From NCBI RefSeq assembly GCF_014199335.1, contig NZ_JACIJI010000002.1:496001-560000 (forward strand): a stretch of DNA of 64,000 nt. The letters are read 5' to 3'. A program made the position numbers and the translations under genes. Origin of the DNA: Stakelama sediminis. Lineage in GTDB: Bacteria; Pseudomonadota; Alphaproteobacteria; Sphingomonadales; Sphingomonadaceae. Of this stretch, positions 1-64,000 are shown one piece after another. Under the pieces are notes generated by a model that was not told the origin of the DNA, made no database searches, and worked only from the letters and a program-made list of their open reading frames with translations. Each line of letters opens with the position of its first letter. Position 1 is the first letter of the stretch.

Positions 1-2
1 TT

Positions 3-95
3 GTGCTGAATCAGCGCGTTAGCGGCGATGCAGGCGCCCGCCTCGACAATCTATGGACTGCCGAACGCAAACGCCTGCAATCGAAGAAGAAATAA
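3..95 (+). CDS. C-terminal tail of an unidentified protein (cut by window edge)
   Basis: An open frame enters the window at its left edge and stops with TAA at 93-95, one base before the stop codon of ndk on the other strand. About 30 residues are visible, ending in a basic tail (ERKRLQSKKK). Tail-to-tail abutment with a real gene and the absence of any competing frame suggest a real C terminus. The fragment is too short to assign to a family, and I do not recognise it. Confidence 0.5.
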   Translation: MLNQRVSGDAGARLDNLWTAERKRLQSKKK

Positions 96-518
96 TCAGC
101 CGACGATTTCGTCAGGCTTGAAGAAGAACGCGATTTCGGTCGCCGCATTTTCTTCCGAATCCGAACCATGGACCGAATTGGCTTCGATCGATTCAGCATA
201 GGCCTTGCGGATCGTACCTTCATCGGCGTTCGCCGGGTTGGTGGCACCCATCACCTTGCGATTGCGCGCAACGGCATCTTCACCTTCCAGAACCTGTACG
301 ACGACAGGGCCGGAGATCATGAAGGCAACCAGATCCTCGAAAAACGGGCGTTCCTTGTGGACGGCGTAAAAGCCCTCGGCTTGCTGACGGCTCATGCGGA
401 TGCGCTTGGACGCGACGACGCGCAGGCCCGCTTCCTCCAGCATCTTGGTAACCGCGCCGGTCAGGTTGCGGCGGGTCGCGTCGGGCTTGATGATCGAAAA
501 GGTACGGGTCGCGGCCAT
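96..518 (-). CDS. ndk: Nucleoside diphosphate kinase
   Basis: Transfers the gamma-phosphate of ATP to nucleoside diphosphates through a phospho-histidine and so balances cytoplasmic NTP and dNTP pools. The 140-residue product has the usual family length. It has the N-terminal FSIIKPDA segment with Lys11, and the active-site block NSVHGSDS with catalytic His117. I chose the ATG at 516-518, which follows an AGGAGC ribosome-binding site, and rejected a longer in-frame start at 590. Monocistronic by appearance, convergent with the partial gene at the window edge. Confidence 0.97.
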
Positions 519-601
519 GGCCGGGAAGCTCCTGTTATAAATGGTCGGAAAAAGTGGCGCTGCCCTAGTCTCACGAGGCGCAGGATGCAAGCCGCAAGCG
601 T

Positions 602-1042
602 TCAGGCTGCCTGATCCCAGCCGCCGCGTTCATTCTGTTTCCAGTAACGACGCTCCACCCCGTCAACATCGCCCAGTTGACGCCATGCAGTACGGGCAGC
701 CGCGATTTCGTCTTCGCTGAAAAAGTGGAACGTGCGGGCGAACCCCAGCGCCTCTTCGCGCCAAACACCATCCGCAAGCGCGATATTGCTCGCCCCGTTG
801 GCTGCCTCCGCCCCCTCGCCGATCAGTATCGGCTGAAGCGAATCTTCTCCGCGTCCGGCCTGGGCATGGGGCAGAAAGCTCTCCGGACTGAACGCCCATA
901 GCGCCTGATCCAGCAGGTCGCGTTGCGCCTCCTGTGCTGAAACCACCAGCAGGCGTTCGCCACCGGATACCACCTTATCGGCAATTTTCGGCAACACGCG
1001 TTCCAGCGGCGTGACCGTCAGATGATAGAAATCGACACGCAT
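602..1042 (-). CDS. holC: DNA polymerase III chi subunit
   Basis: Chi is an accessory subunit of the DNA polymerase III clamp-loader complex; in E. coli it links psi to single-strand-binding protein. The 146-residue protein begins with the family signature RVDFYHL and ends with the typical [11 protein letters not shown] segment; the middle carries the SPESFLPH strand-loop seen in chi proteins. Start taken at the ATG 1040-1042; a TTG nine bases upstream would add three residues. It lies directly downstream of pepA, an order common in alphaproteobacteria, and is probably cotranscribed with it. Confidence 0.88.
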
Positions 1043-1055
1043 CGTGCGCAATGGC

Positions 1056-1084
1056 CGGGAGTACGCGTCATGCGCGCACTCCCG
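1056..1084. other. Stem-loop between pepA and holC
   Basis: CGGGAGT (1056-1062) pairs with ACTCCCG (1078-1084). After one mismatch the inner CGCG/CGCG pair closes a five-base loop (TCATG). It fills the 48-base gap between the pepA stop and the holC start. There is no T tract on either side, so it is more likely an mRNA processing, attenuation or stability element than a classical terminator. Confidence 0.45.
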
Positions 1085-1090
1085 AAACCA

Positions 1091-2566
1091 TCAGCCTTCG
1101 AACCGGTCGGCGACCAGCCGGTCGAGCACGCGCACGCCGAACCCGGTCGCGCCCTTTTCGTAATTCGGCCCCGCCTTGTCGGACCAGGCCATTCCGGCAA
1201 TGTCGAGATGCGCCCACTGTACGCCGTCATCGATAAAGCGCTTCAGGAACTGCGCCGCCGTGATCGATCCGGCCGCACGCGGGCCGACATTCTTCATATC
1301 GGCAATCGGCGAATCGAGCAGCTTGTCATAGGCATCGCCCAGCGGCATCCGCCACAGCTTGTCGCCCGACGCCTGACCGGCGGCGAGCATTGCATCGGCG
1401 AGCGAATCGTCATTGGAAAACAGGCCGGCATGTTCATGCCCCAGGCTGATGATCATCGCGCCCGTCAGGGTGGCAAGGTCGATGATCGTCTTCGGCTTGA
1501 AATTGCGCTGGACCCAGGTCAGCGCGTCGCAAAGCACCAGACGACCTTCGGCATCGGTGTTGATGACTTCAATGGTCTGGCCCGAAAGCGACGTCACCAC
1601 GTCTCCGGGGCGCTGGGCATTACCGTCGGGCATGTTTTCGACCAGTCCGCATACGCCCAGCACATTCGCCTTCGCCTTGCGTAGCGCCAGCGCCTTCATC
1701 GTGCCGATCACGGCACCTGCACCGCCCATGTCCCACTTCATGTCTTCCATGCCCGGTCCGGGTTTCAGCGAGATGCCGCCACTGTCGAAGGTCACGCCCT
1801 TGCCGACCAGCGCCAGTTCGACATCGCCCGAACCCTTACCGTTCCAGCGCATGGCGAGCAGGCGTCCTTCGCGCTCCGCACCCTGGCTGACACCCAGCAG
1901 CGCCCCCATGCCCAGTTCGCGCATCTGCGCTTCGTCCAGCACCGTCAGCTCAATGCCCAGTTCGGCCAGCGCCTGTGCTTCTTCGACAAAGCTCTCGGGG
2001 AACAGGATGTTGGCGGGCTCCGTCACCAGCTTGCGGGTCAGTTCCATGCCCTGAGTCACCGCATCGGCATAGGCCCATGCTTCGGTGCTGCCGTCCGGCG
2101 CATTGGCGATTGCGATCCGCTCCAGCGTCGGCTTTTTGCCGGCAGGGAGTTTGGTGCGATAAACATCGTGACGCCATGCCTTTTGCGCAGCACCGGCGAC
2201 GAAGCGTGCAGCCTGTTTCGCGCTGACCGCACCTTTGAGCGTCGAAAAATCGACCGTCATCGTCTTCACGCCTGAACTGATATAGCGCGCCGCGATCGCG
2301 CCCCCCGCGCGTTCGTAAGACGGTTCATCCGCATTGCCGACGCCGACCAGCGCGATTCGCAGCAAGGTGCCCGCATCGTCGGCGAACACTTCACACGTGG
2401 TGCCGCTGTCCCCTTCGAATCGGCTTTTTTCAGCCGCCGAAGTCAATAATTTTCGGGCCTGTTCCGACAGCGTGCTTTGCGAAAGTGCTGTCAGTCCGCC
2501 ACGCTGCACCGGAAGGACAAGAAGATCGGAAGTCTCTCCCGGTGTTGCTGCAAAATCGATTTCCAT
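1091..2566 (-). CDS. pepA: Leucyl (cytosol) aminopeptidase, M17 family
   Basis: A two-metal cytosolic aminopeptidase that removes N-terminal residues from peptides; some relatives also bind DNA. The 491-residue protein has the M17 N-terminal domain and a C-terminal catalytic domain. The metal-ligand blocks are visible: GKGVTFDSGG (Lys256, Asp261), WDMGGAG (Asp279) and the family signature NTDAEGRL at 336-343 (Asp338, Glu340). The ATG at 2564-2566 starts MEIDFAAT. Divergent from lptD across 160 bases; holC follows downstream, separated by a stem-loop. Confidence 0.96.
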   Translation of the reverse strand: MEIDFAATPGETSDLLVLPVQRGGLTALSQSTLSEQARKLLTSAAEKSRFEGDSGTTCEVFADDAGTLLRIALVGVGNADEPSYERAGGAIAARYISSGVKTMTVDFSTLKGAVSAKQAARFVAGAAQKAWRHDVYRTKLPAGKKPTLERIAIANAPDGSTEAWAYADAVTQGMELTRKLVTEPANILFPESFVEEAQALAELGIELTVLDEAQMRELGMGALLGVSQGAEREGRLLAMRWNGKGSGDVELALVGKGVTFDSGGISLKPGPGMEDMKWDMGGAGAVIGTMKALALRKAKANVLGVCGLVENMPDGNAQRPGDVVTSLSGQTIEVINTDAEGRLVLCDALTWVQRNFKPKTIIDLATLTGAMIISLGHEHAGLFSNDDSLADAMLAAGQASGDKLWRMPLGDAYDKLLDSPIADMKNVGPRAAGSITAAQFLKRFIDDGVQWAHLDIAGMAWSDKAGPNYEKGATGFGVRVLDRLVADRFEG

Positions 2567-2726
2567 GCGGATTTTTCCTTCTATGGGGGGAATATGGATT
2601 GGCTATGGCCGCCATGTAGGGCCTTGCGAGCGAAACGGCAAAGGCCGAAGCATGGATTGCAGTATAGGGCTGCCGGTGCGATAGGGGCCTGATGTTCAGC
2701 CCGAGCAGGGGGAGTAGTTCAGTACC
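2567..2726. promoter_or_regulatory. Divergent intergenic region pepA / lptD
   Basis: These 160 bases separate two divergently transcribed genes, so they must hold both promoters. A GGGGGAG ribosome-binding site for lptD sits at about 2707-2713. I could not place -35/-10 elements with confidence. Confidence 0.35.
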
Positions 2727-4979
2727 GTGACGCGCAAGGCATTGCTGCTTTCGTGCGCCCTGCCCTGGGTGCTGGGACTGACCGGCATCGCGCGGGCACA
2801 GGATCTCAATCCGCGCCCGGTTCAGGTGCCCGCACCAGCGCCTGCACCGCCCAAAAATGCCGCCGGGCAGGATCAGATTCAGTTCAGCGCCGATCAGCTC
2901 GTATATGACAGCAATCAGGATATCGTGACTGCTTCGGGCGATGTCCTGCTGAACCGCGACGGCGACCGCGTACGCGCCGACAAGGTGGTCTGGAACCGCA
3001 AGAGCGGCCAGGTGGTGGCGACCGGCAACGTTGTCGTTACCAATCCCGATGGCGACGTCGCCTATGGCGACCGTACCGAACTCACCGATACCCTGAAGCA
3101 GGGGATGGTCGAAAACCTGCTGGTGGTGCTCAATGAGGGCGGTCGTATTGCCGCGCAAAAGGGCGAACTGGAAAAAAGCGGCGCCATCCATGTCGAGCAC
3201 GCCGCTTATACCGCCTGTTCCGTCACCAACTCCGACGGTTGCCCCAAAGAGCCGTCATGGAAGATCACTGCGGCAAAGGTCGTTTACGACCCCAATACGC
3301 ACCGTATTCATTACAGCGGTGCCAGACTGGACCTGTTCAATGTCCTGTCGATCCCCTTGCCCGCCTTCTCTCATCCGGTCGGCGACACCAGCGATTCGGG
3401 CTTTTTGACGCCCAACATCCGATATGACCGCGTGAACGGTGTTGAAGCCGCGGTCCCCTATTTCATCAGTATCGCCCCCAATCGCGATCTGACGGTAACG
3501 CCGCATATCTTCACAGCGGCGCTGCCGATGCTGCAACTCGACTATCGGGAACTGAACAGGCTCGGCGCGTTCGACGTCACCGCTTATGGTACCTATAGCA
3601 GCAAATCGGACGACCTGCTCGTCACACCGACGCCCGCCAACAGCGTCAATGCCTTTCGCGGCTATATCGAAGCGAACGGACGCTATCAGCTATCGCCGGA
3701 ATGGAGTGCCAGCGCAGCCTTGCGGGTAACGACCGACAAGACGTTCCTGCGGCGCTATGACATTTCCAGCGACACCCGGCTGCGTAACAATATCGGTGTC
3801 GAGCGGATCGACCGGAACAACTATTTTTCCATTGAGGGCTGGGCGGTGCAGACGCTGCGCCTCGATGAAAACGGGGCGTTGCAGCCCTTTGCCCTGCCGG
3901 AAATCGACTATCGGCGGCGGATTGCCAATACGCCGATCGGCGGGACGCTGAACATCCAGCTCAATTCGCTCGCTCTCAGCCGTACCGAGGGGCAGGATAC
4001 ACAGCGCGCCTTTGCGTCCGCCGAATGGGACTGGCGCGGTATCACCCGCTGGGGACAGGAGGTTCAGCTTACCGCCTATGCGCGCGGTGATATCTACCAC
4101 AGCTCGAACAACGATACGACGAGCGTGGCGGCCTATCGCGGCGATCCGGGGTTTCAGGGACGCGCGATTGCCGCCCTTGCGCTTGACGTCAAATGGCCGC
4201 TGGTCGGGCAGTTCCTGGGAGGAACGCAACGCCTGACGCCCCGTATTCAGGTCGTCGCATCCCCGCCGATCCGCAACATGGAAATCCCGAACGAGGATTC
4301 GCGAGCGGTCGATCTGGAAGATTCCAATCTTTTCGCGCTCAATCGCTTTCCGGGCTATGACCGGTTCGAGGATTCGACCCGGTTCACCTATGGTGTGGAC
4401 TGGGACGTCAATCTGCCCGAGTTCTCGCTAAGTGCGACTGTGGGACAGAGCTATCGCCTGACATCGGAGCCGAGCCTTTTCCCGGAGGGAACCGGCCTGA
4501 CCGACCGGCTTTCGGATATCGTCGGACGGACGGAAATTCGCTACAAGGACTTCGTCTCGCTGGTACATCGCTACCGGCTGGACAAGGACAACTTCGCCAT
4601 TCGCCGAAATGAAATCGATGCCACGATCGGTTCGCGCAAAACCTATGCGCTGGTCGGCTATCTCAACCTCAACCGCAACATCACGCCGACGCTGGAGGAT
4701 TTGCGGGACCGTGAGGAACTGCGCACGGCGGGACGCGTGGCGTTCGGCCGCTTCTGGTCTGCCTTCGGCTCGATCATTATCGATCTTACCAATCGCGATC
4801 AGGATCCGCTATCGCTGTCCAACGGATTCAGCCCGATCCGGCACCGATTGGGCATTGCATATGAAGATGACTGCCTGAAGCTTGGCCTGACGTGGAAGCG
4901 CGACTATGAGGATACCGGAGACGCGAAGCGGGGGAACAGCTTTTTGCTGACACTGTCATTCAAGAATTTGGGGCGCTAA
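2727..4979 (+). CDS. lptD: LPS-assembly outer membrane protein LptD
   Basis: LptD is the outer-membrane beta-barrel of the Lpt machine and, with the lipoprotein LptE, inserts lipopolysaccharide (in sphingomonads, probably glycosphingolipid-type surface lipids) into the outer leaflet. The 750-residue precursor has a signal peptide ending in ARA-Q at about residue 25. A Pro/Ala linker follows, then an OstA/LptA-like beta-jellyroll at about 50-150 (FSADQLVYD, ASGDVLL) and a long barrel domain. Two cysteines lie just after the jellyroll (164, 172) and one near the C terminus (716), as expected for the disulfide pattern of LptD. GTG start behind GGGGGAG. It opens the lptD-surA-pdxA-rsmA operon. 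Confidence 0.95.
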   Translation: MTRKALLLSCALPWVLGLTGIARAQDLNPRPVQVPAPAPAPPKNAAGQDQIQFSADQLVYDSNQDIVTASGDVLLNRDGDRVRADKVVWNRKSGQVVATGNVVVTNPDGDVAYGDRTELTDTLKQGMVENLLVVLNEGGRIAAQKGELEKSGAIHVEHAAYTACSVTNSDGCPKEPSWKITAAKVVYDPNTHRIHYSGARLDLFNVLSIPLPAFSHPVGDTSDSGFLTPNIRYDRVNGVEAAVPYFISIAPNRDLTVTPHIFTAALPMLQLDYRELNRLGAFDVTAYGTYSSKSDDLLVTPTPANSVNAFRGYIEANGRYQLSPEWSASAALRVTTDKTFLRRYDISSDTRLRNNIGVERIDRNNYFSIEGWAVQTLRLDENGALQPFALPEIDYRRRIANTPIGGTLNIQLNSLALSRTEGQDTQRAFASAEWDWRGITRWGQEVQLTAYARGDIYHSSNNDTTSVAAYRGDPGFQGRAIAALALDVKWPLVGQFLGGTQRLTPRIQVVASPPIRNMEIPNEDSRAVDLEDSNLFALNRFPGYDRFEDSTRFTYGVDWDVNLPEFSLSATVGQSYRLTSEPSLFPEGTGLTDRLSDIVGRTEIRYKDFVSLVHRYRLDKDNFAIRRNEIDATIGSRKTYALVGYLNLNRNITPTLEDLRDREELRTAGRVAFGRFWSAFGSIIIDLTNRDQDPLSLSNGFSPIRHRLGIAYEDDCLKLGLTWKRDYEDTGDAKRGNSFLLTLSFKNLGR

Positions 4980-4982
4980 GCG

Positions 4983-5000
4983 ACGGTTCAGGCAAACCGT
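4983..5000. other. Small stem-loop in the lptD-surA gap
   Basis: ACGGTT (4983-4988) and AACCGT (4995-5000) form a six-base-pair stem with a six-base loop immediately after the lptD stop codon. It may trim or partly terminate the message before surA. No T tract follows. Confidence 0.3.
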
Positions 5001-5082
5001 GCGACAAGAACGATGTAATACGGCGCGCCCGGCGCGACGCGAAGTGAGGGTTATTATCCAGGTGAAGCATTTGATTCCGAAC

Positions 5083-6429
5083 ATGAAACGATTTGCACGC
5101 ATCGGTGTGCTGATGACGGGGATCGCCACGGCAACGGCGTTGATGGCGCAAACGGTTCCGGATGAACCGACGCAGGACGCAACCGCCGATACCGGGCTTG
5201 ATCTCCCCGCCAATCTTCAGATTTTCGGGCATCAGGATCCCAATATCCGCAAACCGACGGCGATCGTGAACGGCAGCGTCATTACCGGCACCGATGTCGA
5301 TCAGCGGCTGGCAATGGTCGTCGCGCTCAACAAGCTCAAACTCGATCCCAAGGATGAGGATCAGCTCAAGCTGCAGATCTTGCGTTCCCTGATCGACGAA
5401 ACGCTGGAGATTCAGGCTGCCAAGCAGGACGATATCAGCGTATCGACCGACGAAATCGCGCAGGCCTATACACGCGTTGCGCAGCGCTTCAACAAGACGC
5501 CGCAAGAGCTGTCCCAGTATCTGAAGGAAATCGGTTCTTCGGCCTATTCGCTTCAGCATCAGATTCAGGGCGAAATTGCCTGGAACCATGTGCTGGACCG
5601 AAAGGTATCGCCCTTCGTCAATGTCGGCGATGCAGAGGTGAAGGCGATTCTCGACCGTCTGAAAGCGGCCAAGGGGACCGAGGAATATCACCTCAAGGAA
5701 ATCTATCTGCCTGCCACTGCGTCGAACGAGCAACAGGTCATCGAATCGATGAAGCAGATGCTCGAAAAGATGAAGCAGGGTGTACCCTTCCAGTATTTCG
5801 CCAAGAATTATTCGCAGGCGACAACGGCTTCACAGGGTGGCGACCTTGGCTGGGTGCGTCCCGCCATGCTGCCGAACTCTCTGGCGGATGCAGCCGCCAG
5901 CATGAGTGTCGGTCAGGTCGCCGGTCCGGTACAGGTTCCCGGCGGTTTCTCTCTGATCTTCCTTCAGGACAAGCGTCAGGTGCTGACCGCCGATCCGCGC
6001 GACGCGGTGCTCAGCCTGCGTCAGGTGACGATCAGTATCCCCAAGGATTCGACCAAGGAGCAGGCTCAGTCGATCGCGCAGAACTTCGCCGCGGAGACTC
6101 AGAAAATTCAGGGTTGCGGCGGCGTCGACAAGATCGCCCAGCAACTGCATGCCGAAGTCGTCGACAACGATTCGGTGCAGGTGCGCTCGCTTCCGCCGCA
6201 ACTGCAGGACATCATGCTGAAAATGAAGGTCGGGGAAGTGACCCCGCCCTTCGGTTCGCTGGAACAGGGTATCCGCGTGCTGGTGCTGTGCGGTCGTGAC
6301 GATCCCAAGGCGGCTTCGCTGCCGTCGGCAGAGAGCATTCGCAACGCGGAAGAGCAGCAGCGGGTGAACCTGCGTGCCGAACGCATGCTACGCGATCTGC
6401 GGCGTGACGCCGTCATCGAGTATCGCTGA
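5083..6429 (+). CDS. surA: SurA-type periplasmic peptidyl-prolyl isomerase/chaperone
   Basis: A periplasmic chaperone with a parvulin domain that escorts outer-membrane proteins, including LptD. The 448-residue precursor starts with a signal peptide (MKRFARIGVLMTG..., cleavage near ALMAQ). It has a SurA-like N-terminal domain (about 45-170; IVNGSVITGTDVDQR is the hallmark entry) and one clear parvulin domain (about 195-300, with GGDLGWV and PGGFSLIFLQD). A weaker second parvulin-like stretch precedes the C terminus. I prefer the ATG at 5083 because it begins the signal peptide; an in-frame GTG (5062) or TTG (5071) just upstream is possible. Operon position after lptD fits its client. Confidence 0.9.
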   Translation: MKRFARIGVLMTGIATATALMAQTVPDEPTQDATADTGLDLPANLQIFGHQDPNIRKPTAIVNGSVITGTDVDQRLAMVVALNKLKLDPKDEDQLKLQILRSLIDETLEIQAAKQDDISVSTDEIAQAYTRVAQRFNKTPQELSQYLKEIGSSAYSLQHQIQGEIAWNHVLDRKVSPFVNVGDAEVKAILDRLKAAKGTEEYHLKEIYLPATASNEQQVIESMKQMLEKMKQGVPFQYFAKNYSQATTASQGGDLGWVRPAMLPNSLADAAASMSVGQVAGPVQVPGGFSLIFLQDKRQVLTADPRDAVLSLRQVTISIPKDSTKEQAQSIAQNFAAETQKIQGCGGVDKIAQQLHAEVVDNDSVQVRSLPPQLQDIMLKMKVGEVTPPFGSLEQGIRVLVLCGRDDPKAASLPSAESIRNAEEQQRVNLRAERMLRDLRRDAVIEYR

Positions 6430-6432
6430 GCC

Positions 6433-7449
6433 ATGCCGGAGCGCGATCCGGCCACGATCCGCCCTCTGGCGGTAGCGCTCGGCGATCCGGCCGGCGTCGG
6501 TCCCGAAATCGTCGCAAAAGCCTGGGTCGCGCGTGACGTCCACTCGCTGGGGCCGTTCTTTGCCGTCGGTGAAGAAAAGGCGCTGGAGCAGGTGTGGGAC
6601 GGCCCGATTGCCCTGATCGACGATCCCACGCAGGCGCCGCAGCATTTCGATCGTGCGTTGCCCCTGCTATCGACCGGGATCCGCTGCGACATAACGCCCG
6701 GAAAGCCGGATATCGACAGTTCGCGATGCGCTTTGCAATCGCTGGAAGTAGCGGTCGGGCTAGCACGTTCGGGTGCTGCGGGCGCGCTGGTCACGGCACC
6801 GGTATCAAAAGCACAGCTTTACGAAATCGGATTTACCCATCCCGGCCAGACGGAGTTTGTGGCAGAGCGTTGCGGCGTGTCGCGTGACAATGCGATCATG
6901 ATGCTGGCAGGCCCGACTCTGCGCGTTGTACCGATCACCACCCATATGCCGCTGGCGCAGGTCAGCGATATTCTGTCGGTCGACCTGATCGTTACCAAGG
7001 GGCTGGCGACAGCGCGCGGGCTTACCCGCAATTTCGGCATCGAACGGCCGCGTCTGGCCTTTGCCGGATTCAACCCGCATGCAGGGGAAAGCGGCAAGAT
7101 CGGACGCGAGGAAATCGATTATCTGATTCCGGCAATCGAGCAGCTTAGGGCGAAAGGTGTGGACGCCACCGGCCCGTTCGCCGCGGACGGCATGTTCCAT
7201 CCGCGTGCCCGTGGTACCTATGATGCCGCCCTATGCCTGTATCACGATCAGGCACTGATCCCCATCAAGACGCTGCATTTCGATGAAGGCGTAAACATCA
7301 CGCTGGGGCTACCCATCGTCCGTACCTCCCCCGATCACGGGACGGCGTTCCCGATCGCCGGTACCAATCAGGCAGAGCCGGGCGCGATGATTGCGGCCAT
7401 TCGCCTTGCCGCCAAGGCAGCCAGACGCCGTGCCGTCAGCCCGGTATGA
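6433..7449 (+). CDS. pdxA: 4-hydroxythreonine-4-phosphate dehydrogenase
   Basis: Oxidises 4-phosphohydroxy-L-threonine in the DXP-dependent pathway to pyridoxal 5'-phosphate. The 338-residue protein has the family blocks [12 protein letters not shown] at the N terminus, [24 protein letters not shown] and FNPHAGE. Near the C terminus are [11 protein letters not shown] and [10 protein letters not shown], which carry the metal-binding histidines. It starts three bases after surA and its stop overlaps the rsmA start (ATGA), so the two are translationally coupled. Confidence 0.96.
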
Positions 7450-8279
7450 CCTCCCCCGCCTTGCCTGACCTGCCGCCGCTGCGGGAGGTCATCCGCAAAC
7501 ATGGCCTGTCGGCCAGCAAGGCACTGGGGCAGAACTTCCTGTTCGATCAGCAGTTACTGGGGCGCATCGCGGCCATTCCCGGCGACTTGCAGGATGCCGA
7601 GGTGCTGGAAATCGGCCCCGGCCCCGGCGGTCTCACCCGCGCGCTGCTGGCAGCGGGAGCACGGGTCACGGCCATTGAACGCGATACGCGCTGTATCCCG
7701 GCGCTTGCCGAACTGGAGCATGTCTGGCCGCGGCGGCTGCGCGTGATCGAAGACGATGCGCTGAACATCGACGCCCCTGCGCTGTTCGAAGGGCGACCGC
7801 ACATCGTCGCCAACCTGCCCTATAATGTCGGCACCGCATTGCTGGTCCGCTGGCTCTCGGCGGAGTGGCAACCATGGTGGCAGAGCCTGACGCTGATGTT
7901 TCAGCGCGAAGTGGCGGAACGGATCGTCGCGCCGCCCGGCACTTCCGCTTATGGGCGCCTCGCCGTACTTGCTCAGTGGCGCAGCAGCGCCCGTATCGCC
8001 ATGCCGGTCCACCGCTCGGCCTTCACCCCGCCGCCCAAGGTCATGTCGGCGGTGGTCCATATCGTGCCGGGAGAAGCGCCGGAGGGCGTGACCTTCGCCA
8101 AACTCGAACAGTGTACTGCCGCCGCTTTTGGCCAGCGGCGCAAGATGCTGCGCCAGTCGCTCAAATCCGTTCCCGGCGCGGTAGAGGCGCTGCCCGCAGT
8201 CGGTATCGACCCCGCCCGACGTGCGGAAACTGTAAGCGTGGACGAATTCGTCGCGCTGGCGCGGCAGCTTTCCGTTTAG
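7446..8279 (+). CDS. rsmA: 16S rRNA (adenine1518-N6/adenine1519-N6)-dimethyltransferase
   Basis: Dimethylates the two adjacent adenines in the 3'-terminal hairpin of 16S rRNA using S-adenosylmethionine; also called KsgA. The 277 residues show the SAM-binding motif I ([10 protein letters not shown], residues 55-64) and the catalytic motif [10 protein letters not shown] (123-130), with the [10 protein letters not shown]-terminal signature. The start overlaps the pdxA stop by four bases. The pdxA-rsmA pairing is widely conserved in proteobacteria. Its stop overlaps the stop of the convergent TPR gene. Confidence 0.96.
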
Positions 8280-8785
8280 TCTTTGGTGGTATCCGGCGTT
8301 GCCGGTTTCGCGGTCTGCTGCGCCGTCTTGACCGGCGGCCCCTTGGCGATCACCGCCGCAAGCTGATCGGCCGCCCCGCAATCCTTGCCGCAAATCTTGC
8401 GCAGCTTGGTCAGATTTTCCTGCGCCTTGACGACCGCGCCCTTGGCGACCATCGCCTCGCCCTGCCCCTTCAGCGCCACCTGATCATTGGGATCGAGCTT
8501 CAGCGCCTCGCGATACATACGGATCGCCTGACCGGGCATTCCCTGATCACGCGCAACCTTCGCCAGCACGATGAACGCCTGACGGTTGCGCGGATCAACC
8601 GCCAGCGCGGTTTCCAGCGCATCGGTGGCAGCTTCGAACTTACCGGCCTGTTGCGCTGCCTCACCCTGTTTGAGCAGGGTCAGCGAACGCGGATTGATCT
8701 GGTTGTCGGGCCGCTGTCCATACAGCGATGTCGAAACGCTGAGCAGCGTCAGGGCTATAGCGGCCGAAACCGTGGTGATACGCAT
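8276..8785 (-). CDS. Exported tetratricopeptide-repeat protein
   Basis: A 169-residue protein with an N-terminal signal peptide ([16 protein letters not shown]..., cleavage near SLYGQ) and about three TPR units. Examples are [19 protein letters not shown], then [20 protein letters not shown] with canonical Ala/Tyr positions. TPRs are protein-protein interaction scaffolds; a periplasmic role is likely but the partner is unknown. Three consecutive ATGs are possible; the third (8783-8785) has the best spacing from GGAG. Convergent with rsmA (four-base stop overlap), downstream of the RsmB gene on the same strand. Confidence 0.75.
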
Positions 8786-8817
8786 CATCATCTCCGGAAA
8801 TGTACGCCCGCCCGCTA

Positions 8818-10002
8818 TCACGTGCAATGCAGCTTCGCGACAAAAAAGCCGTCTGTCCCATCATGGGCGGGGGTCAAGCGCATGCCGTCAGCGTGGCGGG
8901 TTCCCAACGGCAATGCAAGCGTTTCCGCATGCCAGCCGGAATGATCGGCAAGGAACCGCTCGATCTGATCGCCACCTTCCGCGTCCAGCAGCGAGCAGAC
9001 GATATAAGTCAGGCTGCCGCCGGGACGGATCAGCGATGCCGCAACGTCAAGCAGCCGGGCCTGAAGCCGGGTCAGCGTTTCCAGCCGCTGGGACGTCAGC
9101 CGCCAGCGCGCCTCGGGATTACGGCGCCAGGTGCCCGTCCCCGAACAGGGCGCATCGACCAGCACGATATCGGCCCGCCCGGTCAGATCCTCCAGCGCTT
9201 CCGCCTCCCGACCGGGGTTGAGCAGGCGCGTTTCGGCAATCGTCACGCCCGCTCGTTCGGCACGCGGCGTAAGACGGGAAAGCCGTCCACGATCCGCGTC
9301 GCAGGCGATCAACCGTCCCTGGTTCGCCATCAGCGCGGCCAGCGCCAGCGTCTTGCCGCCGCCACCCGCGCACAGATCGACGACGGTCATGCCGGGCGCG
9401 GCCCCTGCGGCAAGCGACACTGCTTGACTGCCCGCATCCTGCACTTCGAACGCCCCGTCGTTCCACAGCGGGTGGCGCTCGATCTGGCTGTCGACCGGCA
9501 AGCGCAGAGCCATCGGCAATCCGGCGATAGGCCCGGCGCCCTCCAACGCGCTTCGAACGCTATCGGCATCGGAGCGTAACGGATTGACGCGAATATCCAG
9601 CGGCGCACGGTCGAGTAGCGCTTGCAAATCCGATATGGTCAGGCCCGCCGCGATCAGCCGTTCGGTCAACCATTGCGGGGCGACACCGGTTTCAGCCACC
9701 GGCTCGCCATCGGCAACCGCTTCCGGCGCATGCCCGCCAGCACCGAAATGCGCCATCAGTTCGGGTGGATCCCGTGCCAGTGCCAGCATCGCCGCGCGAC
9801 CGCTTTGCGGACGCTCTCCCAGCAGGCGGATGGCATCGTAGACCAGCGCCCGCACCGCCCGCCGATCCTTCGATCCGGCATAGCGGCGCTGGGCGAAATA
9901 GCGGGCGATAATCGTATCCGCCGCCGCCCCGCCATCGCGCGCGGCGACGATCACGGCGTCCAGCAGTTCGATCGCCGCCTGGGTGCGTGCGGCCGGAGTC
10001 AT
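8818..10002 (-). CDS. rsmB: RsmB/NOP2-family rRNA (cytosine-C5) methyltransferase
   Basis: Methylates a cytosine of 16S rRNA at C5. The 394-residue protein has an N-terminal NusB-like RNA-binding domain (about 1-130) and a C-terminal Rossmann methyltransferase. The latter includes motif I DLCAGGGGKTLAL, motif IV VDAPCSGTGTW with the release cysteine, and motif VI TYIVCSLL with the nucleophilic cysteine. Both catalytic cysteines of the m5C family are present. It starts seven bases after guaB, so the two are probably one transcript. E. coli RsmB modifies C967; the exact position here is inferred by family only. Confidence 0.87.
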   Translation of the reverse strand: MTPAARTQAAIELLDAVIVAARDGGAAADTIIARYFAQRRYAGSKDRRAVRALVYDAIRLLGERPQSGRAAMLALARDPPELMAHFGAGGHAPEAVADGEPVAETGVAPQWLTERLIAAGLTISDLQALLDRAPLDIRVNPLRSDADSVRSALEGAGPIAGLPMALRLPVDSQIERHPLWNDGAFEVQDAGSQAVSLAAGAAPGMTVVDLCAGGGGKTLALAALMANQGRLIACDADRGRLSRLTPRAERAGVTIAETRLLNPGREAEALEDLTGRADIVLVDAPCSGTGTWRRNPEARWRLTSQRLETLTRLQARLLDVAASLIRPGGSLTYIVCSLLDAEGGDQIERFLADHSGWHAETLALPLGTRHADGMRLTPAHDGTDGFFVAKLHCT

Positions 10003-10008
10003 GTCGGG

Positions 10009-13055
<3,047 letters not shown>

Positions 13056-13083
<28 letters not shown>

Positions 13084-13895
13084 CCGTCGACGCGCGCGAG
13101 CAGGGCGCGGGCCCGTTCGACATGCATGGCTTCGATCATCCGGTCGCGAAACCGCTCCGCTCCGCCCGAAGCCGCTTCGATCAGGGCGCGGGCCTCTTCG
13201 ATTTCCGCATCGGTCGGCCCGAAAGCGCGCGCCGCGACGGCAATCTGGTTGGGATGGATCAACGTCTTGCCGTCAAAGCCCAGCGCCCGCCCGGCCAGAC
13301 ATTCGCGCTCCAGTCCCTCGGCATCGCCCAGCGCATTGAACACACCGTCCAGTGCCCAGCAACCGTGCGCCCGTGCCGCCAGCACAATCGTCTGAAGCGC
13401 CACACCGATTGCGTCGCGCGGCGCATTGTCGGGAATATGCAGTTCGGCCCTCAGGTCGTTGGTCCCCGCAATCACGCCGACCACTTCCGGCAGTGCCGCG
13501 ATATCGGCTGCGTTCAGCACGCCAAGCGGCGTTTCGATCATCACCAGCAACGGCTTTTGGAGCGCGCTTGCCACAAGGGCAACGCTCTGGGCGGATTCCG
13601 CTTTGGGCAGGATGGCGAAATCAGCTTTGCTTTCTGCAATCGCCGCCACATCCGCATTGTGCGCGGAATGCCCAAGCCCATTCACCCGAATGGCACAGGG
13701 CCGCGCTCCGAAGCCCTGCCCGACCGCGCTGACCGCAGCGGCACGGGCATCGTCCTTGGCTTCCTCACGCACCGCATCTTCCAGATCGAGCAGCACCATA
13801 TCCGCATCCAGCGTTCGCGCCTTTTCGATGGCACGCGCATTCGACGCGGGAAGAAACAGCGCCGTGCGCGGTGCGATTGGATGGACTGTGCTCAT
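13056..13895 (-). CDS. CitE-like lyase (HpcH/HpaI aldolase superfamily)
   Basis: A 279-residue (beta/alpha)8-barrel protein related to the citrate lyase beta chain and malyl-CoA lyases, which cleave C-C bonds of acyl-CoA substrates such as citramalyl-CoA or beta-methylmalyl-CoA. The signature pieces are RTALFLPASN, VLLDLEDAV, the Mg-ligand segment MIETPLGV, GTNDLRAEL and the C-terminal GFDGKTLIHP. No citrate lyase alpha/gamma partners are nearby, so it is an orphan CitE-like enzyme. The ATG at 13893-13895 starts the conserved domain. Its 3' end overlaps the glycosyltransferase gene by 28 bases on the opposite strand. Confidence 0.85.
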
Positions 13896-13944
13896 GGGAA
13901 GGCTATGGTGGCAATCAACATCATTTGCCAAGGGGAGTCGGGCC

Positions 13945-14925
13945 ATGGCGTTCATTACTTTTCTGCTGCTGCTGGCAGTTATCGTCATCCTGTATCTGTT
14001 CGCCAGCGTGAAGATCGTGCGTCAGGGCTATCAGTGCACGATCGAGCATTTCGGGCGCTTCACCACCGTCGCCCGCCCCGGCTTCAACTTCTACCCCGCC
14101 TTCTTTTATCGCATCGGGCGCAAGGTCAACATGATGGAGCAGGTGATCGATATTCCCGGTCAGGAAATCATCACCAAGGACAATGCGATGATCTCCACCG
14201 ACGGGGTGGTGTTCTTTCAGGTTCTGGACCCGGCCAAGGCGGCCTATGAGGTGTCGGACCTCTATAACGCGCTCATGAACCTTGCGACAACCAACCTGCG
14301 CACCGTCATGGGCTCGATGGACCTCGACGAAACCCTGTCGAAGCGTGACGAGATCAATGCCCGCCTGCTCGCCGTGGTCGATCATGCGACGACGCCCTGG
14401 GGCGTGAAGATCACCCGCGTCGAGATCAAGGACATTCGGCCGCCGCGCGACATCGTGGACGCCATGGCACGCCAGATGAAGGCCGAACGCGAAAAGCGCG
14501 CCAACATCCTCGATGCGGAGGGCGATCGCGCGTCGCAGATTCTGCGCGCCGAGGGTCTGAAACAATCCGCAATCCTGGAGGCCGAGGGCAAGCGCGAAGC
14601 CGCCTATCGCGAAGCCGAAGCACGCGAACGCTCGGCCGAAGCGGAAGCCAAGGCGACCAGGCTGGTGTCCGACGCCATCGAAGACGGTTCGGCACAGGCG
14701 ATCAACTATTTCGTCGCGCAGAAATACGTCGATGCAGTCGGCAAGTTCGCGACCTCAAACAATGCAAAGACCATCCTGTTCCCGGTCGAGGCGACGCAGT
14801 TGATCGGCACGCTGGGCGGTATCGGCGAACTGGCGAAGGAGGCGCTCGACAAGACGCCGACCGTGCCGACGACACCGACAACCCCGGTCACGCGCCGTAC
14901 TGTGCCCCGGCGCAACGACGCTTAA
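13945..14925 (+). CDS. SPFH/band-7 (stomatin, QmcA-like) membrane protein
   Basis: A 326-residue protein with one N-terminal transmembrane helix (FITFLLLLAVIVILYLF) and an SPFH domain (about 20-200; GFNFYPAFFYRIGRKVN, DGVVFFQVLDP). A long charged helical region rich in EAE/KRE repeats (about 175-240) and a Pro/Thr-rich tail follow. Stomatin-type proteins form large membrane rings or microdomains that modulate proteases and membrane order. ATG 13945 follows AGGGGAG. It is paired with an NfeD protein three bases downstream, the classical SPFH-NfeD partnership. Confidence 0.92.
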   Translation: MAFITFLLLLAVIVILYLFASVKIVRQGYQCTIEHFGRFTTVARPGFNFYPAFFYRIGRKVNMMEQVIDIPGQEIITKDNAMISTDGVVFFQVLDPAKAAYEVSDLYNALMNLATTNLRTVMGSMDLDETLSKRDEINARLLAVVDHATTPWGVKITRVEIKDIRPPRDIVDAMARQMKAEREKRANILDAEGDRASQILRAEGLKQSAILEAEGKREAAYREAEARERSAEAEAKATRLVSDAIEDGSAQAINYFVAQKYVDAVGKFATSNNAKTILFPVEATQLIGTLGGIGELAKEALDKTPTVPTTPTTPVTRRTVPRRNDA

Positions 14926-14928
14926 GTC

Positions 14929-15384
14929 ATGGACTGGTTTTCGGGTGCCGGGCTGTGGTGGCTGATCGCGGCATTGCTGCTGGGGATCGCCGAACTGCTG
15001 ATCCCCGGCGTGTTCCTGATCTTCATCGCCATTGCCGCTGCGATTATCGGCGTCGTGACCCTGTTGTTTCCCGAGCTGGGTCTTGCCGGTCAGTTCGGCG
15101 GGTTTGTCATCTGGACCATCGTCACCGTGCTGATCGGCAAGCGCTGGTATCGGGACTATCCCGTCGACACGCTCGATCCGAAGCTGAACGACCGGGTCGC
15201 GCGCCTGATCGGCGAAACGGTCGAGGTCACACAGGCAATCGAAAACGGCCATGGCCGCGTGCGCGTCGGCGACGGCGAATGGCCCGCCCATGGTCCCGAC
15301 ATAGCCAGCGGTGCACGCGTCAGGGTCGTCGGCGCCGATGACGGCGTGCTGCGCGTCGAACCGGTGCCACCCGCTCTTTCCTGA
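14929..15384 (+). CDS. NfeD-family membrane protein, short form
   Basis: The 151-residue partner of the upstream SPFH protein. It has two to three closely spaced N-terminal transmembrane helices (WWLIAALLLGIAELLIPGVF, FIAIAAAIIGVVTLLF) and a C-terminal OB-fold with the NfeD pattern GETVEVTQAI, GRVRVGDGEWPA, GARVRVVGADDGVLRV. It lacks the ClpP-class protease domain of the long NfeD form. The short form is thought to stabilise its cognate stomatin. It starts four bases after the SPFH stop codon. Confidence 0.9.
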   Translation: MDWFSGAGLWWLIAALLLGIAELLIPGVFLIFIAIAAAIIGVVTLLFPELGLAGQFGGFVIWTIVTVLIGKRWYRDYPVDTLDPKLNDRVARLIGETVEVTQAIENGHGRVRVGDGEWPAHGPDIASGARVRVVGADDGVLRVEPVPPALS

Positions 15385-15417
15385 CCGTATCCCTTCTTTG
15401 TTTTTTCGGAGTTTTTC

Positions 15418-17244
15418 ATGCCTATTGATCGTCGTGCGCTGCTGGCCGTTCTAGGCACCGGTGCCGCTTTGCCCGCGCTTCCGATGCGCGCATTCGCCGA
15501 TGCGACCGGCCCCAATGCGAAGGCGGAGGCGCTGCTGTCGCAAATCGCCGAAACCATGCTTCAGGATTTTCCCGAACAGGCAACCGGGCTGGGCATCGAC
15601 ACCGGCGCGCGCGCACCGTTAAAGGCACGACTGGTCGATCACAGCGCGGCGGGGCAGCATGTCATCGCCGACCATCTGCGCACCCATGTCGCCGCCATCG
15701 ACACGCTCGACATGAATGCGCTCGACGACGCCACGCGTACCGATGTCGATGTCGTGCGCACCGCCTTCACACTGGCGCTCAAGGGCTTTGCCTTTCCCTA
15801 TGGCGATATTTCGGTCGGCAGCTATCGCAATTCGCCCTATGTGGTCATCCAGAATGTCGGCAGTTTCCTCGACGTGCCGCAATTTCTCGATACCCAGCAC
15901 ACGATTGAGGAGCGTGGTGACGCCGACGCCTATCTCACCCGGATGCAGGACTATGCGGAAGGGCTGGACGGTGAGACCGAGCGCCTGAAATCCGCGCGCG
16001 CAATGGGCGTGGTCGCGCCCGACTTCCTGCTCGACAAGGCCATCGCACAGTTGAAGATCGCGCGCGGCGACGATGTCGCCAAATGGAGCCTCGTCAAATC
16101 GCTGGTCAGCCGCGCCACCGACAAACATATCCCGGGCGACTGGCAGGCACAGGCCGAAGCGATTGCGTCCGCGCAGATCGCGCCGGCGCTCGACCGGCAG
16201 ATCGAGGAAATGGAAAAGCACCGTGCCGTCGCGACGCATGACGCGGGCGTCTGGAAACTGCCGCAGGGCGACGCCTATTACCGCTGGGCGCTGCAGGCGG
16301 GCACCACCACCACGATGTCGCCCGATGAGGTGCATCAGATGGGCCGCGAACAGCTCGCCGACCTGCAATCGCGCATGGACGCCATCCTGAAAAAACAAGG
16401 CTATACCAAAGGCACTGTCGGCGAACGCATGACCGCGCTGGGTAAAGACCCGAAATATCTTTTCCCCGACAATGATCAGGGCCGCAAGGAGATCATTGCC
16501 TTCCTTCAGGGGCGGATCGACGATATCCGCAAACGTATGCCGCAGGCGTTTCACACGCTGGTTCCAGGCAATGCCGTGGTGCAGCGCATGTCGCCGGAGG
16601 TCGAGCCCGGCGCACCCGGCGCCTATGGCGGGCCCGGATCGATGGACGGCAAGGTGCCGGGACGGCTGTGGATCAACCTGCGCACCACGAAAATCTGGCC
16701 GCGCTATGCGCTGCCCGACCTTGCCTATCACGAAACCATCCCCGGCCATGTCTGGCAGGGCGAATATACGTTCAAACTACCGCTTATCCGTTCGATGCTG
16801 GCCTTCAACGCCTATTCGGAAGGCTGGGCACTTTATGCCGAACAGCTTGCCGACGAACTGGGCGTCTATGACAGCGATCCGATGGGGCGGCTGGGCTATC
16901 TGCAAAGCCTTGCGTTCCGGGCATGTCGTCTGGTCGTCGATACCGGGCTGCATGCCAAACGCTGGAGCCGGGAGCAGGCGATCCGGTGGTTCGCCACCAC
17001 CAACGGTTCCACCGTGGATGAGGTGACGGGCGAGGTTGACCGCTATTGCTCCTGGCCGGGTCAGGCCTGCGGCTACAAGGTCGGCCACACCACCATCAAC
17101 CGTCTGCGCGACAAGGCAAAGCAGCAACTGGGTGGCAAATACGACTTCAAGGCATTCAACGATACCGTGGTGCTCGGCGGCGGCGTCCCGATGACGGTGC
17201 TCGGCCGCAATGTCGACCGCTATATTGCGGGCGCCCGGACCTGA
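15418..17244 (+). CDS. DUF885-family putative metallo-hydrolase, exported (Tat-like signal)
   Basis: A 608-residue exported protein. The N terminus DRRALLAVLGTGAALPAL has twin arginines before a hydrophobic core and Ala-x-Ala cleavage (MRAFADA), which suggests Tat export. The C-terminal half carries the DUF885 hallmarks: YHETIPGHVWQGEY, which includes an H-E-x5-H-like metal motif, then AYSEGWALYAEQLADELG and a late RYCSWPGQA segment. The family is annotated as uncharacterised or zinc-peptidase-like; substrate unknown. ATG 15418 follows TTCGGAG. It lies 33 bases after nfeD and may be cotranscribed. Confidence 0.83.
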   Translation: MPIDRRALLAVLGTGAALPALPMRAFADATGPNAKAEALLSQIAETMLQDFPEQATGLGIDTGARAPLKARLVDHSAAGQHVIADHLRTHVAAIDTLDMNALDDATRTDVDVVRTAFTLALKGFAFPYGDISVGSYRNSPYVVIQNVGSFLDVPQFLDTQHTIEERGDADAYLTRMQDYAEGLDGETERLKSARAMGVVAPDFLLDKAIAQLKIARGDDVAKWSLVKSLVSRATDKHIPGDWQAQAEAIASAQIAPALDRQIEEMEKHRAVATHDAGVWKLPQGDAYYRWALQAGTTTTMSPDEVHQMGREQLADLQSRMDAILKKQGYTKGTVGERMTALGKDPKYLFPDNDQGRKEIIAFLQGRIDDIRKRMPQAFHTLVPGNAVVQRMSPEVEPGAPGAYGGPGSMDGKVPGRLWINLRTTKIWPRYALPDLAYHETIPGHVWQGEYTFKLPLIRSMLAFNAYSEGWALYAEQLADELGVYDSDPMGRLGYLQSLAFRACRLVVDTGLHAKRWSREQAIRWFATTNGSTVDEVTGEVDRYCSWPGQACGYKVGHTTINRLRDKAKQQLGGKYDFKAFNDTVVLGGGVPMTVLGRNVDRYIAGART

Positions 17245-17277
17245 ATATCAGCGGTACCCGGTGCGGCACCGCCATTT

Positions 17278-18483
17278 CTATTCATCGCGTGGAACCGGAT
17301 CACCCTCGTCCGTGCGGTCGGTACGTTCGCTGATATCGCTGACATCGCCAAGCCCGCTGCCTTCTGCAGAGGTCTGACGAGCCGTACCGTTGATCCGTGC
17401 GTTGCGTTCATCCTCGATACTCGTACCCGGTTCCAGCCGGGTACGATTGCGCGGCAGAGCTTCCGGCATCTCGTCGCGGATGAACGCCAGCATCGCTTCG
17501 CGAATGTCGCAGCGCAGGTCGAACGCGATGGCGGCATCAGCGGCGGTCGCCAGTACGCGCACCTCGATCGCTTCCGGTTTGACGTCCGTCACCTGCAACA
17601 CATAGCCGCGCCCGTCCCAGCGCGGATTCGACTTCACAACCTCCTCATATTTAGCACGCAACCGTGAAATATCGGCGGTGGGATCGAGGTAGAAAAAAGC
17701 CGAGCCCAGCAATGTCGCCGTCTGGCGGGTCCAGTTCTGAAAGGAGTCGTCCAGAAACTTGCTGACGGGAACCACCAGCCGCCGTTCGTCCCAGATCGCG
17801 ACGACGACATAGGTCAGGCGGATTTCCTCGATCTTGCCCCATTCGCCGTCAATGATGACGACATCGTCGAGCCGGATCGGCTCGGTAAACGCCATCTGGA
17901 TACCGGCAATCAGGTTCTTGAGTGCCGGTTGCGCAGCCGCACCCACCGCCAAAGCGACCAGCCCCGCCGACGCCATCAGGGTGACGCCGACGCTGCGGAC
18001 ACCCGGAATCGACAGCAGCATCAGGCAAATAGTAACGAACCCGACGACCAGCGTGGCGATGCGGGTCAGAATCATACTGCGCGTACGCCGCCGCCGTGCC
18101 CGCAGATTGTCGGCGACCGAAATGTCCCAGTGCAATTCGACGATACGTGCCCAGGCCCGGATCAGCGCAATCACCAGCCAGCCGACCAGCAGTGGCACGA
18201 TCAATCCTGCCGCCTGTTTCCATATGGCGTTTGCCTGTGCGCCCAGGCTGAGGGCACTGCGGATAAAGGTCAGCGCCAGCGCGACCAGTATCCAGCGCAG
18301 CGGCCCTCTTCCTACATCGACGAGGACATCCCCGCTTTGACTGCCGGTGCGCTTCGTAATGCGAAGCAGAATGCGGATTGCCACGAAATGCACGAATAAT
18401 GCCGCGCATATGGCGAGGACAACCAGCCCGATGTCGAGTATCGGAGCCGGGAGTGTCCAGCCTGCTACTTCTATTTTAGCCAT
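17278..18483 (-). CDS. MscS-family mechanosensitive ion channel
   Basis: A 401-residue inner-membrane channel of the small-conductance mechanosensitive family, which releases solutes on hypo-osmotic shock. Four hydrophobic segments are visible (roughly 15-40, 55-80, 90-115, 140-190). The last contains the pore helix GLVALAVGAAAQPALKNLIA, with the Gly/Ala pattern of MscS TM3. The beta-domain follows (PIRLDDVVIIDGEWGKIEEI), then the alpha/beta vestibule and a charged tail rich in Arg, Glu and Asp. ATG at 18481-18483. Downstream of the DUF937-like gene on the same strand; no obvious functional link. Confidence 0.9.
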   Translation of the reverse strand: MAKIEVAGWTLPAPILDIGLVVLAICAALFVHFVAIRILLRITKRTGSQSGDVLVDVGRGPLRWILVALALTFIRSALSLGAQANAIWKQAAGLIVPLLVGWLVIALIRAWARIVELHWDISVADNLRARRRRTRSMILTRIATLVVGFVTICLMLLSIPGVRSVGVTLMASAGLVALAVGAAAQPALKNLIAGIQMAFTEPIRLDDVVIIDGEWGKIEEIRLTYVVVAIWDERRLVVPVSKFLDDSFQNWTRQTATLLGSAFFYLDPTADISRLRAKYEEVVKSNPRWDGRGYVLQVTDVKPEAIEVRVLATAADAAIAFDLRCDIREAMLAFIRDEMPEALPRNRTRLEPGTSIEDERNARINGTARQTSAEGSGLGDVSDISERTDRTDEGDPVPRDE

Positions 18484-18557
18484 AGGGTGTCAACGCATGC
18501 CGAACGATAAGTTCCGCACTGCAGCATTTTTGACAATATGGCTGAAACGGTTGGCGA

Positions 18558-18875
18558 TCAGCTCTTGCCGAACAGGCCCGAAGCCATCCCGCCCAGCGCG
18601 CCGCCAATACCGCCCTGTTGCCCTTCCAGCAGCTGCGCAAAGCGGCCCAAAGCACCTTCGCCGCCGATCTGCTCGATGATTGCGATGATCTTGGCGACCG
18701 GCAAGCCCGTGGAATCAGCGGCCGTCTGTGCTGTATCGCCCGGTGCGGTGTGGGCCTGAGCCAACGCCTGTACCGCGGCCTCGGCCTGCTCAGGAGAAAT
18801 GCCGACCTTTTCCGCCAGATTCTTGAGGTCGATATTTCCTGCAACCTGTCCAAGCAGTCCATCGAGCATGCTCAT
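18558..18875 (-). CDS. Small conserved protein, DUF937-like
   Basis: A 105-residue soluble protein, acidic in the first half and glycine-rich at the C terminus (GGIGGALGGMASGLFGKS). The order LDGLLGQVAG, then LAEKVGISPEQAEAAVQALA, resembles DUF937 (YidB-like) proteins, but I assign this only tentatively. Function unknown. The ATG at 18873-18875 follows AAGGGA at good spacing. It sits between mscS and pckA on the same strand, with about 95 bases to pckA, and may have its own promoter. Confidence 0.7.
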   Translation of the reverse strand: MSMLDGLLGQVAGNIDLKNLAEKVGISPEQAEAAVQALAQAHTAPGDTAQTAADSTGLPVAKIIAIIEQIGGEGALGRFAQLLEGQQGGIGGALGGMASGLFGKS

Positions 18876-18969
18876 GCGACAATCCCTTCAATACGACTCC
18901 GAAACAATGCATCCATTATCACGAATGTGCTGCGGGTGCGAGGACAGAACAGGAAGCCGGTGCCTAGAG

Positions 18970-20580
18970 TCAGACGGTTTCCTGTGCCTTGGTAGGTGCC
19001 GCTTCCAGCACACCGGCATCGATATGATCCGCGAACTGCGCGAAATTTTCGACGAACAGGTCGACCAGCTTTGCCGCGGTGGCATCATATTCGACCGTAT
19101 CGGCCCAGGTTCCGCGCGGATCAAGGATCGCTGAATCCACACCGGGAACGGCGACCGGCACCTGAAATCCGAAATTGGGGTCGATACGAAACTCGACATT
19201 GTTCAGACTGCCGTCCAGCGCCGCATTCAGCAGCGCACGGGTCGCCTTGATCGGCATCCGGCTGCCGACACCATATTTGCCACCGGTCCAGCCGGTATTG
19301 ACCAGCCAGCAATCGACCCCGCCCTTGTCAATCCGTTCTTTCAGCAAATTCCCGTAAACGGATGGATGGCGCGGCATGAACGGCGCGCCGAAACAGGTGG
19401 AAAAGGTCGCCTCCGGTTCGGTCACGCCGATTTCGGTGCCTGCTACCTTGGCGGTATAGCCCGACAGGAAGTGATACATCGCCTGATCGGGGGTCAGCTT
19501 CGCGATGGGCGGCAGCACGCCGAACGCATCCGCCGTCAGCATGACGACGTTCTTCGGCACCGGTCCCATATTCTCTGTGGACGCATTGGGGATGAAATCG
19601 ATCGGATAGGCACCGCGCGTATTTTCGGCGAGCGTCGCATCATCGAGATCGAGCTCTCGGCTTTCCTCGTCCATCACGACATTTTCCAGCACCGTTCCGA
19701 ACCGCTTCGTCGTGGCGTAAATTTCCGGTTCCGCGTCTTCGGAAAGGCGGATCATCTTGGCATAGCAACCGCCCTCGAAATTGAACACGGCGGTATCGGA
19801 CCAGCCATGTTCGTCATCGCCGATCAGGGTACGGCTGGCATCCGCCGAAAGCGTCGTTTTGCCGGTGCCGGACAGACCGAAAAAGATCGCGGTATCGCCC
19901 TCGGGACCGATATTCGCCGAACAGTGCATCGGCATGATGCCCTGCATGGGCAGCATATAGTTGAGCAGCCCGAACACCGATTTCTTCATCTCACCAGCAT
20001 AGCGGGTACCGCCGATCAGGATCAGCTTTTCGGTGAAATTGACCGCAATGACCGTTTCCGAACGGCAGCCGTGGCGCTCGGGATCGGCGCGAAAGTCCGG
20101 CAGGTCGATGATCGTATATTCCGGCTCCATCCCGGCGAGTTCGCCGTCTTCGGGACGGACCAGCATCGTGCGGATGAACAGATTCTGCCAGGCGAGTTCA
20201 TTAATGACGCGTACCTTGACCCGGTGTTCGGGTTGCGATCCGCCATACAGGTCGGCGACGAACAGCGTGTCGCGTTCCTTCAATGCGGAGAGAAAATCGG
20301 CCTTCAGATTGGCGAATGCTTCCGGGGCCATAGGCTTGTTGACCTTGCCCCACCACACGCTTTGTTCGGTTTCGTCGTCGCGGACGATAAACTTGTCATT
20401 GGCCGATCGTCCGGTGTGCTTACCGGTTTCGACAACCAGCGGTCCGTGCTTTGCCAGTCTGCCCTCACCGCGTTTCAATGCCTGTTCGACAAGCTGCGGC
20501 GTATTCAGGTTCCAGTGCAGTTCGGCATTCGTTTCGATGCCCATGGCACGCAGTCCGAGAGCGGGTGTGCGCTCGATCAT
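18970..20580 (-). CDS. pckA: Phosphoenolpyruvate carboxykinase (ATP)
   Basis: Converts oxaloacetate plus ATP to phosphoenolpyruvate, the first step of gluconeogenesis. The 536-residue protein has the PEPCK-specific P-loop [14 protein letters not shown], the kinase-2 motif IGDDEHGW, the oxaloacetate-binding region ([14 protein letters not shown] near residue 55) and the ring motif INFIP-like stretch [10 protein letters not shown]. It diverges from the chvI-chvG-hprK-rapZ-PTS genes. This neighbourhood is conserved in many alphaproteobacteria, where ChvI/ChvG and the PTS branch are linked to control of pckA. The linkage here is by gene order, not by a recognised operator. Confidence 0.97.
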
Positions 20581-20785
20581 ATCCTCATTCTCCCCAGTAG
20601 CACCCGGTTTTGACGGGTTGCGTAACTATATTTTTATTGCGCGTCCCGCTTAGAACGCACGCTCGAACCGGTCAAACACCGACCATATAAAACAGCGAAA
20701 ACACTGTACGCTTCATCGCATCGGTTGAGCGCGATGGAACTTTGCACTACTCCCAAAGCCTCAGTCGGCTGTGTTCGGGTGCATG
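20581..20785. promoter_or_regulatory. Divergent control region pckA / chvI
   Basis: These 205 bases carry the promoters of pckA (minus) and of the chvI operon (plus). An A/T-rich stretch (TATATTTTTATT, about 20629-20640) stands out from the GC-rich surroundings and could be a -10 region. The sequence ACCCG-TTTTGA-CGGGT at about 20605-20622 can form a short hairpin. I see no operator that I can assign to ChvI. Confidence 0.4.
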
Positions 20786-21493
20786 ATGACGGATACGATC
20801 GCGCTCGTTGATGACGATCGCAACATCCTTACCTCGGTTTCCATCGCGCTTCAGGCGGAAGGATTCGTTACGCGCCTCTATTCGGACGGGGAAACGGCCT
20901 TAAAGGCCCTGATCGACAATCCACCCGATCTGGCCGTGCTCGATATCAAAATGCCGCGGATGGACGGACTGGAGTTGCTGCGGCGATTGCGGGAAAAAAC
21001 CCAGCTTCCGGTAATCTTTCTGACCTCAAAGGATGACGAACTGGATGAGGCGCTTGGCCTCGCCATGGGAGCGGACGATTATATTTCCAAACCCTTCTCC
21101 CAACGTCTGCTGATCGCCCGGATCCGCGCCATTCTTCGCCGTGCCGAACACAGCACAGCCACCGGCCGGCAAGAGGGAGAGGAAGGTACGACCATCCTGA
21201 CGCGGGGCCGTCTGACCATGGACCCCGCGCGGCATCGCGTGCTTTGGGCGGACAAGCCGGTGACGCTGACCGTGACCGAGTTTCTGATTCTGGAAACGCT
21301 TGCCCAGCGTCCCGGCATCGTCAAGACGCGCAACCAGTTGATGGATGCCGCCTATCAGGACGATATTTACGTCGATGACCGCACCATCGACAGCCATATC
21401 AAGCGGGTACGGCGCAAATTCCGTCAGGTCGATCCCGATTTCGACGCAATCGAAACACTCTATGGCGCCGGCTACCGATTCTCCGACGAGTGA
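20786..21493 (+). CDS. chvI: Response regulator ChvI (OmpR/PhoB family)
   Basis: The 235-residue DNA-binding regulator partner of ChvG. The receiver domain (1-120) has the acidic pocket ALVDDDRN (Asp9-11), the phosphoacceptor Asp53 in [10 protein letters not shown], and Lys in FLTSKDDE. A winged-helix output domain follows (about 145-235; [22 protein letters not shown]). In rhizobia and relatives the pair senses acid or cell-envelope stress and controls envelope, exopolysaccharide and central carbon genes. Start at ATG 20786; ATG 20783 adds one Met. The 3' end overlaps chvG by 32 bases. Confidence 0.93.
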
Positions 21494-23039
21494 CGACCGG
21501 GAGCTTTCGCTACGCTGGTCCGGACGAATCTCGCTCACCGCGCGGATTCTGGCGGTCAATATTTTTGCGCTCGCACTGCTGGCGGGTGGATTTTTCTATC
21601 TCGATTCCTACCGGACGCGAATCCTCGACAACCGGGTATCGCAATCCGATCGCGAAGTCAGACTGATCGCCGAAGCGCTTGACGCTGCACCTCGAAAACT
21701 CAAAAATTCGCTGGTGGTGCGGATGGCTGCCTCCACCGGTACCCGCGTTCGTGTCTATTCGGACAAAGGTACATTGCTGGAGGACAGTCAGGCGCTGGGC
21801 CTTCGCAACTTCACCCTGCAGGATCCCGACAAACAACCTTGGCAAATGGATGCCGCGCGTTTCCTCGATGCCGTCATCGACACCGTGGTTGCCGCCCGCC
21901 GACCTCCCTTATATCGCGAACACCATGGCAATACCGGCCTGCGATGGCCCGATGTGGTCACTGCAATCGATACGCATGGTACCGCCGCATCGGTCTGGCG
22001 CGCGCCCGACCGCACGCCGGTCGTTACCGCCGCCGCAGCACTTGATGATGGCGGCGTGGTACTCACCACGGTCAACGCCCGTGACATTACGCAAACCGTC
22101 CGGCTGGAACGCTATCGCCTCAGCATCGTGCTGGCGATTACCGTCCTGACCTCGATCCTCTTGTCACTCTTCCTCGCCCGTACCATCGTCCGCCCGCTGC
22201 GCAGGCTGGCCCGAGCGGCGGTGCGCGTACGTCTGGGGCGCGCGCGCGAAGTGGTGGTCCCCCGCCTTCCCTCCCGGCGGGATGAGATCGGCATGCTCGC
22301 CCGCGCGCTTTCGGATATGAGTCAGGCGCTGCGCGCGCGCATCGACGCCACCGAAGCGTTTGCGGCGGATGTCACGCATGAGATCAAGAATCCGCTGGCC
22401 TCTTTACGTTCCGCCGTAGAGGGCTTGGCCAATATTCAGGATCCGGAGCTTCAGGCACGGCTGATCGCCGTTATCCGTGACGATATTCATCGCCTGGACC
22501 GGCTGATCAGCGATATTTCCGATGCCTCCCGGCTCGACGCGCAACTCAGCCGCGCCAAGTTCGAACCCGTCGATCTCGGCGCGCTTCTGTCGGCGCTCGT
22601 CCACCAGCGGATCGAACGCGGCCTGCCCCGTAACCTGCGTATTCGTTTCGATCGGCAGCCGGAGGAAGCAATCCGGGTTCTGGGCGAAGGAACCCGGCTG
22701 GAGCGCGTATTTGAAAACCTGATCGATAATGCCATCTCCTTTTCGCCCGACCGCAGTGTGATCACCCTTTCCGCGCATCAGGACCATCATTGGGTAGAAA
22801 TTCGGGTAGAGGACGAAGGGCCGGGCGTCCCCGAAGCACAACGGGAATCGATTTTCCGCAGGTTTCACTCGATTCGCCCCGAAACGGAAGAATTCGGTAA
22901 GCATTCCGGGCTGGGACTCGCCATTGCCCGGACGATCATAGAAGGGCATCAAGGCACGATCGCAGTCGAATCGCGCGAAGATCGTCAGGCCGGTGCGCGG
23001 TTCATCGTCCGCCTGCCGACCACTGGCGCGAGGCACTAA
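21462..23039 (+). CDS. chvG: Sensor histidine kinase ChvG
   Basis: A 525-residue membrane sensor kinase. TM1 is at about 28-48, a periplasmic sensor domain at about 50-215, TM2 at about 220-240 and a HAMP linker at 240-292. The H-box follows with phosphoacceptor His306 ([12 protein letters not shown]), then N ([12 protein letters not shown]), G1 (VEDEGPGVP) and G2 (HSGLGLAIA) boxes of the ATPase domain. The ATG at 21462 lies inside the end of chvI, so the two are translationally coupled. It phosphorylates ChvI by family inference. hprK starts ten bases downstream. Confidence 0.93.
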
Positions 23040-23049
23040 CGGGGGTATG

Positions 23050-23481
23050 ATGACGGAGCTATCGTCCGAGAGCGTGCATGGAAGCTGCGTCGCCATAAAC
23101 GGTGAAGCAGTGCTGATCGAAGGGCCATCGGGCAGCGGCAAATCCGATCTGGCACTGCGTCTGATTGATCGGGGGGCCATCCTTGTCAGCGACGACTATA
23201 CCTTTGTGCAACGGCACAAGGGAGCGCTTCAGGCCAGCGCACCGGCAACGATCAAGGGGCAGATGGAAGTGCGCGGGCTTGGCATCGTTCCGTTCAATTC
23301 CATCGACTCGGCTCCGCTCGCACTCATCGTTTCGATCAGTAATCAGCCGGATCGCCTGCCGCTGGAGGTCCGCCATCGTCGGCTTTGCGGTATGGAAGTG
23401 CCGCTGATCCAGTTGCCTGCGCTGGAACCGTCTGCCCCGATCAAGGTTGAACTGGCTCTGAAACATCGGTCCGAACCATAA
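23050..23481 (+). CDS. hprK: HPr kinase/phosphorylase, short alphaproteobacterial form
   Basis: Phosphorylates HPr on a serine and can reverse the reaction. Only the C-terminal catalytic domain is present: 143 residues against about 310 in Firmicutes, which is the normal alphaproteobacterial form. The Walker A motif GPSGSGKS is at 25-32 and the HprK-specific EVRGLGI at 73-79. Start at the second of two adjacent ATGs (23047/23050), both behind GGGGG. The stop overlaps the rapZ ATG by one base. Its substrate, HPr with a matching serine, is encoded 1.3 kb downstream. Confidence 0.92.
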   Translation: MTELSSESVHGSCVAINGEAVLIEGPSGSGKSDLALRLIDRGAILVSDDYTFVQRHKGALQASAPATIKGQMEVRGLGIVPFNSIDSAPLALIVSISNQPDRLPLEVRHRRLCGMEVPLIQLPALEPSAPIKVELALKHRSEP

Positions 23482-24398
23482 TGCCGAACAGTCCTCCCAA
23501 GGATATCCTGCTCGTCACCGGCATGTCGGGTGCAGGAAAATCGACGGTTCTGCGCACGCTGGAGGATATCGGCTGGGAAGTCGTGGATCAGTTGCCGCTG
23601 CTGCTCGTCGATCGGTTGCTCGCTACCGCACTGCCCGAAGGTGTCGACTGGGACACCCGCCCGCTTGCGCTGGGTCTGGGCACGCGCACCCGTGGTTTCG
23701 ATCCCGATGCGCTGGTTCGCAAGATCAAGAATCTCCGGGAAATGCATGGGCATGATGTCGGCGTGCTGTTTCTCGATTGCAGCGGCACCGAACTGGAACG
23801 CCGTTATTCCGAAACTCGGCGCCGACACCCGCTTGGTGCCGATCGTCCCGCCAGCGACGGCATTGCCAGAGAGCGCGAACTGCTGGCGCCGCTGCGCCGG
23901 TGGGCAAACCGCCTGATCGACACGACAAGCCTTTCCGCAAACGATCTGGCGCAGAAGGTGCGGGAAACCTTTGCCACCGATTCGCTGGGCCAGCCGACTC
24001 TCTCCATTCTGTCGTTCGGCTATTCGCGCGGCCTGCCGCTCAATGCCGATCTGGTTTTCGACATGCGATTCCTGCGTAACCCGCATTGGATTGCGGAATT
24101 GCGCCCCGGCACCGGTCAGGATGCCGATGTCGCCGAGTATATCGCGCAGGATTCCGCCTACCCCGAGGCAATTGAGCGGATCGTCAGCCTGATCGAGATG
24201 CTGCTGCCACGCTATCGGGCGGAAGGAAAATCCTATGTAACCATCGCCTTTGGCTGTACCGGGGGGAGACATCGTTCCGTTCATGTCGCCGAACATATGG
24301 CCGGACGGTTGCGTAACGCGGGTTTTTCGCCCACGGTAAAGCATAGAGATCTCGGTACGGCGCCGCAGGATTCGCTTGAGGACGCGCCGACACAATGA
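23481..24398 (+). CDS. rapZ: RapZ / YvcJ-family nucleotide-binding protein
   Basis: A 305-residue P-loop protein (GMSGAGKS at 14-21). Its C-terminal domain carries the family signature FGCTGGRHRSVHVAE. In E. coli RapZ delivers the sRNA GlmZ to RNase E and so controls amino-sugar synthesis; in alphaproteobacteria the RNA role is unproven and a PTS-linked signalling role is suspected from constant linkage to hprK and HPr. The start overlaps the hprK stop by one base, so the two are coupled. Length and both domains are intact. Confidence 0.93.
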   Translation: MPNSPPKDILLVTGMSGAGKSTVLRTLEDIGWEVVDQLPLLLVDRLLATALPEGVDWDTRPLALGLGTRTRGFDPDALVRKIKNLREMHGHDVGVLFLDCSGTELERRYSETRRRHPLGADRPASDGIARERELLAPLRRWANRLIDTTSLSANDLAQKVRETFATDSLGQPTLSILSFGYSRGLPLNADLVFDMRFLRNPHWIAELRPGTGQDADVAEYIAQDSAYPEAIERIVSLIEMLLPRYRAEGKSYVTIAFGCTGGRHRSVHVAEHMAGRLRNAGFSPTVKHRDLGTAPQDSLEDAPTQ

Positions 24399-24423
24399 TG
24401 AATCGCTTGGGAAGCATGATTGC

Positions 24424-24831
24424 ATGATCGGTTTGGTTCTGGTGACGCATGGCCATCTGGCTGAAGAATTCGTCACGGCCATGGAGCATGTTGTCGGGGC
24501 GCAGGAAAAGATCGCCCGGATCTGCATTGGCCCAGAAGATGATATGGAGGCGCGACGCACCGACATCGCGACCGCCATCGAGTCGGTCGATGACGGGTCG
24601 GGCGTAATCGTGCTGACCGACCTGTTCGGCGGCACCCCATCCAATCTCGCCATTTCGCTGATGGAGCCGGGACGCGTCGAAGTGATTGCCGGCATCAACC
24701 TGCCGATGCTGATCCGGCTTGGCGGTGCACGCAAGAAAATGAAGGTTGTGGACGCCGTCGCGGCCGCGCGTGAAGCAGGACGCAAATATATCTCGGTCGC
24801 GTCCGAGGTGCTGGGTGAGGCCGCTGCGTGA
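24424..24831 (+). CDS. PTS EIIA component, mannose family
   Basis: A 135-residue phosphocarrier of the EIIA-Man fold. The phosphorylatable histidine is in VTHGHLAEEF (His9, the position equivalent to E. coli ManX His10), and the TDLFGGTPSN motif follows. No EIIB/IIC sugar permease is nearby, so it is almost certainly regulatory, receiving phosphate from HPr. ATG 24424 lies 25 bases after rapZ; an in-frame upstream start within rapZ is unlikely. The stop overlaps the HPr start. Confidence 0.92.
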   Translation: MIGLVLVTHGHLAEEFVTAMEHVVGAQEKIARICIGPEDDMEARRTDIATAIESVDDGSGVIVLTDLFGGTPSNLAISLMEPGRVEVIAGINLPMLIRLGGARKKMKVVDAVAAAREAGRKYISVASEVLGEAAA

Positions 24832-25100
24832 ACCGCACCAGCCGTTCGGTCCAGATTATCAACAAGCGCGGGTTGCACGCACGCGCCAGTGCAAAGTTCG
24901 TCACGCTCGCTTCGGCGCAGCCGGTCGAAGTCTCGGTCGAAAAGGACGGCACCAGCGTTACTGGCACTTCGATCATGGGGCTGATGATGCTGGGTGCGGC
25001 GATGGGCGACGTCATCACGATCAGCGCGGAAGGCGATGGCGCCGATATGGCGATCGATGCCCTGACCTCGCTCGTTGAAGACCGGTTCGGCGAAGAATAA
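24828..25100 (+). CDS. ptsH: Phosphocarrier protein HPr
   Basis: A 90-residue HPr. The histidine loop is NKRGLHARASAKF with His17 as the PEP-dependent site, and the regulatory serine segment TSIMGLMMLGAA carries Ser48, the counterpart of Ser46 and the likely target of the upstream HPr kinase. GTG start overlapping the EIIA stop (GTGA). Enzyme I (PtsP) is not in this window. Together with hprK and EIIA-Man this is the incomplete, non-transporting PTS typical of alphaproteobacteria. Confidence 0.96.
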   Translation: MNRTSRSVQIINKRGLHARASAKFVTLASAQPVEVSVEKDGTSVTGTSIMGLMMLGAAMGDVITISAEGDGADMAIDALTSLVEDRFGEE

Positions 25101-25114
25101 CCTTCCGGTCCGCC

Positions 25115-25915
25115 ATGCCCCGCGACATCACCGCCTATTCCAACCCGCTGGTTAAGCGGATGCGCACGCTGCGCGACAAGCGTCACCGCAAAGCCGAAGG
25201 ACTGTTCCTGGCCGAAGGGCTGCGCATCCTCACCGAAGCGCGGGAGGCAGGGCATTTACCGCGCTATTGCTTCTTCGCCGGTGACAGCGAACAGCACCCG
25301 CTGGTGCAGGCGTTGATCGGCCCGGTCGAGGCAGGCGGAGGCGAAGCCATCCGCACCACGCCGGACATCCTTTCCAAGCTATCGGGCAAGGACAATCCCG
25401 GCGCGGTGGTCGGCGTATATGACGAACTGCCGACCGCGCTGGACCGGCTTGATCGCACAACGGCGCCGCTATGGCTGGTGGCCGAACGGCTGCGCGATCC
25501 CGGCAATCTGGGAACCATCCTGCGCACCGCCGATGCGGTCGGTGCGGGCGGGCTGATTCTGATCGACGAGTGTGTCGACCCGTTTTCGGTAGAAGCGGTG
25601 CGTGCCAGCATGGGTGCGCTGTTCACCGTGCCGTTGGCGCGGGCCGCATGGTCCGATTTCCTGCCGTGGTTACGCAGCGGTCCGGGGCAGCTTGTCGGCC
25701 TCAGCCTCGATACCGACAGCGATTATCGCGCGCCCGACTATCCGCCGCCCACCTTCCTGCTGACCGGGAACGAGGCGCAGGGAATGCCCGACAGCTTCGC
25801 CGCCGAATGCGATGTGCTGGTCAAAATCCCGATGCACGGCAAGGCCGACAGCCTGAACGCCGCCGTCGCCACCGCCGTCATGGCCTATACCGTGCTCGAT
25901 CGGCAGGCGGGGTGA
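25115..25915 (+). CDS. SpoU/TrmH-family RNA 2'-O-methyltransferase
   Basis: A 266-residue SPOUT methyltransferase with an N-terminal substrate-binding domain (about 1-95; AYSNPLVKRMRTL, FLAEGLRIL) and a trefoil-knot SAM domain. Motif 1 is RDPGNLGTILRTADA, motif 2 LLTGNEAQGMP and motif 3 IPMHGKADSLNAAVA. The family 2'-O-methylates ribose in rRNA or tRNA; which RNA is modified cannot be decided here. It starts 14 bases after ptsH and is probably the last gene of that transcript. The stop abuts the convergent TPR gene. Confidence 0.88.
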   Translation: MPRDITAYSNPLVKRMRTLRDKRHRKAEGLFLAEGLRILTEAREAGHLPRYCFFAGDSEQHPLVQALIGPVEAGGGEAIRTTPDILSKLSGKDNPGAVVGVYDELPTALDRLDRTTAPLWLVAERLRDPGNLGTILRTADAVGAGGLILIDECVDPFSVEAVRASMGALFTVPLARAAWSDFLPWLRSGPGQLVGLSLDTDSDYRAPDYPPPTFLLTGNEAQGMPDSFAAECDVLVKIPMHGKADSLNAAVATAVMAYTVLDRQAG

Positions 25916-26611
25916 TCAATCCTTTGGACGGTTCTGTTTGATAAATTCCAGCTCGTTTTTGGCCACCTTGCTGTCGGGGTCGTCCTTCAGGCTGTCTTGA
26001 TAAGCCTTTTCCGCCTCATCCCATTTACCAAGGTCGACATAGGCAAAGCCTTCACCGCGCAACGCCCGCGCACGTTGGAATTTCTCATCTTCGGAAAATC
26101 CGGCATAGGTTTCGGCGCTTTTGTACGCGGCAAGCGACAGTTCCGGCTGTTTCAATTGCTGATAGGCAAAGCCCAGTTCGGAAAAAAACTGCGAATGCAT
26201 CGGCGCAAGTTCGGTCGCGCGTTTCAGCGGCGCCACGGCTTCGGCGAACTTGCCCTGCCCGTTCAGTGCAAATCCCTTGATCCAGAGCGCCATGCACCCG
26301 CTATCGTTCAGGACAAGGGTATCGCGTTTCGGCTTCATCGACTGGCCAAGCGTCGCATATACCAGTGCTTCGGTCATATTCGGCCCGCAAAATACCAGCC
26401 GCTTCTCCGCTGCGATATCCTTGTCGAGATGCGCAATAACCGGTTCGACCAACGTGATTGCCTTGTCGGGCTGGCTGGCCCTGATCGCCGTAATCGCGGC
26501 GTCCACCGCCTTGCTGTCCGGATCCTGCGCCTTCTCTCCGGCAACGATCTGATTTTGTCCTGCGACACCCGGTGTCGCGGCCAACAGCGCCAGAATCCCC
26601 ACAATCAGCAT
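25916..26611 (-). CDS. Exported tetratricopeptide-repeat protein
   Basis: A 231-residue protein with a short signal peptide (MLIVGILALLAATPGVAG-Q) and several TPR units in the second half (AELAPMHSQFFSELGFAYQQL-like, then GEGFAYVDLGKWDEAEKAYQ). Two cysteines (FCGPNM and SGCMAL) could form a periplasmic disulfide. Function unknown. The ATG 26609-26611 follows GGGGAA. Tail-to-tail with the SpoU methyltransferase and 22 bases downstream of rmuC on the same strand. Confidence 0.78.
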   Translation of the reverse strand: MLIVGILALLAATPGVAGQNQIVAGEKAQDPDSKAVDAAITAIRASQPDKAITLVEPVIAHLDKDIAAEKRLVFCGPNMTEALVYATLGQSMKPKRDTLVLNDSGCMALWIKGFALNGQGKFAEAVAPLKRATELAPMHSQFFSELGFAYQQLKQPELSLAAYKSAETYAGFSEDEKFQRARALRGEGFAYVDLGKWDEAEKAYQDSLKDDPDSKVAKNELEFIKQNRPKD

Positions 26612-26633
26612 ATTCCCCTCCCCCTGTTCGTTG

Positions 26634-28019
26634 TTACTCGGCAGCTTCCTCCCGATCGTCGCTCACCGCCAGTTTGGTCAGCGGGCGTGCCGATTGTTCG
26701 ACCATCGGCAGACTGTCGAGGCTCTTGCCGCCGGTATCGACGTTCAACGTCTCGAACCGCCGTGCCGACGTCATGACCTGCGACTCCATGCTGCCGACGA
26801 AGCTGTTATACGCCCCCATCGCGGTTTCGAGGTTCTTGCCCAGTTTCGAAACATGGCCGCCCATAGTGTAGAGCCGCGCGTGCAGTTCCTTGCCCAGTTC
26901 GGCGATCTGCCGCGCCTCGCCGGCCAGCTTCTCCTGACGCCAGACCGCGGCAACGGTGCGCGCAATCGCAATCAGGTTGGTCGGCGTTGCGATCAGCACC
27001 CGGCGATCGAACGCATAGTCCCAAAGCTCCGGCTCATGTTCCAGCGCGGCGGACAGGAAATGCTCGCCCGGCACGAACATGATGACGTAATCGGGCGTGT
27101 CGTCGAACTGGTTCTGATACGCCTTGGCCCCCAGCGCGTTGATATGGTTCTTCATCGACGCGACATGCGCCGCCATGAACGCGGCGCGTTCGGCCTCATC
27201 CACCGCGCCGTGCGCGTCCTGATAGGCGTTCAGCGACACCTTGGCGTCGATCACCAGACTGCGCCCGCCCGGCACCTTGACGATGGCGTCGGGACGCAGC
27301 CTGCCGCCCTCGGTATCGACGCTCACTTCCATCTGGAAATCGGTATGTTCGGCCAGGCCGCAGGTTTCGAGCACGTTGCGCAACTGCTGCTCGCCCCATC
27401 GTCCGCGTGCCTTGGGCGCCGACCGCAAGGCGTTGGAAAGCTTCGCCGCTTCGCTGCGCACCGATTCCTGCCCGATCCGCATTTCGCTGATCACGCCTTT
27501 CAGGTCGCCATAGGCTTCCTGCCGCTCCTTCTCGACCTTCGAAATCGACTCCTCATAGCGTTTAAGCGTGTCCTGCACCGGCGCCAGCAACGCCTTCAGC
27601 TTCGCCTCATTCGCCTTGCCCTCTTCGCTGAACCGGTCGTTTGCGCGCGCCAGAAAGCTTTTCTGCGCCTCGCCCAGCAGATGCGTGGCGACCTCACGAA
27701 ACTGGCCGGCCATCGCCTCTCGAGCATCCTTGAACTCGGTCAGTCGGTCCTCGAACGCCCCGGCCTTCGCCTTCAGGTCGGCAAGTTCCAGCCGCGCCGC
27801 ATCGCGTTCGTCGCGCAGCCGTTCTTCCACGTCACGCAGCCGCCCGACCTCATTCGCCTGCTCCTGCGCGCGGGCCAGATCGGTGATCGCCGCCTTGAAA
27901 TCCTCGGTACGCGCATCGCGTTCGGCGCGCATCGCCGCCACGCCGCGATTGCCCAGAAACCAGCCGATGGCCAGCCCTGCGGCCATGGCGATAATGATGG
28001 CGACCAGTTCCAGCGTCAA
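26634..28019 (-). CDS. rmuC: DNA recombination protein RmuC
   Basis: RmuC limits inversions at short inverted repeats, and the family carries a nuclease-like domain. The 461-residue protein has an N-terminal membrane anchor (LVAIIIAMAAGLAIGWFLG). A long coiled coil follows (about 25-190, rich in Arg/Glu/Ala heptads), then the conserved RmuC domain (about 190-400; GRWGEQQLRNVLE, VIDAKVSLNAY, FVPGEHFLSAAL). The TTG at 28017-28019 is preferred because GGGAGGG lies at good spacing; the next candidate is an ATG at 27986. Confidence 0.92.
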   Translation of the reverse strand: MTLELVAIIIAMAAGLAIGWFLGNRGVAAMRAERDARTEDFKAAITDLARAQEQANEVGRLRDVEERLRDERDAARLELADLKAKAGAFEDRLTEFKDAREAMAGQFREVATHLLGEAQKSFLARANDRFSEEGKANEAKLKALLAPVQDTLKRYEESISKVEKERQEAYGDLKGVISEMRIGQESVRSEAAKLSNALRSAPKARGRWGEQQLRNVLETCGLAEHTDFQMEVSVDTEGGRLRPDAIVKVPGGRSLVIDAKVSLNAYQDAHGAVDEAERAAFMAAHVASMKNHINALGAKAYQNQFDDTPDYVIMFVPGEHFLSAALEHEPELWDYAFDRRVLIATPTNLIAIARTVAAVWRQEKLAGEARQIAELGKELHARLYTMGGHVSKLGKNLETAMGAYNSFVGSMESQVMTSARRFETLNVDTGGKSLDSLPMVEQSARPLTKLAVSDDREEAAE

Positions 28020-28172
28020 AACAATCCCTCCCGAAATCCCCGATCAATGCCTGTCGCTTTCGCACAGACACGGTTTGGGAACATAGGCGGAACGATCCGG
28101 TTAGGACAGCCCTAAATCGGTTTTTACGATGACTGGTGAATACGACCGGACAGGACGTCCGAAGGCATGGCG

Positions 28173-28700
28173 TCAGGCCGCTGCCTTACGCGCCTTTTGC
28201 AGCCTTTTCATAATCATCTGCCGTTTCAGCCGCGACAGGTGGTCGAGAAAGACAATACCGTTCAGATGGTCCATTTCATGCTGAAGACAGGTGGCCAGCA
28301 ATCCTTCAAGCTGCTCTTCATGCACCTTCCCGTCCTCATCCATCCAGCGCGCGGTACAGGTGGCGGGACGCTCGACTTCGGCGAACTGCTCTGGGACCGA
28401 CAGGCAGCCCTCCTTGTAGATGTTCATCGCCTCATCGGTGTCGAGGATTTCGGGATTGATGAACACCATCGGCTCGCGGATCGGCTTGCCGTCCTCATCC
28501 TCTTCTTCCTGAAGGTCCATCACCAGCACGCGCTTCGCCACGCCGACCTGAATGGCGGCAAGGCCGATGCCGGGCGCATCGTACATGGTTTCGAACATAT
28601 CGGCGATCAGTTGACGCAGTTCGTCGTCCACCGTCTCGACAGGGTCGGAAACGATCTTCAGCCGCGGATCGGGTACCTCGATAATCGGAAGAATGGCCAT
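28173..28700 (-). CDS. def: Peptide deformylase
   Basis: Removes the N-formyl group from nascent proteins, working with Fmt whose gene lies about 0.7 kb away. The 175 residues contain the three deformylase motifs: GIGLAAIQVG (44-53), EGCLSVP (97-103, metal ligand Cys99) and QHEMDHLNG (140-148, His141, catalytic Glu142, His145). A five-base-pair hairpin (CGGAC-AGGAC-GTCCG, 28147-28161) lies just past its stop and may weakly terminate. Confidence 0.97.
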   Translation of the reverse strand: MAILPIIEVPDPRLKIVSDPVETVDDELRQLIADMFETMYDAPGIGLAAIQVGVAKRVLVMDLQEEEDEDGKPIREPMVFINPEILDTDEAMNIYKEGCLSVPEQFAEVERPATCTARWMDEDGKVHEEQLEGLLATCLQHEMDHLNGIVFLDHLSRLKRQMIMKRLQKARKAAA

Positions 28701-28779
28701 GTCGTAAATTTAGGAATTTCGCCGCCACAGGTCAATTACCGCGACAAAGACGAAATTTCGATCAGACTGAACGCCCGGT

Positions 28780-29376
28780 TCATCCCAGCGGGCGACGCGC
28801 GCGCAACGCCTGCGCCAGCGTGCCTTCATCAAGATAGTCGAGTTCACCCCCGACCGGCAGGCCGTGGGCAAGCTGCGTCACCCGCACCGGAAAACGCTCG
28901 ATCCGCTCGGCGACGTAATGCGCCGTGGTCTGCCCTTCCAGCGTCGCATTCATGGCCAGCACCACTTCGTCGATACCGCCCGCCTCCACCCGGCGAATCA
29001 GCGAATCGATGGTCAGGTCTTCCGGCCGCACGCCATCCAGCGCCGACAACCGCCCGCCCAGCACGTGAAACTTGCCGGGAAACAGCCGCGAACGCTCCAG
29101 CGCCCACAGGTCGGCGACCTCCTCCACCACACAGATCGAGCGACCGTCGCGGCGGGGATCGGCACAAACTCCGCATGGGTCGGTGGTATCGACATTGCCG
29201 CAAACACTGCACGTCGCCAGCGTCTCGCTGACCACGCCCAGCGCCTTTAACAGCGGCTCCAGCGCGGTTTCCCGCCGTTTGATAAGGTGCAGCACCGCAC
29301 GCCGCGCCGATCGCGGACCAAGGCCGGGAAGCCGCGCCAGCGCCTGAGTCAGCGTTTCGATTTCGGAAGAAGCCAT
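28780..29376 (-). CDS. recR: Recombination mediator protein RecR
   Basis: Works with RecF/RecO to load RecA at gapped DNA. The 198-residue protein has an N-terminal helix-hairpin-helix ([14 protein letters not shown]) and a four-cysteine zinc finger (Cys56, 59, 68, 71 in CSVCGN...CGVCAD). The Toprim domain carries [10 protein letters not shown], with its acidic residues, and [13 protein letters not shown]. The ATG at 29374-29376 starts the conserved sequence; a longer frame to 29484 was rejected. It diverges from fmt across 58 bases. Confidence 0.96.
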
Positions 29377-29434
29377 GACAGATTGGATAGATAGGGGGTT
29401 GCATAGGCTTCTGCCAAGCGGTTGAGAGCATTCC

Positions 29435-30340
29435 ATGAGAGTGATTTTCATGGGAACGCCCGAATTCGCGGTACCGGTGCTCAACGCGGTGGTGGCCGCC
29501 GGGCATGATGTCGTTGCGGCATACAGCCAGCCGCCACGCCGGTCGGGTCGCGGTAAGAAGCTCCATCCCTCCCCGGTTCATGCCCGCGCCGAACTGCTCG
29601 GCATTCCGGTATTCACGCCCCCGACCCTGCGCGATGAGGCAGAACAGGCACGGTTTGCCGGGTTCAATGCGGATGTCGCCGTGGTCGCGGCCTATGGTCT
29701 GTTACTGCCGCGCGCGGTTCTCGCCGCGCCCCGTCTGGGATGCCTCAACGTCCATGCCTCGCTCCTGCCGCGCTGGCGTGGTGCGGCCCCGATCCAGCGC
29801 GCAATTCTGGCTGGCGATGGCGAAACCGGCGTCGGCATCATGCAGATGGAGGCGGGACTCGACACCGGGCCGGTACGACTGGAAGGGCGCACCCCCATCG
29901 GCGGCAAGACGGCGGGCGACCTGACCCGCGAACTGTCGGACCTTGGCGCGCGGCTGATGATCGAGGTGCTGGCCGATCCCGATGCCTATCCGCCGGTGGC
30001 GCAGGCCGAAACCGGCGTCACCCAGGCGCCGAAGATCGACAAGGCGGAGGCTCGGCTGAACTTCGCGCAACCGGCGGGAGCGGTGGAGCGGCAGATACGT
30101 GCCTTCAACCCCGCTCCCGGCGCCTTTTTGGAAATCGCCGGGGAGCGTATCCGCGTCCATTCCGCCGAAATCGCTGAAGGCGGCGGCACACCCGGCACAG
30201 TGCTGGACGATGCCCTCACCATCGCTTGCGAAACCGGCGCGATCCGCCCGAAAACTGTGCAACGCGCGGGCCGTGGCGTCATGGCGGCGGAGGACCTGCT
30301 GCGCGGTTTCCCGATTCCTGCGGGTACGCAATTGACGTGA
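29435..30340 (+). CDS. fmt: Methionyl-tRNA formyltransferase
   Basis: Formylates initiator Met-tRNA with 10-formyl-tetrahydrofolate. The 301 residues include the Rossmann domain ([16 protein letters not shown]) and the catalytic triad Asn105 and His107 ([12 protein letters not shown]) with Asp143 (GLDTGPV). A C-terminal OB-fold tRNA-binding domain follows from about residue 210. It overlaps truA by four bases (GTGA), so they form a coupled pair, and the def gene is on the opposite strand nearby. Confidence 0.97.
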
Positions 30341-31083
30341 CCCGCTTCGCGCTCACCATCGAATATGACGGTCGCCCCTTCATGGGCTGGCAACGACAGG
30401 ACCATGGTCCCAGCGTGCAGCAGGCGATCGAGGAGGCGATCGCGCGGATCACCGGCGAAACCGTTCTGGTCTACGCCTCAGGCCGCACCGATTCAGGCGT
30501 CCATGCGCTGGCGATGCGCGCGCATGTCGATATTGAAAAGCCGATAGCACCCTTTCGACTGATGGAGGCGATCAATGCGGTCGTGCGCCCCGATCCTGTG
30601 GCGATCCTCGCGTGCGAACAGGTGGCCGACCACTGGCACGCCCGCTTCTCCTGCATCGCGCGCCATTACGAATATCGCATCGTCAATCGTCGTGCGCCGC
30701 TGACCTGGGAAGCAGGGCTGGCATGGCGACTGGCACAGCCGCTGGATGCGCAAGCCATGCAGGCGGGCGCGAAGCGGCTGATCGGGCGGCATGACTTCAC
30801 CACCTTTCGCTCGGTCCATTGTCAGGCGGACAGCCCGCTGCGGACGCTCGACCGGCTGGACGTCGTGCGTACCGGCGACCGGATCAGCGTTTTCGCCTCC
30901 GCGCGATCCTTTCTGCATCATCAGGTCCGCTCGATGGTCGGCTGTCTGGCACAGGTCGGGCTGGGCAAATGGACGCCCGACGATATGACCGCAGCGCTGG
31001 AAGCACGCGACCGCACCGCCCTCGCGCTCAACGCCCCATCGGACGGACTATATTTCCTACGCGCGGATTATTCGGACGACTGA
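30337..31083 (+). CDS. truA: tRNA pseudouridine(38-40) synthase
   Basis: Isomerises uridines 38-40 in the tRNA anticodon stem. The 248-residue protein starts at a GTG overlapping the fmt stop and opens with the canonical [10 protein letters not shown]...GWQRQ. The catalytic motif GRTDSGVHA (49-57) carries Asp52. Further family blocks are [15 protein letters not shown] and [14 protein letters not shown]. The 3' end overlaps the convergent RNA methyltransferase by 16 bases. Confidence 0.97.
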
Positions 31084-32273
31084 CGCCGGAAGCTGGTGGC
31101 AAGCTCGACATGGGTCGACCAGCGGAACTGCCCCACCGGCTGCACCCATTCCAGCATATAGCCGCCTTCACATAATATCGCGGCATCGCGTGAAAAGGTA
31201 CTGGGATTACAGGATATATAGGCGATACGCGGCATCGCATCCGCCAGATTGCGCATTTGTTCCTGCGCACCCGCACGGGGCGGGTCCAGAATGACCGCAT
31301 CGAAGCGGTTCAGCTCCTCCACCGTCAGCGGACGGCGATACAGGTCGCGATGATCGGTGAACACCGGGCGCTGCGCGGCATTGGCCGCCGCTTTCAACGA
31401 CATCACCGCATCGCGCGACGCCTCGGCGGCATACACCTTGGTCTTCGGCGCATGGATCAGGCTGAGCGTGCCCAGCCCCGCAAACAGATCGGCCACGGTC
31501 GCAGCGCCTTCGCAAATCCCGCGTGCCGCTGAGGACAGCGCATCCTGGCCCTCCTGTGTCGCCTGCAAAAACGCGCCCGGCGGCAGTGCGACCGGCACCC
31601 CGCCCAGCGTCACCGTCACCGGGTCCGGTTCCCAGCGCGGTTCCGGCCCCAGCCCTTCGTCGATTGTCAGCCGCGCCAGATTGTGCCGCGCTGCAAAGCT
31701 GGTCAGCGCTTCGGCATTGGCCAGCCCGTCGGCCTCAACACCTTTGATGAGGATGTCCGCGCCCTGATCGGCCAGTGTCAGATGAATATCGGCGCGGCGG
31801 CTGCGCGGCAGCATGGCGGCAAGCAGCCCACGCAGCGGCTGCAACAGCGCGAACAGGTCCGGGTGCAGGATTTCACACTGATACACGTCCACCAGCCGGT
31901 GGCTCTTGCTCTCGGTAAAACCCAGCAGCACCTGACGCCCGCGCCGTTCGGCGTGCAGCGTGGCGCGGCGGCGCGTTTTCGGCGGCGACAGAATGGGCGC
32001 GCGGATTTCCGTGCTCAACCCGTGCTGGGCCAGCGCACTCGCCACACGGTCGTGCAGATAGGTCGCATAGCTGGCATCATCCAGATGTTGCAGCGTGCAT
32101 CCCCCGCATTCGGGAAAGTGGCGGCAAGGCGGCTCACGATGGTGCGGCCCGCGCGTGATGCCGCCATCCGCGCGCAAGCGATCGCCCGGCGCAGTCAGCG
32201 GCTGGTGACGCCCATCGCTGGCGATACCGTCACCTCGCGCGGCAATGCCGACAATCTCGCTACCCTCACTCAT
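31068..32273 (-). CDS. rlmD: TrmA/RlmD-family 23S rRNA (uracil-C5)-methyltransferase
   Basis: A SAM-dependent m5U methyltransferase of the RumA/TrmA group with an iron-sulfur cluster. In 401 residues the cluster cysteines are Cys50, Cys56 and Cys59 ([10 protein letters not shown]) plus Cys133. SAM motif I is [10 protein letters not shown], the DPPRAG motif is at about 330 and the catalytic nucleophile Cys355 is in [11 protein letters not shown]. The TRAM domain at the N terminus is short and degenerate. ATG 32271-32273 overlaps the nnr stop (ATGA) and has GGGAG eight bases upstream. Whether it makes U1939, like RlmD, or a neighbouring position is not decidable here. Confidence 0.87.
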
Positions 32274-33673
32274 CGACATTCTCCCAGCGCAACCGGCACC
32301 TGCGCGATCAGGTCGTCGGCTGCAAAGGCCGGACCGGCAAGCTGCGCGGCGCGTCCATGCAGCCAAATCGCGCCCGCAATAGCGTCCATCCCACCGACCG
32401 CAAGCCGTGCTCCGCATAGCCCCGCCAGGACATCGCCCGTCCCCGCAGTCGAAAGCCAGCGCGATCCGTTGGCGGCGACCACGGCCCGCCCGTCCGGCCA
32501 GGCTATCACTGTATCCGGTCCCTTGTGCACGATTACCGCACCCGACCGCCGCGCCGCTTCCCGCGTAACCGACAGCTTGCCGCCATCGCCGGAAAACATC
32601 CGCGAAAACTCACCCGCATGCGGTGTCAGAACGGTCGCCGCTTTCCGCCGGTACAGACGTTCAGCCGCCGCCTCGCCCAGCATCGTCAGCGCATCGCCGT
32701 CCAGAACAAGCGGATGCTCACTATCCAGCGCCGCCTCCATCCGTGCACGACTCTCCGCATCCCGGCCCAGCCCCGGCCCGATCACCAGCGCGGCAATCCG
32801 CTCGTCCTCCAGCAGCGTGGCGAGCGAATCCGCATTTGCGGCCTTGCGAAACACCAGGGCATCCGGGCCACGATCCGGCTGATTTGCGCCCGCCAGCATC
32901 ACATAGCCCGCGCCGCCATGCAGCGCCGATCGTGCGGCCAGCCGGGATGCTCCCGGCATTGCCCCTTCAACCACCAGCACCAGCCCGCGGCTGTATTTGT
33001 GACTGTCGCGCGCGGGCGCGGCCTGCTCCGGCTGGGCGATACTGTGGCAATCAGAAGCGCAGGGAATACCGATATCGGCATATATCACATGCCCGCTCGC
33101 GATCAGCCCCGCCCCCAGCACATGCCCCGGTTTGAGCGCACCCAGCGCTACCGTCACATCCATATGAGCAGCGCCCAGATCCGCACCATCGTCGGTGCCG
33201 ACTCCCGAAGGCAGATCAATCGCAATCGAAAATTCAGAATGTTTTACAAGATAATGGAGCAATTCTCTGACATCATCAGACAAGGTGCGCGACATACCGG
33301 TTCCAAACAGGCCATCGACCAGTACCGCGCGCGGTTCCGCATCCTGCAACGCTACGGTCGGCCCGTCCCAGCGCTGGCGCATGGTTTCCGCCGCCCCCTT
33401 GCGCTCCCCGCCCAGTGCGGCGACGGTAACATCCAGCCCCCGTTCTGCCAGCAAGCGGGCGACGACATACGCATCGCCACCGTTATTGCCCGGCCCGGCA
33501 AGCACGAGCACCGCCCGCCCCTTTGCAAAGCGCAAAGCCTCCCTCGCAACTGCGGCACCAGCGCGTTCCATCAGCTCATCCTGCGCAACGCCTGCAACGA
33601 AACAGGCCTGTTCGGCCGCGCGCATGGCCTCGGCCGTCAGGATGGGAACACCCGAAGGGATACGTTGCGTCAT
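32270..33673 (-). CDS. nnrD: Bifunctional NAD(P)H-hydrate epimerase / ADP-dependent dehydratase
   Basis: Repairs hydrated, damaged NAD(P)H. The 467-residue fusion has the YjeF-N epimerase domain first (about 1-215), containing VLAGPGNNGGDAYVVAR and a DGLFGTG motif. The ribokinase-like dehydratase domain follows (about 230-467), with VLTPHAGEFSRM, VHKGPDTVIAWPDG and the nucleotide-binding GTGDVLAG. Fusion order matches the E. coli protein. It overlaps the lipoprotein gene upstream and the rRNA methyltransferase downstream, both by four bases, so the three are coupled. Confidence 0.95.
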   Translation of the reverse strand: MTQRIPSGVPILTAEAMRAAEQACFVAGVAQDELMERAGAAVAREALRFAKGRAVLVLAGPGNNGGDAYVVARLLAERGLDVTVAALGGERKGAAETMRQRWDGPTVALQDAEPRAVLVDGLFGTGMSRTLSDDVRELLHYLVKHSEFSIAIDLPSGVGTDDGADLGAAHMDVTVALGALKPGHVLGAGLIASGHVIYADIGIPCASDCHSIAQPEQAAPARDSHKYSRGLVLVVEGAMPGASRLAARSALHGGAGYVMLAGANQPDRGPDALVFRKAANADSLATLLEDERIAALVIGPGLGRDAESRARMEAALDSEHPLVLDGDALTMLGEAAAERLYRRKAATVLTPHAGEFSRMFSGDGGKLSVTREAARRSGAVIVHKGPDTVIAWPDGRAVVAANGSRWLSTAGTGDVLAGLCGARLAVGGMDAIAGAIWLHGRAAQLAGPAFAADDLIAQVPVALGECR

Positions 33674-34062
33674 GACGCCAATTTGCTCAACGGCGTCGGC
33701 AGGCGGTAGCGTGCGCCACCGATTACCACCTCGATTTGGCCATTGCTCAACACCGTCGCTTTCGCCGGCTCCGCTCCGTCGGCGGCGGTCACGCTGTTCC
33801 CATCCTGCGTGACAAGCAGGCGATGAAAACTGCCATCCGGCTGACGCACGGTCAGCACCGTGCCCTGATCGGTAGTGGTGGAATCAACGGTACAGTCGGG
33901 TATGAAACCATCACTGCCCGCCGGGGAGCAGGCGATATGCTCACCCTTATCCCTCGGCGGTTGCGACGTCCCGTTATTGCCGTTCGAAATCCCCTGCCCG
34001 CACCCGGCAAGGGCAAGCGACAGGATGGTAATCAGTCCGAGATCAGATATCCGCATAGACAT
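33670..34062 (-). CDS. Small putative lipoprotein
   Basis: A 130-residue protein with a lipoprotein signal ([10 protein letters not shown]; lipobox L-A-G-C with Cys21). The mature part is hydrophilic and Gly/Asp/Thr-rich with two further cysteines, and a beta-rich C-terminal half ([32 protein letters not shown]). I do not recognise the family. The start lies inside the 3' end of ilvD (20-base overlap) and the stop overlaps nnrD. Start uncertain: ATG 34062 or ATG 34056, neither with a clear ribosome-binding site, so expression probably depends on coupling to ilvD. Confidence 0.72.
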
Positions 34063-35764
34063 GGGTTTCAGCGCGTGCTCCGGGATGCGTCACCGCCCCC
34101 TTACAGGCTGAACCCACATTTTGCGAATAGCGCCATAGCGCGCCTGCCTGATAATCGTTCTGAAGCGGTTTCCAGTTGGCCTTGCGCTCAGCCAGCACTG
34201 CTTCCGCCACGTCCAGATCGATGGTTCCAGCCTCGGCATCGATGCGAATCATATCTCCGTCCTCGATCAGCGCGATCGGGCCGCCATCCGCCGCCTCAGG
34301 GCCGACATGACCGATACAGAAGCCGCGCGTGCCGCCCGAAAAGCGGCCGTCGGTGATCAGCGCAACCTTCTCACCCATGCCCTGACCATAGAGCGCAGCG
34401 GTGGTCGCCAGCATCTCCCGCATACCGGGACCGCCCTTCGGCCCTTCATAGCGGATGACGATCACCGATCCTTCAGCGATGTCGCGATTCTCAACCGCGC
34501 GGAATGCGTCTTCTTCGCATTCGAATACCCGCGCCGGACCTTCGAACTGCAATCGCTTCATCCCCGCCACCTTCACGATCGCGCCATCGGGCGCCAGCGA
34601 CCCTTTCAGGCCGACCACGCCGCCGGTCGGCGACAGCGGCGTCTGGATATCGTAAATCACCTTCTGATCGGGGTTCCAGGTAACTTCATCGATATTCTCG
34701 CCCAGCGTCTTGCCGGTCACGGTCATGCAATCGCCGTTCAGATACCCCCCCGCCAGCATCGTCTTCATCAGCATATAAACGCCGCCGGCTTCATACATAT
34801 CCTTGGCGACATACTTGCCACCGGGTTTCAGGTCAGCGATGTAAGGGGTTGATTTAAATATCTCCGCCACGTCGAACAGGTCGAACTCGATTCCTGCTTC
34901 ATTGGCCATGGCGGGCAAATGCAGCGCACCGTTGGTCGAACCGCCGGTGGCGGCCACCACGCGCGCGGCATTGATGAACGCTTCGCGCGTACAGATGTCG
35001 CGTGGCCGGATATTCTTCTCCAACAGGTTCATCACCTGCTCACCCGCCGCTACCGCGATTTCCGCGCGGCTCTGATAGGGCGCGGGCACCATGTTGGAGT
35101 TGGGCAGCGATAATCCGATCGCCTCACCCACGCACGCCATGGTGTTGGCGGTAAACTGCCCCCCGCACGCACCATGTCCGGGGCAGGCGACTTTTTCCAG
35201 CTCGATCAGTTCCTGCAACGGACAATTGCCCGATGCGTGCTGGCCCACCGCTTCGAACACATCGACGACCGTGACGTCATGATCGTGGAACCGACCCGGC
35301 AGGATCGATCCGCCATAGACGAAGATCGACGGGATATTCAGGCGGAGCATTGCCATCATCATCCCCGGCAGCGACTTGTCGCACCCGGCAAAGCCGACCA
35401 GCGCATCATAGCAGTGGCCGCGCACCGAAAGCTCGACCGAGTCGGCGATCACCTCACGACTGACCAGCGAGGATTTCATCCCCTGATGCCCCATGGCGAT
35501 GCCGTCGGTCACGGTAATCGTGTTGAACCGGCGCGGCATTCCGCCGCCTGCTTCCACTCCGGCACGCGCCGCATCAGCCTGCGCGTTCAGCGTGGTATTG
35601 CACGGCGCGCTGTCGTTACCGGCGCTGGCGAGCGCGACGAAGGGGCGTGCGATTTCCTCTTCGCTCAGCCCCATCGCATAATAATAGCTGCGGTGCGGCG
35701 CTTTTTCAGGCCCGACCGAAACGTGACGGCTGGGCAGGCGGGATTTATCAAAGCTTTTGGTCAT
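34043..35764 (-). CDS. ilvD: Dihydroxy-acid dehydratase
   Basis: Third enzyme of branched-chain amino acid synthesis; dehydrates 2,3-dihydroxy-isovalerate and the methylvalerate analogue using an iron-sulfur cluster. In 573 residues, the cluster and active-site blocks seen are [23 protein letters not shown] and [20 protein letters not shown]. The C-terminal [17 protein letters not shown] and the catalytic serine region are also present. ilvD here has no ilvBNC neighbours. It sits 12 bases after the formylglutamate hydrolase gene in a larger minus-strand operon. Confidence 0.97.
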
Positions 35765-35776
35765 AACGGCGACAGC

Positions 35777-36511
35777 CTATGTCGCGGATGGCACCTCGAA
35801 CGCAAGACTATTACGCACGTTGCTCAACATATCGGACAAAATGTCACACCAGCGGGCAATTCCGGCAGCATCCGATATCAGATCATTGCGCACCTCGATC
35901 GACAGACACGGAATGCCTTTCGCCTCGCCATGCCGGTTGAGGGTCGCGTTCAGCAAACGGCCAGAATAGGGTTCATTGTCCCCCACCGTCAGCCCCTGTT
36001 CCACCAGCGCGCGGATGGCAGGGCGCGCCGCGCGATCGTCGCGGTTATACAGGATACCGACCTGCCAGGGTCGATCCGCTCCGCCGGTTTCCAGACATGG
36101 GGTAAAACTGTGAACCGCCGCGATCATCCGCGGACGATGCGAACGAATCATCGAATCAATCGCATCGTGATAGGGGGCATAGAACCGGGCAATCCGATCG
36201 TCCCGGTCTGCTCTGACATTCCCCGGAATTGCATGCCCGTCGCTGATTGTCGGGATCAGGCCCGCATGATCCGGTTCGCGGTGCAGGTCGATCACCAGCC
36301 GCGACACCGTCGCCAGAACCGCAGGAGAGCCCAGTCGCTTTGCCAGACAGCGGGTCAGGGCACCCGCGCCGATATCGACCGCAATATGCTTGCGCATTAC
36401 ATCCAGTCCGACCTTCAGGTCGATACGCGGCGGCACCCGGTCGGAAGCATGATCGCACAGCAACAGGATATCGCTCTGCCCGTCGATGAATTCCGCCAAC
36501 TCCAACTGCAT
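35777..36511 (-). CDS. N-formylglutamate amidohydrolase family protein
   Basis: A 244-residue zinc-dependent hydrolase family related to HutG-type N-formylglutamate deformylase. Recognisable pieces are LLLCDHASDRVP, DIGAGALTRCLAKRLG, SRLVIDLHREPDH and IAAVHSFTPCL. In histidine degradation the family splits N-formylglutamate to glutamate and formate, but no hut genes are here, so another N-acyl amino acid or peptide-like substrate is possible. ATG 36509-36511 overlaps the upstream enoyl-CoA hydratase stop by one base (TGATG). Confidence 0.85.
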   Translation of the reverse strand: MQLELAEFIDGQSDILLLCDHASDRVPPRIDLKVGLDVMRKHIAVDIGAGALTRCLAKRLGSPAVLATVSRLVIDLHREPDHAGLIPTISDGHAIPGNVRADRDDRIARFYAPYHDAIDSMIRSHRPRMIAAVHSFTPCLETGGADRPWQVGILYNRDDRAARPAIRALVEQGLTVGDNEPYSGRLLNATLNRHGEAKGIPCLSIEVRNDLISDAAGIARWCDILSDMLSNVRNSLAFEVPSAT

Positions 36512-37242
36512 CAGCGCCGCTTCCTCGCATGAAATGCCGCCAGCCGCTCGCCGAATTCTGCACTGGCAAAGCGCGCATCGAACGCCGCGTCGGTATGGGA
36601 AGCGCCGGGATCGCGCCACACCCCTTTCAGAGCGCGCAATGCTTCGGGAGCATTCGCGGCAATCGTCCCCGCCAGAGCGACAGCCGCTGATTCCGCTTCG
36701 ACCGAATAGAGATCCGCTAATCCTCGCCGCACCGCCGTTTCGGCATCGACAGGCGCTCCGGCAAACAACATCTGCGCGGCAAAGCCCGGCCCGACCGCAG
36801 CTTTCAGTCGCGCGACGTCGCTGCCCGGATAGCTCAACCCCAGTTTAGCGGGAGTCGTTGCGAACACCGCGCCTTCTCCCGCCACGCGGATGTCGCACGC
36901 CAGGACCAGCGCGACCGCTGCGCCATAGCAGCCGCCATCGACCGCCGCGATCACCGGCATGGGCAGCGCCGCAACCGCTTCTATTCCGGCTGCCATGGTT
37001 TCGCGAAAGACGCGGCACTGGCCCGCATTGCTTCGTAAGGCGTCAAATTCACCAATATCCGCCCCTGCCGAGAAGATTCCCTCCGCCGACGAATACAGCA
37101 GCACGACCCGCGCATCGCTGTCCGCGATTTGCGCGCAACATTGCCGCAGGTCGGCCCAGCCGGTCATGGATATGGCATTGCGCGCACCGGCACGGGCGAT
37201 CCGCAAGCGGGCGATTTGGTCGGCAAGCGTCCAGCTAAACAT
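36511..37242 (-). CDS. Enoyl-CoA hydratase/isomerase-superfamily protein lacking the usual catalytic glutamates
   Basis: A 243-residue crotonase-fold protein: SAGADIGEF oxyanion-hole strand, PVIAAVDGGCYGAAVALVLACD, then AVFATTPAKLGLSYPG. In classical enoyl-CoA hydratases two glutamates (Glu144 and Glu164, rat numbering) activate water. By eye the equivalent positions here are Ala111 and Ala132, so hydration is unlikely and an isomerase, dehalogenase, hydrolase or decarboxylase reaction is more plausible. ATG 37240-37242 (a GTG three bases upstream also exists). First gene of the operon leading to ilvD. Confidence 0.8.
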   Translation of the reverse strand: MFSWTLADQIARLRIARAGARNAISMTGWADLRQCCAQIADSDARVVLLYSSAEGIFSAGADIGEFDALRSNAGQCRVFRETMAAGIEAVAALPMPVIAAVDGGCYGAAVALVLACDIRVAGEGAVFATTPAKLGLSYPGSDVARLKAAVGPGFAAQMLFAGAPVDAETAVRRGLADLYSVEAESAAVALAGTIAANAPEALRALKGVWRDPGASHTDAAFDARFASAEFGERLAAFHARKRR

Positions 37243-37458
37243 CACGACTGCCCATGCCGCAGCGCAGCAGTTTTGTCACGACCTGTCGGGAAAAGAGGGG
37301 GGTGGCGTCCGCGCGAACGCGGAAGGCCACCCACGGACGTCATGCCCCTTGCACTCGATCCGCTCCACCGAGTCGCAGCATGAACCATGCCAGTCGAAAA
37401 ATCCCTGATTTTCCGCGGCTTCAGAATCGCTTGAATCCCGTTTTGGGGCATGCACCTG
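37243..37458 (-). other. 216-base structured intergenic region ispE / echA
   Basis: No convincing gene lies here. Reading in the minus direction it holds a small perfect hairpin (GCATG-GTT-CATGC), a CTCG/CGAG hairpin and then a strong terminator-like stem (listed separately). About 57 bases of echA leader remain after that stem. A 13-codon frame (MLRLGGADRVQGA) ends just before the terminator stem but shows no repeated regulatory codons. I looked for tRNA features (T-arm GTTC, D-arm) on both strands and found none. It could be a long 3' UTR or a small RNA. Confidence 0.4.
37300..37332 (-). terminator. Rho-independent-type terminator after ispE
   Basis: GGGTGGC/GCCACCC (37326-37332 with 37300-37306) and an inner TCCGCG/CGCGGA stem (37308-37313 with 37318-37323) close a TTCG-type tetraloop. 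On the minus strand it is followed by CCCTCTTTT. It would end transcription of etfQO-TPR-ispE and isolate the echA-ilvD-nnr operon. The T tract is short, so efficiency is uncertain. Confidence 0.65.
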
Positions 37459-38295
37459 TCACACGAGTGCCGTTTCGAGACACCACCAGCCGGGTTCCGT
37501 CACCCGGACCCTTTCGGCGGCTGCATCGCGGGCCGCAATATTCTGGAACAGGGCAAAGCATGTCGCCCCCGACCCCGACATGCGCACCAGGGTCGCGCCC
37601 GGCTGCGCCTCCAGCAGGGTCAGTACCGCAGCCACTTCAGGGGCCAGCGCGATCGCGGGAGACTGCAAATCATTGCGTCCCAGACCCGCAGCGTCGAGCA
37701 AAGACATATCCGTAGCGATGCCACCGCGATCCACCCGGCCCCACCGCCCAAAGACGGCGGGCGTTGATACGGCCACACCGGGATTAACCAGCAACACCGG
37801 CACTCCCGGCGCTCCCTCAATCGGCATCAGTGCTTCACCACGCCCGCGCCCGATCGCAGTGGTGCTGAGCAGGCAGGCCGGAACGTCCGACCCCAGCGCG
37901 TCCGCGCACCGCATCAGCGCAGGGTCGTCAGAGCTGACGCCATGCAAGCGCGCCAGTGCGCGCAGGGTTGCCGCCGCATCCGCCGAGCCGCCGCCCATAC
38001 CCGATGCCACCGGCAAATTCTTTTCAAGCCTGATCGCAACGGGTTTCCGGACGCCGAATGCTTCACGAAACCGGTCGCGGGCGCGCAGTACCAGATTATC
38101 GCCCTCCCCGGCCAATGCAGGTGCGAACGGACCGGTCACGGCAAACGCATCCTCCGCCGCTTTCTCGATCGTCAAAACGTCGCCGTCGGCAACGAAGGCA
38201 AACAGGGTTTCCAGCTCATGATAGCCATCCGTCCGGCGAGCACGGACGTGCAGCGCCAGATTGATCTTGGCACGGGCGGCCTCGACAATCGCCAC
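37459..38295 (-). CDS. ispE: 4-diphosphocytidyl-2-C-methyl-D-erythritol kinase
   Basis: Phosphorylates CDP-methylerythritol in the MEP pathway to isoprenoids. The 278-residue GHMP kinase begins with ARAKINLALHVRARRTDGYHE, condensed here to its key Lys10 and the DGYHEL motif. It has the ATP loop PVASGMGGGSADAA and a late GSGATCFALF motif 3. It starts two bases after the TPR gene stop, so it shares that transcript. Intact and of normal length. Confidence 0.95.
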   Translation of the reverse strand: MAIVEAARAKINLALHVRARRTDGYHELETLFAFVADGDVLTIEKAAEDAFAVTGPFAPALAGEGDNLVLRARDRFREAFGVRKPVAIRLEKNLPVASGMGGGSADAAATLRALARLHGVSSDDPALMRCADALGSDVPACLLSTTAIGRGRGEALMPIEGAPGVPVLLVNPGVAVSTPAVFGRWGRVDRGGIATDMSLLDAAGLGRNDLQSPAIALAPEVAAVLTLLEAQPGATLVRMSGSGATCFALFQNIAARDAAAERVRVTEPGWWCLETALV

Positions 38296-38297
38296 GC

Positions 38298-39929
38298 CTA
38301 GCTCTCCGGCAAGCCGTTGGCGATCTTGTCGGCAAGCTGCGTCGCCTCTTCACCATCGGAGAAAACGGCTGCCGCACGCCAGGCATAACGCGCTTCGAAA
38401 TAGCGTCCGGTGCGCCAATAGGTATCGCCGAGATGGTCGTTGATCGTGACGCTTGCAGGGCTGTCCTGCGACGCCTTTTCCAGCAACGGCAACGCTTTGC
38501 CGTACTCGCCGCGTTTGTAATATGCCCAGGCGAGCGAGTCCGTGATCGACGGGTCACCGGGCCGCAGCTTGTCGGCGCGCTGCAAGAGCTTCAGCGCTTC
38601 GTCGAGATTTTCCCCACGCTCCACCTGCGCATAGCCCAGATAATTGAGCGCTACCGGTTCATCCGGCGCCATCTGTACCACGCGTTGCAGGATCGGCAGC
38701 GCCTGTGCCCAGTCGCCTGCCTGTTCCAGCGCCCCGCCGCGCTGCAAATAGAGCGACCAGCCCGCATCGGAACCGGCCATGTCGATGGCCCGCTGATAAG
38801 CCGCCGCGGCTTCCTTATATCGCTCCTCGGAAGCCAGAAAATTCGCATAGTCGCGAACATCATCGACATCCGCATTGTCCGCATCGGCCAGTTTACGCGA
38901 CAGGGCAAGCGCGGCATCGGTCTGATTCGCCCGACGCAACACCGAAACATGCGCTTCCTGTGCTTCACGGTAAAAGGCGCTGTCACCACTGATCTGATTG
39001 AGCAGCCCTTCTGCCAGCGCCGTATCACCATCGCGCGACAGCGCACTGGCCAGCGAAAGGCGCGCGCGATCATAGTGCGGGTCGAGCAGTAATGCCGAGC
39101 GGTCGAGCGTAACCACCAGCGGCAGCAGCCGGTCATCCTCCAGACTGCCCGCCAGTTCGCCATACAGCCGCGCAATGCCGAATGCCGCATCGACCTTCGC
39201 CGGCTTCGGCAAATGGGCGCGCAGTCCGACCATTTGCGGGTCATCCCCCGCCAGAATGGCCCTGGCAGCATCATGCTGCCCCTTGGCGGCGAGCAGTTCG
39301 GTTGCATTCAACCGCAGATCCAGATTGCCGCGATCGGCCGCCAGCAGTGGTTGCAACGCCAGCATTCCCGCGTCGGTCTTCCCCTGCGCAATCAGTAGCA
39401 GCGCCTTGTGCTCTTCCGCAAAATGCCGCCCCAGCGGGTTGGAGATGCTGTCCGGCTTCAGCATCGCCGCAGCATATCCCTTGCCGTGGTTCAGCGCCAG
39501 CCATGCGCGGATCACCGGCACCATGAACGCCAGAGGTCCGCCCTCAATCTGTTTCAACGCGGTACTGACGCCTGCCGTATCCCCATGCGCCAGCGCATCG
39601 GCGAGCAAAAACGCATCGCCATCCGGCGGGGCCACATTCCCCTGCTTCAGCACCGCCAATGATTGCTTCGCCAGCGCGAAATCGCCCGCCGTCAGTCCTT
39701 CGCGATAGGCGCGCGTGGCAACGACGGCACTGTCGGGCACCGCCGAAAGCGCCTTTTGATAATTCTGCGCTGCAAAACCGGCATCGCCATCGGCATCGGC
39801 CGCGCGCGCCTGAACATAGGCGGTCAGGTCCGGCGTCCGGGGGGTATCCGCCTGCGCCGGTACCGCATAGGCCAGCGCCGCCACGCCGAACCAGAAAAGC
39901 CTACATGTTCGGATAATTCGGGCCTCCAC
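38298..39929 (-). CDS. Large exported tetratricopeptide-repeat protein
   Basis: A protein of about 543 residues made largely of TPR units. The clearest are in the second half: ANFLASEERYKEAAAAYQRA, LPILQRVVQMAPDEPVALNY, DALAWAYYKRGEYGKALPLL-like and DHLGDTYWRTGRYFEARYAW. The N terminus RTCRLFWFGVAALAYAVPAQA-D reads as a signal peptide. There is no ATG in a sensible place; I chose GTG 39927-39929, which lies inside the 3' end of etfQO and has GGAAGG only two bases upstream. The start is therefore doubtful, though the coding frame is not. In sphingomonads this gene commonly sits between etfQO and ispE, but its role is unknown. Confidence 0.82.
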   Translation of the reverse strand: MEARIIRTCRLFWFGVAALAYAVPAQADTPRTPDLTAYVQARAADADGDAGFAAQNYQKALSAVPDSAVVATRAYREGLTAGDFALAKQSLAVLKQGNVAPPDGDAFLLADALAHGDTAGVSTALKQIEGGPLAFMVPVIRAWLALNHGKGYAAAMLKPDSISNPLGRHFAEEHKALLLIAQGKTDAGMLALQPLLAADRGNLDLRLNATELLAAKGQHDAARAILAGDDPQMVGLRAHLPKPAKVDAAFGIARLYGELAGSLEDDRLLPLVVTLDRSALLLDPHYDRARLSLASALSRDGDTALAEGLLNQISGDSAFYREAQEAHVSVLRRANQTDAALALSRKLADADNADVDDVRDYANFLASEERYKEAAAAYQRAIDMAGSDAGWSLYLQRGGALEQAGDWAQALPILQRVVQMAPDEPVALNYLGYAQVERGENLDEALKLLQRADKLRPGDPSITDSLAWAYYKRGEYGKALPLLEKASQDSPASVTINDHLGDTYWRTGRYFEARYAWRAAAVFSDGEEATQLADKIANGLPES

Positions 39930-41562
39930 CGCCTTCCGGAACCACCCAGTTGATGTTCTGGGTCGGGTCCTTGATGTCACACGTCTTGCAATGCACGCAA
40001 TTCTGCGCGTTGATCTGAAAACGCGGATTGCCCTCATCGGCTCCCACAATTTCGTACACGCCAGCCGGGCAATAGCGCTGCGCCGGCTCGTCGTACATGG
40101 GAAGATCATATTTTACCGGAATATCCGGGTCTTTGAGGGTCAGATGAACCGGCTGATCCTCGGCATGGTTGGTATTCGACAGGAATACCGACGACAATCG
40201 GTCGAACGTCAGTTCATTGTCGGGCTTGGGATAATCGATCGGTTGGACCTGATCCTTTTTGACCAGACTTTCATGATCGGGCTTGTGCGCCATCGTATAG
40301 GGCATGCGGATGCCCCAATGTTCCAGCCACATGTTGACGCCTGCCAGGCCGGTGCCCACCGTATCGCCATATTTTTTCACCAGCGGCACCACGTTCCGCA
40401 CACCGCGCAGTTCGGAATAGACCCAGCTTGCTTCATAGCGTTCGGTATAGCCGGTCAGTTCATCGCCGCCGCGATCCGCGGCAATCGCCTCGAACGCCGC
40501 TTCGGCGGCCATCATGCCGCTCTTCATCGCGGTATGCGTGCCCTTGATCCTCGGTACGTTCAGGAACCCCGCCGAACAGCCGATCAGCGCACCGCCGGGG
40601 AAGGTCAGCTTCGGCACCGATTGCCAGCCGCCGTCGTTGATCGCCCGCGCGCCATAGGAAACGCGTTTGCCGCCTTTCAGGATTTCCGCAATCGCCGGAT
40701 GCGTTTTCCAGCGCTGCATCTCCTGAAACGGCGAAAGATAGGGATTGCTGTAATTCAGCCAGGTCACGAAACCCAGTGCAACCTGCCCGTTCGCCTGATG
40801 ATACAGGAAACCGCCGCCGTTCGATCCCTTGGTCTCGGTCAGCGGCCAGCCCTGTGTATGGATCACCCGGCCGGGTACATGCTTGTCGGGATCGATATCC
40901 CATAGTTCCTTGATGCCCAGCCCATAAACCTGCGGCTGGCAATCCTTGCGCAGGTCGAACAATCGCATCAGTTCCTTCGACAGATGCCCACGCGCACCTT
41001 CGGCAAAGAAAGTATATCTGGCGTGGAGTTCCAGACCGGGCTGATATTCCGGCTTGTGGCTGCCGTCGCGCGCCACGCCCATATCGCCGGTTGCGACACC
41101 CTTGACCGACCCATCCTCGTTGAACAGCACTTCCGCCGCCGCAAAGCCGGGAAAAATCTCGACGCCCAGCCCCTCGGCCTGTTCGGCCAGCCAGCGGCAC
41201 ATATTGCCCAGCGAGCCGGTATAGGTGCCCTTGTTATGCATGAACGGCGGCAAGGCCGCATGCGGGACCGAAGACTTGCCGGTTTCGGTCAGCATCCAGT
41301 GGTGATTCTCAACGACCGGTGTTTCGGCCATCGGACAACCGGTATCGCGCCAGTCGGGCAACAGTTCGTCCAGCGCCTTCGGATCGACCACCGCACCCGA
41401 CAGGATATGCGCGCCGACTTCCGACCCTTTTTCCAATATGCAGACCGAAAGCTCGCGTCCGGCTTCATTGGCGAGTTGCTTCAACCGGATCGCCGCCGAA
41501 AGCCCTGCCGGACCGGCGCCGACGATCACGATGTCATAGGGCATCGAATCGCGTTCGCTCAT
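39901..41562 (-). CDS. Electron transfer flavoprotein-ubiquinone oxidoreductase
   Basis: Passes electrons from electron-transfer flavoprotein (fed by acyl-CoA dehydrogenases) to ubiquinone at the membrane. The 553-residue protein has the FAD-binding VGAGPAGLSAAIRL at the N terminus and the membrane/quinone region around GRVIHTQGWPL. The C-terminal 4Fe-4S ligands are CPAGVYEIV and NCVHCKTCDI. ATG 41560-41562 lies behind GGAAGGAGAG; a longer upstream frame is spurious. Etf subunit genes are not in the window. Confidence 0.95.
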   Translation of the reverse strand: MSERDSMPYDIVIVGAGPAGLSAAIRLKQLANEAGRELSVCILEKGSEVGAHILSGAVVDPKALDELLPDWRDTGCPMAETPVVENHHWMLTETGKSSVPHAALPPFMHNKGTYTGSLGNMCRWLAEQAEGLGVEIFPGFAAAEVLFNEDGSVKGVATGDMGVARDGSHKPEYQPGLELHARYTFFAEGARGHLSKELMRLFDLRKDCQPQVYGLGIKELWDIDPDKHVPGRVIHTQGWPLTETKGSNGGGFLYHQANGQVALGFVTWLNYSNPYLSPFQEMQRWKTHPAIAEILKGGKRVSYGARAINDGGWQSVPKLTFPGGALIGCSAGFLNVPRIKGTHTAMKSGMMAAEAAFEAIAADRGGDELTGYTERYEASWVYSELRGVRNVVPLVKKYGDTVGTGLAGVNMWLEHWGIRMPYTMAHKPDHESLVKKDQVQPIDYPKPDNELTFDRLSSVFLSNTNHAEDQPVHLTLKDPDIPVKYDLPMYDEPAQRYCPAGVYEIVGADEGNPRFQINAQNCVHCKTCDIKDPTQNINWVVPEGGGGPNYPNM

Positions 41563-41679
41563 TGTATTCTCTCCTTCCGGCACGTACCGAACCGCTCGTC
41601 GTCGCATCTTCGCAACCGTTGGTCCAAGTGTCGATGCAGGCAGATTGACCTTCGCGTCAACCCGGGATTCTATACGCAT

Positions 41680-42420
41680 ATGGGGGTGGATCAGGTGACA
41701 GACTGGCATACCGTAGCGGCAAGCACACTTGAATGGTGGGATACCGCAGGGGTCGACACGCTGGTCGAAGACACCCCGCGTGACTGGCTGACGCCGGCCC
41801 CGGCTCCGGTCGCGAATCGGGAACCTGTCACGCCTGCCGCGGACAACGCGCCCGCACCTGTCCCGGCCATGCCCGACACTATCGAGGCTTTTGTACGATG
41901 GCGTACCAGCGAACACGCGCCCGAACGGAGCTGGAATGCTCCGCTGCTGACACCGCGACTGATCGCGGATGCGAAATTGCTGATATTTACGGACATGCCC
42001 GAAGCAGAGGATGCTGAAGAGGGACGACTACTCGGCGGCGCTCCCGGAAGGCTGTTCGACCGGATGCTAGCCGCGATCGGCCTGTCGCGAGATGAAATCG
42101 CCCTTAGCGGCATTGCCCTGGCGCGACCGGCGAGCGGGCAGATTGCCCGTGAAGACGAACGCGCGTTACGCGCTCTGGCGCTCCATCAGCTTGTGCTGAC
42201 AACTCCCAAACGCGTGCTTTTGCTCGGCCAAGCGGCGAGCCGTGCTCTGATTGCGCCGGAAAGGGCTGGCCTCCGCGGTTCTTTAGAAGCAATTAACCAT
42301 CAGGGGCGAAAGTATGAGGCTATCGCTACATTTCACCCGCGCTTCCTGCTTCAACGGCCGGCAGCAAAGGGGGAAAGCTGGAAAGACCTGCAACGCTTAA
42401 TGGGGGGTATTGATTCGTGA
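41680..42420 (+). CDS. Uracil-DNA-glycosylase-superfamily protein, divergent
   Basis: A 246-residue protein with a Pro/Ala-rich low-complexity linker (about 40-70) before the domain. UDG-superfamily traits are a RLLGGAPGRLFDRMLAAIGL stretch, the RVLLLGQAASRAL strand-turn-helix and the C-terminal ATFHPRFLLQRPAAKGE, which matches the family-4 HP-S/R-LL motif. The usual water-activating GEAPG motif reads FTDMPEAED, and the four cluster cysteines of family 4 are absent, so catalytic activity is uncertain. Starts ATG 41680 or GTG 41695; the latter has the better ribosome-binding site. Four-base overlap with the transglycosylase gene. Confidence 0.75.
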   Translation: MGVDQVTDWHTVAASTLEWWDTAGVDTLVEDTPRDWLTPAPAPVANREPVTPAADNAPAPVPAMPDTIEAFVRWRTSEHAPERSWNAPLLTPRLIADAKLLIFTDMPEAEDAEEGRLLGGAPGRLFDRMLAAIGLSRDEIALSGIALARPASGQIAREDERALRALALHQLVLTTPKRVLLLGQAASRALIAPERAGLRGSLEAINHQGRKYEAIATFHPRFLLQRPAAKGESWKDLQRLMGGIDS

Positions 42421-44189
42421 GTTTTCGTGTTCTGCTTGCTGCGGCACTGGTGGCGTCGCCACTGACAGCCCATGCCGCGAACGAAACCTTACAGCCCCAA
42501 TCCGAAACCCACAGTAACGGCATTCCGATGCAGCTCGATGCCGGACAGCGCGATGCCTATCGCGAAGTGTTTCAGGCGATCCACGATAAGCGCTGGGACG
42601 ATGCGAAGCTTCAGCTCGCCTCGATGAAGCCGGGACCGCTGCATGCCGTTGCGCTTGCCGAACTCTATACCGCGCCCGGTTCGCCCAAGATTGCGCTCGA
42701 TCCGCTGCTGGCATTGCTGGCGGAGGCCCCCGAACTGCCGGAAGCCGACGACATCGCCCGGCTGGCCAAGTTGCGTGGTGCTGAAAGCCTGCCGGATATT
42801 CCCGCCGAACAGCGTCTTGTCTGGTACAATGGCGCTCCCAACCGCGTACGCCTGAAAATGAGCAAGAGCGACGCGACCTCGGCGGACCTTTCCGACAAGA
42901 TGCGTCCGTTCATCAAGGCGGACGACGGCGCATCGGCGGAAGCATTGTTCAACAGCGTGTCGGGCGATCTCGACGACGAAGCAAAGACCGAATGGCGTCA
43001 GCGGATTTCCTGGATCTATTATCTTGCGGGGGACGATGCCAATGCCCGCCGCGTCGCCGCACTGGCGCAACAGGGCACCGGTCCGTTCGTCGCGCATGCC
43101 GACTGGGTTGAGGGGCTGGCTTCCTGGCGCGACAATGACTGCCAGTCTGCGGAAAACGCCTTCACACTGGTTGCCCAGCACGCAACCGATGTCGATTTGC
43201 GCGCGGCCGGGCTTTACTGGGCGTCGCGCGCCGATCTTGCCTGCGGCCGCCCCGACCTGATTCAGGCGCGGCTGGAAAGCGCGGCGCAATATAAGCAGAC
43301 CTTCTATGGCATGCTCGCGCGGCAATCGTTGGGCATTCTCGACAAGCCCGGCCCTGATATTGATGCGGTGGCAGCGACTGACTGGCGCCAGCTCAAGCAT
43401 CTTCCCAATGTCCGCGTTGCCGCGGCGCTCGTGGAAATCGGTGAAAACGCTCTGGCCGACAAGGTGATGCGTCATCAGGCGAAGATCGGCAATCCGCGCG
43501 ATTATGCAGCCCTGACCCGTCTCGCCGGAAAGATGGACCTGCCGGGCACTGAATTGTGGCTGTCGCACTACAGCCCCAGGGGCGAGCAGCCGCTGGAAAC
43601 CGCACGCTATCCGCTACCCGACTGGACCCCGCATGGCGGCTGGCGCGTCGACAAGGCGCTGGTCTATGCCCACACGCTTCAGGAATCGAAATTCGACCCT
43701 ACGGTCGTCAGCCCTGCGGGTGCCTATGGCCTGATGCAGATCATGCCGGCAGCTGCCAGCGATATCGGTCGCGAACGCGGCGAAGTGATTGACCGTGCCG
43801 CACTGACCAAGCCTTCGGTCAATATGGAAGTCGGTCAGACCTATCTTGAAAAGCTGCGCGACATGCCGAGCACCGGCGGCCTGCTGCCCAAGGTCATCGC
43901 TGCCTATAATGCCGGTCCCTCGCCGGTTCAGGCGTGGAACCTTTCCACCCGCGATAATGGCGACCCGCTGCTCTATATCGAGTCCATCCCCTATTGGGAA
44001 ACGCGCGGCTATGTGATGACGGTACTGCGCAACTACTGGATGTACGAAAAGAAAGAGGACAAGCCCTCGCCCAGCCGCGCCGCGCTCGCGCAGGGCTTAT
44101 GGCCGCGCTTCCCCGGAATGCCGGGTGCAAAGGGCGTTCGCCTGACCGCCAATGACAAGGTTGCGCAGCGGGCAGCCCGTGCCGATTGA
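42417..44189 (+). CDS. Soluble lytic murein transglycosylase (Slt70-like)
   Basis: Cleaves the MurNAc-GlcNAc bond of peptidoglycan with formation of 1,6-anhydroMurNAc. The 590-residue exported protein (signal peptide to TAHA-A, about residue 20) has a long alpha-superhelical U-domain (about 40-390). The SLT domain follows: catalytic Glu423 in [11 protein letters not shown], then [13 protein letters not shown] and [15 protein letters not shown] start overlapping the UDG-like gene. Its 3' end overlaps moaB by 11 bases. Confidence 0.93.
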
Positions 44190-44706
44190 CGAGAGCATTG
44201 CGTTCCGCGCTGTCCGGATCGCGGTGCTGACGGTTTCCGATACGCGAACGCTCGCCGACGACAAATCCGGCGACATTCTGGTCGAGCGCATTGCCCGCGC
44301 CAGCCATATGCTGGCCGGACGCGCGCTGGTGCCCGACGATGTGGCTGCGATTGTCGCGCAACTACGCGAATGGATCGACAGCGATCAGGTCGAGTGCATC
44401 ATCACTACCGGCGGCACCGGCGTAACCGGGCGCGACGTCACCCCCGAAGCTATCGCGCAGGTACAGGATAAACCGATCGAAGGGTTCGGCGAACTGTTCC
44501 GCTGGCTCAGCTATGCAAAGATCGGCACCTCCACCGTTCAATCGCGCGCCTGCGCCTGTGTCGCAGGCGGCACCTATATCTTCGCGCTGCCCGGCTCGAC
44601 CGGCGCGGTAAAGGACGGCTGGGACGGCATTTTGCAGGAACAGCTCGACATCCGGCACCGCCCCTGCAACTTCGTCGAACTGATGCCGCGCCTCACCGAG
44701 CGCTGA
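44179..44706 (+). CDS. moaB: Molybdenum cofactor biosynthesis protein MoaB
   Basis: A 175-residue MoaB/MogA-fold protein that adenylylates or binds molybdopterin during Moco synthesis. It has the signatures [10 protein letters not shown] at the N terminus, [16 protein letters not shown] (Gly-rich molybdopterin-binding loop) and [16 protein letters not shown] prefer the GTG at 44179 (MPIDESIAF); an ATG at 44152 would add nine residues. No other moa or moe genes are near, so it is unlinked. Convergent with the VOC gene. Confidence 0.9.
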
Positions 44707-44714
44707 GCCGATTG

Positions 44715-44732
44715 CTTCCCTTTGCAGGGAGG
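44715..44732. terminator. Short bidirectional hairpin between moaB and VOC gene
   Basis: CTTCCCT (44715-44721) pairs with AGGGAGG (44726-44732), with one G-U pair, across a TTGC loop, in the 36-base gap between convergent genes. No clear T tract, so termination is only plausible. Confidence 0.35.
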
Positions 44733-44742
44733 TACCTACGCC

Positions 44743-45078
44743 TCAATCCATCTGCGACACCGCCAGCTCATGCCCGTGCGGATCGCGAAAATGGAAGCGC
44801 CTGCCGCCGGGAAAGGCGAAAATCGCCTGCGTGATCGTGCCGCCGGCCTCCCGCACACGCGCCATCACCGCTTCGATATCGTCGACTTCGATCACCGGCA
44901 GCAGTTGCGCCGTCCATTGCCCTGCATCGCCGTTCAGGCCTAGATCCCCCTCACCCGTCGTCATCGCCGCATAATCGGGACCGAAATCGGTAAAATCCCA
45001 GCCGAAACTCTCCGCATAAAAGCGCTTTTGCCCGGCGACATCGCGCACCGGCAGTTCGACATAATTCAGCTTCGCCAT
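44743..45078 (-). CDS. VOC-superfamily (glyoxalase/bleomycin-resistance fold) protein
   Basis: A 111-residue single VOC domain: LNYVELPVRDVAGQKRFY at the N terminus, FGWDFTDFGPDYAAM, VIEVDDIEAVMARVREAGG and the terminal FRDPHGHELAV with a potential metal-binding Glu. VOC proteins include glyoxalases, dioxygenases and antibiotic-binding proteins; no specific activity can be inferred. ATG 45076-45078 has GGAG six bases upstream, which decides it over two earlier ATGs. Confidence 0.85.
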   Translation of the reverse strand: MAKLNYVELPVRDVAGQKRFYAESFGWDFTDFGPDYAAMTTGEGDLGLNGDAGQWTAQLLPVIEVDDIEAVMARVREAGGTITQAIFAFPGGRRFHFRDPHGHELAVSQMD

Positions 45079-45131
45079 ACCCATCTCCATATGTTCTTGT
45101 TATGTTCTATCGCATTCACTACACTGATGCA

Positions 45132-46205
45132 ATGGCTGACAAGCGTCCCCATCGCGGCGCCACCCTGAACCGGGAAAGCACGCGCTTCAACCTGCCAGAA
45201 CGGATGGCGGACGGCGACTGGCTGGACTGGCGCGAGGCTGTCGACGGAGCAGCACCTAAGCTGCGCACCACCGTAACGGTCGAAAAGCCGAAGACGATCA
45301 TTACCCGCAATAGCTCCCCCGACATCGGGTTCGACCGCTCGATCAACCCCTATCGCGGCTGCGAACATGGCTGCATCTATTGTTTCGCGCGGCCAAGCCA
45401 TGCCTATCACGACCTGTCACCTGGACTGGATTTCGAAACCCGGCTGTTCGCCAAGCCCGATGCCCCTGCCCTGTTACGTGCCGAACTGTCGAAACGCGGC
45501 TATATCCCGCGTCCCATTGCCTTCGGCACCAACACCGATCCCTATCAGCCGATTGAGCGGGAATGGCGGATCACCCGTGCCTGCATCGAAATCCTCGCCG
45601 ATTGTCATCATCCGCTAACCATCACCACCAAGTCCGACCGCGTGACGCGCGACATCGACCTGCTCACCCCGATGGCAAAGCAGCGGCTGGCCGCCGTCGC
45701 GGTCTCGATCACTTCGCTCGATCCGCGTACCGCCATGACGGTGGAACCACGCGCGCCGACACCCGCCCGCAGGCTGGCGGCCGTCGAAAAACTATCCGCC
45801 GCAGGCATCCCCACTTATGTCTCGATTGCCCCCGTCATACCGGCCATTACCGATCATGAACTGGAACATCTGGTTGCGCGTGCCGCCATGGCCGGGGCAG
45901 CGGGTGCATTCTATCTTCCGGTGCGCCTGCCGCATGAAGTCGCACCGCTGTTTCGCGCATGGCTCGACACCCATTTTCCTGAACGAGCGGGCAAGGTCAT
46001 GGCGATCATCCGCTCGCTGCGCGGCGGACGCGACAACGACCCCGATTTTTTCACCCGAATGCGCGGACAGGGCAACTGGGCGGAGTTGTTGCATACCCGG
46101 TTTCAGATCGCCAGCCGCAAGGCGGGGTTCGGCGGCATGAAGCTCAGTCTGCGTACCGACCTGTTTCGCCCTCCACCCGGCGATCAGGGCGAGCTGTTCG
46201 ACTGA
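45132..46205 (+). CDS. PA0069-type radical SAM protein
   Basis: A 357-residue radical SAM protein with the cluster motif CEHGCIYC (Cys77, Cys81, Cys84) after the characteristic INPYRGC. TNTDPYQPIE and the TTKSDRVTRDIDLL region follow, typical of the SPL-like PA0069 family, with a C-terminal LSLRTDLFRPPPGDQGELF. The reaction is unknown; spore photoproduct lyase similarity suggests a DNA or RNA role, but this is not established. The ATG at 45132 is preferred; the frame extends back to an ATG at 45102. Confidence 0.9.
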   Translation: MADKRPHRGATLNRESTRFNLPERMADGDWLDWREAVDGAAPKLRTTVTVEKPKTIITRNSSPDIGFDRSINPYRGCEHGCIYCFARPSHAYHDLSPGLDFETRLFAKPDAPALLRAELSKRGYIPRPIAFGTNTDPYQPIEREWRITRACIEILADCHHPLTITTKSDRVTRDIDLLTPMAKQRLAAVAVSITSLDPRTAMTVEPRAPTPARRLAAVEKLSAAGIPTYVSIAPVIPAITDHELEHLVARAAMAGAAGAFYLPVRLPHEVAPLFRAWLDTHFPERAGKVMAIIRSLRGGRDNDPDFFTRMRGQGNWAELLHTRFQIASRKAGFGGMKLSLRTDLFRPPPGDQGELFD

Positions 46206-46287
46206 CGCTATTCGCCTTGCGCAAGATCATTGCGCCCGGCTGTATCATTCGGCTAGACCACCGCAAAACTGTTTCAGGGAGTTCTCC

Positions 46288-48921
46288 GTGCGTCCAGCGC
46301 TGCTTTCGGCTTTTGCCTTCCTTCTCGCCACGGCGCCGATGGCCGCCCATGCCCAGACCGCACAAACCCTTCCGACCGGGAAATTGCCGGACACTGCGGC
46401 GCCCACGGCATATCGGCTCAGCCTGACCATCCTGCCGTCGCAGCAGCGCTTTTCCGGACACACCTCCATCGATGTCGACGTCAAGCGGACGACGACCATG
46501 CTCTATATGCATGGCCGCGACCTGAAGGTCAGCAAGGCGACCGCGATCATCGGCGGTCAGACCTTCCCCGTCAGCTTCAAACAACTGACCCCGCTCGGCC
46601 TTGCCCGCCTCGATTTCGGACGCCGGGTGCAGCCCGGAAAGGTCACGCTGAACTTTACCTATACCGCACCGTTCGGAACGGGCGCGGCGGGCCTCTATCA
46701 CGTCAAGGTCGGCGATCAATGGTATAGCTGGACGCAGTTCGAATCGATCGACGCGCGCGCCGCCTTCCCCTCGTTCGACGAACCCGGTTTCAAGACGCCG
46801 TTTACCGTCTCGCTGACCACCAAACCCGGCTTCACCGCGGTCAGCAACGCGCCGCAGGTCAGCACGAAACAGGACGGCGCGCTCGTCACCCATATCTTCG
46901 AACCGACCAAGCCGCTGCCGACCTATCTCGTCGCTTTCGTCGTCGGTCCCTTTGCAACGGCAAAGACCGAAGCCGCGCCGACGCCGGAGCGCAAGGAACC
47001 GCTTCCAGTCGGCATCGTCGGCACGCAGGCGAACAAGGACAAGCTCGAATTCGCGAAAGAGAATACCGGCAAGATCGTCGATCTGCTCGAAAAATATTTC
47101 GGCGAAGCCTTTCCTTTCCCCAAGCTGGACCAGATCGGATCGCCGATCATGGGAGGCGCGATGGAAAATGCAGGCGCCGACATTTACGGCGACAATATCC
47201 TGTTCCTCGGTCCCGATGCCTCGACCGCGCAGAAACAGGAATTCGGCATGGTCGTCGCGCATGAACTGTCGCACCAGTGGTTCGGCGATCTCGTCACGCC
47301 GAAATGGTGGGACGATATCTGGCTGAACGAGAGTTTCGCCAACTGGATGGGCTATCGCATCGGCAATGAATGGCGGCCCGACCTCAATATCGGCATCAAT
47401 GCGAAAGCCGAAGCGTTCAGCGCGATGCAACTGGATGCGCTGAAGGCCGGTCGCCCGATCCACGGCAAGATCACCCACGACGCCGATATCAACAGCGCTT
47501 TCGACCAGATCACCTATGGCAAGGGCGGTCAGGTCGTGGCGATGATCGCTGCCTATATGGGCGACAAGAAGTTTCAGGCGGGTGTTCGCCTGCACCTGAA
47601 ACGCCATGCCTATGGCAATGCCTCGACCGACGATTTCTTCAAATCGCTGGCGGATGCGGCAGGCGATCCACGTGTTCTCGCTGCGATGAAGAGCTTCGTG
47701 GATCAGCAGGGCGTGCCGGTGGTGACGCTGCGCCGCGACGGCAACAAGCTGACCGCAACACAGGCGCGCTATCATTATCTCGGCAGCACGCTGAAACCCG
47801 AAAGCTGGGGCATTCCGCTGTGCATTCGTCAGGGCGATCAGCGTAACTGCACGCTGATGGACAAGCAGCAGATGAACATCACGCTACCAGGCACCGGCGC
47901 GATCATGCCCAATGCGGGTGGCACCGGCTATTACCGGTTCGATCTCGACCCCACCGACTGGCAGGCGCTGATCGCGACTGCGCCGAAACTGGTACCCGGC
48001 GAAGCGCTGGCGCTCGACGACAGCGCATGGGCCGATTTCTATGCCGGCAAGGGCACGGTCCAGCGGCTCGTCACGCTGACACGGGAAATGGCGCAGAACC
48101 CGGATTCGAACGCCGCCATCGACAATGGTTTGCGGTTCGCGCGCATCGCCGGTCAGGGTATCGTGCCCGACAGTGCCATGCCCGCCTATCACCGCATGAT
48201 CGAGCGTATCTATGGCCCGCTGCTGAAACAGCTCGGCTTCGATCCCAAACCCGGTGCATTTTCCGACGACAGTCCCGACCGGCAGAAGCTGCGTCAGGCG
48301 GTAGTCGCCCTGATGATTTCGGGCGCGAAAGACGATGCCCTGCGCGGACAGATCGTGCAGGCCACACAGGCCTATCTGGAGGGCCAGACCGACGCGATCG
48401 ATGAAAGCTATCTGGGTGCCGGCCTGGGAGTGTTGATCGAACAGAAGGGGCTGGATTTTGCGAAGTCGCTTGCGGATCGCGCACTCAGCAGCGACGACTC
48501 CGAATTTCGCAGTACCGCGCTTGCCGCAATTGGCAATTCAGGCAATCCGGAAATCGCAAAATGGTTGATCAACGACTTCAGCGATCCGCGCCTGCGCAAG
48601 ACGGAGATGCTGGACCTGATCGGCGGAATTGCGCGATCTTCCCAAACCCGGCAACTGGCGCTTGATTATCTGTCGACCAATTTCGACACCATTGCCAGGA
48701 ACGCCGGCATCTTCGCTGCCATCCGCATCCCCAGCCTGTTTGCGGGTGCCTGTTCGATGCAGCAGGCCGATACGCTGGACGAAAAGCTGCGGCCCAAGGT
48801 GCAGGCTGCCAATGTCGGCATGCTCGGCTTCGACCGCACCGTAGAGGCAATCCGTGTCTGCGCTCGGGTCAAGGCTGCGCGTGCTCAGGAAGTCGGTCAG
48901 GCGCTGAACGCCGCCGAATAA
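46288..48921 (+). CDS. M1-family zinc aminopeptidase, exported
   Basis: An 877-residue secreted aminopeptidase of the ERAP/PepN (gluzincin) family. A signal peptide ends at AAHAQ (about residue 23). The N-terminal saddle domain is followed by the exopeptidase motif GAMEN (290-294) and zinc site HELSHQW (His325, Glu326, His329) with Glu348 in NESFANW. A long C-terminal ERAP1-like helical domain begins at about 530. It would release N-terminal amino acids from peptides in the periplasm. GTG start after TTCAGGGAG. It converges on the M28 peptidase, with a strong hairpin between them. Confidence 0.95.
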   Translation: MRPALLSAFAFLLATAPMAAHAQTAQTLPTGKLPDTAAPTAYRLSLTILPSQQRFSGHTSIDVDVKRTTTMLYMHGRDLKVSKATAIIGGQTFPVSFKQLTPLGLARLDFGRRVQPGKVTLNFTYTAPFGTGAAGLYHVKVGDQWYSWTQFESIDARAAFPSFDEPGFKTPFTVSLTTKPGFTAVSNAPQVSTKQDGALVTHIFEPTKPLPTYLVAFVVGPFATAKTEAAPTPERKEPLPVGIVGTQANKDKLEFAKENTGKIVDLLEKYFGEAFPFPKLDQIGSPIMGGAMENAGADIYGDNILFLGPDASTAQKQEFGMVVAHELSHQWFGDLVTPKWWDDIWLNESFANWMGYRIGNEWRPDLNIGINAKAEAFSAMQLDALKAGRPIHGKITHDADINSAFDQITYGKGGQVVAMIAAYMGDKKFQAGVRLHLKRHAYGNASTDDFFKSLADAAGDPRVLAAMKSFVDQQGVPVVTLRRDGNKLTATQARYHYLGSTLKPESWGIPLCIRQGDQRNCTLMDKQQMNITLPGTGAIMPNAGGTGYYRFDLDPTDWQALIATAPKLVPGEALALDDSAWADFYAGKGTVQRLVTLTREMAQNPDSNAAIDNGLRFARIAGQGIVPDSAMPAYHRMIERIYGPLLKQLGFDPKPGAFSDDSPDRQKLRQAVVALMISGAKDDALRGQIVQATQAYLEGQTDAIDESYLGAGLGVLIEQKGLDFAKSLADRALSSDDSEFRSTALAAIGNSGNPEIAKWLINDFSDPRLRKTEMLDLIGGIARSSQTRQLALDYLSTNFDTIARNAGIFAAIRIPSLFAGACSMQQADTLDEKLRPKVQAANVGMLGFDRTVEAIRVCARVKAARAQEVGQALNAAE

Positions 48922-48925
48922 CGAG

Positions 48926-48965
48926 CCGGTCTCAAGGCTCCCGATGAGGAGCCTTGAGACACCGG
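48926..48965. terminator. Bidirectional stem-loop between convergent peptidase genes
   Basis: GTCTCAAGGCTCC (48929-48941) is perfectly complementary to GGAGCCTTGAGAC (48948-48960), with a six-base loop; flanking CCG/CGG can extend the stem past a bulge. It fills the gap between the M1 and M28 stop codons. No T tract, but position and stability fit a shared terminator or RNA 3'-end stabiliser. Confidence 0.65.
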
Positions 48966-48966
48966 A

Positions 48967-51225
48967 TCAGGATGCCGAACCGTCCAGTACCGCCCGCGCA
49001 GCATCCAACCGCGCGGCGTATGCGTTCAGCGCCCTGGCAGTACGCACTGCATACTCATTGGCATCATCGAAGCGACGTTCCTCGATCGCTTCACGCACCC
49101 CGGCAATGGTTTTCGCGCCATAGCCGGTGAAGCGGCCCGGTGCGTAGATCAGATTCCGGAACCATGGCCGCCCGGTCAGCCCCTTCGGGTCCAGCAGCAA
49201 CTGGTCGATACTGAGCAGCAGCTCGTTCAGCTTTGCCCGGCGATCGGCAGACAGCTCCGCCCCATTCGCTGCATAGGCCGCGTCATAGGCGCTGGCACTT
49301 GCCTTCAAATGGTCGACGGCATTTTCCAGCGGCGCCAGCACGAGATGCGGCGTACGCGGTTCCACCGCCGGAGCGGCAACCGGATTATCCGGATTGCTGA
49401 CGGCACGAAACGCTCCGTCCCGGGTCAGTTTGACCTGTTCATCGTCCTTCGCGCGCTGTTTTGCCTCCAGCGTCTCGATCTGCCCCATATAGAGCGATAC
49501 GGCATCGGCAAAGTCAGTGAAATGCTGCGGCGGGGTCGGCGCGTCGGCCATGCGCAATACGATCCGGCCGACGACCTGCGACAAGGCGGAACCATATTTC
49601 AGCCCAGGATCGTCGAACGCCATGACATGGTGAAAACTGTCATAGACCGAGTGATAGGCTCCGTAATTCGGGCTTTCTCCGCTAAAGCCCAGGCTGAGCG
49701 AGGGGATGCCGACATGCTCCAGAAAGCCGGCATAGTCCGATCCCGACCCCAGCGGCTCGATGGGAAGATCGCCCCCACCTTTCGCCGCTTTCAGCATATC
49801 GGGCGACACATGACCGCCAGCAAATTTACGCGTCAGCACTCCGTCACGCAGCCGGTCGAGCACCGACACCCCGGTTTCGGGATCGGACACGCCTGCCGCC
49901 GCTTCGTTTACCAGATGCTGGAAATCCTGACTGCCGCCCGCGTGCAGATAGCCGCGCCCGCCATTATCGGTGTTGACGTAGAGCAGCGCCTTTTGCCGCA
50001 ATTCCTTTTCATGGTCCTCGGTCCATTCGGTCGAACCGAGCAGTCCCGGCTCCTCCCCGTCCCAGGCGATATAAACGATCGAACGTTTGGGCCTCCAACC
50101 CTGTTTGACCAGCGCGCCGATCGCCTTTGCTTCGCCCAGCATGGCGACGGTACCGGTCAGCGGATCTGACGCACCGAATACCCAGCCGTCATAATGGTTG
50201 CCGCGTACCACCCACTGATCGGGATATTGCGAACCCGGAATCGTGGCGACGACATCGCGCACCGGTTTCAGCGACCAGTCCGACTTAACCGCCAGATGCA
50301 CCTTGACCGCGCCTGTTCCGCCAATGTGATAGGCAAAGGGCAGTGCCCCCTGCCAGCCATCGGGCACATTGCGCCCCTGCATCGCCTGCAGCAGCTTCGT
50401 CGCATCGCCATAGGACATGGGCAGGGCGGGAATTTTCAGGATGCTGGGCGCGGTTTTGCGCGTCAGCCGCTTAGCATCTGCGGTCGCTGCATAGCCGGGG
50501 GTCAGCGGGTCGCCCGGATGGATGCTCTGATCCTGCACCGATCCGCGCTGCACGCCCGCGGCCGATCGCCAGCCGCCCTTGGGATAGACATCGCCGCGCG
50601 CATAGCCGTCATCGGCAGGGTCGGAATAGATGATACACCCGATCGCGCCATGCTTCTGCGCCAGTAATGGTTTCAGGCCGCGCCAGCCCTCTCCGTAGCG
50701 CGCGATGACGATCTTTCCCTTGACCGAGATACCGCGTCGGGCAAGCGCCTCGTAATCGTCACGCATACCGTAATTGACATAGACCAGGTCGCCGGTGACG
50801 TCGCCATCGCCCTGATAGGCGAGATAGGGCGGTAACGCGCCTTTGGTGTGATAGGAGGTTGGATCGCCCTTCACCGGCGGCTCCTGCCCGCCCAGCCTGA
50901 TATGCTCCGGCGTCACCATCTCGACCTTGGTCGAGATCGGCGTCGGATAGAGCACCTGATAGGTGTCGATGCGGACGTCCCAGCCCCATTTGCGAAACTG
51001 TGCCGCAATGAACTGCGTGTTGGCCGCATCGTGCGGCGATCCGACCTGATTGGGCTGCGACGACATTTGCTTCAGCCAGGCTATCTGCCCCGCATTGTCG
51101 ATTGCCCGATCGAACCGCGCATCAAGCGGGTTCGGGTCCGTCGCGACGGATCGCGGCGCTCCCGTCGCCATGCCGCTTAACATCGTACAGGACAGCGCAG
51201 CCGCCAGTGTAAGCCGTCGGATCAT
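48967..51225 (-). CDS. M28 peptidase, glutamate carboxypeptidase II-like, exported
   Basis: A 752-residue exported homologue of human GCPII/NAALADase. The signal peptide ends near GMATG. A PA domain spans about 120-320 (KIVIARYGEGWRG, IIYSDPADDGY). The M28 catalytic core has zinc ligands His344 (GNHYDGWVFG), Asp354 and Glu391/392 (DGEEPGLLGSTEW), then Asp420 (VNTDN) and His524 (YHSVYDSF). A TFR-like dimerisation domain ends the protein. By eye, the glutarate-sensor Arg (WRG) and a Tyr near the C terminus are kept but a Lys is not, so C-terminal glutamate specificity is possible, not assured. ATG 51223-51225 has GGGGGGA at proper spacing. Last gene of the receptor-GGT-M28 operon. Confidence 0.92.
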   Translation of the reverse strand: MIRRLTLAAALSCTMLSGMATGAPRSVATDPNPLDARFDRAIDNAGQIAWLKQMSSQPNQVGSPHDAANTQFIAAQFRKWGWDVRIDTYQVLYPTPISTKVEMVTPEHIRLGGQEPPVKGDPTSYHTKGALPPYLAYQGDGDVTGDLVYVNYGMRDDYEALARRGISVKGKIVIARYGEGWRGLKPLLAQKHGAIGCIIYSDPADDGYARGDVYPKGGWRSAAGVQRGSVQDQSIHPGDPLTPGYAATADAKRLTRKTAPSILKIPALPMSYGDATKLLQAMQGRNVPDGWQGALPFAYHIGGTGAVKVHLAVKSDWSLKPVRDVVATIPGSQYPDQWVVRGNHYDGWVFGASDPLTGTVAMLGEAKAIGALVKQGWRPKRSIVYIAWDGEEPGLLGSTEWTEDHEKELRQKALLYVNTDNGGRGYLHAGGSQDFQHLVNEAAAGVSDPETGVSVLDRLRDGVLTRKFAGGHVSPDMLKAAKGGGDLPIEPLGSGSDYAGFLEHVGIPSLSLGFSGESPNYGAYHSVYDSFHHVMAFDDPGLKYGSALSQVVGRIVLRMADAPTPPQHFTDFADAVSLYMGQIETLEAKQRAKDDEQVKLTRDGAFRAVSNPDNPVAAPAVEPRTPHLVLAPLENAVDHLKASASAYDAAYAANGAELSADRRAKLNELLLSIDQLLLDPKGLTGRPWFRNLIYAPGRFTGYGAKTIAGVREAIEERRFDDANEYAVRTARALNAYAARLDAARAVLDGSAS

Positions 51226-51274
51226 CGTCATTCCCCCCTTTGGGTTTTGATAGCAGTCGTTAAGCCGGTGCTGG

Positions 51275-53059
51275 TCAGCGCACCCCAAGCGCCAGCGCGT
51301 CCGGTCGCCTTGTATCCGCAGCGCCCAGAAATTTATCGCCGTCGATCATGATCGACTGGGTGCTGCCCATCGTCTTGGACGGCACCACACGATGACCCTT
51401 TTCCTCCAGCAGGCGGGCGATATCGGGCGAGAATCCGGCTTCCATTTCCAGCGGCCCGTCACCACCATATTGGTTAATGCGCGGACGTTCGGCCGCCTCG
51501 GCAATGTTAAGGTGATGGTCGATCACGTTCGACAGCATCTGCACCATCGTCGCGATGATCGTTCCGCCGCCCGGCGTACCCGACACGATCCAGGGCTTAT
51601 CCTGCCTGAACACGATCAGCGGCGTGATGGTGGAGCCGACCCGCTTGCCGGGCATCACTTCCATCGCCTTGTATACCGCCGCCCGCTTACCCCAGGCAAG
51701 ATTCCCCAGCGAGTTGTTGAGCAGGAACCCCGTTCCCGGTGCGACCACATGCGCGCCATAAGAAGAACTGAGCGTATAGGTGGTGGAGACGACATCCCCC
51801 TCGGCATCGGCAACCGAAATATGCGTCGTGTCCTTGCCCTCGAACGGATAGGGATCGCCCTTCGGCATCGTCTTACCGCTCAGCGAAGTATCGGGTTTGA
51901 TCAGCGCCGCGCGTTTGGCCGCATACGCCTTGCTCGTCAGCCCTTTGACGGGTGTGTTCCAGTCCGGCCCGCCGCCGACCAGCCGCCGGTCGGACGATAC
52001 GATCTTCATCGTCTCGGCCAATACATGCAGGTCCGCGACACTGCCCCAGCCCATTTTCGCGACGGGGAAGTTTTCCAGAATATTCATCGCCTCGGCAACG
52101 CTGACACCCGACGCGGTGGGCGGCTGATAGGCAATGCGATAGCCGCGATAGGTGGACCAGATCGGCGGCGTGACGTCGGCATGATAGGAATCGAGATCCT
52201 GCTGGTCGATAATACCGCCATTGGCTTTCATCGCGGCAACCAGCTTCTGCGCCACCCAGCCCTTGTAAAAACCGTCACGGCCATGATCGCGGATCGCGGT
52301 CAGCGTGCGCGCCAGATCCGGCTGACGAAACAGGTCCCCCGGCTTGTACGGGGTGCTGTCGGGTTTCAGATAGGCCGCCCGCGCGCCGGGGTCTTTTGCG
52401 AGCGTCTTTGCCTCCTGAGCGGTGGCATCGGCCTCTGCATCGCTCAGAATTACACCCTTAGTGGCCAAGTCGATCGCAGGCTGCACGACGTCTTTCCACG
52501 GCAGCTTTCCGAAGCGGTGATGCGCGGCCCACAGACCGGCCACCGTACCGGGCACCGCGACGCCCTTGAACGACCAGCTTTTTGCATGGTCGAACGACCC
52601 GTCGGGTTTCAGCAACAGTGTCGGCGTCACCTTATGCGGGGCAATGCCGTAAAAGTTGATCGCCACCGTCTTTCCCGGCTGGCCGTCGTGCGGCGCCATA
52701 TGAATCAGCATGAAGCCGCCGCCGCCCAGATTACCGGCTCGCGCCAGAGTAACCGCTTCGGCAAAAGCGGTTGCAACCGCTGCATCGACGGCATTGCCGC
52801 CCTTGCGCAGGATCGCCACCCCTACCTTCGCACCATAGCCGTTCTGGCTGACCACCATGCCGTCACGCCCGATGACCGGATGATGGATGGAGCCGTAGCC
52901 GACAATATCCCCGCCGGTTTTGGCATAGGCCGGAGACTTTGCCGCGGTTGCGGTTTCGGCCGCCTGCTTCGCCGCAAGCGGCGGAGCGAGGAGCGCCGCC
53001 GCCGCGACTGCGGCGGCGGCATGGCAGGCCATGGTACGGATGGGGAGTTTGAGGAGCAT
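51275..53059 (-). CDS. Gamma-glutamyltransferase-family Ntn hydrolase, atypical pocket
   Basis: A 594-residue exported precursor of the GGT family, which self-cleaves before a catalytic threonine. The processing site is DTTHISVAD with Thr411. GNLGGGGFM, PGTVAG and the late SPDIARLLEEKGH and GSTQSIM blocks confirm the family. By eye against E. coli GGT, several residues that grip the gamma-glutamyl alpha-carboxylate and amino groups are changed: Arg114 to Tyr137, Asn411 to Ser, Gln430 to Ser450, Asp433 to Asn453. Substrate may thus be non-classical. The ATG 53057-53059 (AAGGAA upstream) starts a long Ala-rich signal peptide. It lies 13 bases after the receptor gene. Confidence 0.92.
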   Translation of the reverse strand: MLLKLPIRTMACHAAAAVAAAALLAPPLAAKQAAETATAAKSPAYAKTGGDIVGYGSIHHPVIGRDGMVVSQNGYGAKVGVAILRKGGNAVDAAVATAFAEAVTLARAGNLGGGGFMLIHMAPHDGQPGKTVAINFYGIAPHKVTPTLLLKPDGSFDHAKSWSFKGVAVPGTVAGLWAAHHRFGKLPWKDVVQPAIDLATKGVILSDAEADATAQEAKTLAKDPGARAAYLKPDSTPYKPGDLFRQPDLARTLTAIRDHGRDGFYKGWVAQKLVAAMKANGGIIDQQDLDSYHADVTPPIWSTYRGYRIAYQPPTASGVSVAEAMNILENFPVAKMGWGSVADLHVLAETMKIVSSDRRLVGGGPDWNTPVKGLTSKAYAAKRAALIKPDTSLSGKTMPKGDPYPFEGKDTTHISVADAEGDVVSTTYTLSSSYGAHVVAPGTGFLLNNSLGNLAWGKRAAVYKAMEVMPGKRVGSTITPLIVFRQDKPWIVSGTPGGGTIIATMVQMLSNVIDHHLNIAEAAERPRINQYGGDGPLEMEAGFSPDIARLLEEKGHRVVPSKTMGSTQSIMIDGDKFLGAADTRRPDALALGVR

Positions 53060-53072
53060 GGCCGCCATTTCC

Positions 53073-56000
53073 TTACAGCGTCGCGCGGACGTTGACGTAC
53101 AGATAGCGCCCATAAGGGTTGTAAAGCGCCGCCTCATAGCCGTTCGAACTCAACGGTGGGGCCACATCGAACAGATTGCGTGCGCCGATCCGCAGGCGAT
53201 ACTGGTGCGACCCCTTCGCCCCGATGGTGACTTGCCCGTAGAGATTGACGGTCGTGCGTCCGCTGACGAGCCAGGGATTGCCGTCATCGTCAATCAGACC
53301 GGTATCGTCGACGGAGCTGGTATATTGGGTATACCCACCCACCTGGAACTGCTTGAGGCTCCAGGTCAGACTACCCGACAGTTTCCATTCCGGTTTACCG
53401 TTCTGACGCAGCAAATCGCCGCCGCCGCTGATATAGATAGACGGATCGATGTCTCCTGCATTCTGCGCTGACATCAATGCCGAAATATCGGGCGAAGGCG
53501 ACAGATAGAATTTACCCAGATGCGCGGCATTTAAGTTCAGCGTGAAGTCGCCTGCGCCGGTATCGCGCACGCTCCAGATCAGGCCCAGGTCGATGCCTTC
53601 CGCCGTCTGCGGCAACAGGTTGCGATAGGCGTCCTTGACGTACAGGATCTCACCAACGGGATCGATTCCGGTCCCTGCAAATTCGGCGATATCGTCAGCA
53701 GTCGGCGTGGCACGCACGACATCGGGATCGCTGCTGCCCTGCGTACGCAACAGATAGTCCTTGATGATCGAATTGGAGTCGCCGAAGATTCCGACCATAC
53801 CTTCCTGATGCACATGCCAGTAATCGGCAGTGATCGTCAGTTGGCCGAACCGGGACGGAATGAATTTGGGTTGCAGAACCACGCCCACCGTCCAGGATTT
53901 TGATGTCTCAGGCTTCAGGTCGGGATTGCCTGAGCGCTGAGAAATCACCGCTTGGGTTTCGCTGCAATCGTTAAAGCTTGAAATCCTCCCGGCGATCAGG
54001 TCCGCCTCGCACCGGATATAGTCGGTGCGCGTATTGGAACGCGTCACGACGGTTGCGTTGACCTGCTCCAGATTCGGTGCCTTGAACCCTTCGGAATAGG
54101 AACCGCGAATGCGCAAGCCGTCGACAATGTCCCAGGCGCCGGCGATTTTCGGCTTCGCCACCGACCCTGCGTCGCTGTAATGCTCAAACCGGCCCGCAAG
54201 CTGTAACTCGACATTATAGGCCAGCGGCACGTGCATGTCGGGGGAAATGACCGGAATGGCCAGTTCGGCATATGCCGACTCTACCGTGCGCCGCCCGAAG
54301 ACGTCGGGTGACGGACTGGTGCCGACAATATCGCTGCCATAGGTTTCGCCGGTCACGGAATCGGTAAAGGTGATCGTGCCGTCCGCACGCGGATCGCGAT
54401 CGTCGCTCTGTGTTTCGCGACGCACCTCCGCACCGATCGCAATGCCCAGATCGCCACCGGGTAGATGGATCAGATCGGGCCGCGACGCCTTGATATCCCA
54501 AGACGCCAGTGTCGATTTGTCAATGCGATTGGCGTAAACCTTCATCGCATCGATGGTGGCCTGATTGCTCTTGGTCGTGTCGCCGATACTGGGATTTTCC
54601 AGATTGCCGCCATTGAACGGATCATAGGCATCCGGCGTCGACAGCGCCAACGCCTGCTGGACCAGCGTTGCGCTGAGTGCGGTCGTCCGATCGTGCACGC
54701 GCGCTTCCGAATAGAGCGCGGCGGATTCGAACTTGAATCCGGCCATATGCCAGCGGATGCCGCCGACCAGCCGGTATTCGCTGTTCGTCACCTCCACCAG
54801 GTTGGGGCCGGTATCGGAAAAATCATAGCGCTTCAGCGTGACCGGAAGCCCTTCGTCGGGCACATTGGTCAGCCCCGGCAGACGATTGGGATTGGGCGAA
54901 CCGTCCGGCAGGGTTACCGCACCGAACGGGTTGTAATAGTTGCTTGCCGGGACCGTGATCGGGATCGAGCTGAGATTATAGGTGGCGTACTGCCAGCTTC
55001 GCGTCTTGGCGAGATAAAGCCCGCCCTCTCCGAACAACACAACGTCCGGTGCGATTTCGTAATGCGCGGTCGCGTACAGATTTCCGCGATCGGTTTCCGG
55101 CATGATCGTCTCATTGGACGATGCCGTACGATCATAGCGCAAATTGCGATCAACAGTTGAGGTGGCGGCCGAACCTGAACCGATACAGATCCCATTCGGC
55201 AGGGTGGCACTGCAATCGGGATTTGTCTGTGGCTGAATGTGGAACAGCCCCGAAGAAGAGGTAATCCGCGTGCCGTTCTGATAAACGCCGCCACTGGCAC
55301 CCACGACCCCGAAATAACCCCAGGGCGTGGTCGTCGACCGTCCGTCGAGCGACGTCGACCCGTCGAAACGCGTGCCCGCAAACAGATCGCGCTTGTCGTC
55401 CGACGCCGTATAATACTGGTCCTCCGCGCGCAGCATTGAACGATGCGTATAGTCAGCAAAGACCGTGACGTTGCCCGCACCATTGGCGAACGATGTCCCG
55501 GCAATGCCGTTCGCACTGAATTCGTGCAGGCCGGTACCTTCAGCCAGACCGTACTGGGCGCTTACGCTGGCACCCTGATAGTCCTTTTGCAGCACGACGT
55601 TGACCACACCGGCAACTGCATCCGATCCGTAAATCGCCGCCGCACCGTCGCGCAACACTTCCAGCCGCTGGATACCCGCGACCGGAATGGCGTTGGCATT
55701 ATAGGTCAGCACCGGAACAAGCTGGTCGTTGGCGCGGCTGGTGGGATGGTGGACCACTCGGCGGCCGTCGATCAGCAGCAGTGTATTGCCGACACCCAGA
55801 TTGCGCAGGTTGATCGAGCCGACATCGCCACGCGCCGCGTTTGAGCTTTGGGGCAGATAGGCGGAGTTGAACGAGACATCGCCAAGCTGCGGGATCGACC
55901 GCAACAGTTCGTCGCCCGACACCGCGCCGGTTGCGGCAATCTGGTTACTGTTGAGAACCGTTACGGGCAGCGCCTCGGCTACCTTACTACCCTGAATCTG

Positions 56001-56480
56001 CGTGCCTACGACGACGATATCGCTCTTGCCTTCATCAGCCGAAGGAACAGATGCAGGCGCGCTTTGCGGTACCGTGGTAGCAGTACCCGTTTGCCCGCCT
56101 TCCTTCGCGGCCGAGGATGCCACCGCCGCGCTGTAATCAATGGCGGTCATATGGGCGTTACGCCGTCCGGCGCGGACAATCCGCACGGCATCGGGAGCAG
56201 TATAGCGATAGGTGTACCCGCTTCCCGAAAGCACGACGTCCAGCATTTCGCGCGCGGTATATTTGCCCGACAGTTCAGGCGCGCGCAGGCGGGTGATGGC
56301 GCTGTCGGTAAAGATCAGTTGCAATCCGGTGGAACGTGAAATCTGAAACAGCGCCGCACTGAGCGGTTGCGCGGGCAAATCAATCTGGATGCGTTGCTGT
56401 GCAATCGGCGTCGGACTCGTTTGAGCAAAAACGGGCGTGGCAATCAGGCAGGCAGCACCTGCCAGCAGCATGGTCTTCAT
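53073..56480 (-). CDS. STN-domain TonB-dependent outer-membrane receptor (transducer type)
   Basis: An 1135-residue outer-membrane receptor. Signal peptide to PVFA-Q (about residue 20), then a secretin/TonB short N-terminal (STN) domain (about 30-105; IDLPAQPLSAALFQIS, TGLQLIFT). That domain normally contacts a FecR-type anti-sigma factor to signal ligand binding. A linker, TonB box-like DIVVVGTQ, plug domain (LLRSIPQLG, INLRNLGVGNTLLLIDGRR, VLRDGAAAIYGSDAVAGVVN) and a 22-strand-type barrel ending in VRATL follow. ATG 56478-56480 has GGGGGGA upstream. First gene of the operon with the GGT-like and M28 peptidases and divergent from fecI-fecR, which points to ligand-induced autoregulation. Confidence 0.95.
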   Translation of the reverse strand: MKTMLLAGAACLIATPVFAQTSPTPIAQQRIQIDLPAQPLSAALFQISRSTGLQLIFTDSAITRLRAPELSGKYTAREMLDVVLSGSGYTYRYTAPDAVRIVRAGRRNAHMTAIDYSAAVASSAAKEGGQTGTATTVPQSAPASVPSADEGKSDIVVVGTQIQGSKVAEALPVTVLNSNQIAATGAVSGDELLRSIPQLGDVSFNSAYLPQSSNAARGDVGSINLRNLGVGNTLLLIDGRRVVHHPTSRANDQLVPVLTYNANAIPVAGIQRLEVLRDGAAAIYGSDAVAGVVNVVLQKDYQGASVSAQYGLAEGTGLHEFSANGIAGTSFANGAGNVTVFADYTHRSMLRAEDQYYTASDDKRDLFAGTRFDGSTSLDGRSTTTPWGYFGVVGASGGVYQNGTRITSSSGLFHIQPQTNPDCSATLPNGICIGSGSAATSTVDRNLRYDRTASSNETIMPETDRGNLYATAHYEIAPDVVLFGEGGLYLAKTRSWQYATYNLSSIPITVPASNYYNPFGAVTLPDGSPNPNRLPGLTNVPDEGLPVTLKRYDFSDTGPNLVEVTNSEYRLVGGIRWHMAGFKFESAALYSEARVHDRTTALSATLVQQALALSTPDAYDPFNGGNLENPSIGDTTKSNQATIDAMKVYANRIDKSTLASWDIKASRPDLIHLPGGDLGIAIGAEVRRETQSDDRDPRADGTITFTDSVTGETYGSDIVGTSPSPDVFGRRTVESAYAELAIPVISPDMHVPLAYNVELQLAGRFEHYSDAGSVAKPKIAGAWDIVDGLRIRGSYSEGFKAPNLEQVNATVVTRSNTRTDYIRCEADLIAGRISSFNDCSETQAVISQRSGNPDLKPETSKSWTVGVVLQPKFIPSRFGQLTITADYWHVHQEGMVGIFGDSNSIIKDYLLRTQGSSDPDVVRATPTADDIAEFAGTGIDPVGEILYVKDAYRNLLPQTAEGIDLGLIWSVRDTGAGDFTLNLNAAHLGKFYLSPSPDISALMSAQNAGDIDPSIYISGGGDLLRQNGKPEWKLSGSLTWSLKQFQVGGYTQYTSSVDDTGLIDDDGNPWLVSGRTTVNLYGQVTIGAKGSHQYRLRIGARNLFDVAPPLSSNGYEAALYNPYGRYLYVNVRATL

Positions 56481-56533
56481 CGTCAAGGTCCCCCCTTTGA
56501 GACGGTTGGCCGATTTCCGGCCTTGCACTTCGA

Positions 56534-56549
56534 TGACGCTACGCCGTCA
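56534..56549. promoter_or_regulatory. Palindromic site 1 (TGACG-N6-CGTCA), receptor side
   Basis: TGACGCTACGCCGTCA is a perfect inverted repeat of TGACG with a six-base centre. It lies 53 bases upstream of the receptor start. The same half-sites and the first four spacer bases (CTAC) recur upstream of fecI, so it is likely a protein-binding site controlling the divergent pair. Confidence 0.55.
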
Positions 56550-56590
56550 AAAAAACGAACCCGCAATGTCGAAAAAATGTAATTTTTTTC

Positions 56591-56602
56591 CATGCGCGCA
56601 TG
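56591..56602. promoter_or_regulatory. Palindrome in the A/T-rich core of the divergent promoter region
   Basis: CATGCGCGCATG is a perfect 12-base palindrome. It follows an A/T-rich stretch (about 56570-56590) that stands out in this GC-rich window and probably contains the core promoter of one or both operons. Role unknown. Confidence 0.35.
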
Positions 56603-56629
56603 AATCAATGGACATTATGTTCGCATTTG

Positions 56630-56656
56630 TGACGCTACAACGTCATAGGATTGACG
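56630..56656. promoter_or_regulatory. Palindromic site 2, three half-sites, sigma-factor side
   Basis: TGACG (56630-56634), CGTCA (56641-56645) and TGACG (56652-56656) alternate in orientation with starts exactly 11 bases apart. The first pair reads TGACGCTACAACGTCA, matching site 1 in 14 of 16 bases. It ends about 25 bases upstream of the fecI ATG, so it overlaps the leader or promoter. Confidence 0.55.
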
Positions 56657-56681
56657 GATACCTGCGGGGGCGAAAGGGAAT

Positions 56682-57215
56682 ATGCACAGGCGGTTTGCTC
56701 ATGTACCCATCGGCGATGCCGATACGGACGAGCAGATCAAGCTCTATCTCTCCGCATTGCGTAAATTCGTGACGCGTCGTATCGGCGACCATGATCTGGT
56801 CGAAGACCTTGTGCAGGAATCCTATCTGCGCCTTCTGGCCCGTAATCGCGATAATCCGGTACTGGAGCCGCAAGCCTATCTTTTCCGCATCGCCAGTAAC
56901 CTGCTTGCCGATCTGCATCGCGGCGCGAAGCGAGCGCCGACTACAGACTGCGACCCGGAAAATGAGATTCCGGTACGTCCGACCCAGGAGGATGCGCGCA
57001 GTCGCGCCGACCTGCAACACATGTTCGAAGCCGCGCTGGCGGAATTGTCCCCGAAATGCCGCGCAGTATTTCTCATGCGCCGGTTCGACGATCTCGACAC
57101 CGGCGCCGTTGCGACCCGGCTCGGCATCAGCCACCGCATGGTGCAAAAATATATGACGGCGGCGATGACGCATCTATATGCGCGGCTCGGTCACCACCGT
57201 GGAGGTGAGCAGTGA
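56682..57215 (+). CDS. FecI-type ECF RNA polymerase sigma factor
   Basis: A 177-residue sigma factor with region 2 (LRKFVTRRIGDHDLVEDLVQ, LLARNRDNP, PQAYLFRIASNLLAD) and region 4 (ELSPKCRAVFLMRRF, VATRLGISHRMVQKYM). FecI-type factors are held by a membrane FecR protein until an outer-membrane receptor with an STN domain signals ligand binding. The partner genes are all here: fecR overlaps downstream and the STN receptor diverges. The ATG follows AAGGGA. The target promoter is probably that of the receptor operon. Confidence 0.93.
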   Translation: MHRRFAHVPIGDADTDEQIKLYLSALRKFVTRRIGDHDLVEDLVQESYLRLLARNRDNPVLEPQAYLFRIASNLLADLHRGAKRAPTTDCDPENEIPVRPTQEDARSRADLQHMFEAALAELSPKCRAVFLMRRFDDLDTGAVATRLGISHRMVQKYMTAAMTHLYARLGHHRGGEQ

Positions 57216-58228
57216 CCGACAAGCACGATCTGGGTGCGAAGGCACAAGTGACGTTCGAACGCATGTTCGATGCACGAACGGAATCGGTTTCCGCGGCCGA
57301 CCGGGAAGAGGCGGAAGCCTTCTGGAACTGGCTGGGTGAGTTCGAACGCCCCGCAGACAGTGCGGCGGAGCCTGACCGCCGCATTCTGCGGTGGCCGCAG
57401 CCCTATGTCTTCGGGCTGGCGGCGGCAGCGATTGCGGCGTGCCTGATGCTGGCCTTCACCTGGGACTGGCTGCCCTTGCACGCCAACCGGTCGGCGCAGG
57501 CACCCGTCGTCTTCGCGTCGGGGAACGCCCAGCAACGTGTCATCGACATGCCTGATGGCTCGGTCGTTACGCTGGCCGCCGACAGCCGGGTCGACATTCG
57601 CTATACCAAGGCGCATCGCCGCGTCCGGCTGGTGCGTGGGGAAGCCCTGTTCAAGGTCGCGCACAACAAGCAACGTCCCTTCATCGTCAGTGCCGCCGGC
57701 GGATCAGTCACCGCAGTGGGCACGGCGTTCGACGTCCGGCTGGACCACCCATCCAAAGCGCAGGTCACGGTCGTCGAAGGCGTGGTCAAGGTCGCCGTCG
57801 CCTCTCGTAATTCGGAAAGCGACAGCAACCTTTCCCGATTGGCGCGCAAGGGGCAGCAGGTTGATTTCGGCCTCGACAAGACAGCCCGGGACACGCAGGC
57901 AGCGTTCATAACGGCGCGTCAGAACGCCAATATCGACCTGACGACCGCCTGGACACGCGGAATGCTGTATTTCAATGGCGAGCCGCTTTCTCAGGTGATC
58001 GACACGGTCAACCGCTATACGGATCAGAAGGTCGTGCTGGCCGATCCGGCAAAGGCGAATATGCCCATTTACGGGCTGATTACGCAGGGCGATACCAGCG
58101 CGCTCAAGAACCTGGTCGCGCAACCGAATATCATCAGGACCGATACCGCAACGCAAACCGGTCAACGCCGTCAAACGGCAGAAAGCGGTTCAGGCCCGCA
58201 GCAACAGGACGGCGATACGGCTCCCTGA
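57212..58228 (+). CDS. FecR-family transmembrane anti-sigma factor
   Basis: A 338-residue single-pass inner-membrane protein. The cytosolic N-terminal region is about 1-68 (DREEAEAFWNWLGEF, the sigma-binding FecR_N type). One transmembrane helix follows at about 70-90 (VFGLAAAAIAACLMLAF). The periplasmic FecR domain is about 100-235 (MPDGSVVTLAADSRVDIRY, VRLVRGEALFKV, VGTAFDVRL), with a C-terminal segment (about 255-310; MLYFNGEPLSQVIDTVNRY) that should meet the receptor STN domain. GTG start overlaps the sigma factor stop (GTGA). A Gln/Thr-rich tail ends it. Confidence 0.93.
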   Translation: MTDKHDLGAKAQVTFERMFDARTESVSAADREEAEAFWNWLGEFERPADSAAEPDRRILRWPQPYVFGLAAAAIAACLMLAFTWDWLPLHANRSAQAPVVFASGNAQQRVIDMPDGSVVTLAADSRVDIRYTKAHRRVRLVRGEALFKVAHNKQRPFIVSAAGGSVTAVGTAFDVRLDHPSKAQVTVVEGVVKVAVASRNSESDSNLSRLARKGQQVDFGLDKTARDTQAAFITARQNANIDLTTAWTRGMLYFNGEPLSQVIDTVNRYTDQKVVLADPAKANMPIYGLITQGDTSALKNLVAQPNIIRTDTATQTGQRRQTAESGSGPQQQDGDTAP

Positions 58229-58254
58229 CGTGAATTGTGTAACGCTCCCGGTAT

Positions 58255-59847
58255 TCAGACTGTCTCCAGCCTGAAATCGCGATACTGCTTGCGAATTTCC
58301 GTCTTGAGCAGCTTGCCGGTCGCGGTATGCGGCAATGCGTCGACGAACAGAATTGCATCGGGCAACCACCATTTCGCGACATGTTGCGCCAGATGATCGC
58401 GAATAGCGTCCTCGCCCACCTTGCTGTCCGGCTTTCGCACCACCAGCAGCACCGGGCGTTCATCCCATTTGGGGTGCCTGACCCCGATAGCCGCCGCTTC
58501 GGCTACGCCCGGACAACCGACCGCGGCGTTTTCCAGTTCGACCGAGCTGATCCATTCGCCGCCCGATTTGATGACGTCCTTCGACCGGTCAGTGATCTGC
58601 ATCGTGCCGTCGGGATGCAGGATCGCTACGTCCCCAGTATCGAACCAGCCATCCAAGGTCAGCGCGTCCCCCTCTTCCCTGAAATAGCGCTGCATGACCC
58701 ATGGTCCACGCACCTGAAGCCGCCCGGACTGCTCACCGTCACGCGGTAAAATCACACCATCGTCATCGACGATCCGCATCTCGATCCCAAACGGCACCCG
58801 GCCCTGCCGTACGACCAGATCGACCTGCTCGTCAAAAGACATATCCTCCCATCCGGGCGGCAGCGCGCCAATGGTCCCGATGGGGGAGGTTTCGGTCATT
58901 CCCCAGGCATGGTTGACGCGAATGCCCATCTTCATGATCCGCTCAATCATGAAGCGCGGCGCCGCCGAGCCGCCAATCGTCACGACCTGAAGGTGCTCAG
59001 GCTGTTTGCCGGTGGCGTCGATATGCTGGAACATCGCCAGCCATACCGTCGGCACCCCTGCGCTGTGCGTTACCTTTTCCCGGTTCATGAGGTCGCAAAG
59101 CACGCCCGCATCATTCACGGCGGAAAACACGAACTTACACCCGACCGCAGCGCCCGCGAACGGCAGGCCCCAGCATACCGCATGGAACATCGGCACGATG
59201 GGCAGTGCAACCGATCGGCTCGCCAGTTCGAATACATCCGGCTGCACCTCCGCCATCGCATGGATCAGCGTCGAGCGGTGGCTGTAGAGGACGCCCTTGG
59301 GATTGCCGGTCGTACCGCTGGTATAGCACAGCAGACAGGCCTTCTGCTCGTCCCCCTCAACCCAGCGATAATCGCCATCCTCGCGTCCGATCACCGCCTC
59401 GAACCCGTCGGGACCAAGGTCGTCAAAACAGATGCAGTGCGTAATCGTCGTCCATTGGTCGCGCAGTCGCTCGACCACGGGCTCGAACATCTTGTCATAG
59501 AGCAGCACGCGATCCTCGGCATGATTGCCGATATAGACAAGCTGATCATCGAACAGGCGCGGGTTGATCGTGTGCACCACGCCACCCATGCCGATCACTC
59601 CGTACCAGGCGACCAGATGCCGGTGGTGATTCATCGCCAGCGTCGCCACCCGGTCGCCGGGTTTCACACCCATTCGTTCGAGTGCCTGCGCCAGCCTTCG
59701 GGCGTCCCTATGCACGCCTGCCCAGTCAGTTCGCGTCTCGCTACCGTCCGCCCAGCGGCTGACGATTTCCCGTCGGCCATGCTCGCGCGCGGCGTGATCG
59801 ATCAGCCGCGGTACGCGAAGGCCGAACTCCTGCATTTGTCCAAGCAT
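58255..59847 (-). CDS. Acyl-CoA synthetase (AMP-dependent ligase, fatty-acid type)
   Basis: A 530-residue ANL-superfamily ligase that activates a carboxylic acid, probably a medium- or long-chain fatty acid, as acyl-AMP and then acyl-CoA. It shows the P-loop [16 protein letters not shown], the A5-type [11 protein letters not shown], the [12 protein letters not shown] hinge region, [15 protein letters not shown] and the C-terminal catalytic Lys in [12 protein letters not shown]. Chain length cannot be set from sequence. ATG 59845-59847 after GGAGAGG. It lies 19 bases downstream of dnaE and may be read from the same transcript. Confidence 0.92.
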
Positions 59848-59866
59848 CGCATCCTCTCCATGCCGG

Positions 59867-62800
59867 TTATCCCACGGCTGCCAGTCTGTTGATTTCCGCC
59901 GGCTTCAGATCCGCATGGGTGATACCGTGCAGTGCGCCGATCGCTTCGGCAAGCTCCCCGTCGATCCGAAAGTCGCGGCCGATGACCACCACCGCCTCTC
60001 CTTCGTCGCCCAGTGGCAGGGCCAGCGCCACCTCACACCGCCCGCCTCGTCGGTCGGCCAGCATTTCAGCAAGCAGGTCGATGGCCGTCCGGTCTTCAAT
60101 CCCGCAATCCAGTATCAGCCGCGCCTCACTGGCCAGCGCGTCGAACGACCGTACCCGTTTGATCGACACCCGCGCGCTGTCCTCACCCGCTCGCCGGTCG
60201 AGTTCGACGTCCAGAATCGCACATTCCCCCGCACGCCCGGCTTCTTCCAGCGCATCGGTCGCACCGTCTTCGAAACAGGTGGCGATGCACTGCCCGCTGG
60301 TGTCCGAAAGCACGGCCATCATGTACCGCCGTCCGCGCGCGGACGTGCGCCAGCGCGCATCCTCGATCAGGGTCGCCAGCGTCGCGGTGGTGCGCGCACC
60401 CTCGGCCAGCTTCACCTCCGCGATGCTCGCAATCGTGCGCGCACCATGTACCTTGGCGAGATGCGCATAGCGGTCGAGCGGATGCGAGGAGAAATAGAAA
60501 CCGAACGCATCCTTTTCCGCCTCACTGCGCTGGGCAAGCGACCAGTGCGCGCTGGTCGGCAGGCGGATTGCCGGTTCCGCAGCACCGCCATCGTCATTGC
60601 CGAACAATCCGCCCTGTCCGCTGGTGCGCTGTTCATGCGTCCGGGACGCTACGGCCAGCAGCGTTTCGGCCGCTGCCTGTACGCCCGCGCGGTTGGGGTC
60701 GATCGAATCGAACGCGCCTGCCCCGGCAAGCGTTTCCAACTGCCGCTTGTTCAAAAGGCGCGGATCGACACGCCGCGCAAAATCGTCGAGCGACCGGAAC
60801 GCGCCCTTTGCACGCCGCTCCTCAACCAGCAATTCCATTGCGCGCTCGCCCACGCCCTTCAGCGCGGCAAGCGCATAGCGCACTGCCAGTCCATCCCCTT
60901 CCTGCTCGACCGAAAATGCTGCCTCGCTGGCATTCACATCGGGAGGCGCGCAGACGATATTGAGGCGCTTCATATCATCGACAAAAATTGCCAGTTTATC
61001 CGTCTGGTGCATGTCGAAGCTCATCGACGCTGCGAAGAATTCATGCGGATAATGCGCCTTCAGCCATGCGGTCTGATAGGCGAGCAGCGCATAGGCCGCC
61101 GCGTGACTCTTGTTGAAGCCATAGCCGGCGAACTTGTCGATCAAATCGAACAACTCGTTCGCCTTGGCTTCGGGGATATTGTTATGTTTGGCGCAGCCTT
61201 CGATGAAGATGGCGCGCTGCTTGTCCATCTCCTCTTTCTTCTTCTTGCCCATCGCGCGGCGCAACAGGTCCGCGCCGCCCAGGCTGTATCCGGCCAGGAT
61301 CTGCGCAGCCTGCATCACCTGTTCCTGATAGACGAAAATGCCATAGGTTTCGTTCAGGATCGGTTCGAGCAAAGGATGGGGATATTCCACCTTCTCGCGC
61401 CCGTTCTTGCGCGCGCCGAACAGCGGAATATTGTCCATCGGGCCGGGGCGATAAAGCGAAACCAGCGCGATAATGTCGCCGAAATTGGTGGGCCGAACCG
61501 CCGACAGGGTGCGCCGCATCCCTTCCGATTCCAGCTGGAACACGCCGACCGTATCGCCGCGCTTGAGGAGCTCATACACCCCCTCATCATCCCAGTTAAG
61601 CGTATCGAGATCGACGCTGACGCCACGCCGGTTGAGCAGACGAACCGCCTCATGCAGCACCGACAGCGTCTTGAGGCCAAGAAAGTCGAACTTCACCAAC
61701 CCTGCGGTTTCGACGAACTTCATGTCGAACTGAGTCACCGGCATATCGGATCGCGGGTCGCGGTAGAGCGGCACCAGTTGCGACAGCGGCCGGTCGCCGA
61801 TCACCACACCCGCGGCGTGGGTGGAACTGTGGCGCGGCAACCCCTCCAGCTTCATCGCCAGATCGAGCAGATAGCGCACGTCCACGTCATTTTTATATTC
61901 CGCCGCCAGTTCGCTGACGCCGTTCAGCGCGCGGTCCAGCGTCCATGGGTCGGCAGGCAGGTTCGGCACCAGCTTCGCCAGCCGGTCGACCTGACCATAG
62001 CTCATCTGCAGCACGCGGCCGGTATCCTTCAGCACCGCACGCGCCTTCAGCTTTCCGAAGGTGATAATCTGCGCGACATGATCGCGACCGTATTTTTCCT
62101 GAACATAGCGAATGACTTCGCCGCGCCGGGTTTCGCAGAAGTCGATGTCGAAGTCGGGCATCGACACACGTTCGGGGTTCAGGAAACGTTCGAACAGCAG
62201 ACCCAGTTTCAGCGGGTCGAGGTCGGTAATCGTCAGCGCCCAAGCAACCAGCGATCCCGCGCCCGAACCGCGTCCCGGTCCCACCGGAATATCATGCGCC
62301 TTGGCCCATTGGATGAAGTCGGCAACGATCAGGAAATAGCCGGGGAACCCCATCTGGACAATGATGCCCAGTTCATAGTCCAGCCGCTCGAAATAGCTTT
62401 TACGCGCCGCATCGTCGGCTATCCCTGCCTTTTCAAGCCGCGCCTCCAGCCCCTTTTCCGCCTGTTCGCGCAGCATCTTCGCCTCACCCTCCCGATCACC
62501 GGCAAGGCTGGGCAGGATCGGCTTGCGCTTGGGTGCCGCCACCCCACAGCGCTGCGCAACGACCAGCGTATTGTCGATTGCCTCCGGCAAATCCTCGAAC
62601 AGCCGTTTCATCTCGTCGGCGGGTTTCATCCACGCGGCGGGCGAACTGCGCGGACGTTCCTCGCTGGCGACATAGGTTGAATTGGCGATGCACAACATCG
62701 CGTCATGCGCCTGATGAAATTCGGCTTCGGCAAAACAGCACGGATTGGTCGCGACCAGCGGCAGGTTGCGATCATAGGCAAGGTCCAGAAGGTGCGGTTC

Positions 62801-63355
62801 GGCCCGCATCTCCACCGGGTCTTCACGGCGTACCAGTTCGATATACAGCCGGTCGCCGAACAGCGCCTGCAACCGGTCGGCATAAGAAAACGCCGCCTCG
62901 GCCTGTTCCTCAGCGAACAGTTTCGCCAGTGCACCCTCCCCGCCTGCGGTCAGGCAGATCAGCCCGTCAGTACGTCCCTCCAGCGCCGACAATTCGACAT
63001 GCGCGGGCTGTTCGATCGGCCGGTCGAGATGGCCCATGCTGACCAGCGCACACAAATTGTCATATCCTGTCGAATCCTGTGCATAGAGGGCGAGCCAGTC
63101 ATAAATCGGCTCCGCGGTTTCCGGCATTCCCGGTCGCGCCACCGTCAGCATCGTGCCCAGCACCGGCTGCACCCCACCGCCGATGCACGCATCGGAAAAG
63201 GCCATGGAGGCATACAGACCGTTACGGTCGGTCAACCCGGCGGCAGGGAAGCCCAGTATGTGCGCCTGTTTGGCAATCGCCTTCGGTTCGATTGCGCCAT
63301 CCAGCATCGTGTAGGAAGAAAAAATGCGAAGCGGAACATATCCTGCGTGAGCCAT
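59867..63355 (-). CDS. dnaE: DNA polymerase III alpha subunit
   Basis: The replicative polymerase subunit, 1162 residues. The N-terminal PHP domain (1-270) begins VPLRIFSSYTMLDG. The His expected at position 12 is Phe12 and the TDR at 42-44 also lacks a His, so the PHP metal site looks degenerate. The polymerase core has palm aspartates in MPDFDIDF (about 395) and GRGSGAGSLVAW, with YGFNKSHAAAYALLAYQTAW in the fingers. The beta-binding and OB-fold region lies toward the C terminus. Normal length for the sole alphaproteobacterial DnaE1. Confidence 0.96.
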   Translation of the reverse strand: MAHAGYVPLRIFSSYTMLDGAIEPKAIAKQAHILGFPAAGLTDRNGLYASMAFSDACIGGGVQPVLGTMLTVARPGMPETAEPIYDWLALYAQDSTGYDNLCALVSMGHLDRPIEQPAHVELSALEGRTDGLICLTAGGEGALAKLFAEEQAEAAFSYADRLQALFGDRLYIELVRREDPVEMRAEPHLLDLAYDRNLPLVATNPCCFAEAEFHQAHDAMLCIANSTYVASEERPRSSPAAWMKPADEMKRLFEDLPEAIDNTLVVAQRCGVAAPKRKPILPSLAGDREGEAKMLREQAEKGLEARLEKAGIADDAARKSYFERLDYELGIIVQMGFPGYFLIVADFIQWAKAHDIPVGPGRGSGAGSLVAWALTITDLDPLKLGLLFERFLNPERVSMPDFDIDFCETRRGEVIRYVQEKYGRDHVAQIITFGKLKARAVLKDTGRVLQMSYGQVDRLAKLVPNLPADPWTLDRALNGVSELAAEYKNDVDVRYLLDLAMKLEGLPRHSSTHAAGVVIGDRPLSQLVPLYRDPRSDMPVTQFDMKFVETAGLVKFDFLGLKTLSVLHEAVRLLNRRGVSVDLDTLNWDDEGVYELLKRGDTVGVFQLESEGMRRTLSAVRPTNFGDIIALVSLYRPGPMDNIPLFGARKNGREKVEYPHPLLEPILNETYGIFVYQEQVMQAAQILAGYSLGGADLLRRAMGKKKKEEMDKQRAIFIEGCAKHNNIPEAKANELFDLIDKFAGYGFNKSHAAAYALLAYQTAWLKAHYPHEFFAASMSFDMHQTDKLAIFVDDMKRLNIVCAPPDVNASEAAFSVEQEGDGLAVRYALAALKGVGERAMELLVEERRAKGAFRSLDDFARRVDPRLLNKRQLETLAGAGAFDSIDPNRAGVQAAAETLLAVASRTHEQRTSGQGGLFGNDDGGAAEPAIRLPTSAHWSLAQRSEAEKDAFGFYFSSHPLDRYAHLAKVHGARTIASIAEVKLAEGARTTATLATLIEDARWRTSARGRRYMMAVLSDTSGQCIATCFEDGATDALEEAGRAGECAILDVELDRRAGEDSARVSIKRVRSFDALASEARLILDCGIEDRTAIDLLAEMLADRRGGRCEVALALPLGDEGEAVVVIGRDFRIDGELAEAIGALHGITHADLKPAEINRLAAVG

Positions 63356-63467
63356 CTGGCCACTATGCCCTGCCCGAATGATTCGGGAAACCTGTGATCA
63401 GAGCTTGTTGCACGGAACAGCTATCGGATTTACGCGTTTTCGTTGCGCATGTGAAAGGATGCTGACG
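63356..63467. promoter_or_regulatory. Divergent intergenic region dnaE / HdeD-like
   Basis: 112 bases between divergent starts, with an AAAGGA ribosome-binding site for the plus-strand gene at about 63454-63459. No further element recognised. Confidence 0.3.
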
Positions 63468-64000
63468 ATGGAAGATTTCGAACGCATGACCACCGAACTC
63501 GCACCTGCCGGTCGCGGCTGGCACTGGATGCTGGGCTATGGGATCGTTTCCGTAATCATCGGCCTGCTGGCGTTGCTTGCACCGGTTGCCGCAACGCTGG
63601 CGAGCGCGCTCGTCGTCGGTATCTTCCTGATACTGGCGGGCGTTTCCGCGCTGCTGATGGCATTTGCCGCGCGCGGGCATGAAACCAACGGCTATGCGGT
63701 GCTGTTCGGCATCCTGTCGCTGATTATCGGCATCCTGATCTGGTGGGCACCGGCGGCGGGCGCTTTCTCCCTGACGCTGCTCATCGTTACCTGGCTGGTA
63801 TTGCGCGGTGGGCTGGAAATCGCCTGGAGCATGAAGCTGCAACGCCATCGCACCTGGATGTTCGTGCTTGGCCTGATCAACCTGCTGCTCGCTTTGCTGG
63901 TGATTTTCACCCTGCCGCTGTCGGCACTGACGCTTCCGGGATATATCCTCGGTATCAGTTTCCTGATCACCGGTATCAACGCGATCGTCTGGGCCTTGTC
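63468..64000 (+). CDS. HdeD/DUF308-family membrane protein (runs off window)
   Basis: At least 177 codons are present before the right edge. After a short polar N terminus (MEDFERMTTELAP) come about six hydrophobic helices in the DUF308 pattern, each preceded by short loops (WHWMLGYGIVSVIIGLLALL, ASALVVGIFLILAGVSALL, NGYAVLFGILSLIIGILIWW, FVLGLINLLLALLVIF). HdeD is linked to acid resistance in E. coli, but most family members are uncharacterised. The C terminus lies beyond the window. Start from a good AAGGA-ATG spacing. Confidence 0.85.
   Translation, partial: MEDFERMTTELAPAGRGWHWMLGYGIVSVIIGLLALLAPVAATLASALVVGIFLILAGVSALLMAFAARGHETNGYAVLFGILSLIIGILIWWAPAAGAFSLTLLIVTWLVLRGGLEIAWSMKLQRHRTWMFVLGLINLLLALLVIFTLPLSALTLPGYILGISFLITGINAIVWAL

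Follow-up and report, generated by a model that had tools for sequence, protein, structure and literature searches.

The locus lies in a 64,000-nucleotide stretch of Stakelama sediminis DNA (hereafter the window, meaning the whole stretch analysed). All five of its open reading frames were recovered: a fecI-fecR pair on the plus strand, divergent from genes for a TonB-dependent receptor, a GGT-fold enzyme and an M28 peptidase on the minus strand (Table 1). An earlier reading, made from the letters alone (the sequence-only reading), had given this gene order with its strands and coordinates, and these were borne out by the ORF check and by Pfam. The fecR gene starts with GTG and overlaps fecI by 4 bases, the GGT gene starts 13 bases past the receptor stop, and the M28 start is ambiguous, with two in-frame ATG codons lying 43 or 49 bases past the GGT stop. 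The M1 aminopeptidase gene next door (46288-48921) was considered as a member of the unit and rejected, being absent beside GGT in the other-species loci searched (L010-L089). A related M1 gene was present in L130 only, in a neighbour survey that left out L010 and L017.

Table 1. Features of the receptor, signalling and hydrolase locus in the window
Feature	Position	Strand	Description
M28B peptidase	48967..51231 (or 48967-51225)	-	754 aa; PA, Peptidase_M28, TFR_dimer (Pfam)
GGT-fold Ntn hydrolase	51275..53059	-	594 aa, ATG; G_glu_transpept Pfam E 2.7e-141
GGT residues Y137, S431, S450, N453			Positions of E. coli R114, N411, Q430, D433
STN-type TonB-dependent receptor	53073..56480	-	1135 aa, ATG; barrel E 1.2e-29, Plug E 2.7e-14
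STN signalling domain of receptor	56172..56324	-	Pfam STN E 1.6e-6, 28.2 bits; 2a02 match
Predicted ECF promoter of receptor operon	56533..56560	-	GTTCG-N17-CGTCAT; same motif as for fecI, opposite strand
Predicted ECF promoter of fecI	56619..56646	+	GTTCG-N17-CGTCAT; intergenic comparison
fecI	56682..57215	+	FecI-type ECF sigma factor, 177 aa; Sigma70_r2, Sigma70_r4_2 above cut-offs (Pfam)
fecR	57212..58228	+	FecR-type sigma regulator, 338 aa, periplasmic signalling domain; FecR Pfam E 2e-21

The cell-surface signalling architecture proposed from the sequence alone also held. An ECF sigma factor gene adjoins a FecR-type regulator gene, the arrangement by which FecI-type signalling is recognised, both assignments resting on Pfam, and the stretch of FecR from residue 105 to 303 gave a match to the PupR signalling domain (6ovk, E 2.2e-13; PMC7186176). 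The STN domain of the receptor was marginal by Pfam alone, falling just below the curated cut-off of 28.4 bits, and the call was upheld because the region matches the solved domain of a ferric-pseudobactin receptor (2a02, E 1.6e-5) and co-occurs with fecI-fecR in relatives. Relatives of fecI, 55-61% identical, were found in five other loci, and fecI-fecR adjoined the receptor-GGT pair in 6/6 loci with an STN receptor and in 0/18 without STN; conversely, STN was missing from all 18 related receptors that had no neighbouring fecI-fecR. The structure model of the receptor was too poor (pLDDT 58.9) to yield clues to the cargo.

A common motif resembling an ECF promoter, GTTCG-N16/17-CGTCWT, faces both fecI and the receptor gene and was exact on 11 of the 12 sides inspected in six loci. 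The match on the receptor side was exact in all six loci scanned, two of which had been held out. Four matches occurred in the window against 0.24 expected, and genome-wide the motif occurs 25 times and its reversed form 12 times.

The enzyme encoded directly after the receptor passes the gamma-glutamyltransferase model TIGR00066 (452.6 bits against a cut-off of 357.85). The top Foldseek match of its AlphaFold2 model (pLDDT 85.7) was E. coli GGT (2e0w), and matches of the predicted fold also included LmbA, HpxW and cephalosporin acylase. The nucleophilic threonine is kept (T411, codon 51827-51829), and the columns of T391, G483 and G484, comprising the nucleophile and the oxyanion Gly-Gly, are fixed in 13/13 members of its clade. 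All four glutamyl-contacting residues, in contrast, are replaced (R114Y, N411S, Q430S and D433N, numbered as in E. coli), and the enzyme has a shortened lid loop. Across the 13 clade loci these donor-binding columns read Y, S/T, S and N, three of the positions being invariant and the fourth either Ser or Thr.

These residues bear on whether a gamma-glutamyl compound, such as glutathione, folyl-polyglutamate or poly-gamma-glutamate, is imported and then dismantled by a GGT and a glutamate carboxypeptidase, as the family names, the folds and the TIGR00066 score would suggest. According to PMC8062742, point mutants of known GGTs stay partly active: E. coli GGT with D433N alone keeps 82% of its hydrolytic activity, a B. 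licheniformis GGT with Ser at the R114 position is 85% active, and several GGTs have no lid loop. The same source gives undetectable activity for R109F of B. licheniformis, which places an aromatic residue at the R114 position, and for R114L/D of E. coli, and states that with D433N, the state found in class IV cephalosporin acylases, the E. coli enzyme becomes a glutaryl-7-ACA acylase. The genome moreover owns a separate GGT with canonical residues (C2:284677). Judged from its residues, gamma-glutamyl hydrolysis by the window enzyme is unlikely, and we word this no more strongly because single mutants stay active and some GGTs do without the lid loop.

The M28 peptidase keeps the zinc ligands and has the PA, M28 and TFR-dimer layout of glutamate carboxypeptidase II (GCPII). 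In the pocket that receives the P1' glutamate, however, it has Gly for Lys699 and Ser for Asn257, and the arginine patch of the S1 site is gone, with His, Ser and Gly at the positions of Arg463, Arg534 and Arg536. Ser at 257 also occurs in C. elegans GCPII orthologues and was termed conservative by the authors of that work. The glutamyl cargo favoured by the sequence-only reading did not survive these comparisons, the GGT having none of the four donor contacts and the peptidase neither the P1' glutamate residues nor those for an acidic P1 residue. It was set aside as the leading reading on these active-site residues, and we regard it as quite unlikely.

The pairing of receptor and GGT recurs in related genomes. 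A receptor lay within 2.7 kb of the GGT gene in all 13 loci of the clade with the YSSN signature and in 11 of 14 loci of its sister group (RGQN), compared with 1/18 canonical GGTs (2/18 with a weak match) and 0/5 others; receptor linkage was thus 24/27 against 1/23 (Fisher p 1e-9, relatedness ignored). These counts cover 50 loci, L011 and L014 being excluded because they duplicate the contigs of L103 and L128. Two loci with the signature RTGQN, L028 (no receptor) and L029 (a 34%-identical receptor), stand outside the counts, and the sister group with both amounts to 12/16. Most canonical GGT loci likewise fall outside the proximity counts, and 38 loci with a canonical-type signature (within L021-L064) gave no receptor match, some of their flanks being short. 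Two Tsuneonella loci (L010 and L128) are near-identical, which brings the number of independent cases below the totals given. In a GGT tree computed without the four signature columns, with L017 left out, the YSSN enzymes formed a single clade (support 100/100) within a 26-row receptor-linked clade (100/99).

The five genes are not conserved together. The four-gene core of fecI, fecR, STN receptor and GGT was present in 6 of the 13 clade loci, and M28 stood next to GGT in one, the window itself; the sequence-only reading had named the gene set not being kept together as half of what would refute it. Elsewhere in the clade an M20 or M14 zinc exopeptidase took the place of M28 (11/12 loci), giving an exopeptidase of one of the three kinds in 12/13; none was found in the flanks of L013. 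In both Tsuneonella loci the M20 gene lies more than 5 kb off, beyond fecR, and the GGT gene is followed by another TonB receptor, distinct from the first. Downstream of GGT, the closest relative within the genus has a gene related to an N-alpha-acyl-glutamine aminoacylase (6slf, E 2.9e-64). M28 was rejected as a conserved partner: among 199 genomes of the family, S. sediminis included, strong M28 matches occurred in 22 and strong GGT matches in 6, and both together in two, S. sediminis and G083, on different contigs in the latter. M28 may be a passenger at the locus.

Exopeptidases, LysR regulators and a D-amino-acid-dehydrogenase-like enzyme recurred among the neighbours that could be identified, joined in fewer cases by an aspartate/glutamate-type symporter. 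The LysR, dehydrogenase-like and symporter genes accompany related receptors that have no STN. In the sister group, which retains R114 and has N433, the dehydrogenase-like gene was found in 7/14 loci and an SDF symporter in 4/14 (representatives identified), a setting that would suit import of cell-wall or other D-amino-acid peptides, for example gamma-D-glutamyl compounds, with the altered pocket accepting another stereochemistry. Clustering placed the dehydrogenase-like gene in 0/12 loci of the YSSN clade, however, and R114 is also lost there; for the window such a cargo is improbable. One unrelated DAO-family protein is encoded in L104.

An iron system was also weighed, in which the receptor would import the ferric complex of a peptide or amide siderophore and the hydrolases would cut the ligand, freeing the iron. 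FecI, FecR and STN receptors form mostly iron circuits (PMC1790865, PMC9249621), and the FecR domain matches PupR, which belongs to a pseudobactin system. Searches with two consensus forms found no excess of Fur boxes in the intergenic regions of five loci, 180-427 of 500 first-order resampling shuffles matching or beating the Fur score, a weak test given that alphaproteobacterial boxes differ. Among the recurring neighbours identified there was no iron-transport gene, some clusters of two or three loci being unannotated, and the company kept by the STN-less receptors points away from iron. In Caulobacter, a GGT (CC_0984) is lowered under iron limitation (PMC3751524). We consider an iron cargo unlikely; the earlier preference for an organic cargo over iron was supported, as receptor and GGT travel together with no iron-transport gene among the recurring identified neighbours.

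What the sequences show directly is which genes are there, the state of the key residues, the conserved pairing of receptor with GGT, the linkage between STN and fecI-fecR, and the common promoter motif. The interpretation they lead us to favour, at about even confidence, is a self-sensing uptake operon for an amide-linked organic compound that is cleaved by an Ntn amidase or acylase and an exopeptidase. The receptor would bind the compound and its STN domain would signal through FecR to FecI, and FecI would transcribe both its own operon and that of the receptor. The cargo would then enter the periplasm and meet the GGT-fold enzyme, presumably exported (signal peptides were judged by eye), which would split an amide as an Ntn amidase or acylase that is not gamma-glutamyl-specific. 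A zinc exopeptidase, M28B here and M20 or M14 in relatives, would remove the C-terminal amino acid. Since both enzymes are without their glutamate-recognising parts, a conjugate of an amino acid or a small peptide is the probable cargo, and the likeliest class comprises N-acylated amino acids and small modified peptides that would serve as sources of carbon and nitrogen.

More tentatively, and somewhat short of even confidence, a GGT-fold lineage may have been recruited by one TonB-receptor family and its pocket rewritten stepwise (D433N and N411G, then R114Y and Q430S). Receptor and Ntn acylase would form a core resembling a polysaccharide-utilisation locus for peptides or amides, with an exchangeable regulator (FecI-FecR or LysR) and exopeptidase (M28, M20 or M14), serving acylated amino acids or modified peptides.

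Many sphingomonad TonB receptors have no assigned cargo. If correct, the uptake operon proposed here would give a concrete account, open to testing, of how such a receptor detects and imports amide-linked organic nitrogen, and would mark a group annotated as gamma-glutamyltransferase as probably doing something else, with a residue signature by which annotators can separate it from other GGTs. The swapped exopeptidases suggest that details of the cargo vary between species around a constant core.

A search of open-licence literature by title and start of abstract found no paper describing this locus; its parts resemble several known systems. With the Fec, Pup, Fpv and Fox systems it shares an ECF sigma factor, a FecR with a PupR-like domain and an STN receptor, but the genes downstream encode amide hydrolases and no ferric transporter, and a predicted promoter stands before fecI as well; E. 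coli fecIR, by contrast, is under Fur control and not autoregulated (PMC9249621). Isopeptidase-containing lasso-peptide clusters likewise combine a dedicated amide hydrolase with a TonB transporter and a sigma/anti-sigma pair (PMC9266682), and by analogy with that overall logic the locus might retrieve a dedicated secreted or competitor peptide; the hydrolase there is an S9-type isopeptidase, absent from this five-gene unit with its GGT fold and M28B, and we regard such retrieval as highly improbable. The peptidase has the domains and zinc ligands of GCPII (M28B), as well as Arg210, Tyr552 and Tyr700, and differs in the glutamate pocket and arginine patch. The GGT-fold enzyme shares the fold, Thr nucleophile and oxyanion Gly-Gly of gamma-glutamyltransferases (MEROPS T03), and the fold and Asn at position 433 of class IV cephalosporin acylases, and departs from both in the added R114Y, N411S and Q430S, the shortened lid loop and, within its clade, the constant link to a TonB receptor.

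The five genes that the sequence-only reading had placed in this region, a fecI-fecR pair diverging from a receptor gene that is followed by genes for a GGT-fold enzyme and an M28 peptidase, were all recovered in that arrangement. The receptor, GGT-fold enzyme and M28B peptidase very likely form a single operon, since so few bases separate them, and the N-termini of all three resembled export signals when judged by eye. An M1 aminopeptidase gene lies convergent toward the M28 gene; among the relatives, L130 alone showed a related M1 nearby (L-numbers denote fetched comparison loci).

Features of the window locus and further positions in the window
Feature	Position	Strand	Length	Spacing
fecI	56682-57215	plus
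fecR	57212-58228	plus		4-base overlap with fecI
Receptor	53073-56480	minus	1135 aa
GGT-fold enzyme	51275-53059	minus	594 aa	13-base gap after receptor
M28B peptidase	48967-51231	minus	754 aa	43- or 49-base gap after GGT-fold enzyme
M1 aminopeptidase	46288-48921
Motif matches outside the locus	27082-27108 and 29906-29933 (-)

A GGT match at E 1e-120 was present in 34 of the 396 genomes of the order sample (own genome included); ten loci from these matches, with three from a genome-contig scan, gave 13 loci carrying enzymes of the window type (YSSN). A receptor of the window's family was situated within 2.7 kb of GGT in all 13, in 11 of 14 loci of a second, R114-keeping group, in one of 18 canonical loci (L155, with L150 as a further weak case) and in none of five others. 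M28 adjoined GGT in the window alone among the YSSN loci, hence the proposed five-gene unit is not conserved; the four-gene core of fecI, fecR, STN receptor and GGT is conserved in 6 of 13. M20 genes occurred in L127, L103, L129, L130 and L131, and beyond fecR in L010 and L128 (near-identical Tsuneonella loci), M14 genes in L131, L104, L133, L132 and L012, and no M28, M20 or M14 exopeptidase was seen in L013. The L127 M20 gene is a relative of N-alpha-acyl-glutamine aminoacylase and that of L011/L103 (one contig) of HmrA and Xaa-Arg dipeptidase; for M14, no solved relative was found by sequence. The receptor and GGT-fold enzyme are the fixed core, whereas the regulator and exopeptidase differ between loci.

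Other neighbours, with families named on representatives, included a D-amino-acid-dehydrogenase-like gene (7/14) and an SDF symporter (4/14) in second-group loci, and an SDF symporter with an NtrC-type response regulator in 8 of 12 fetched receptor-family loci without a clade GGT. A receptor paralogue of 57% identity (L102, G000:C2:116000-135000, at 7982-11275), with no clade GGT within the fetched stretch, neighbours an SDF symporter, an alpha/beta hydrolase, a porin O/P protein and a divergent sensor kinase with NtrC-type regulator, and similar gene sets recur in other sphingomonads. In L105 and L109, another GGT-fold subgroup (about 30% identity; Q114, R430 states) lies beside receptors of this family and adjoins an amidohydrolase with PD40 repeats. 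The L013 contig is titled a Vicinamibacteria MAG, its YSSN GGT groups with a Caulobacterales MAG, and the receptor there differs in its N-terminal extension, which may reflect transfer or misbinning; L028 is titled a Klebsiella pneumoniae MAG, but its GGT is of the second group (RTGQN) and closely resembles those of L017/L018, and the contig is probably misbinned.

Alignment to E. coli GGT demonstrated that the window enzyme retains the Thr nucleophile and oxyanion-hole Gly-Gly, with Y, S, S and N at R114, N411, Q430 and D433. Across the YSSN group these positions were Y, S or T, S and N; the second group keeps R114, followed by G, Q (E in one) and N, and eighteen compared GGTs had canonical R, N, E and D. 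In a tree from which these four columns were omitted, the YSSN sequences formed one clade (support 100/100), nested with the second group in a 26-row clade (100/99). The lid-loop segment of YSSN members is shortened. According to passages of PMC8062742, the alpha-carboxylate of the donor is contacted by R114 and its alpha-amino group by D433, class IV cephalosporin acylases have Asn at position 433, D433N confers acylase activity on E. coli GGT, and activity was undetectable in R109F (B. licheniformis numbering) and R114L/D mutants. A strong claim of lost gamma-glutamyl activity is weakened, because the same source reports 82% of hydrolysis left in D433N, 85% in R109S, and GGTs naturally missing the lid loop. 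The predicted structure (pLDDT 85.7) was closest to E. coli GGT, with further matches to cephalosporin acylase, LmbA and HpxW. The genome also encodes another GGT with canonical residues.

For the M28B peptidase, human numbering was counted along an alignment to GCPII and GCPIII, and residue roles were taken from parts of PMC10794815 and PMC12207593. The zinc ligands, Arg210, Tyr552 and Tyr700 are retained, whereas Ser replaces Asn257, Gly replaces Lys699, and the arginines at 463, 534 and 536 are missing. Four sphingomonad relatives, including an own-genome paralogue (62-63% identity), have the same states at 210, 257, 699 and 700 and lack the arginine patch. Judged by these residues, the peptidase may still bind a free C-terminal carboxylate, and is predicted to have no special recognition of glutamate. 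Near the genome's other M28B gene, L007 (G000:C5, 2919-7201) holds MmeI-like methyltransferase and Mrr-type restriction endonuclease genes.

The FecR domain matched the PupR signalling domain, and the receptor STN domain fell marginally below the Pfam cut-off. Of 24 related receptors encoded next to clade GGTs, fecI-fecR was adjacent to 6/6 with STN and 0/18 without; in L133 a pair lies several kb off, past an M14 gene. The motif GTTCG-N16/17-CGTCWT was common to both sides of the intergenic regions in the window locus, L010, L014 and L103. Of two held-out loci, L129 matched on both sides; L127 matched toward the receptor, with the CGTC core alone retained toward fecI. Four matches occur in the window where 0.24 would be expected, and two of the four lie outside the locus; genome-wide there were 25 against 12 for a reversed control, therefore the motif by itself defines no regulon. 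Paired predicted sites in a single intergenic region would be compatible with an autoregulated divergent unit, whereas E. coli fecIR is described, in part of PMC9249621, as Fur-controlled and not autoregulated.

We infer the cargo, signalling and enzyme activity of the locus from these features. The earlier proposal of sensed uptake with periplasmic cleavage of a glutamyl or amide compound stands in part: the cargo is likely organic, but glutamyl specificity of cleavage is unlikely. Cutting of an amide-linked conjugate in two periplasmic steps would account for both the core and the swapping of M28, M20 and M14. A precedent for such genes travelling together is provided by lasso-peptide isopeptidase clusters, in which a sigma/anti-sigma pair accompanies a TonB transporter and a dedicated amide hydrolase, as described in part of PMC9266682.
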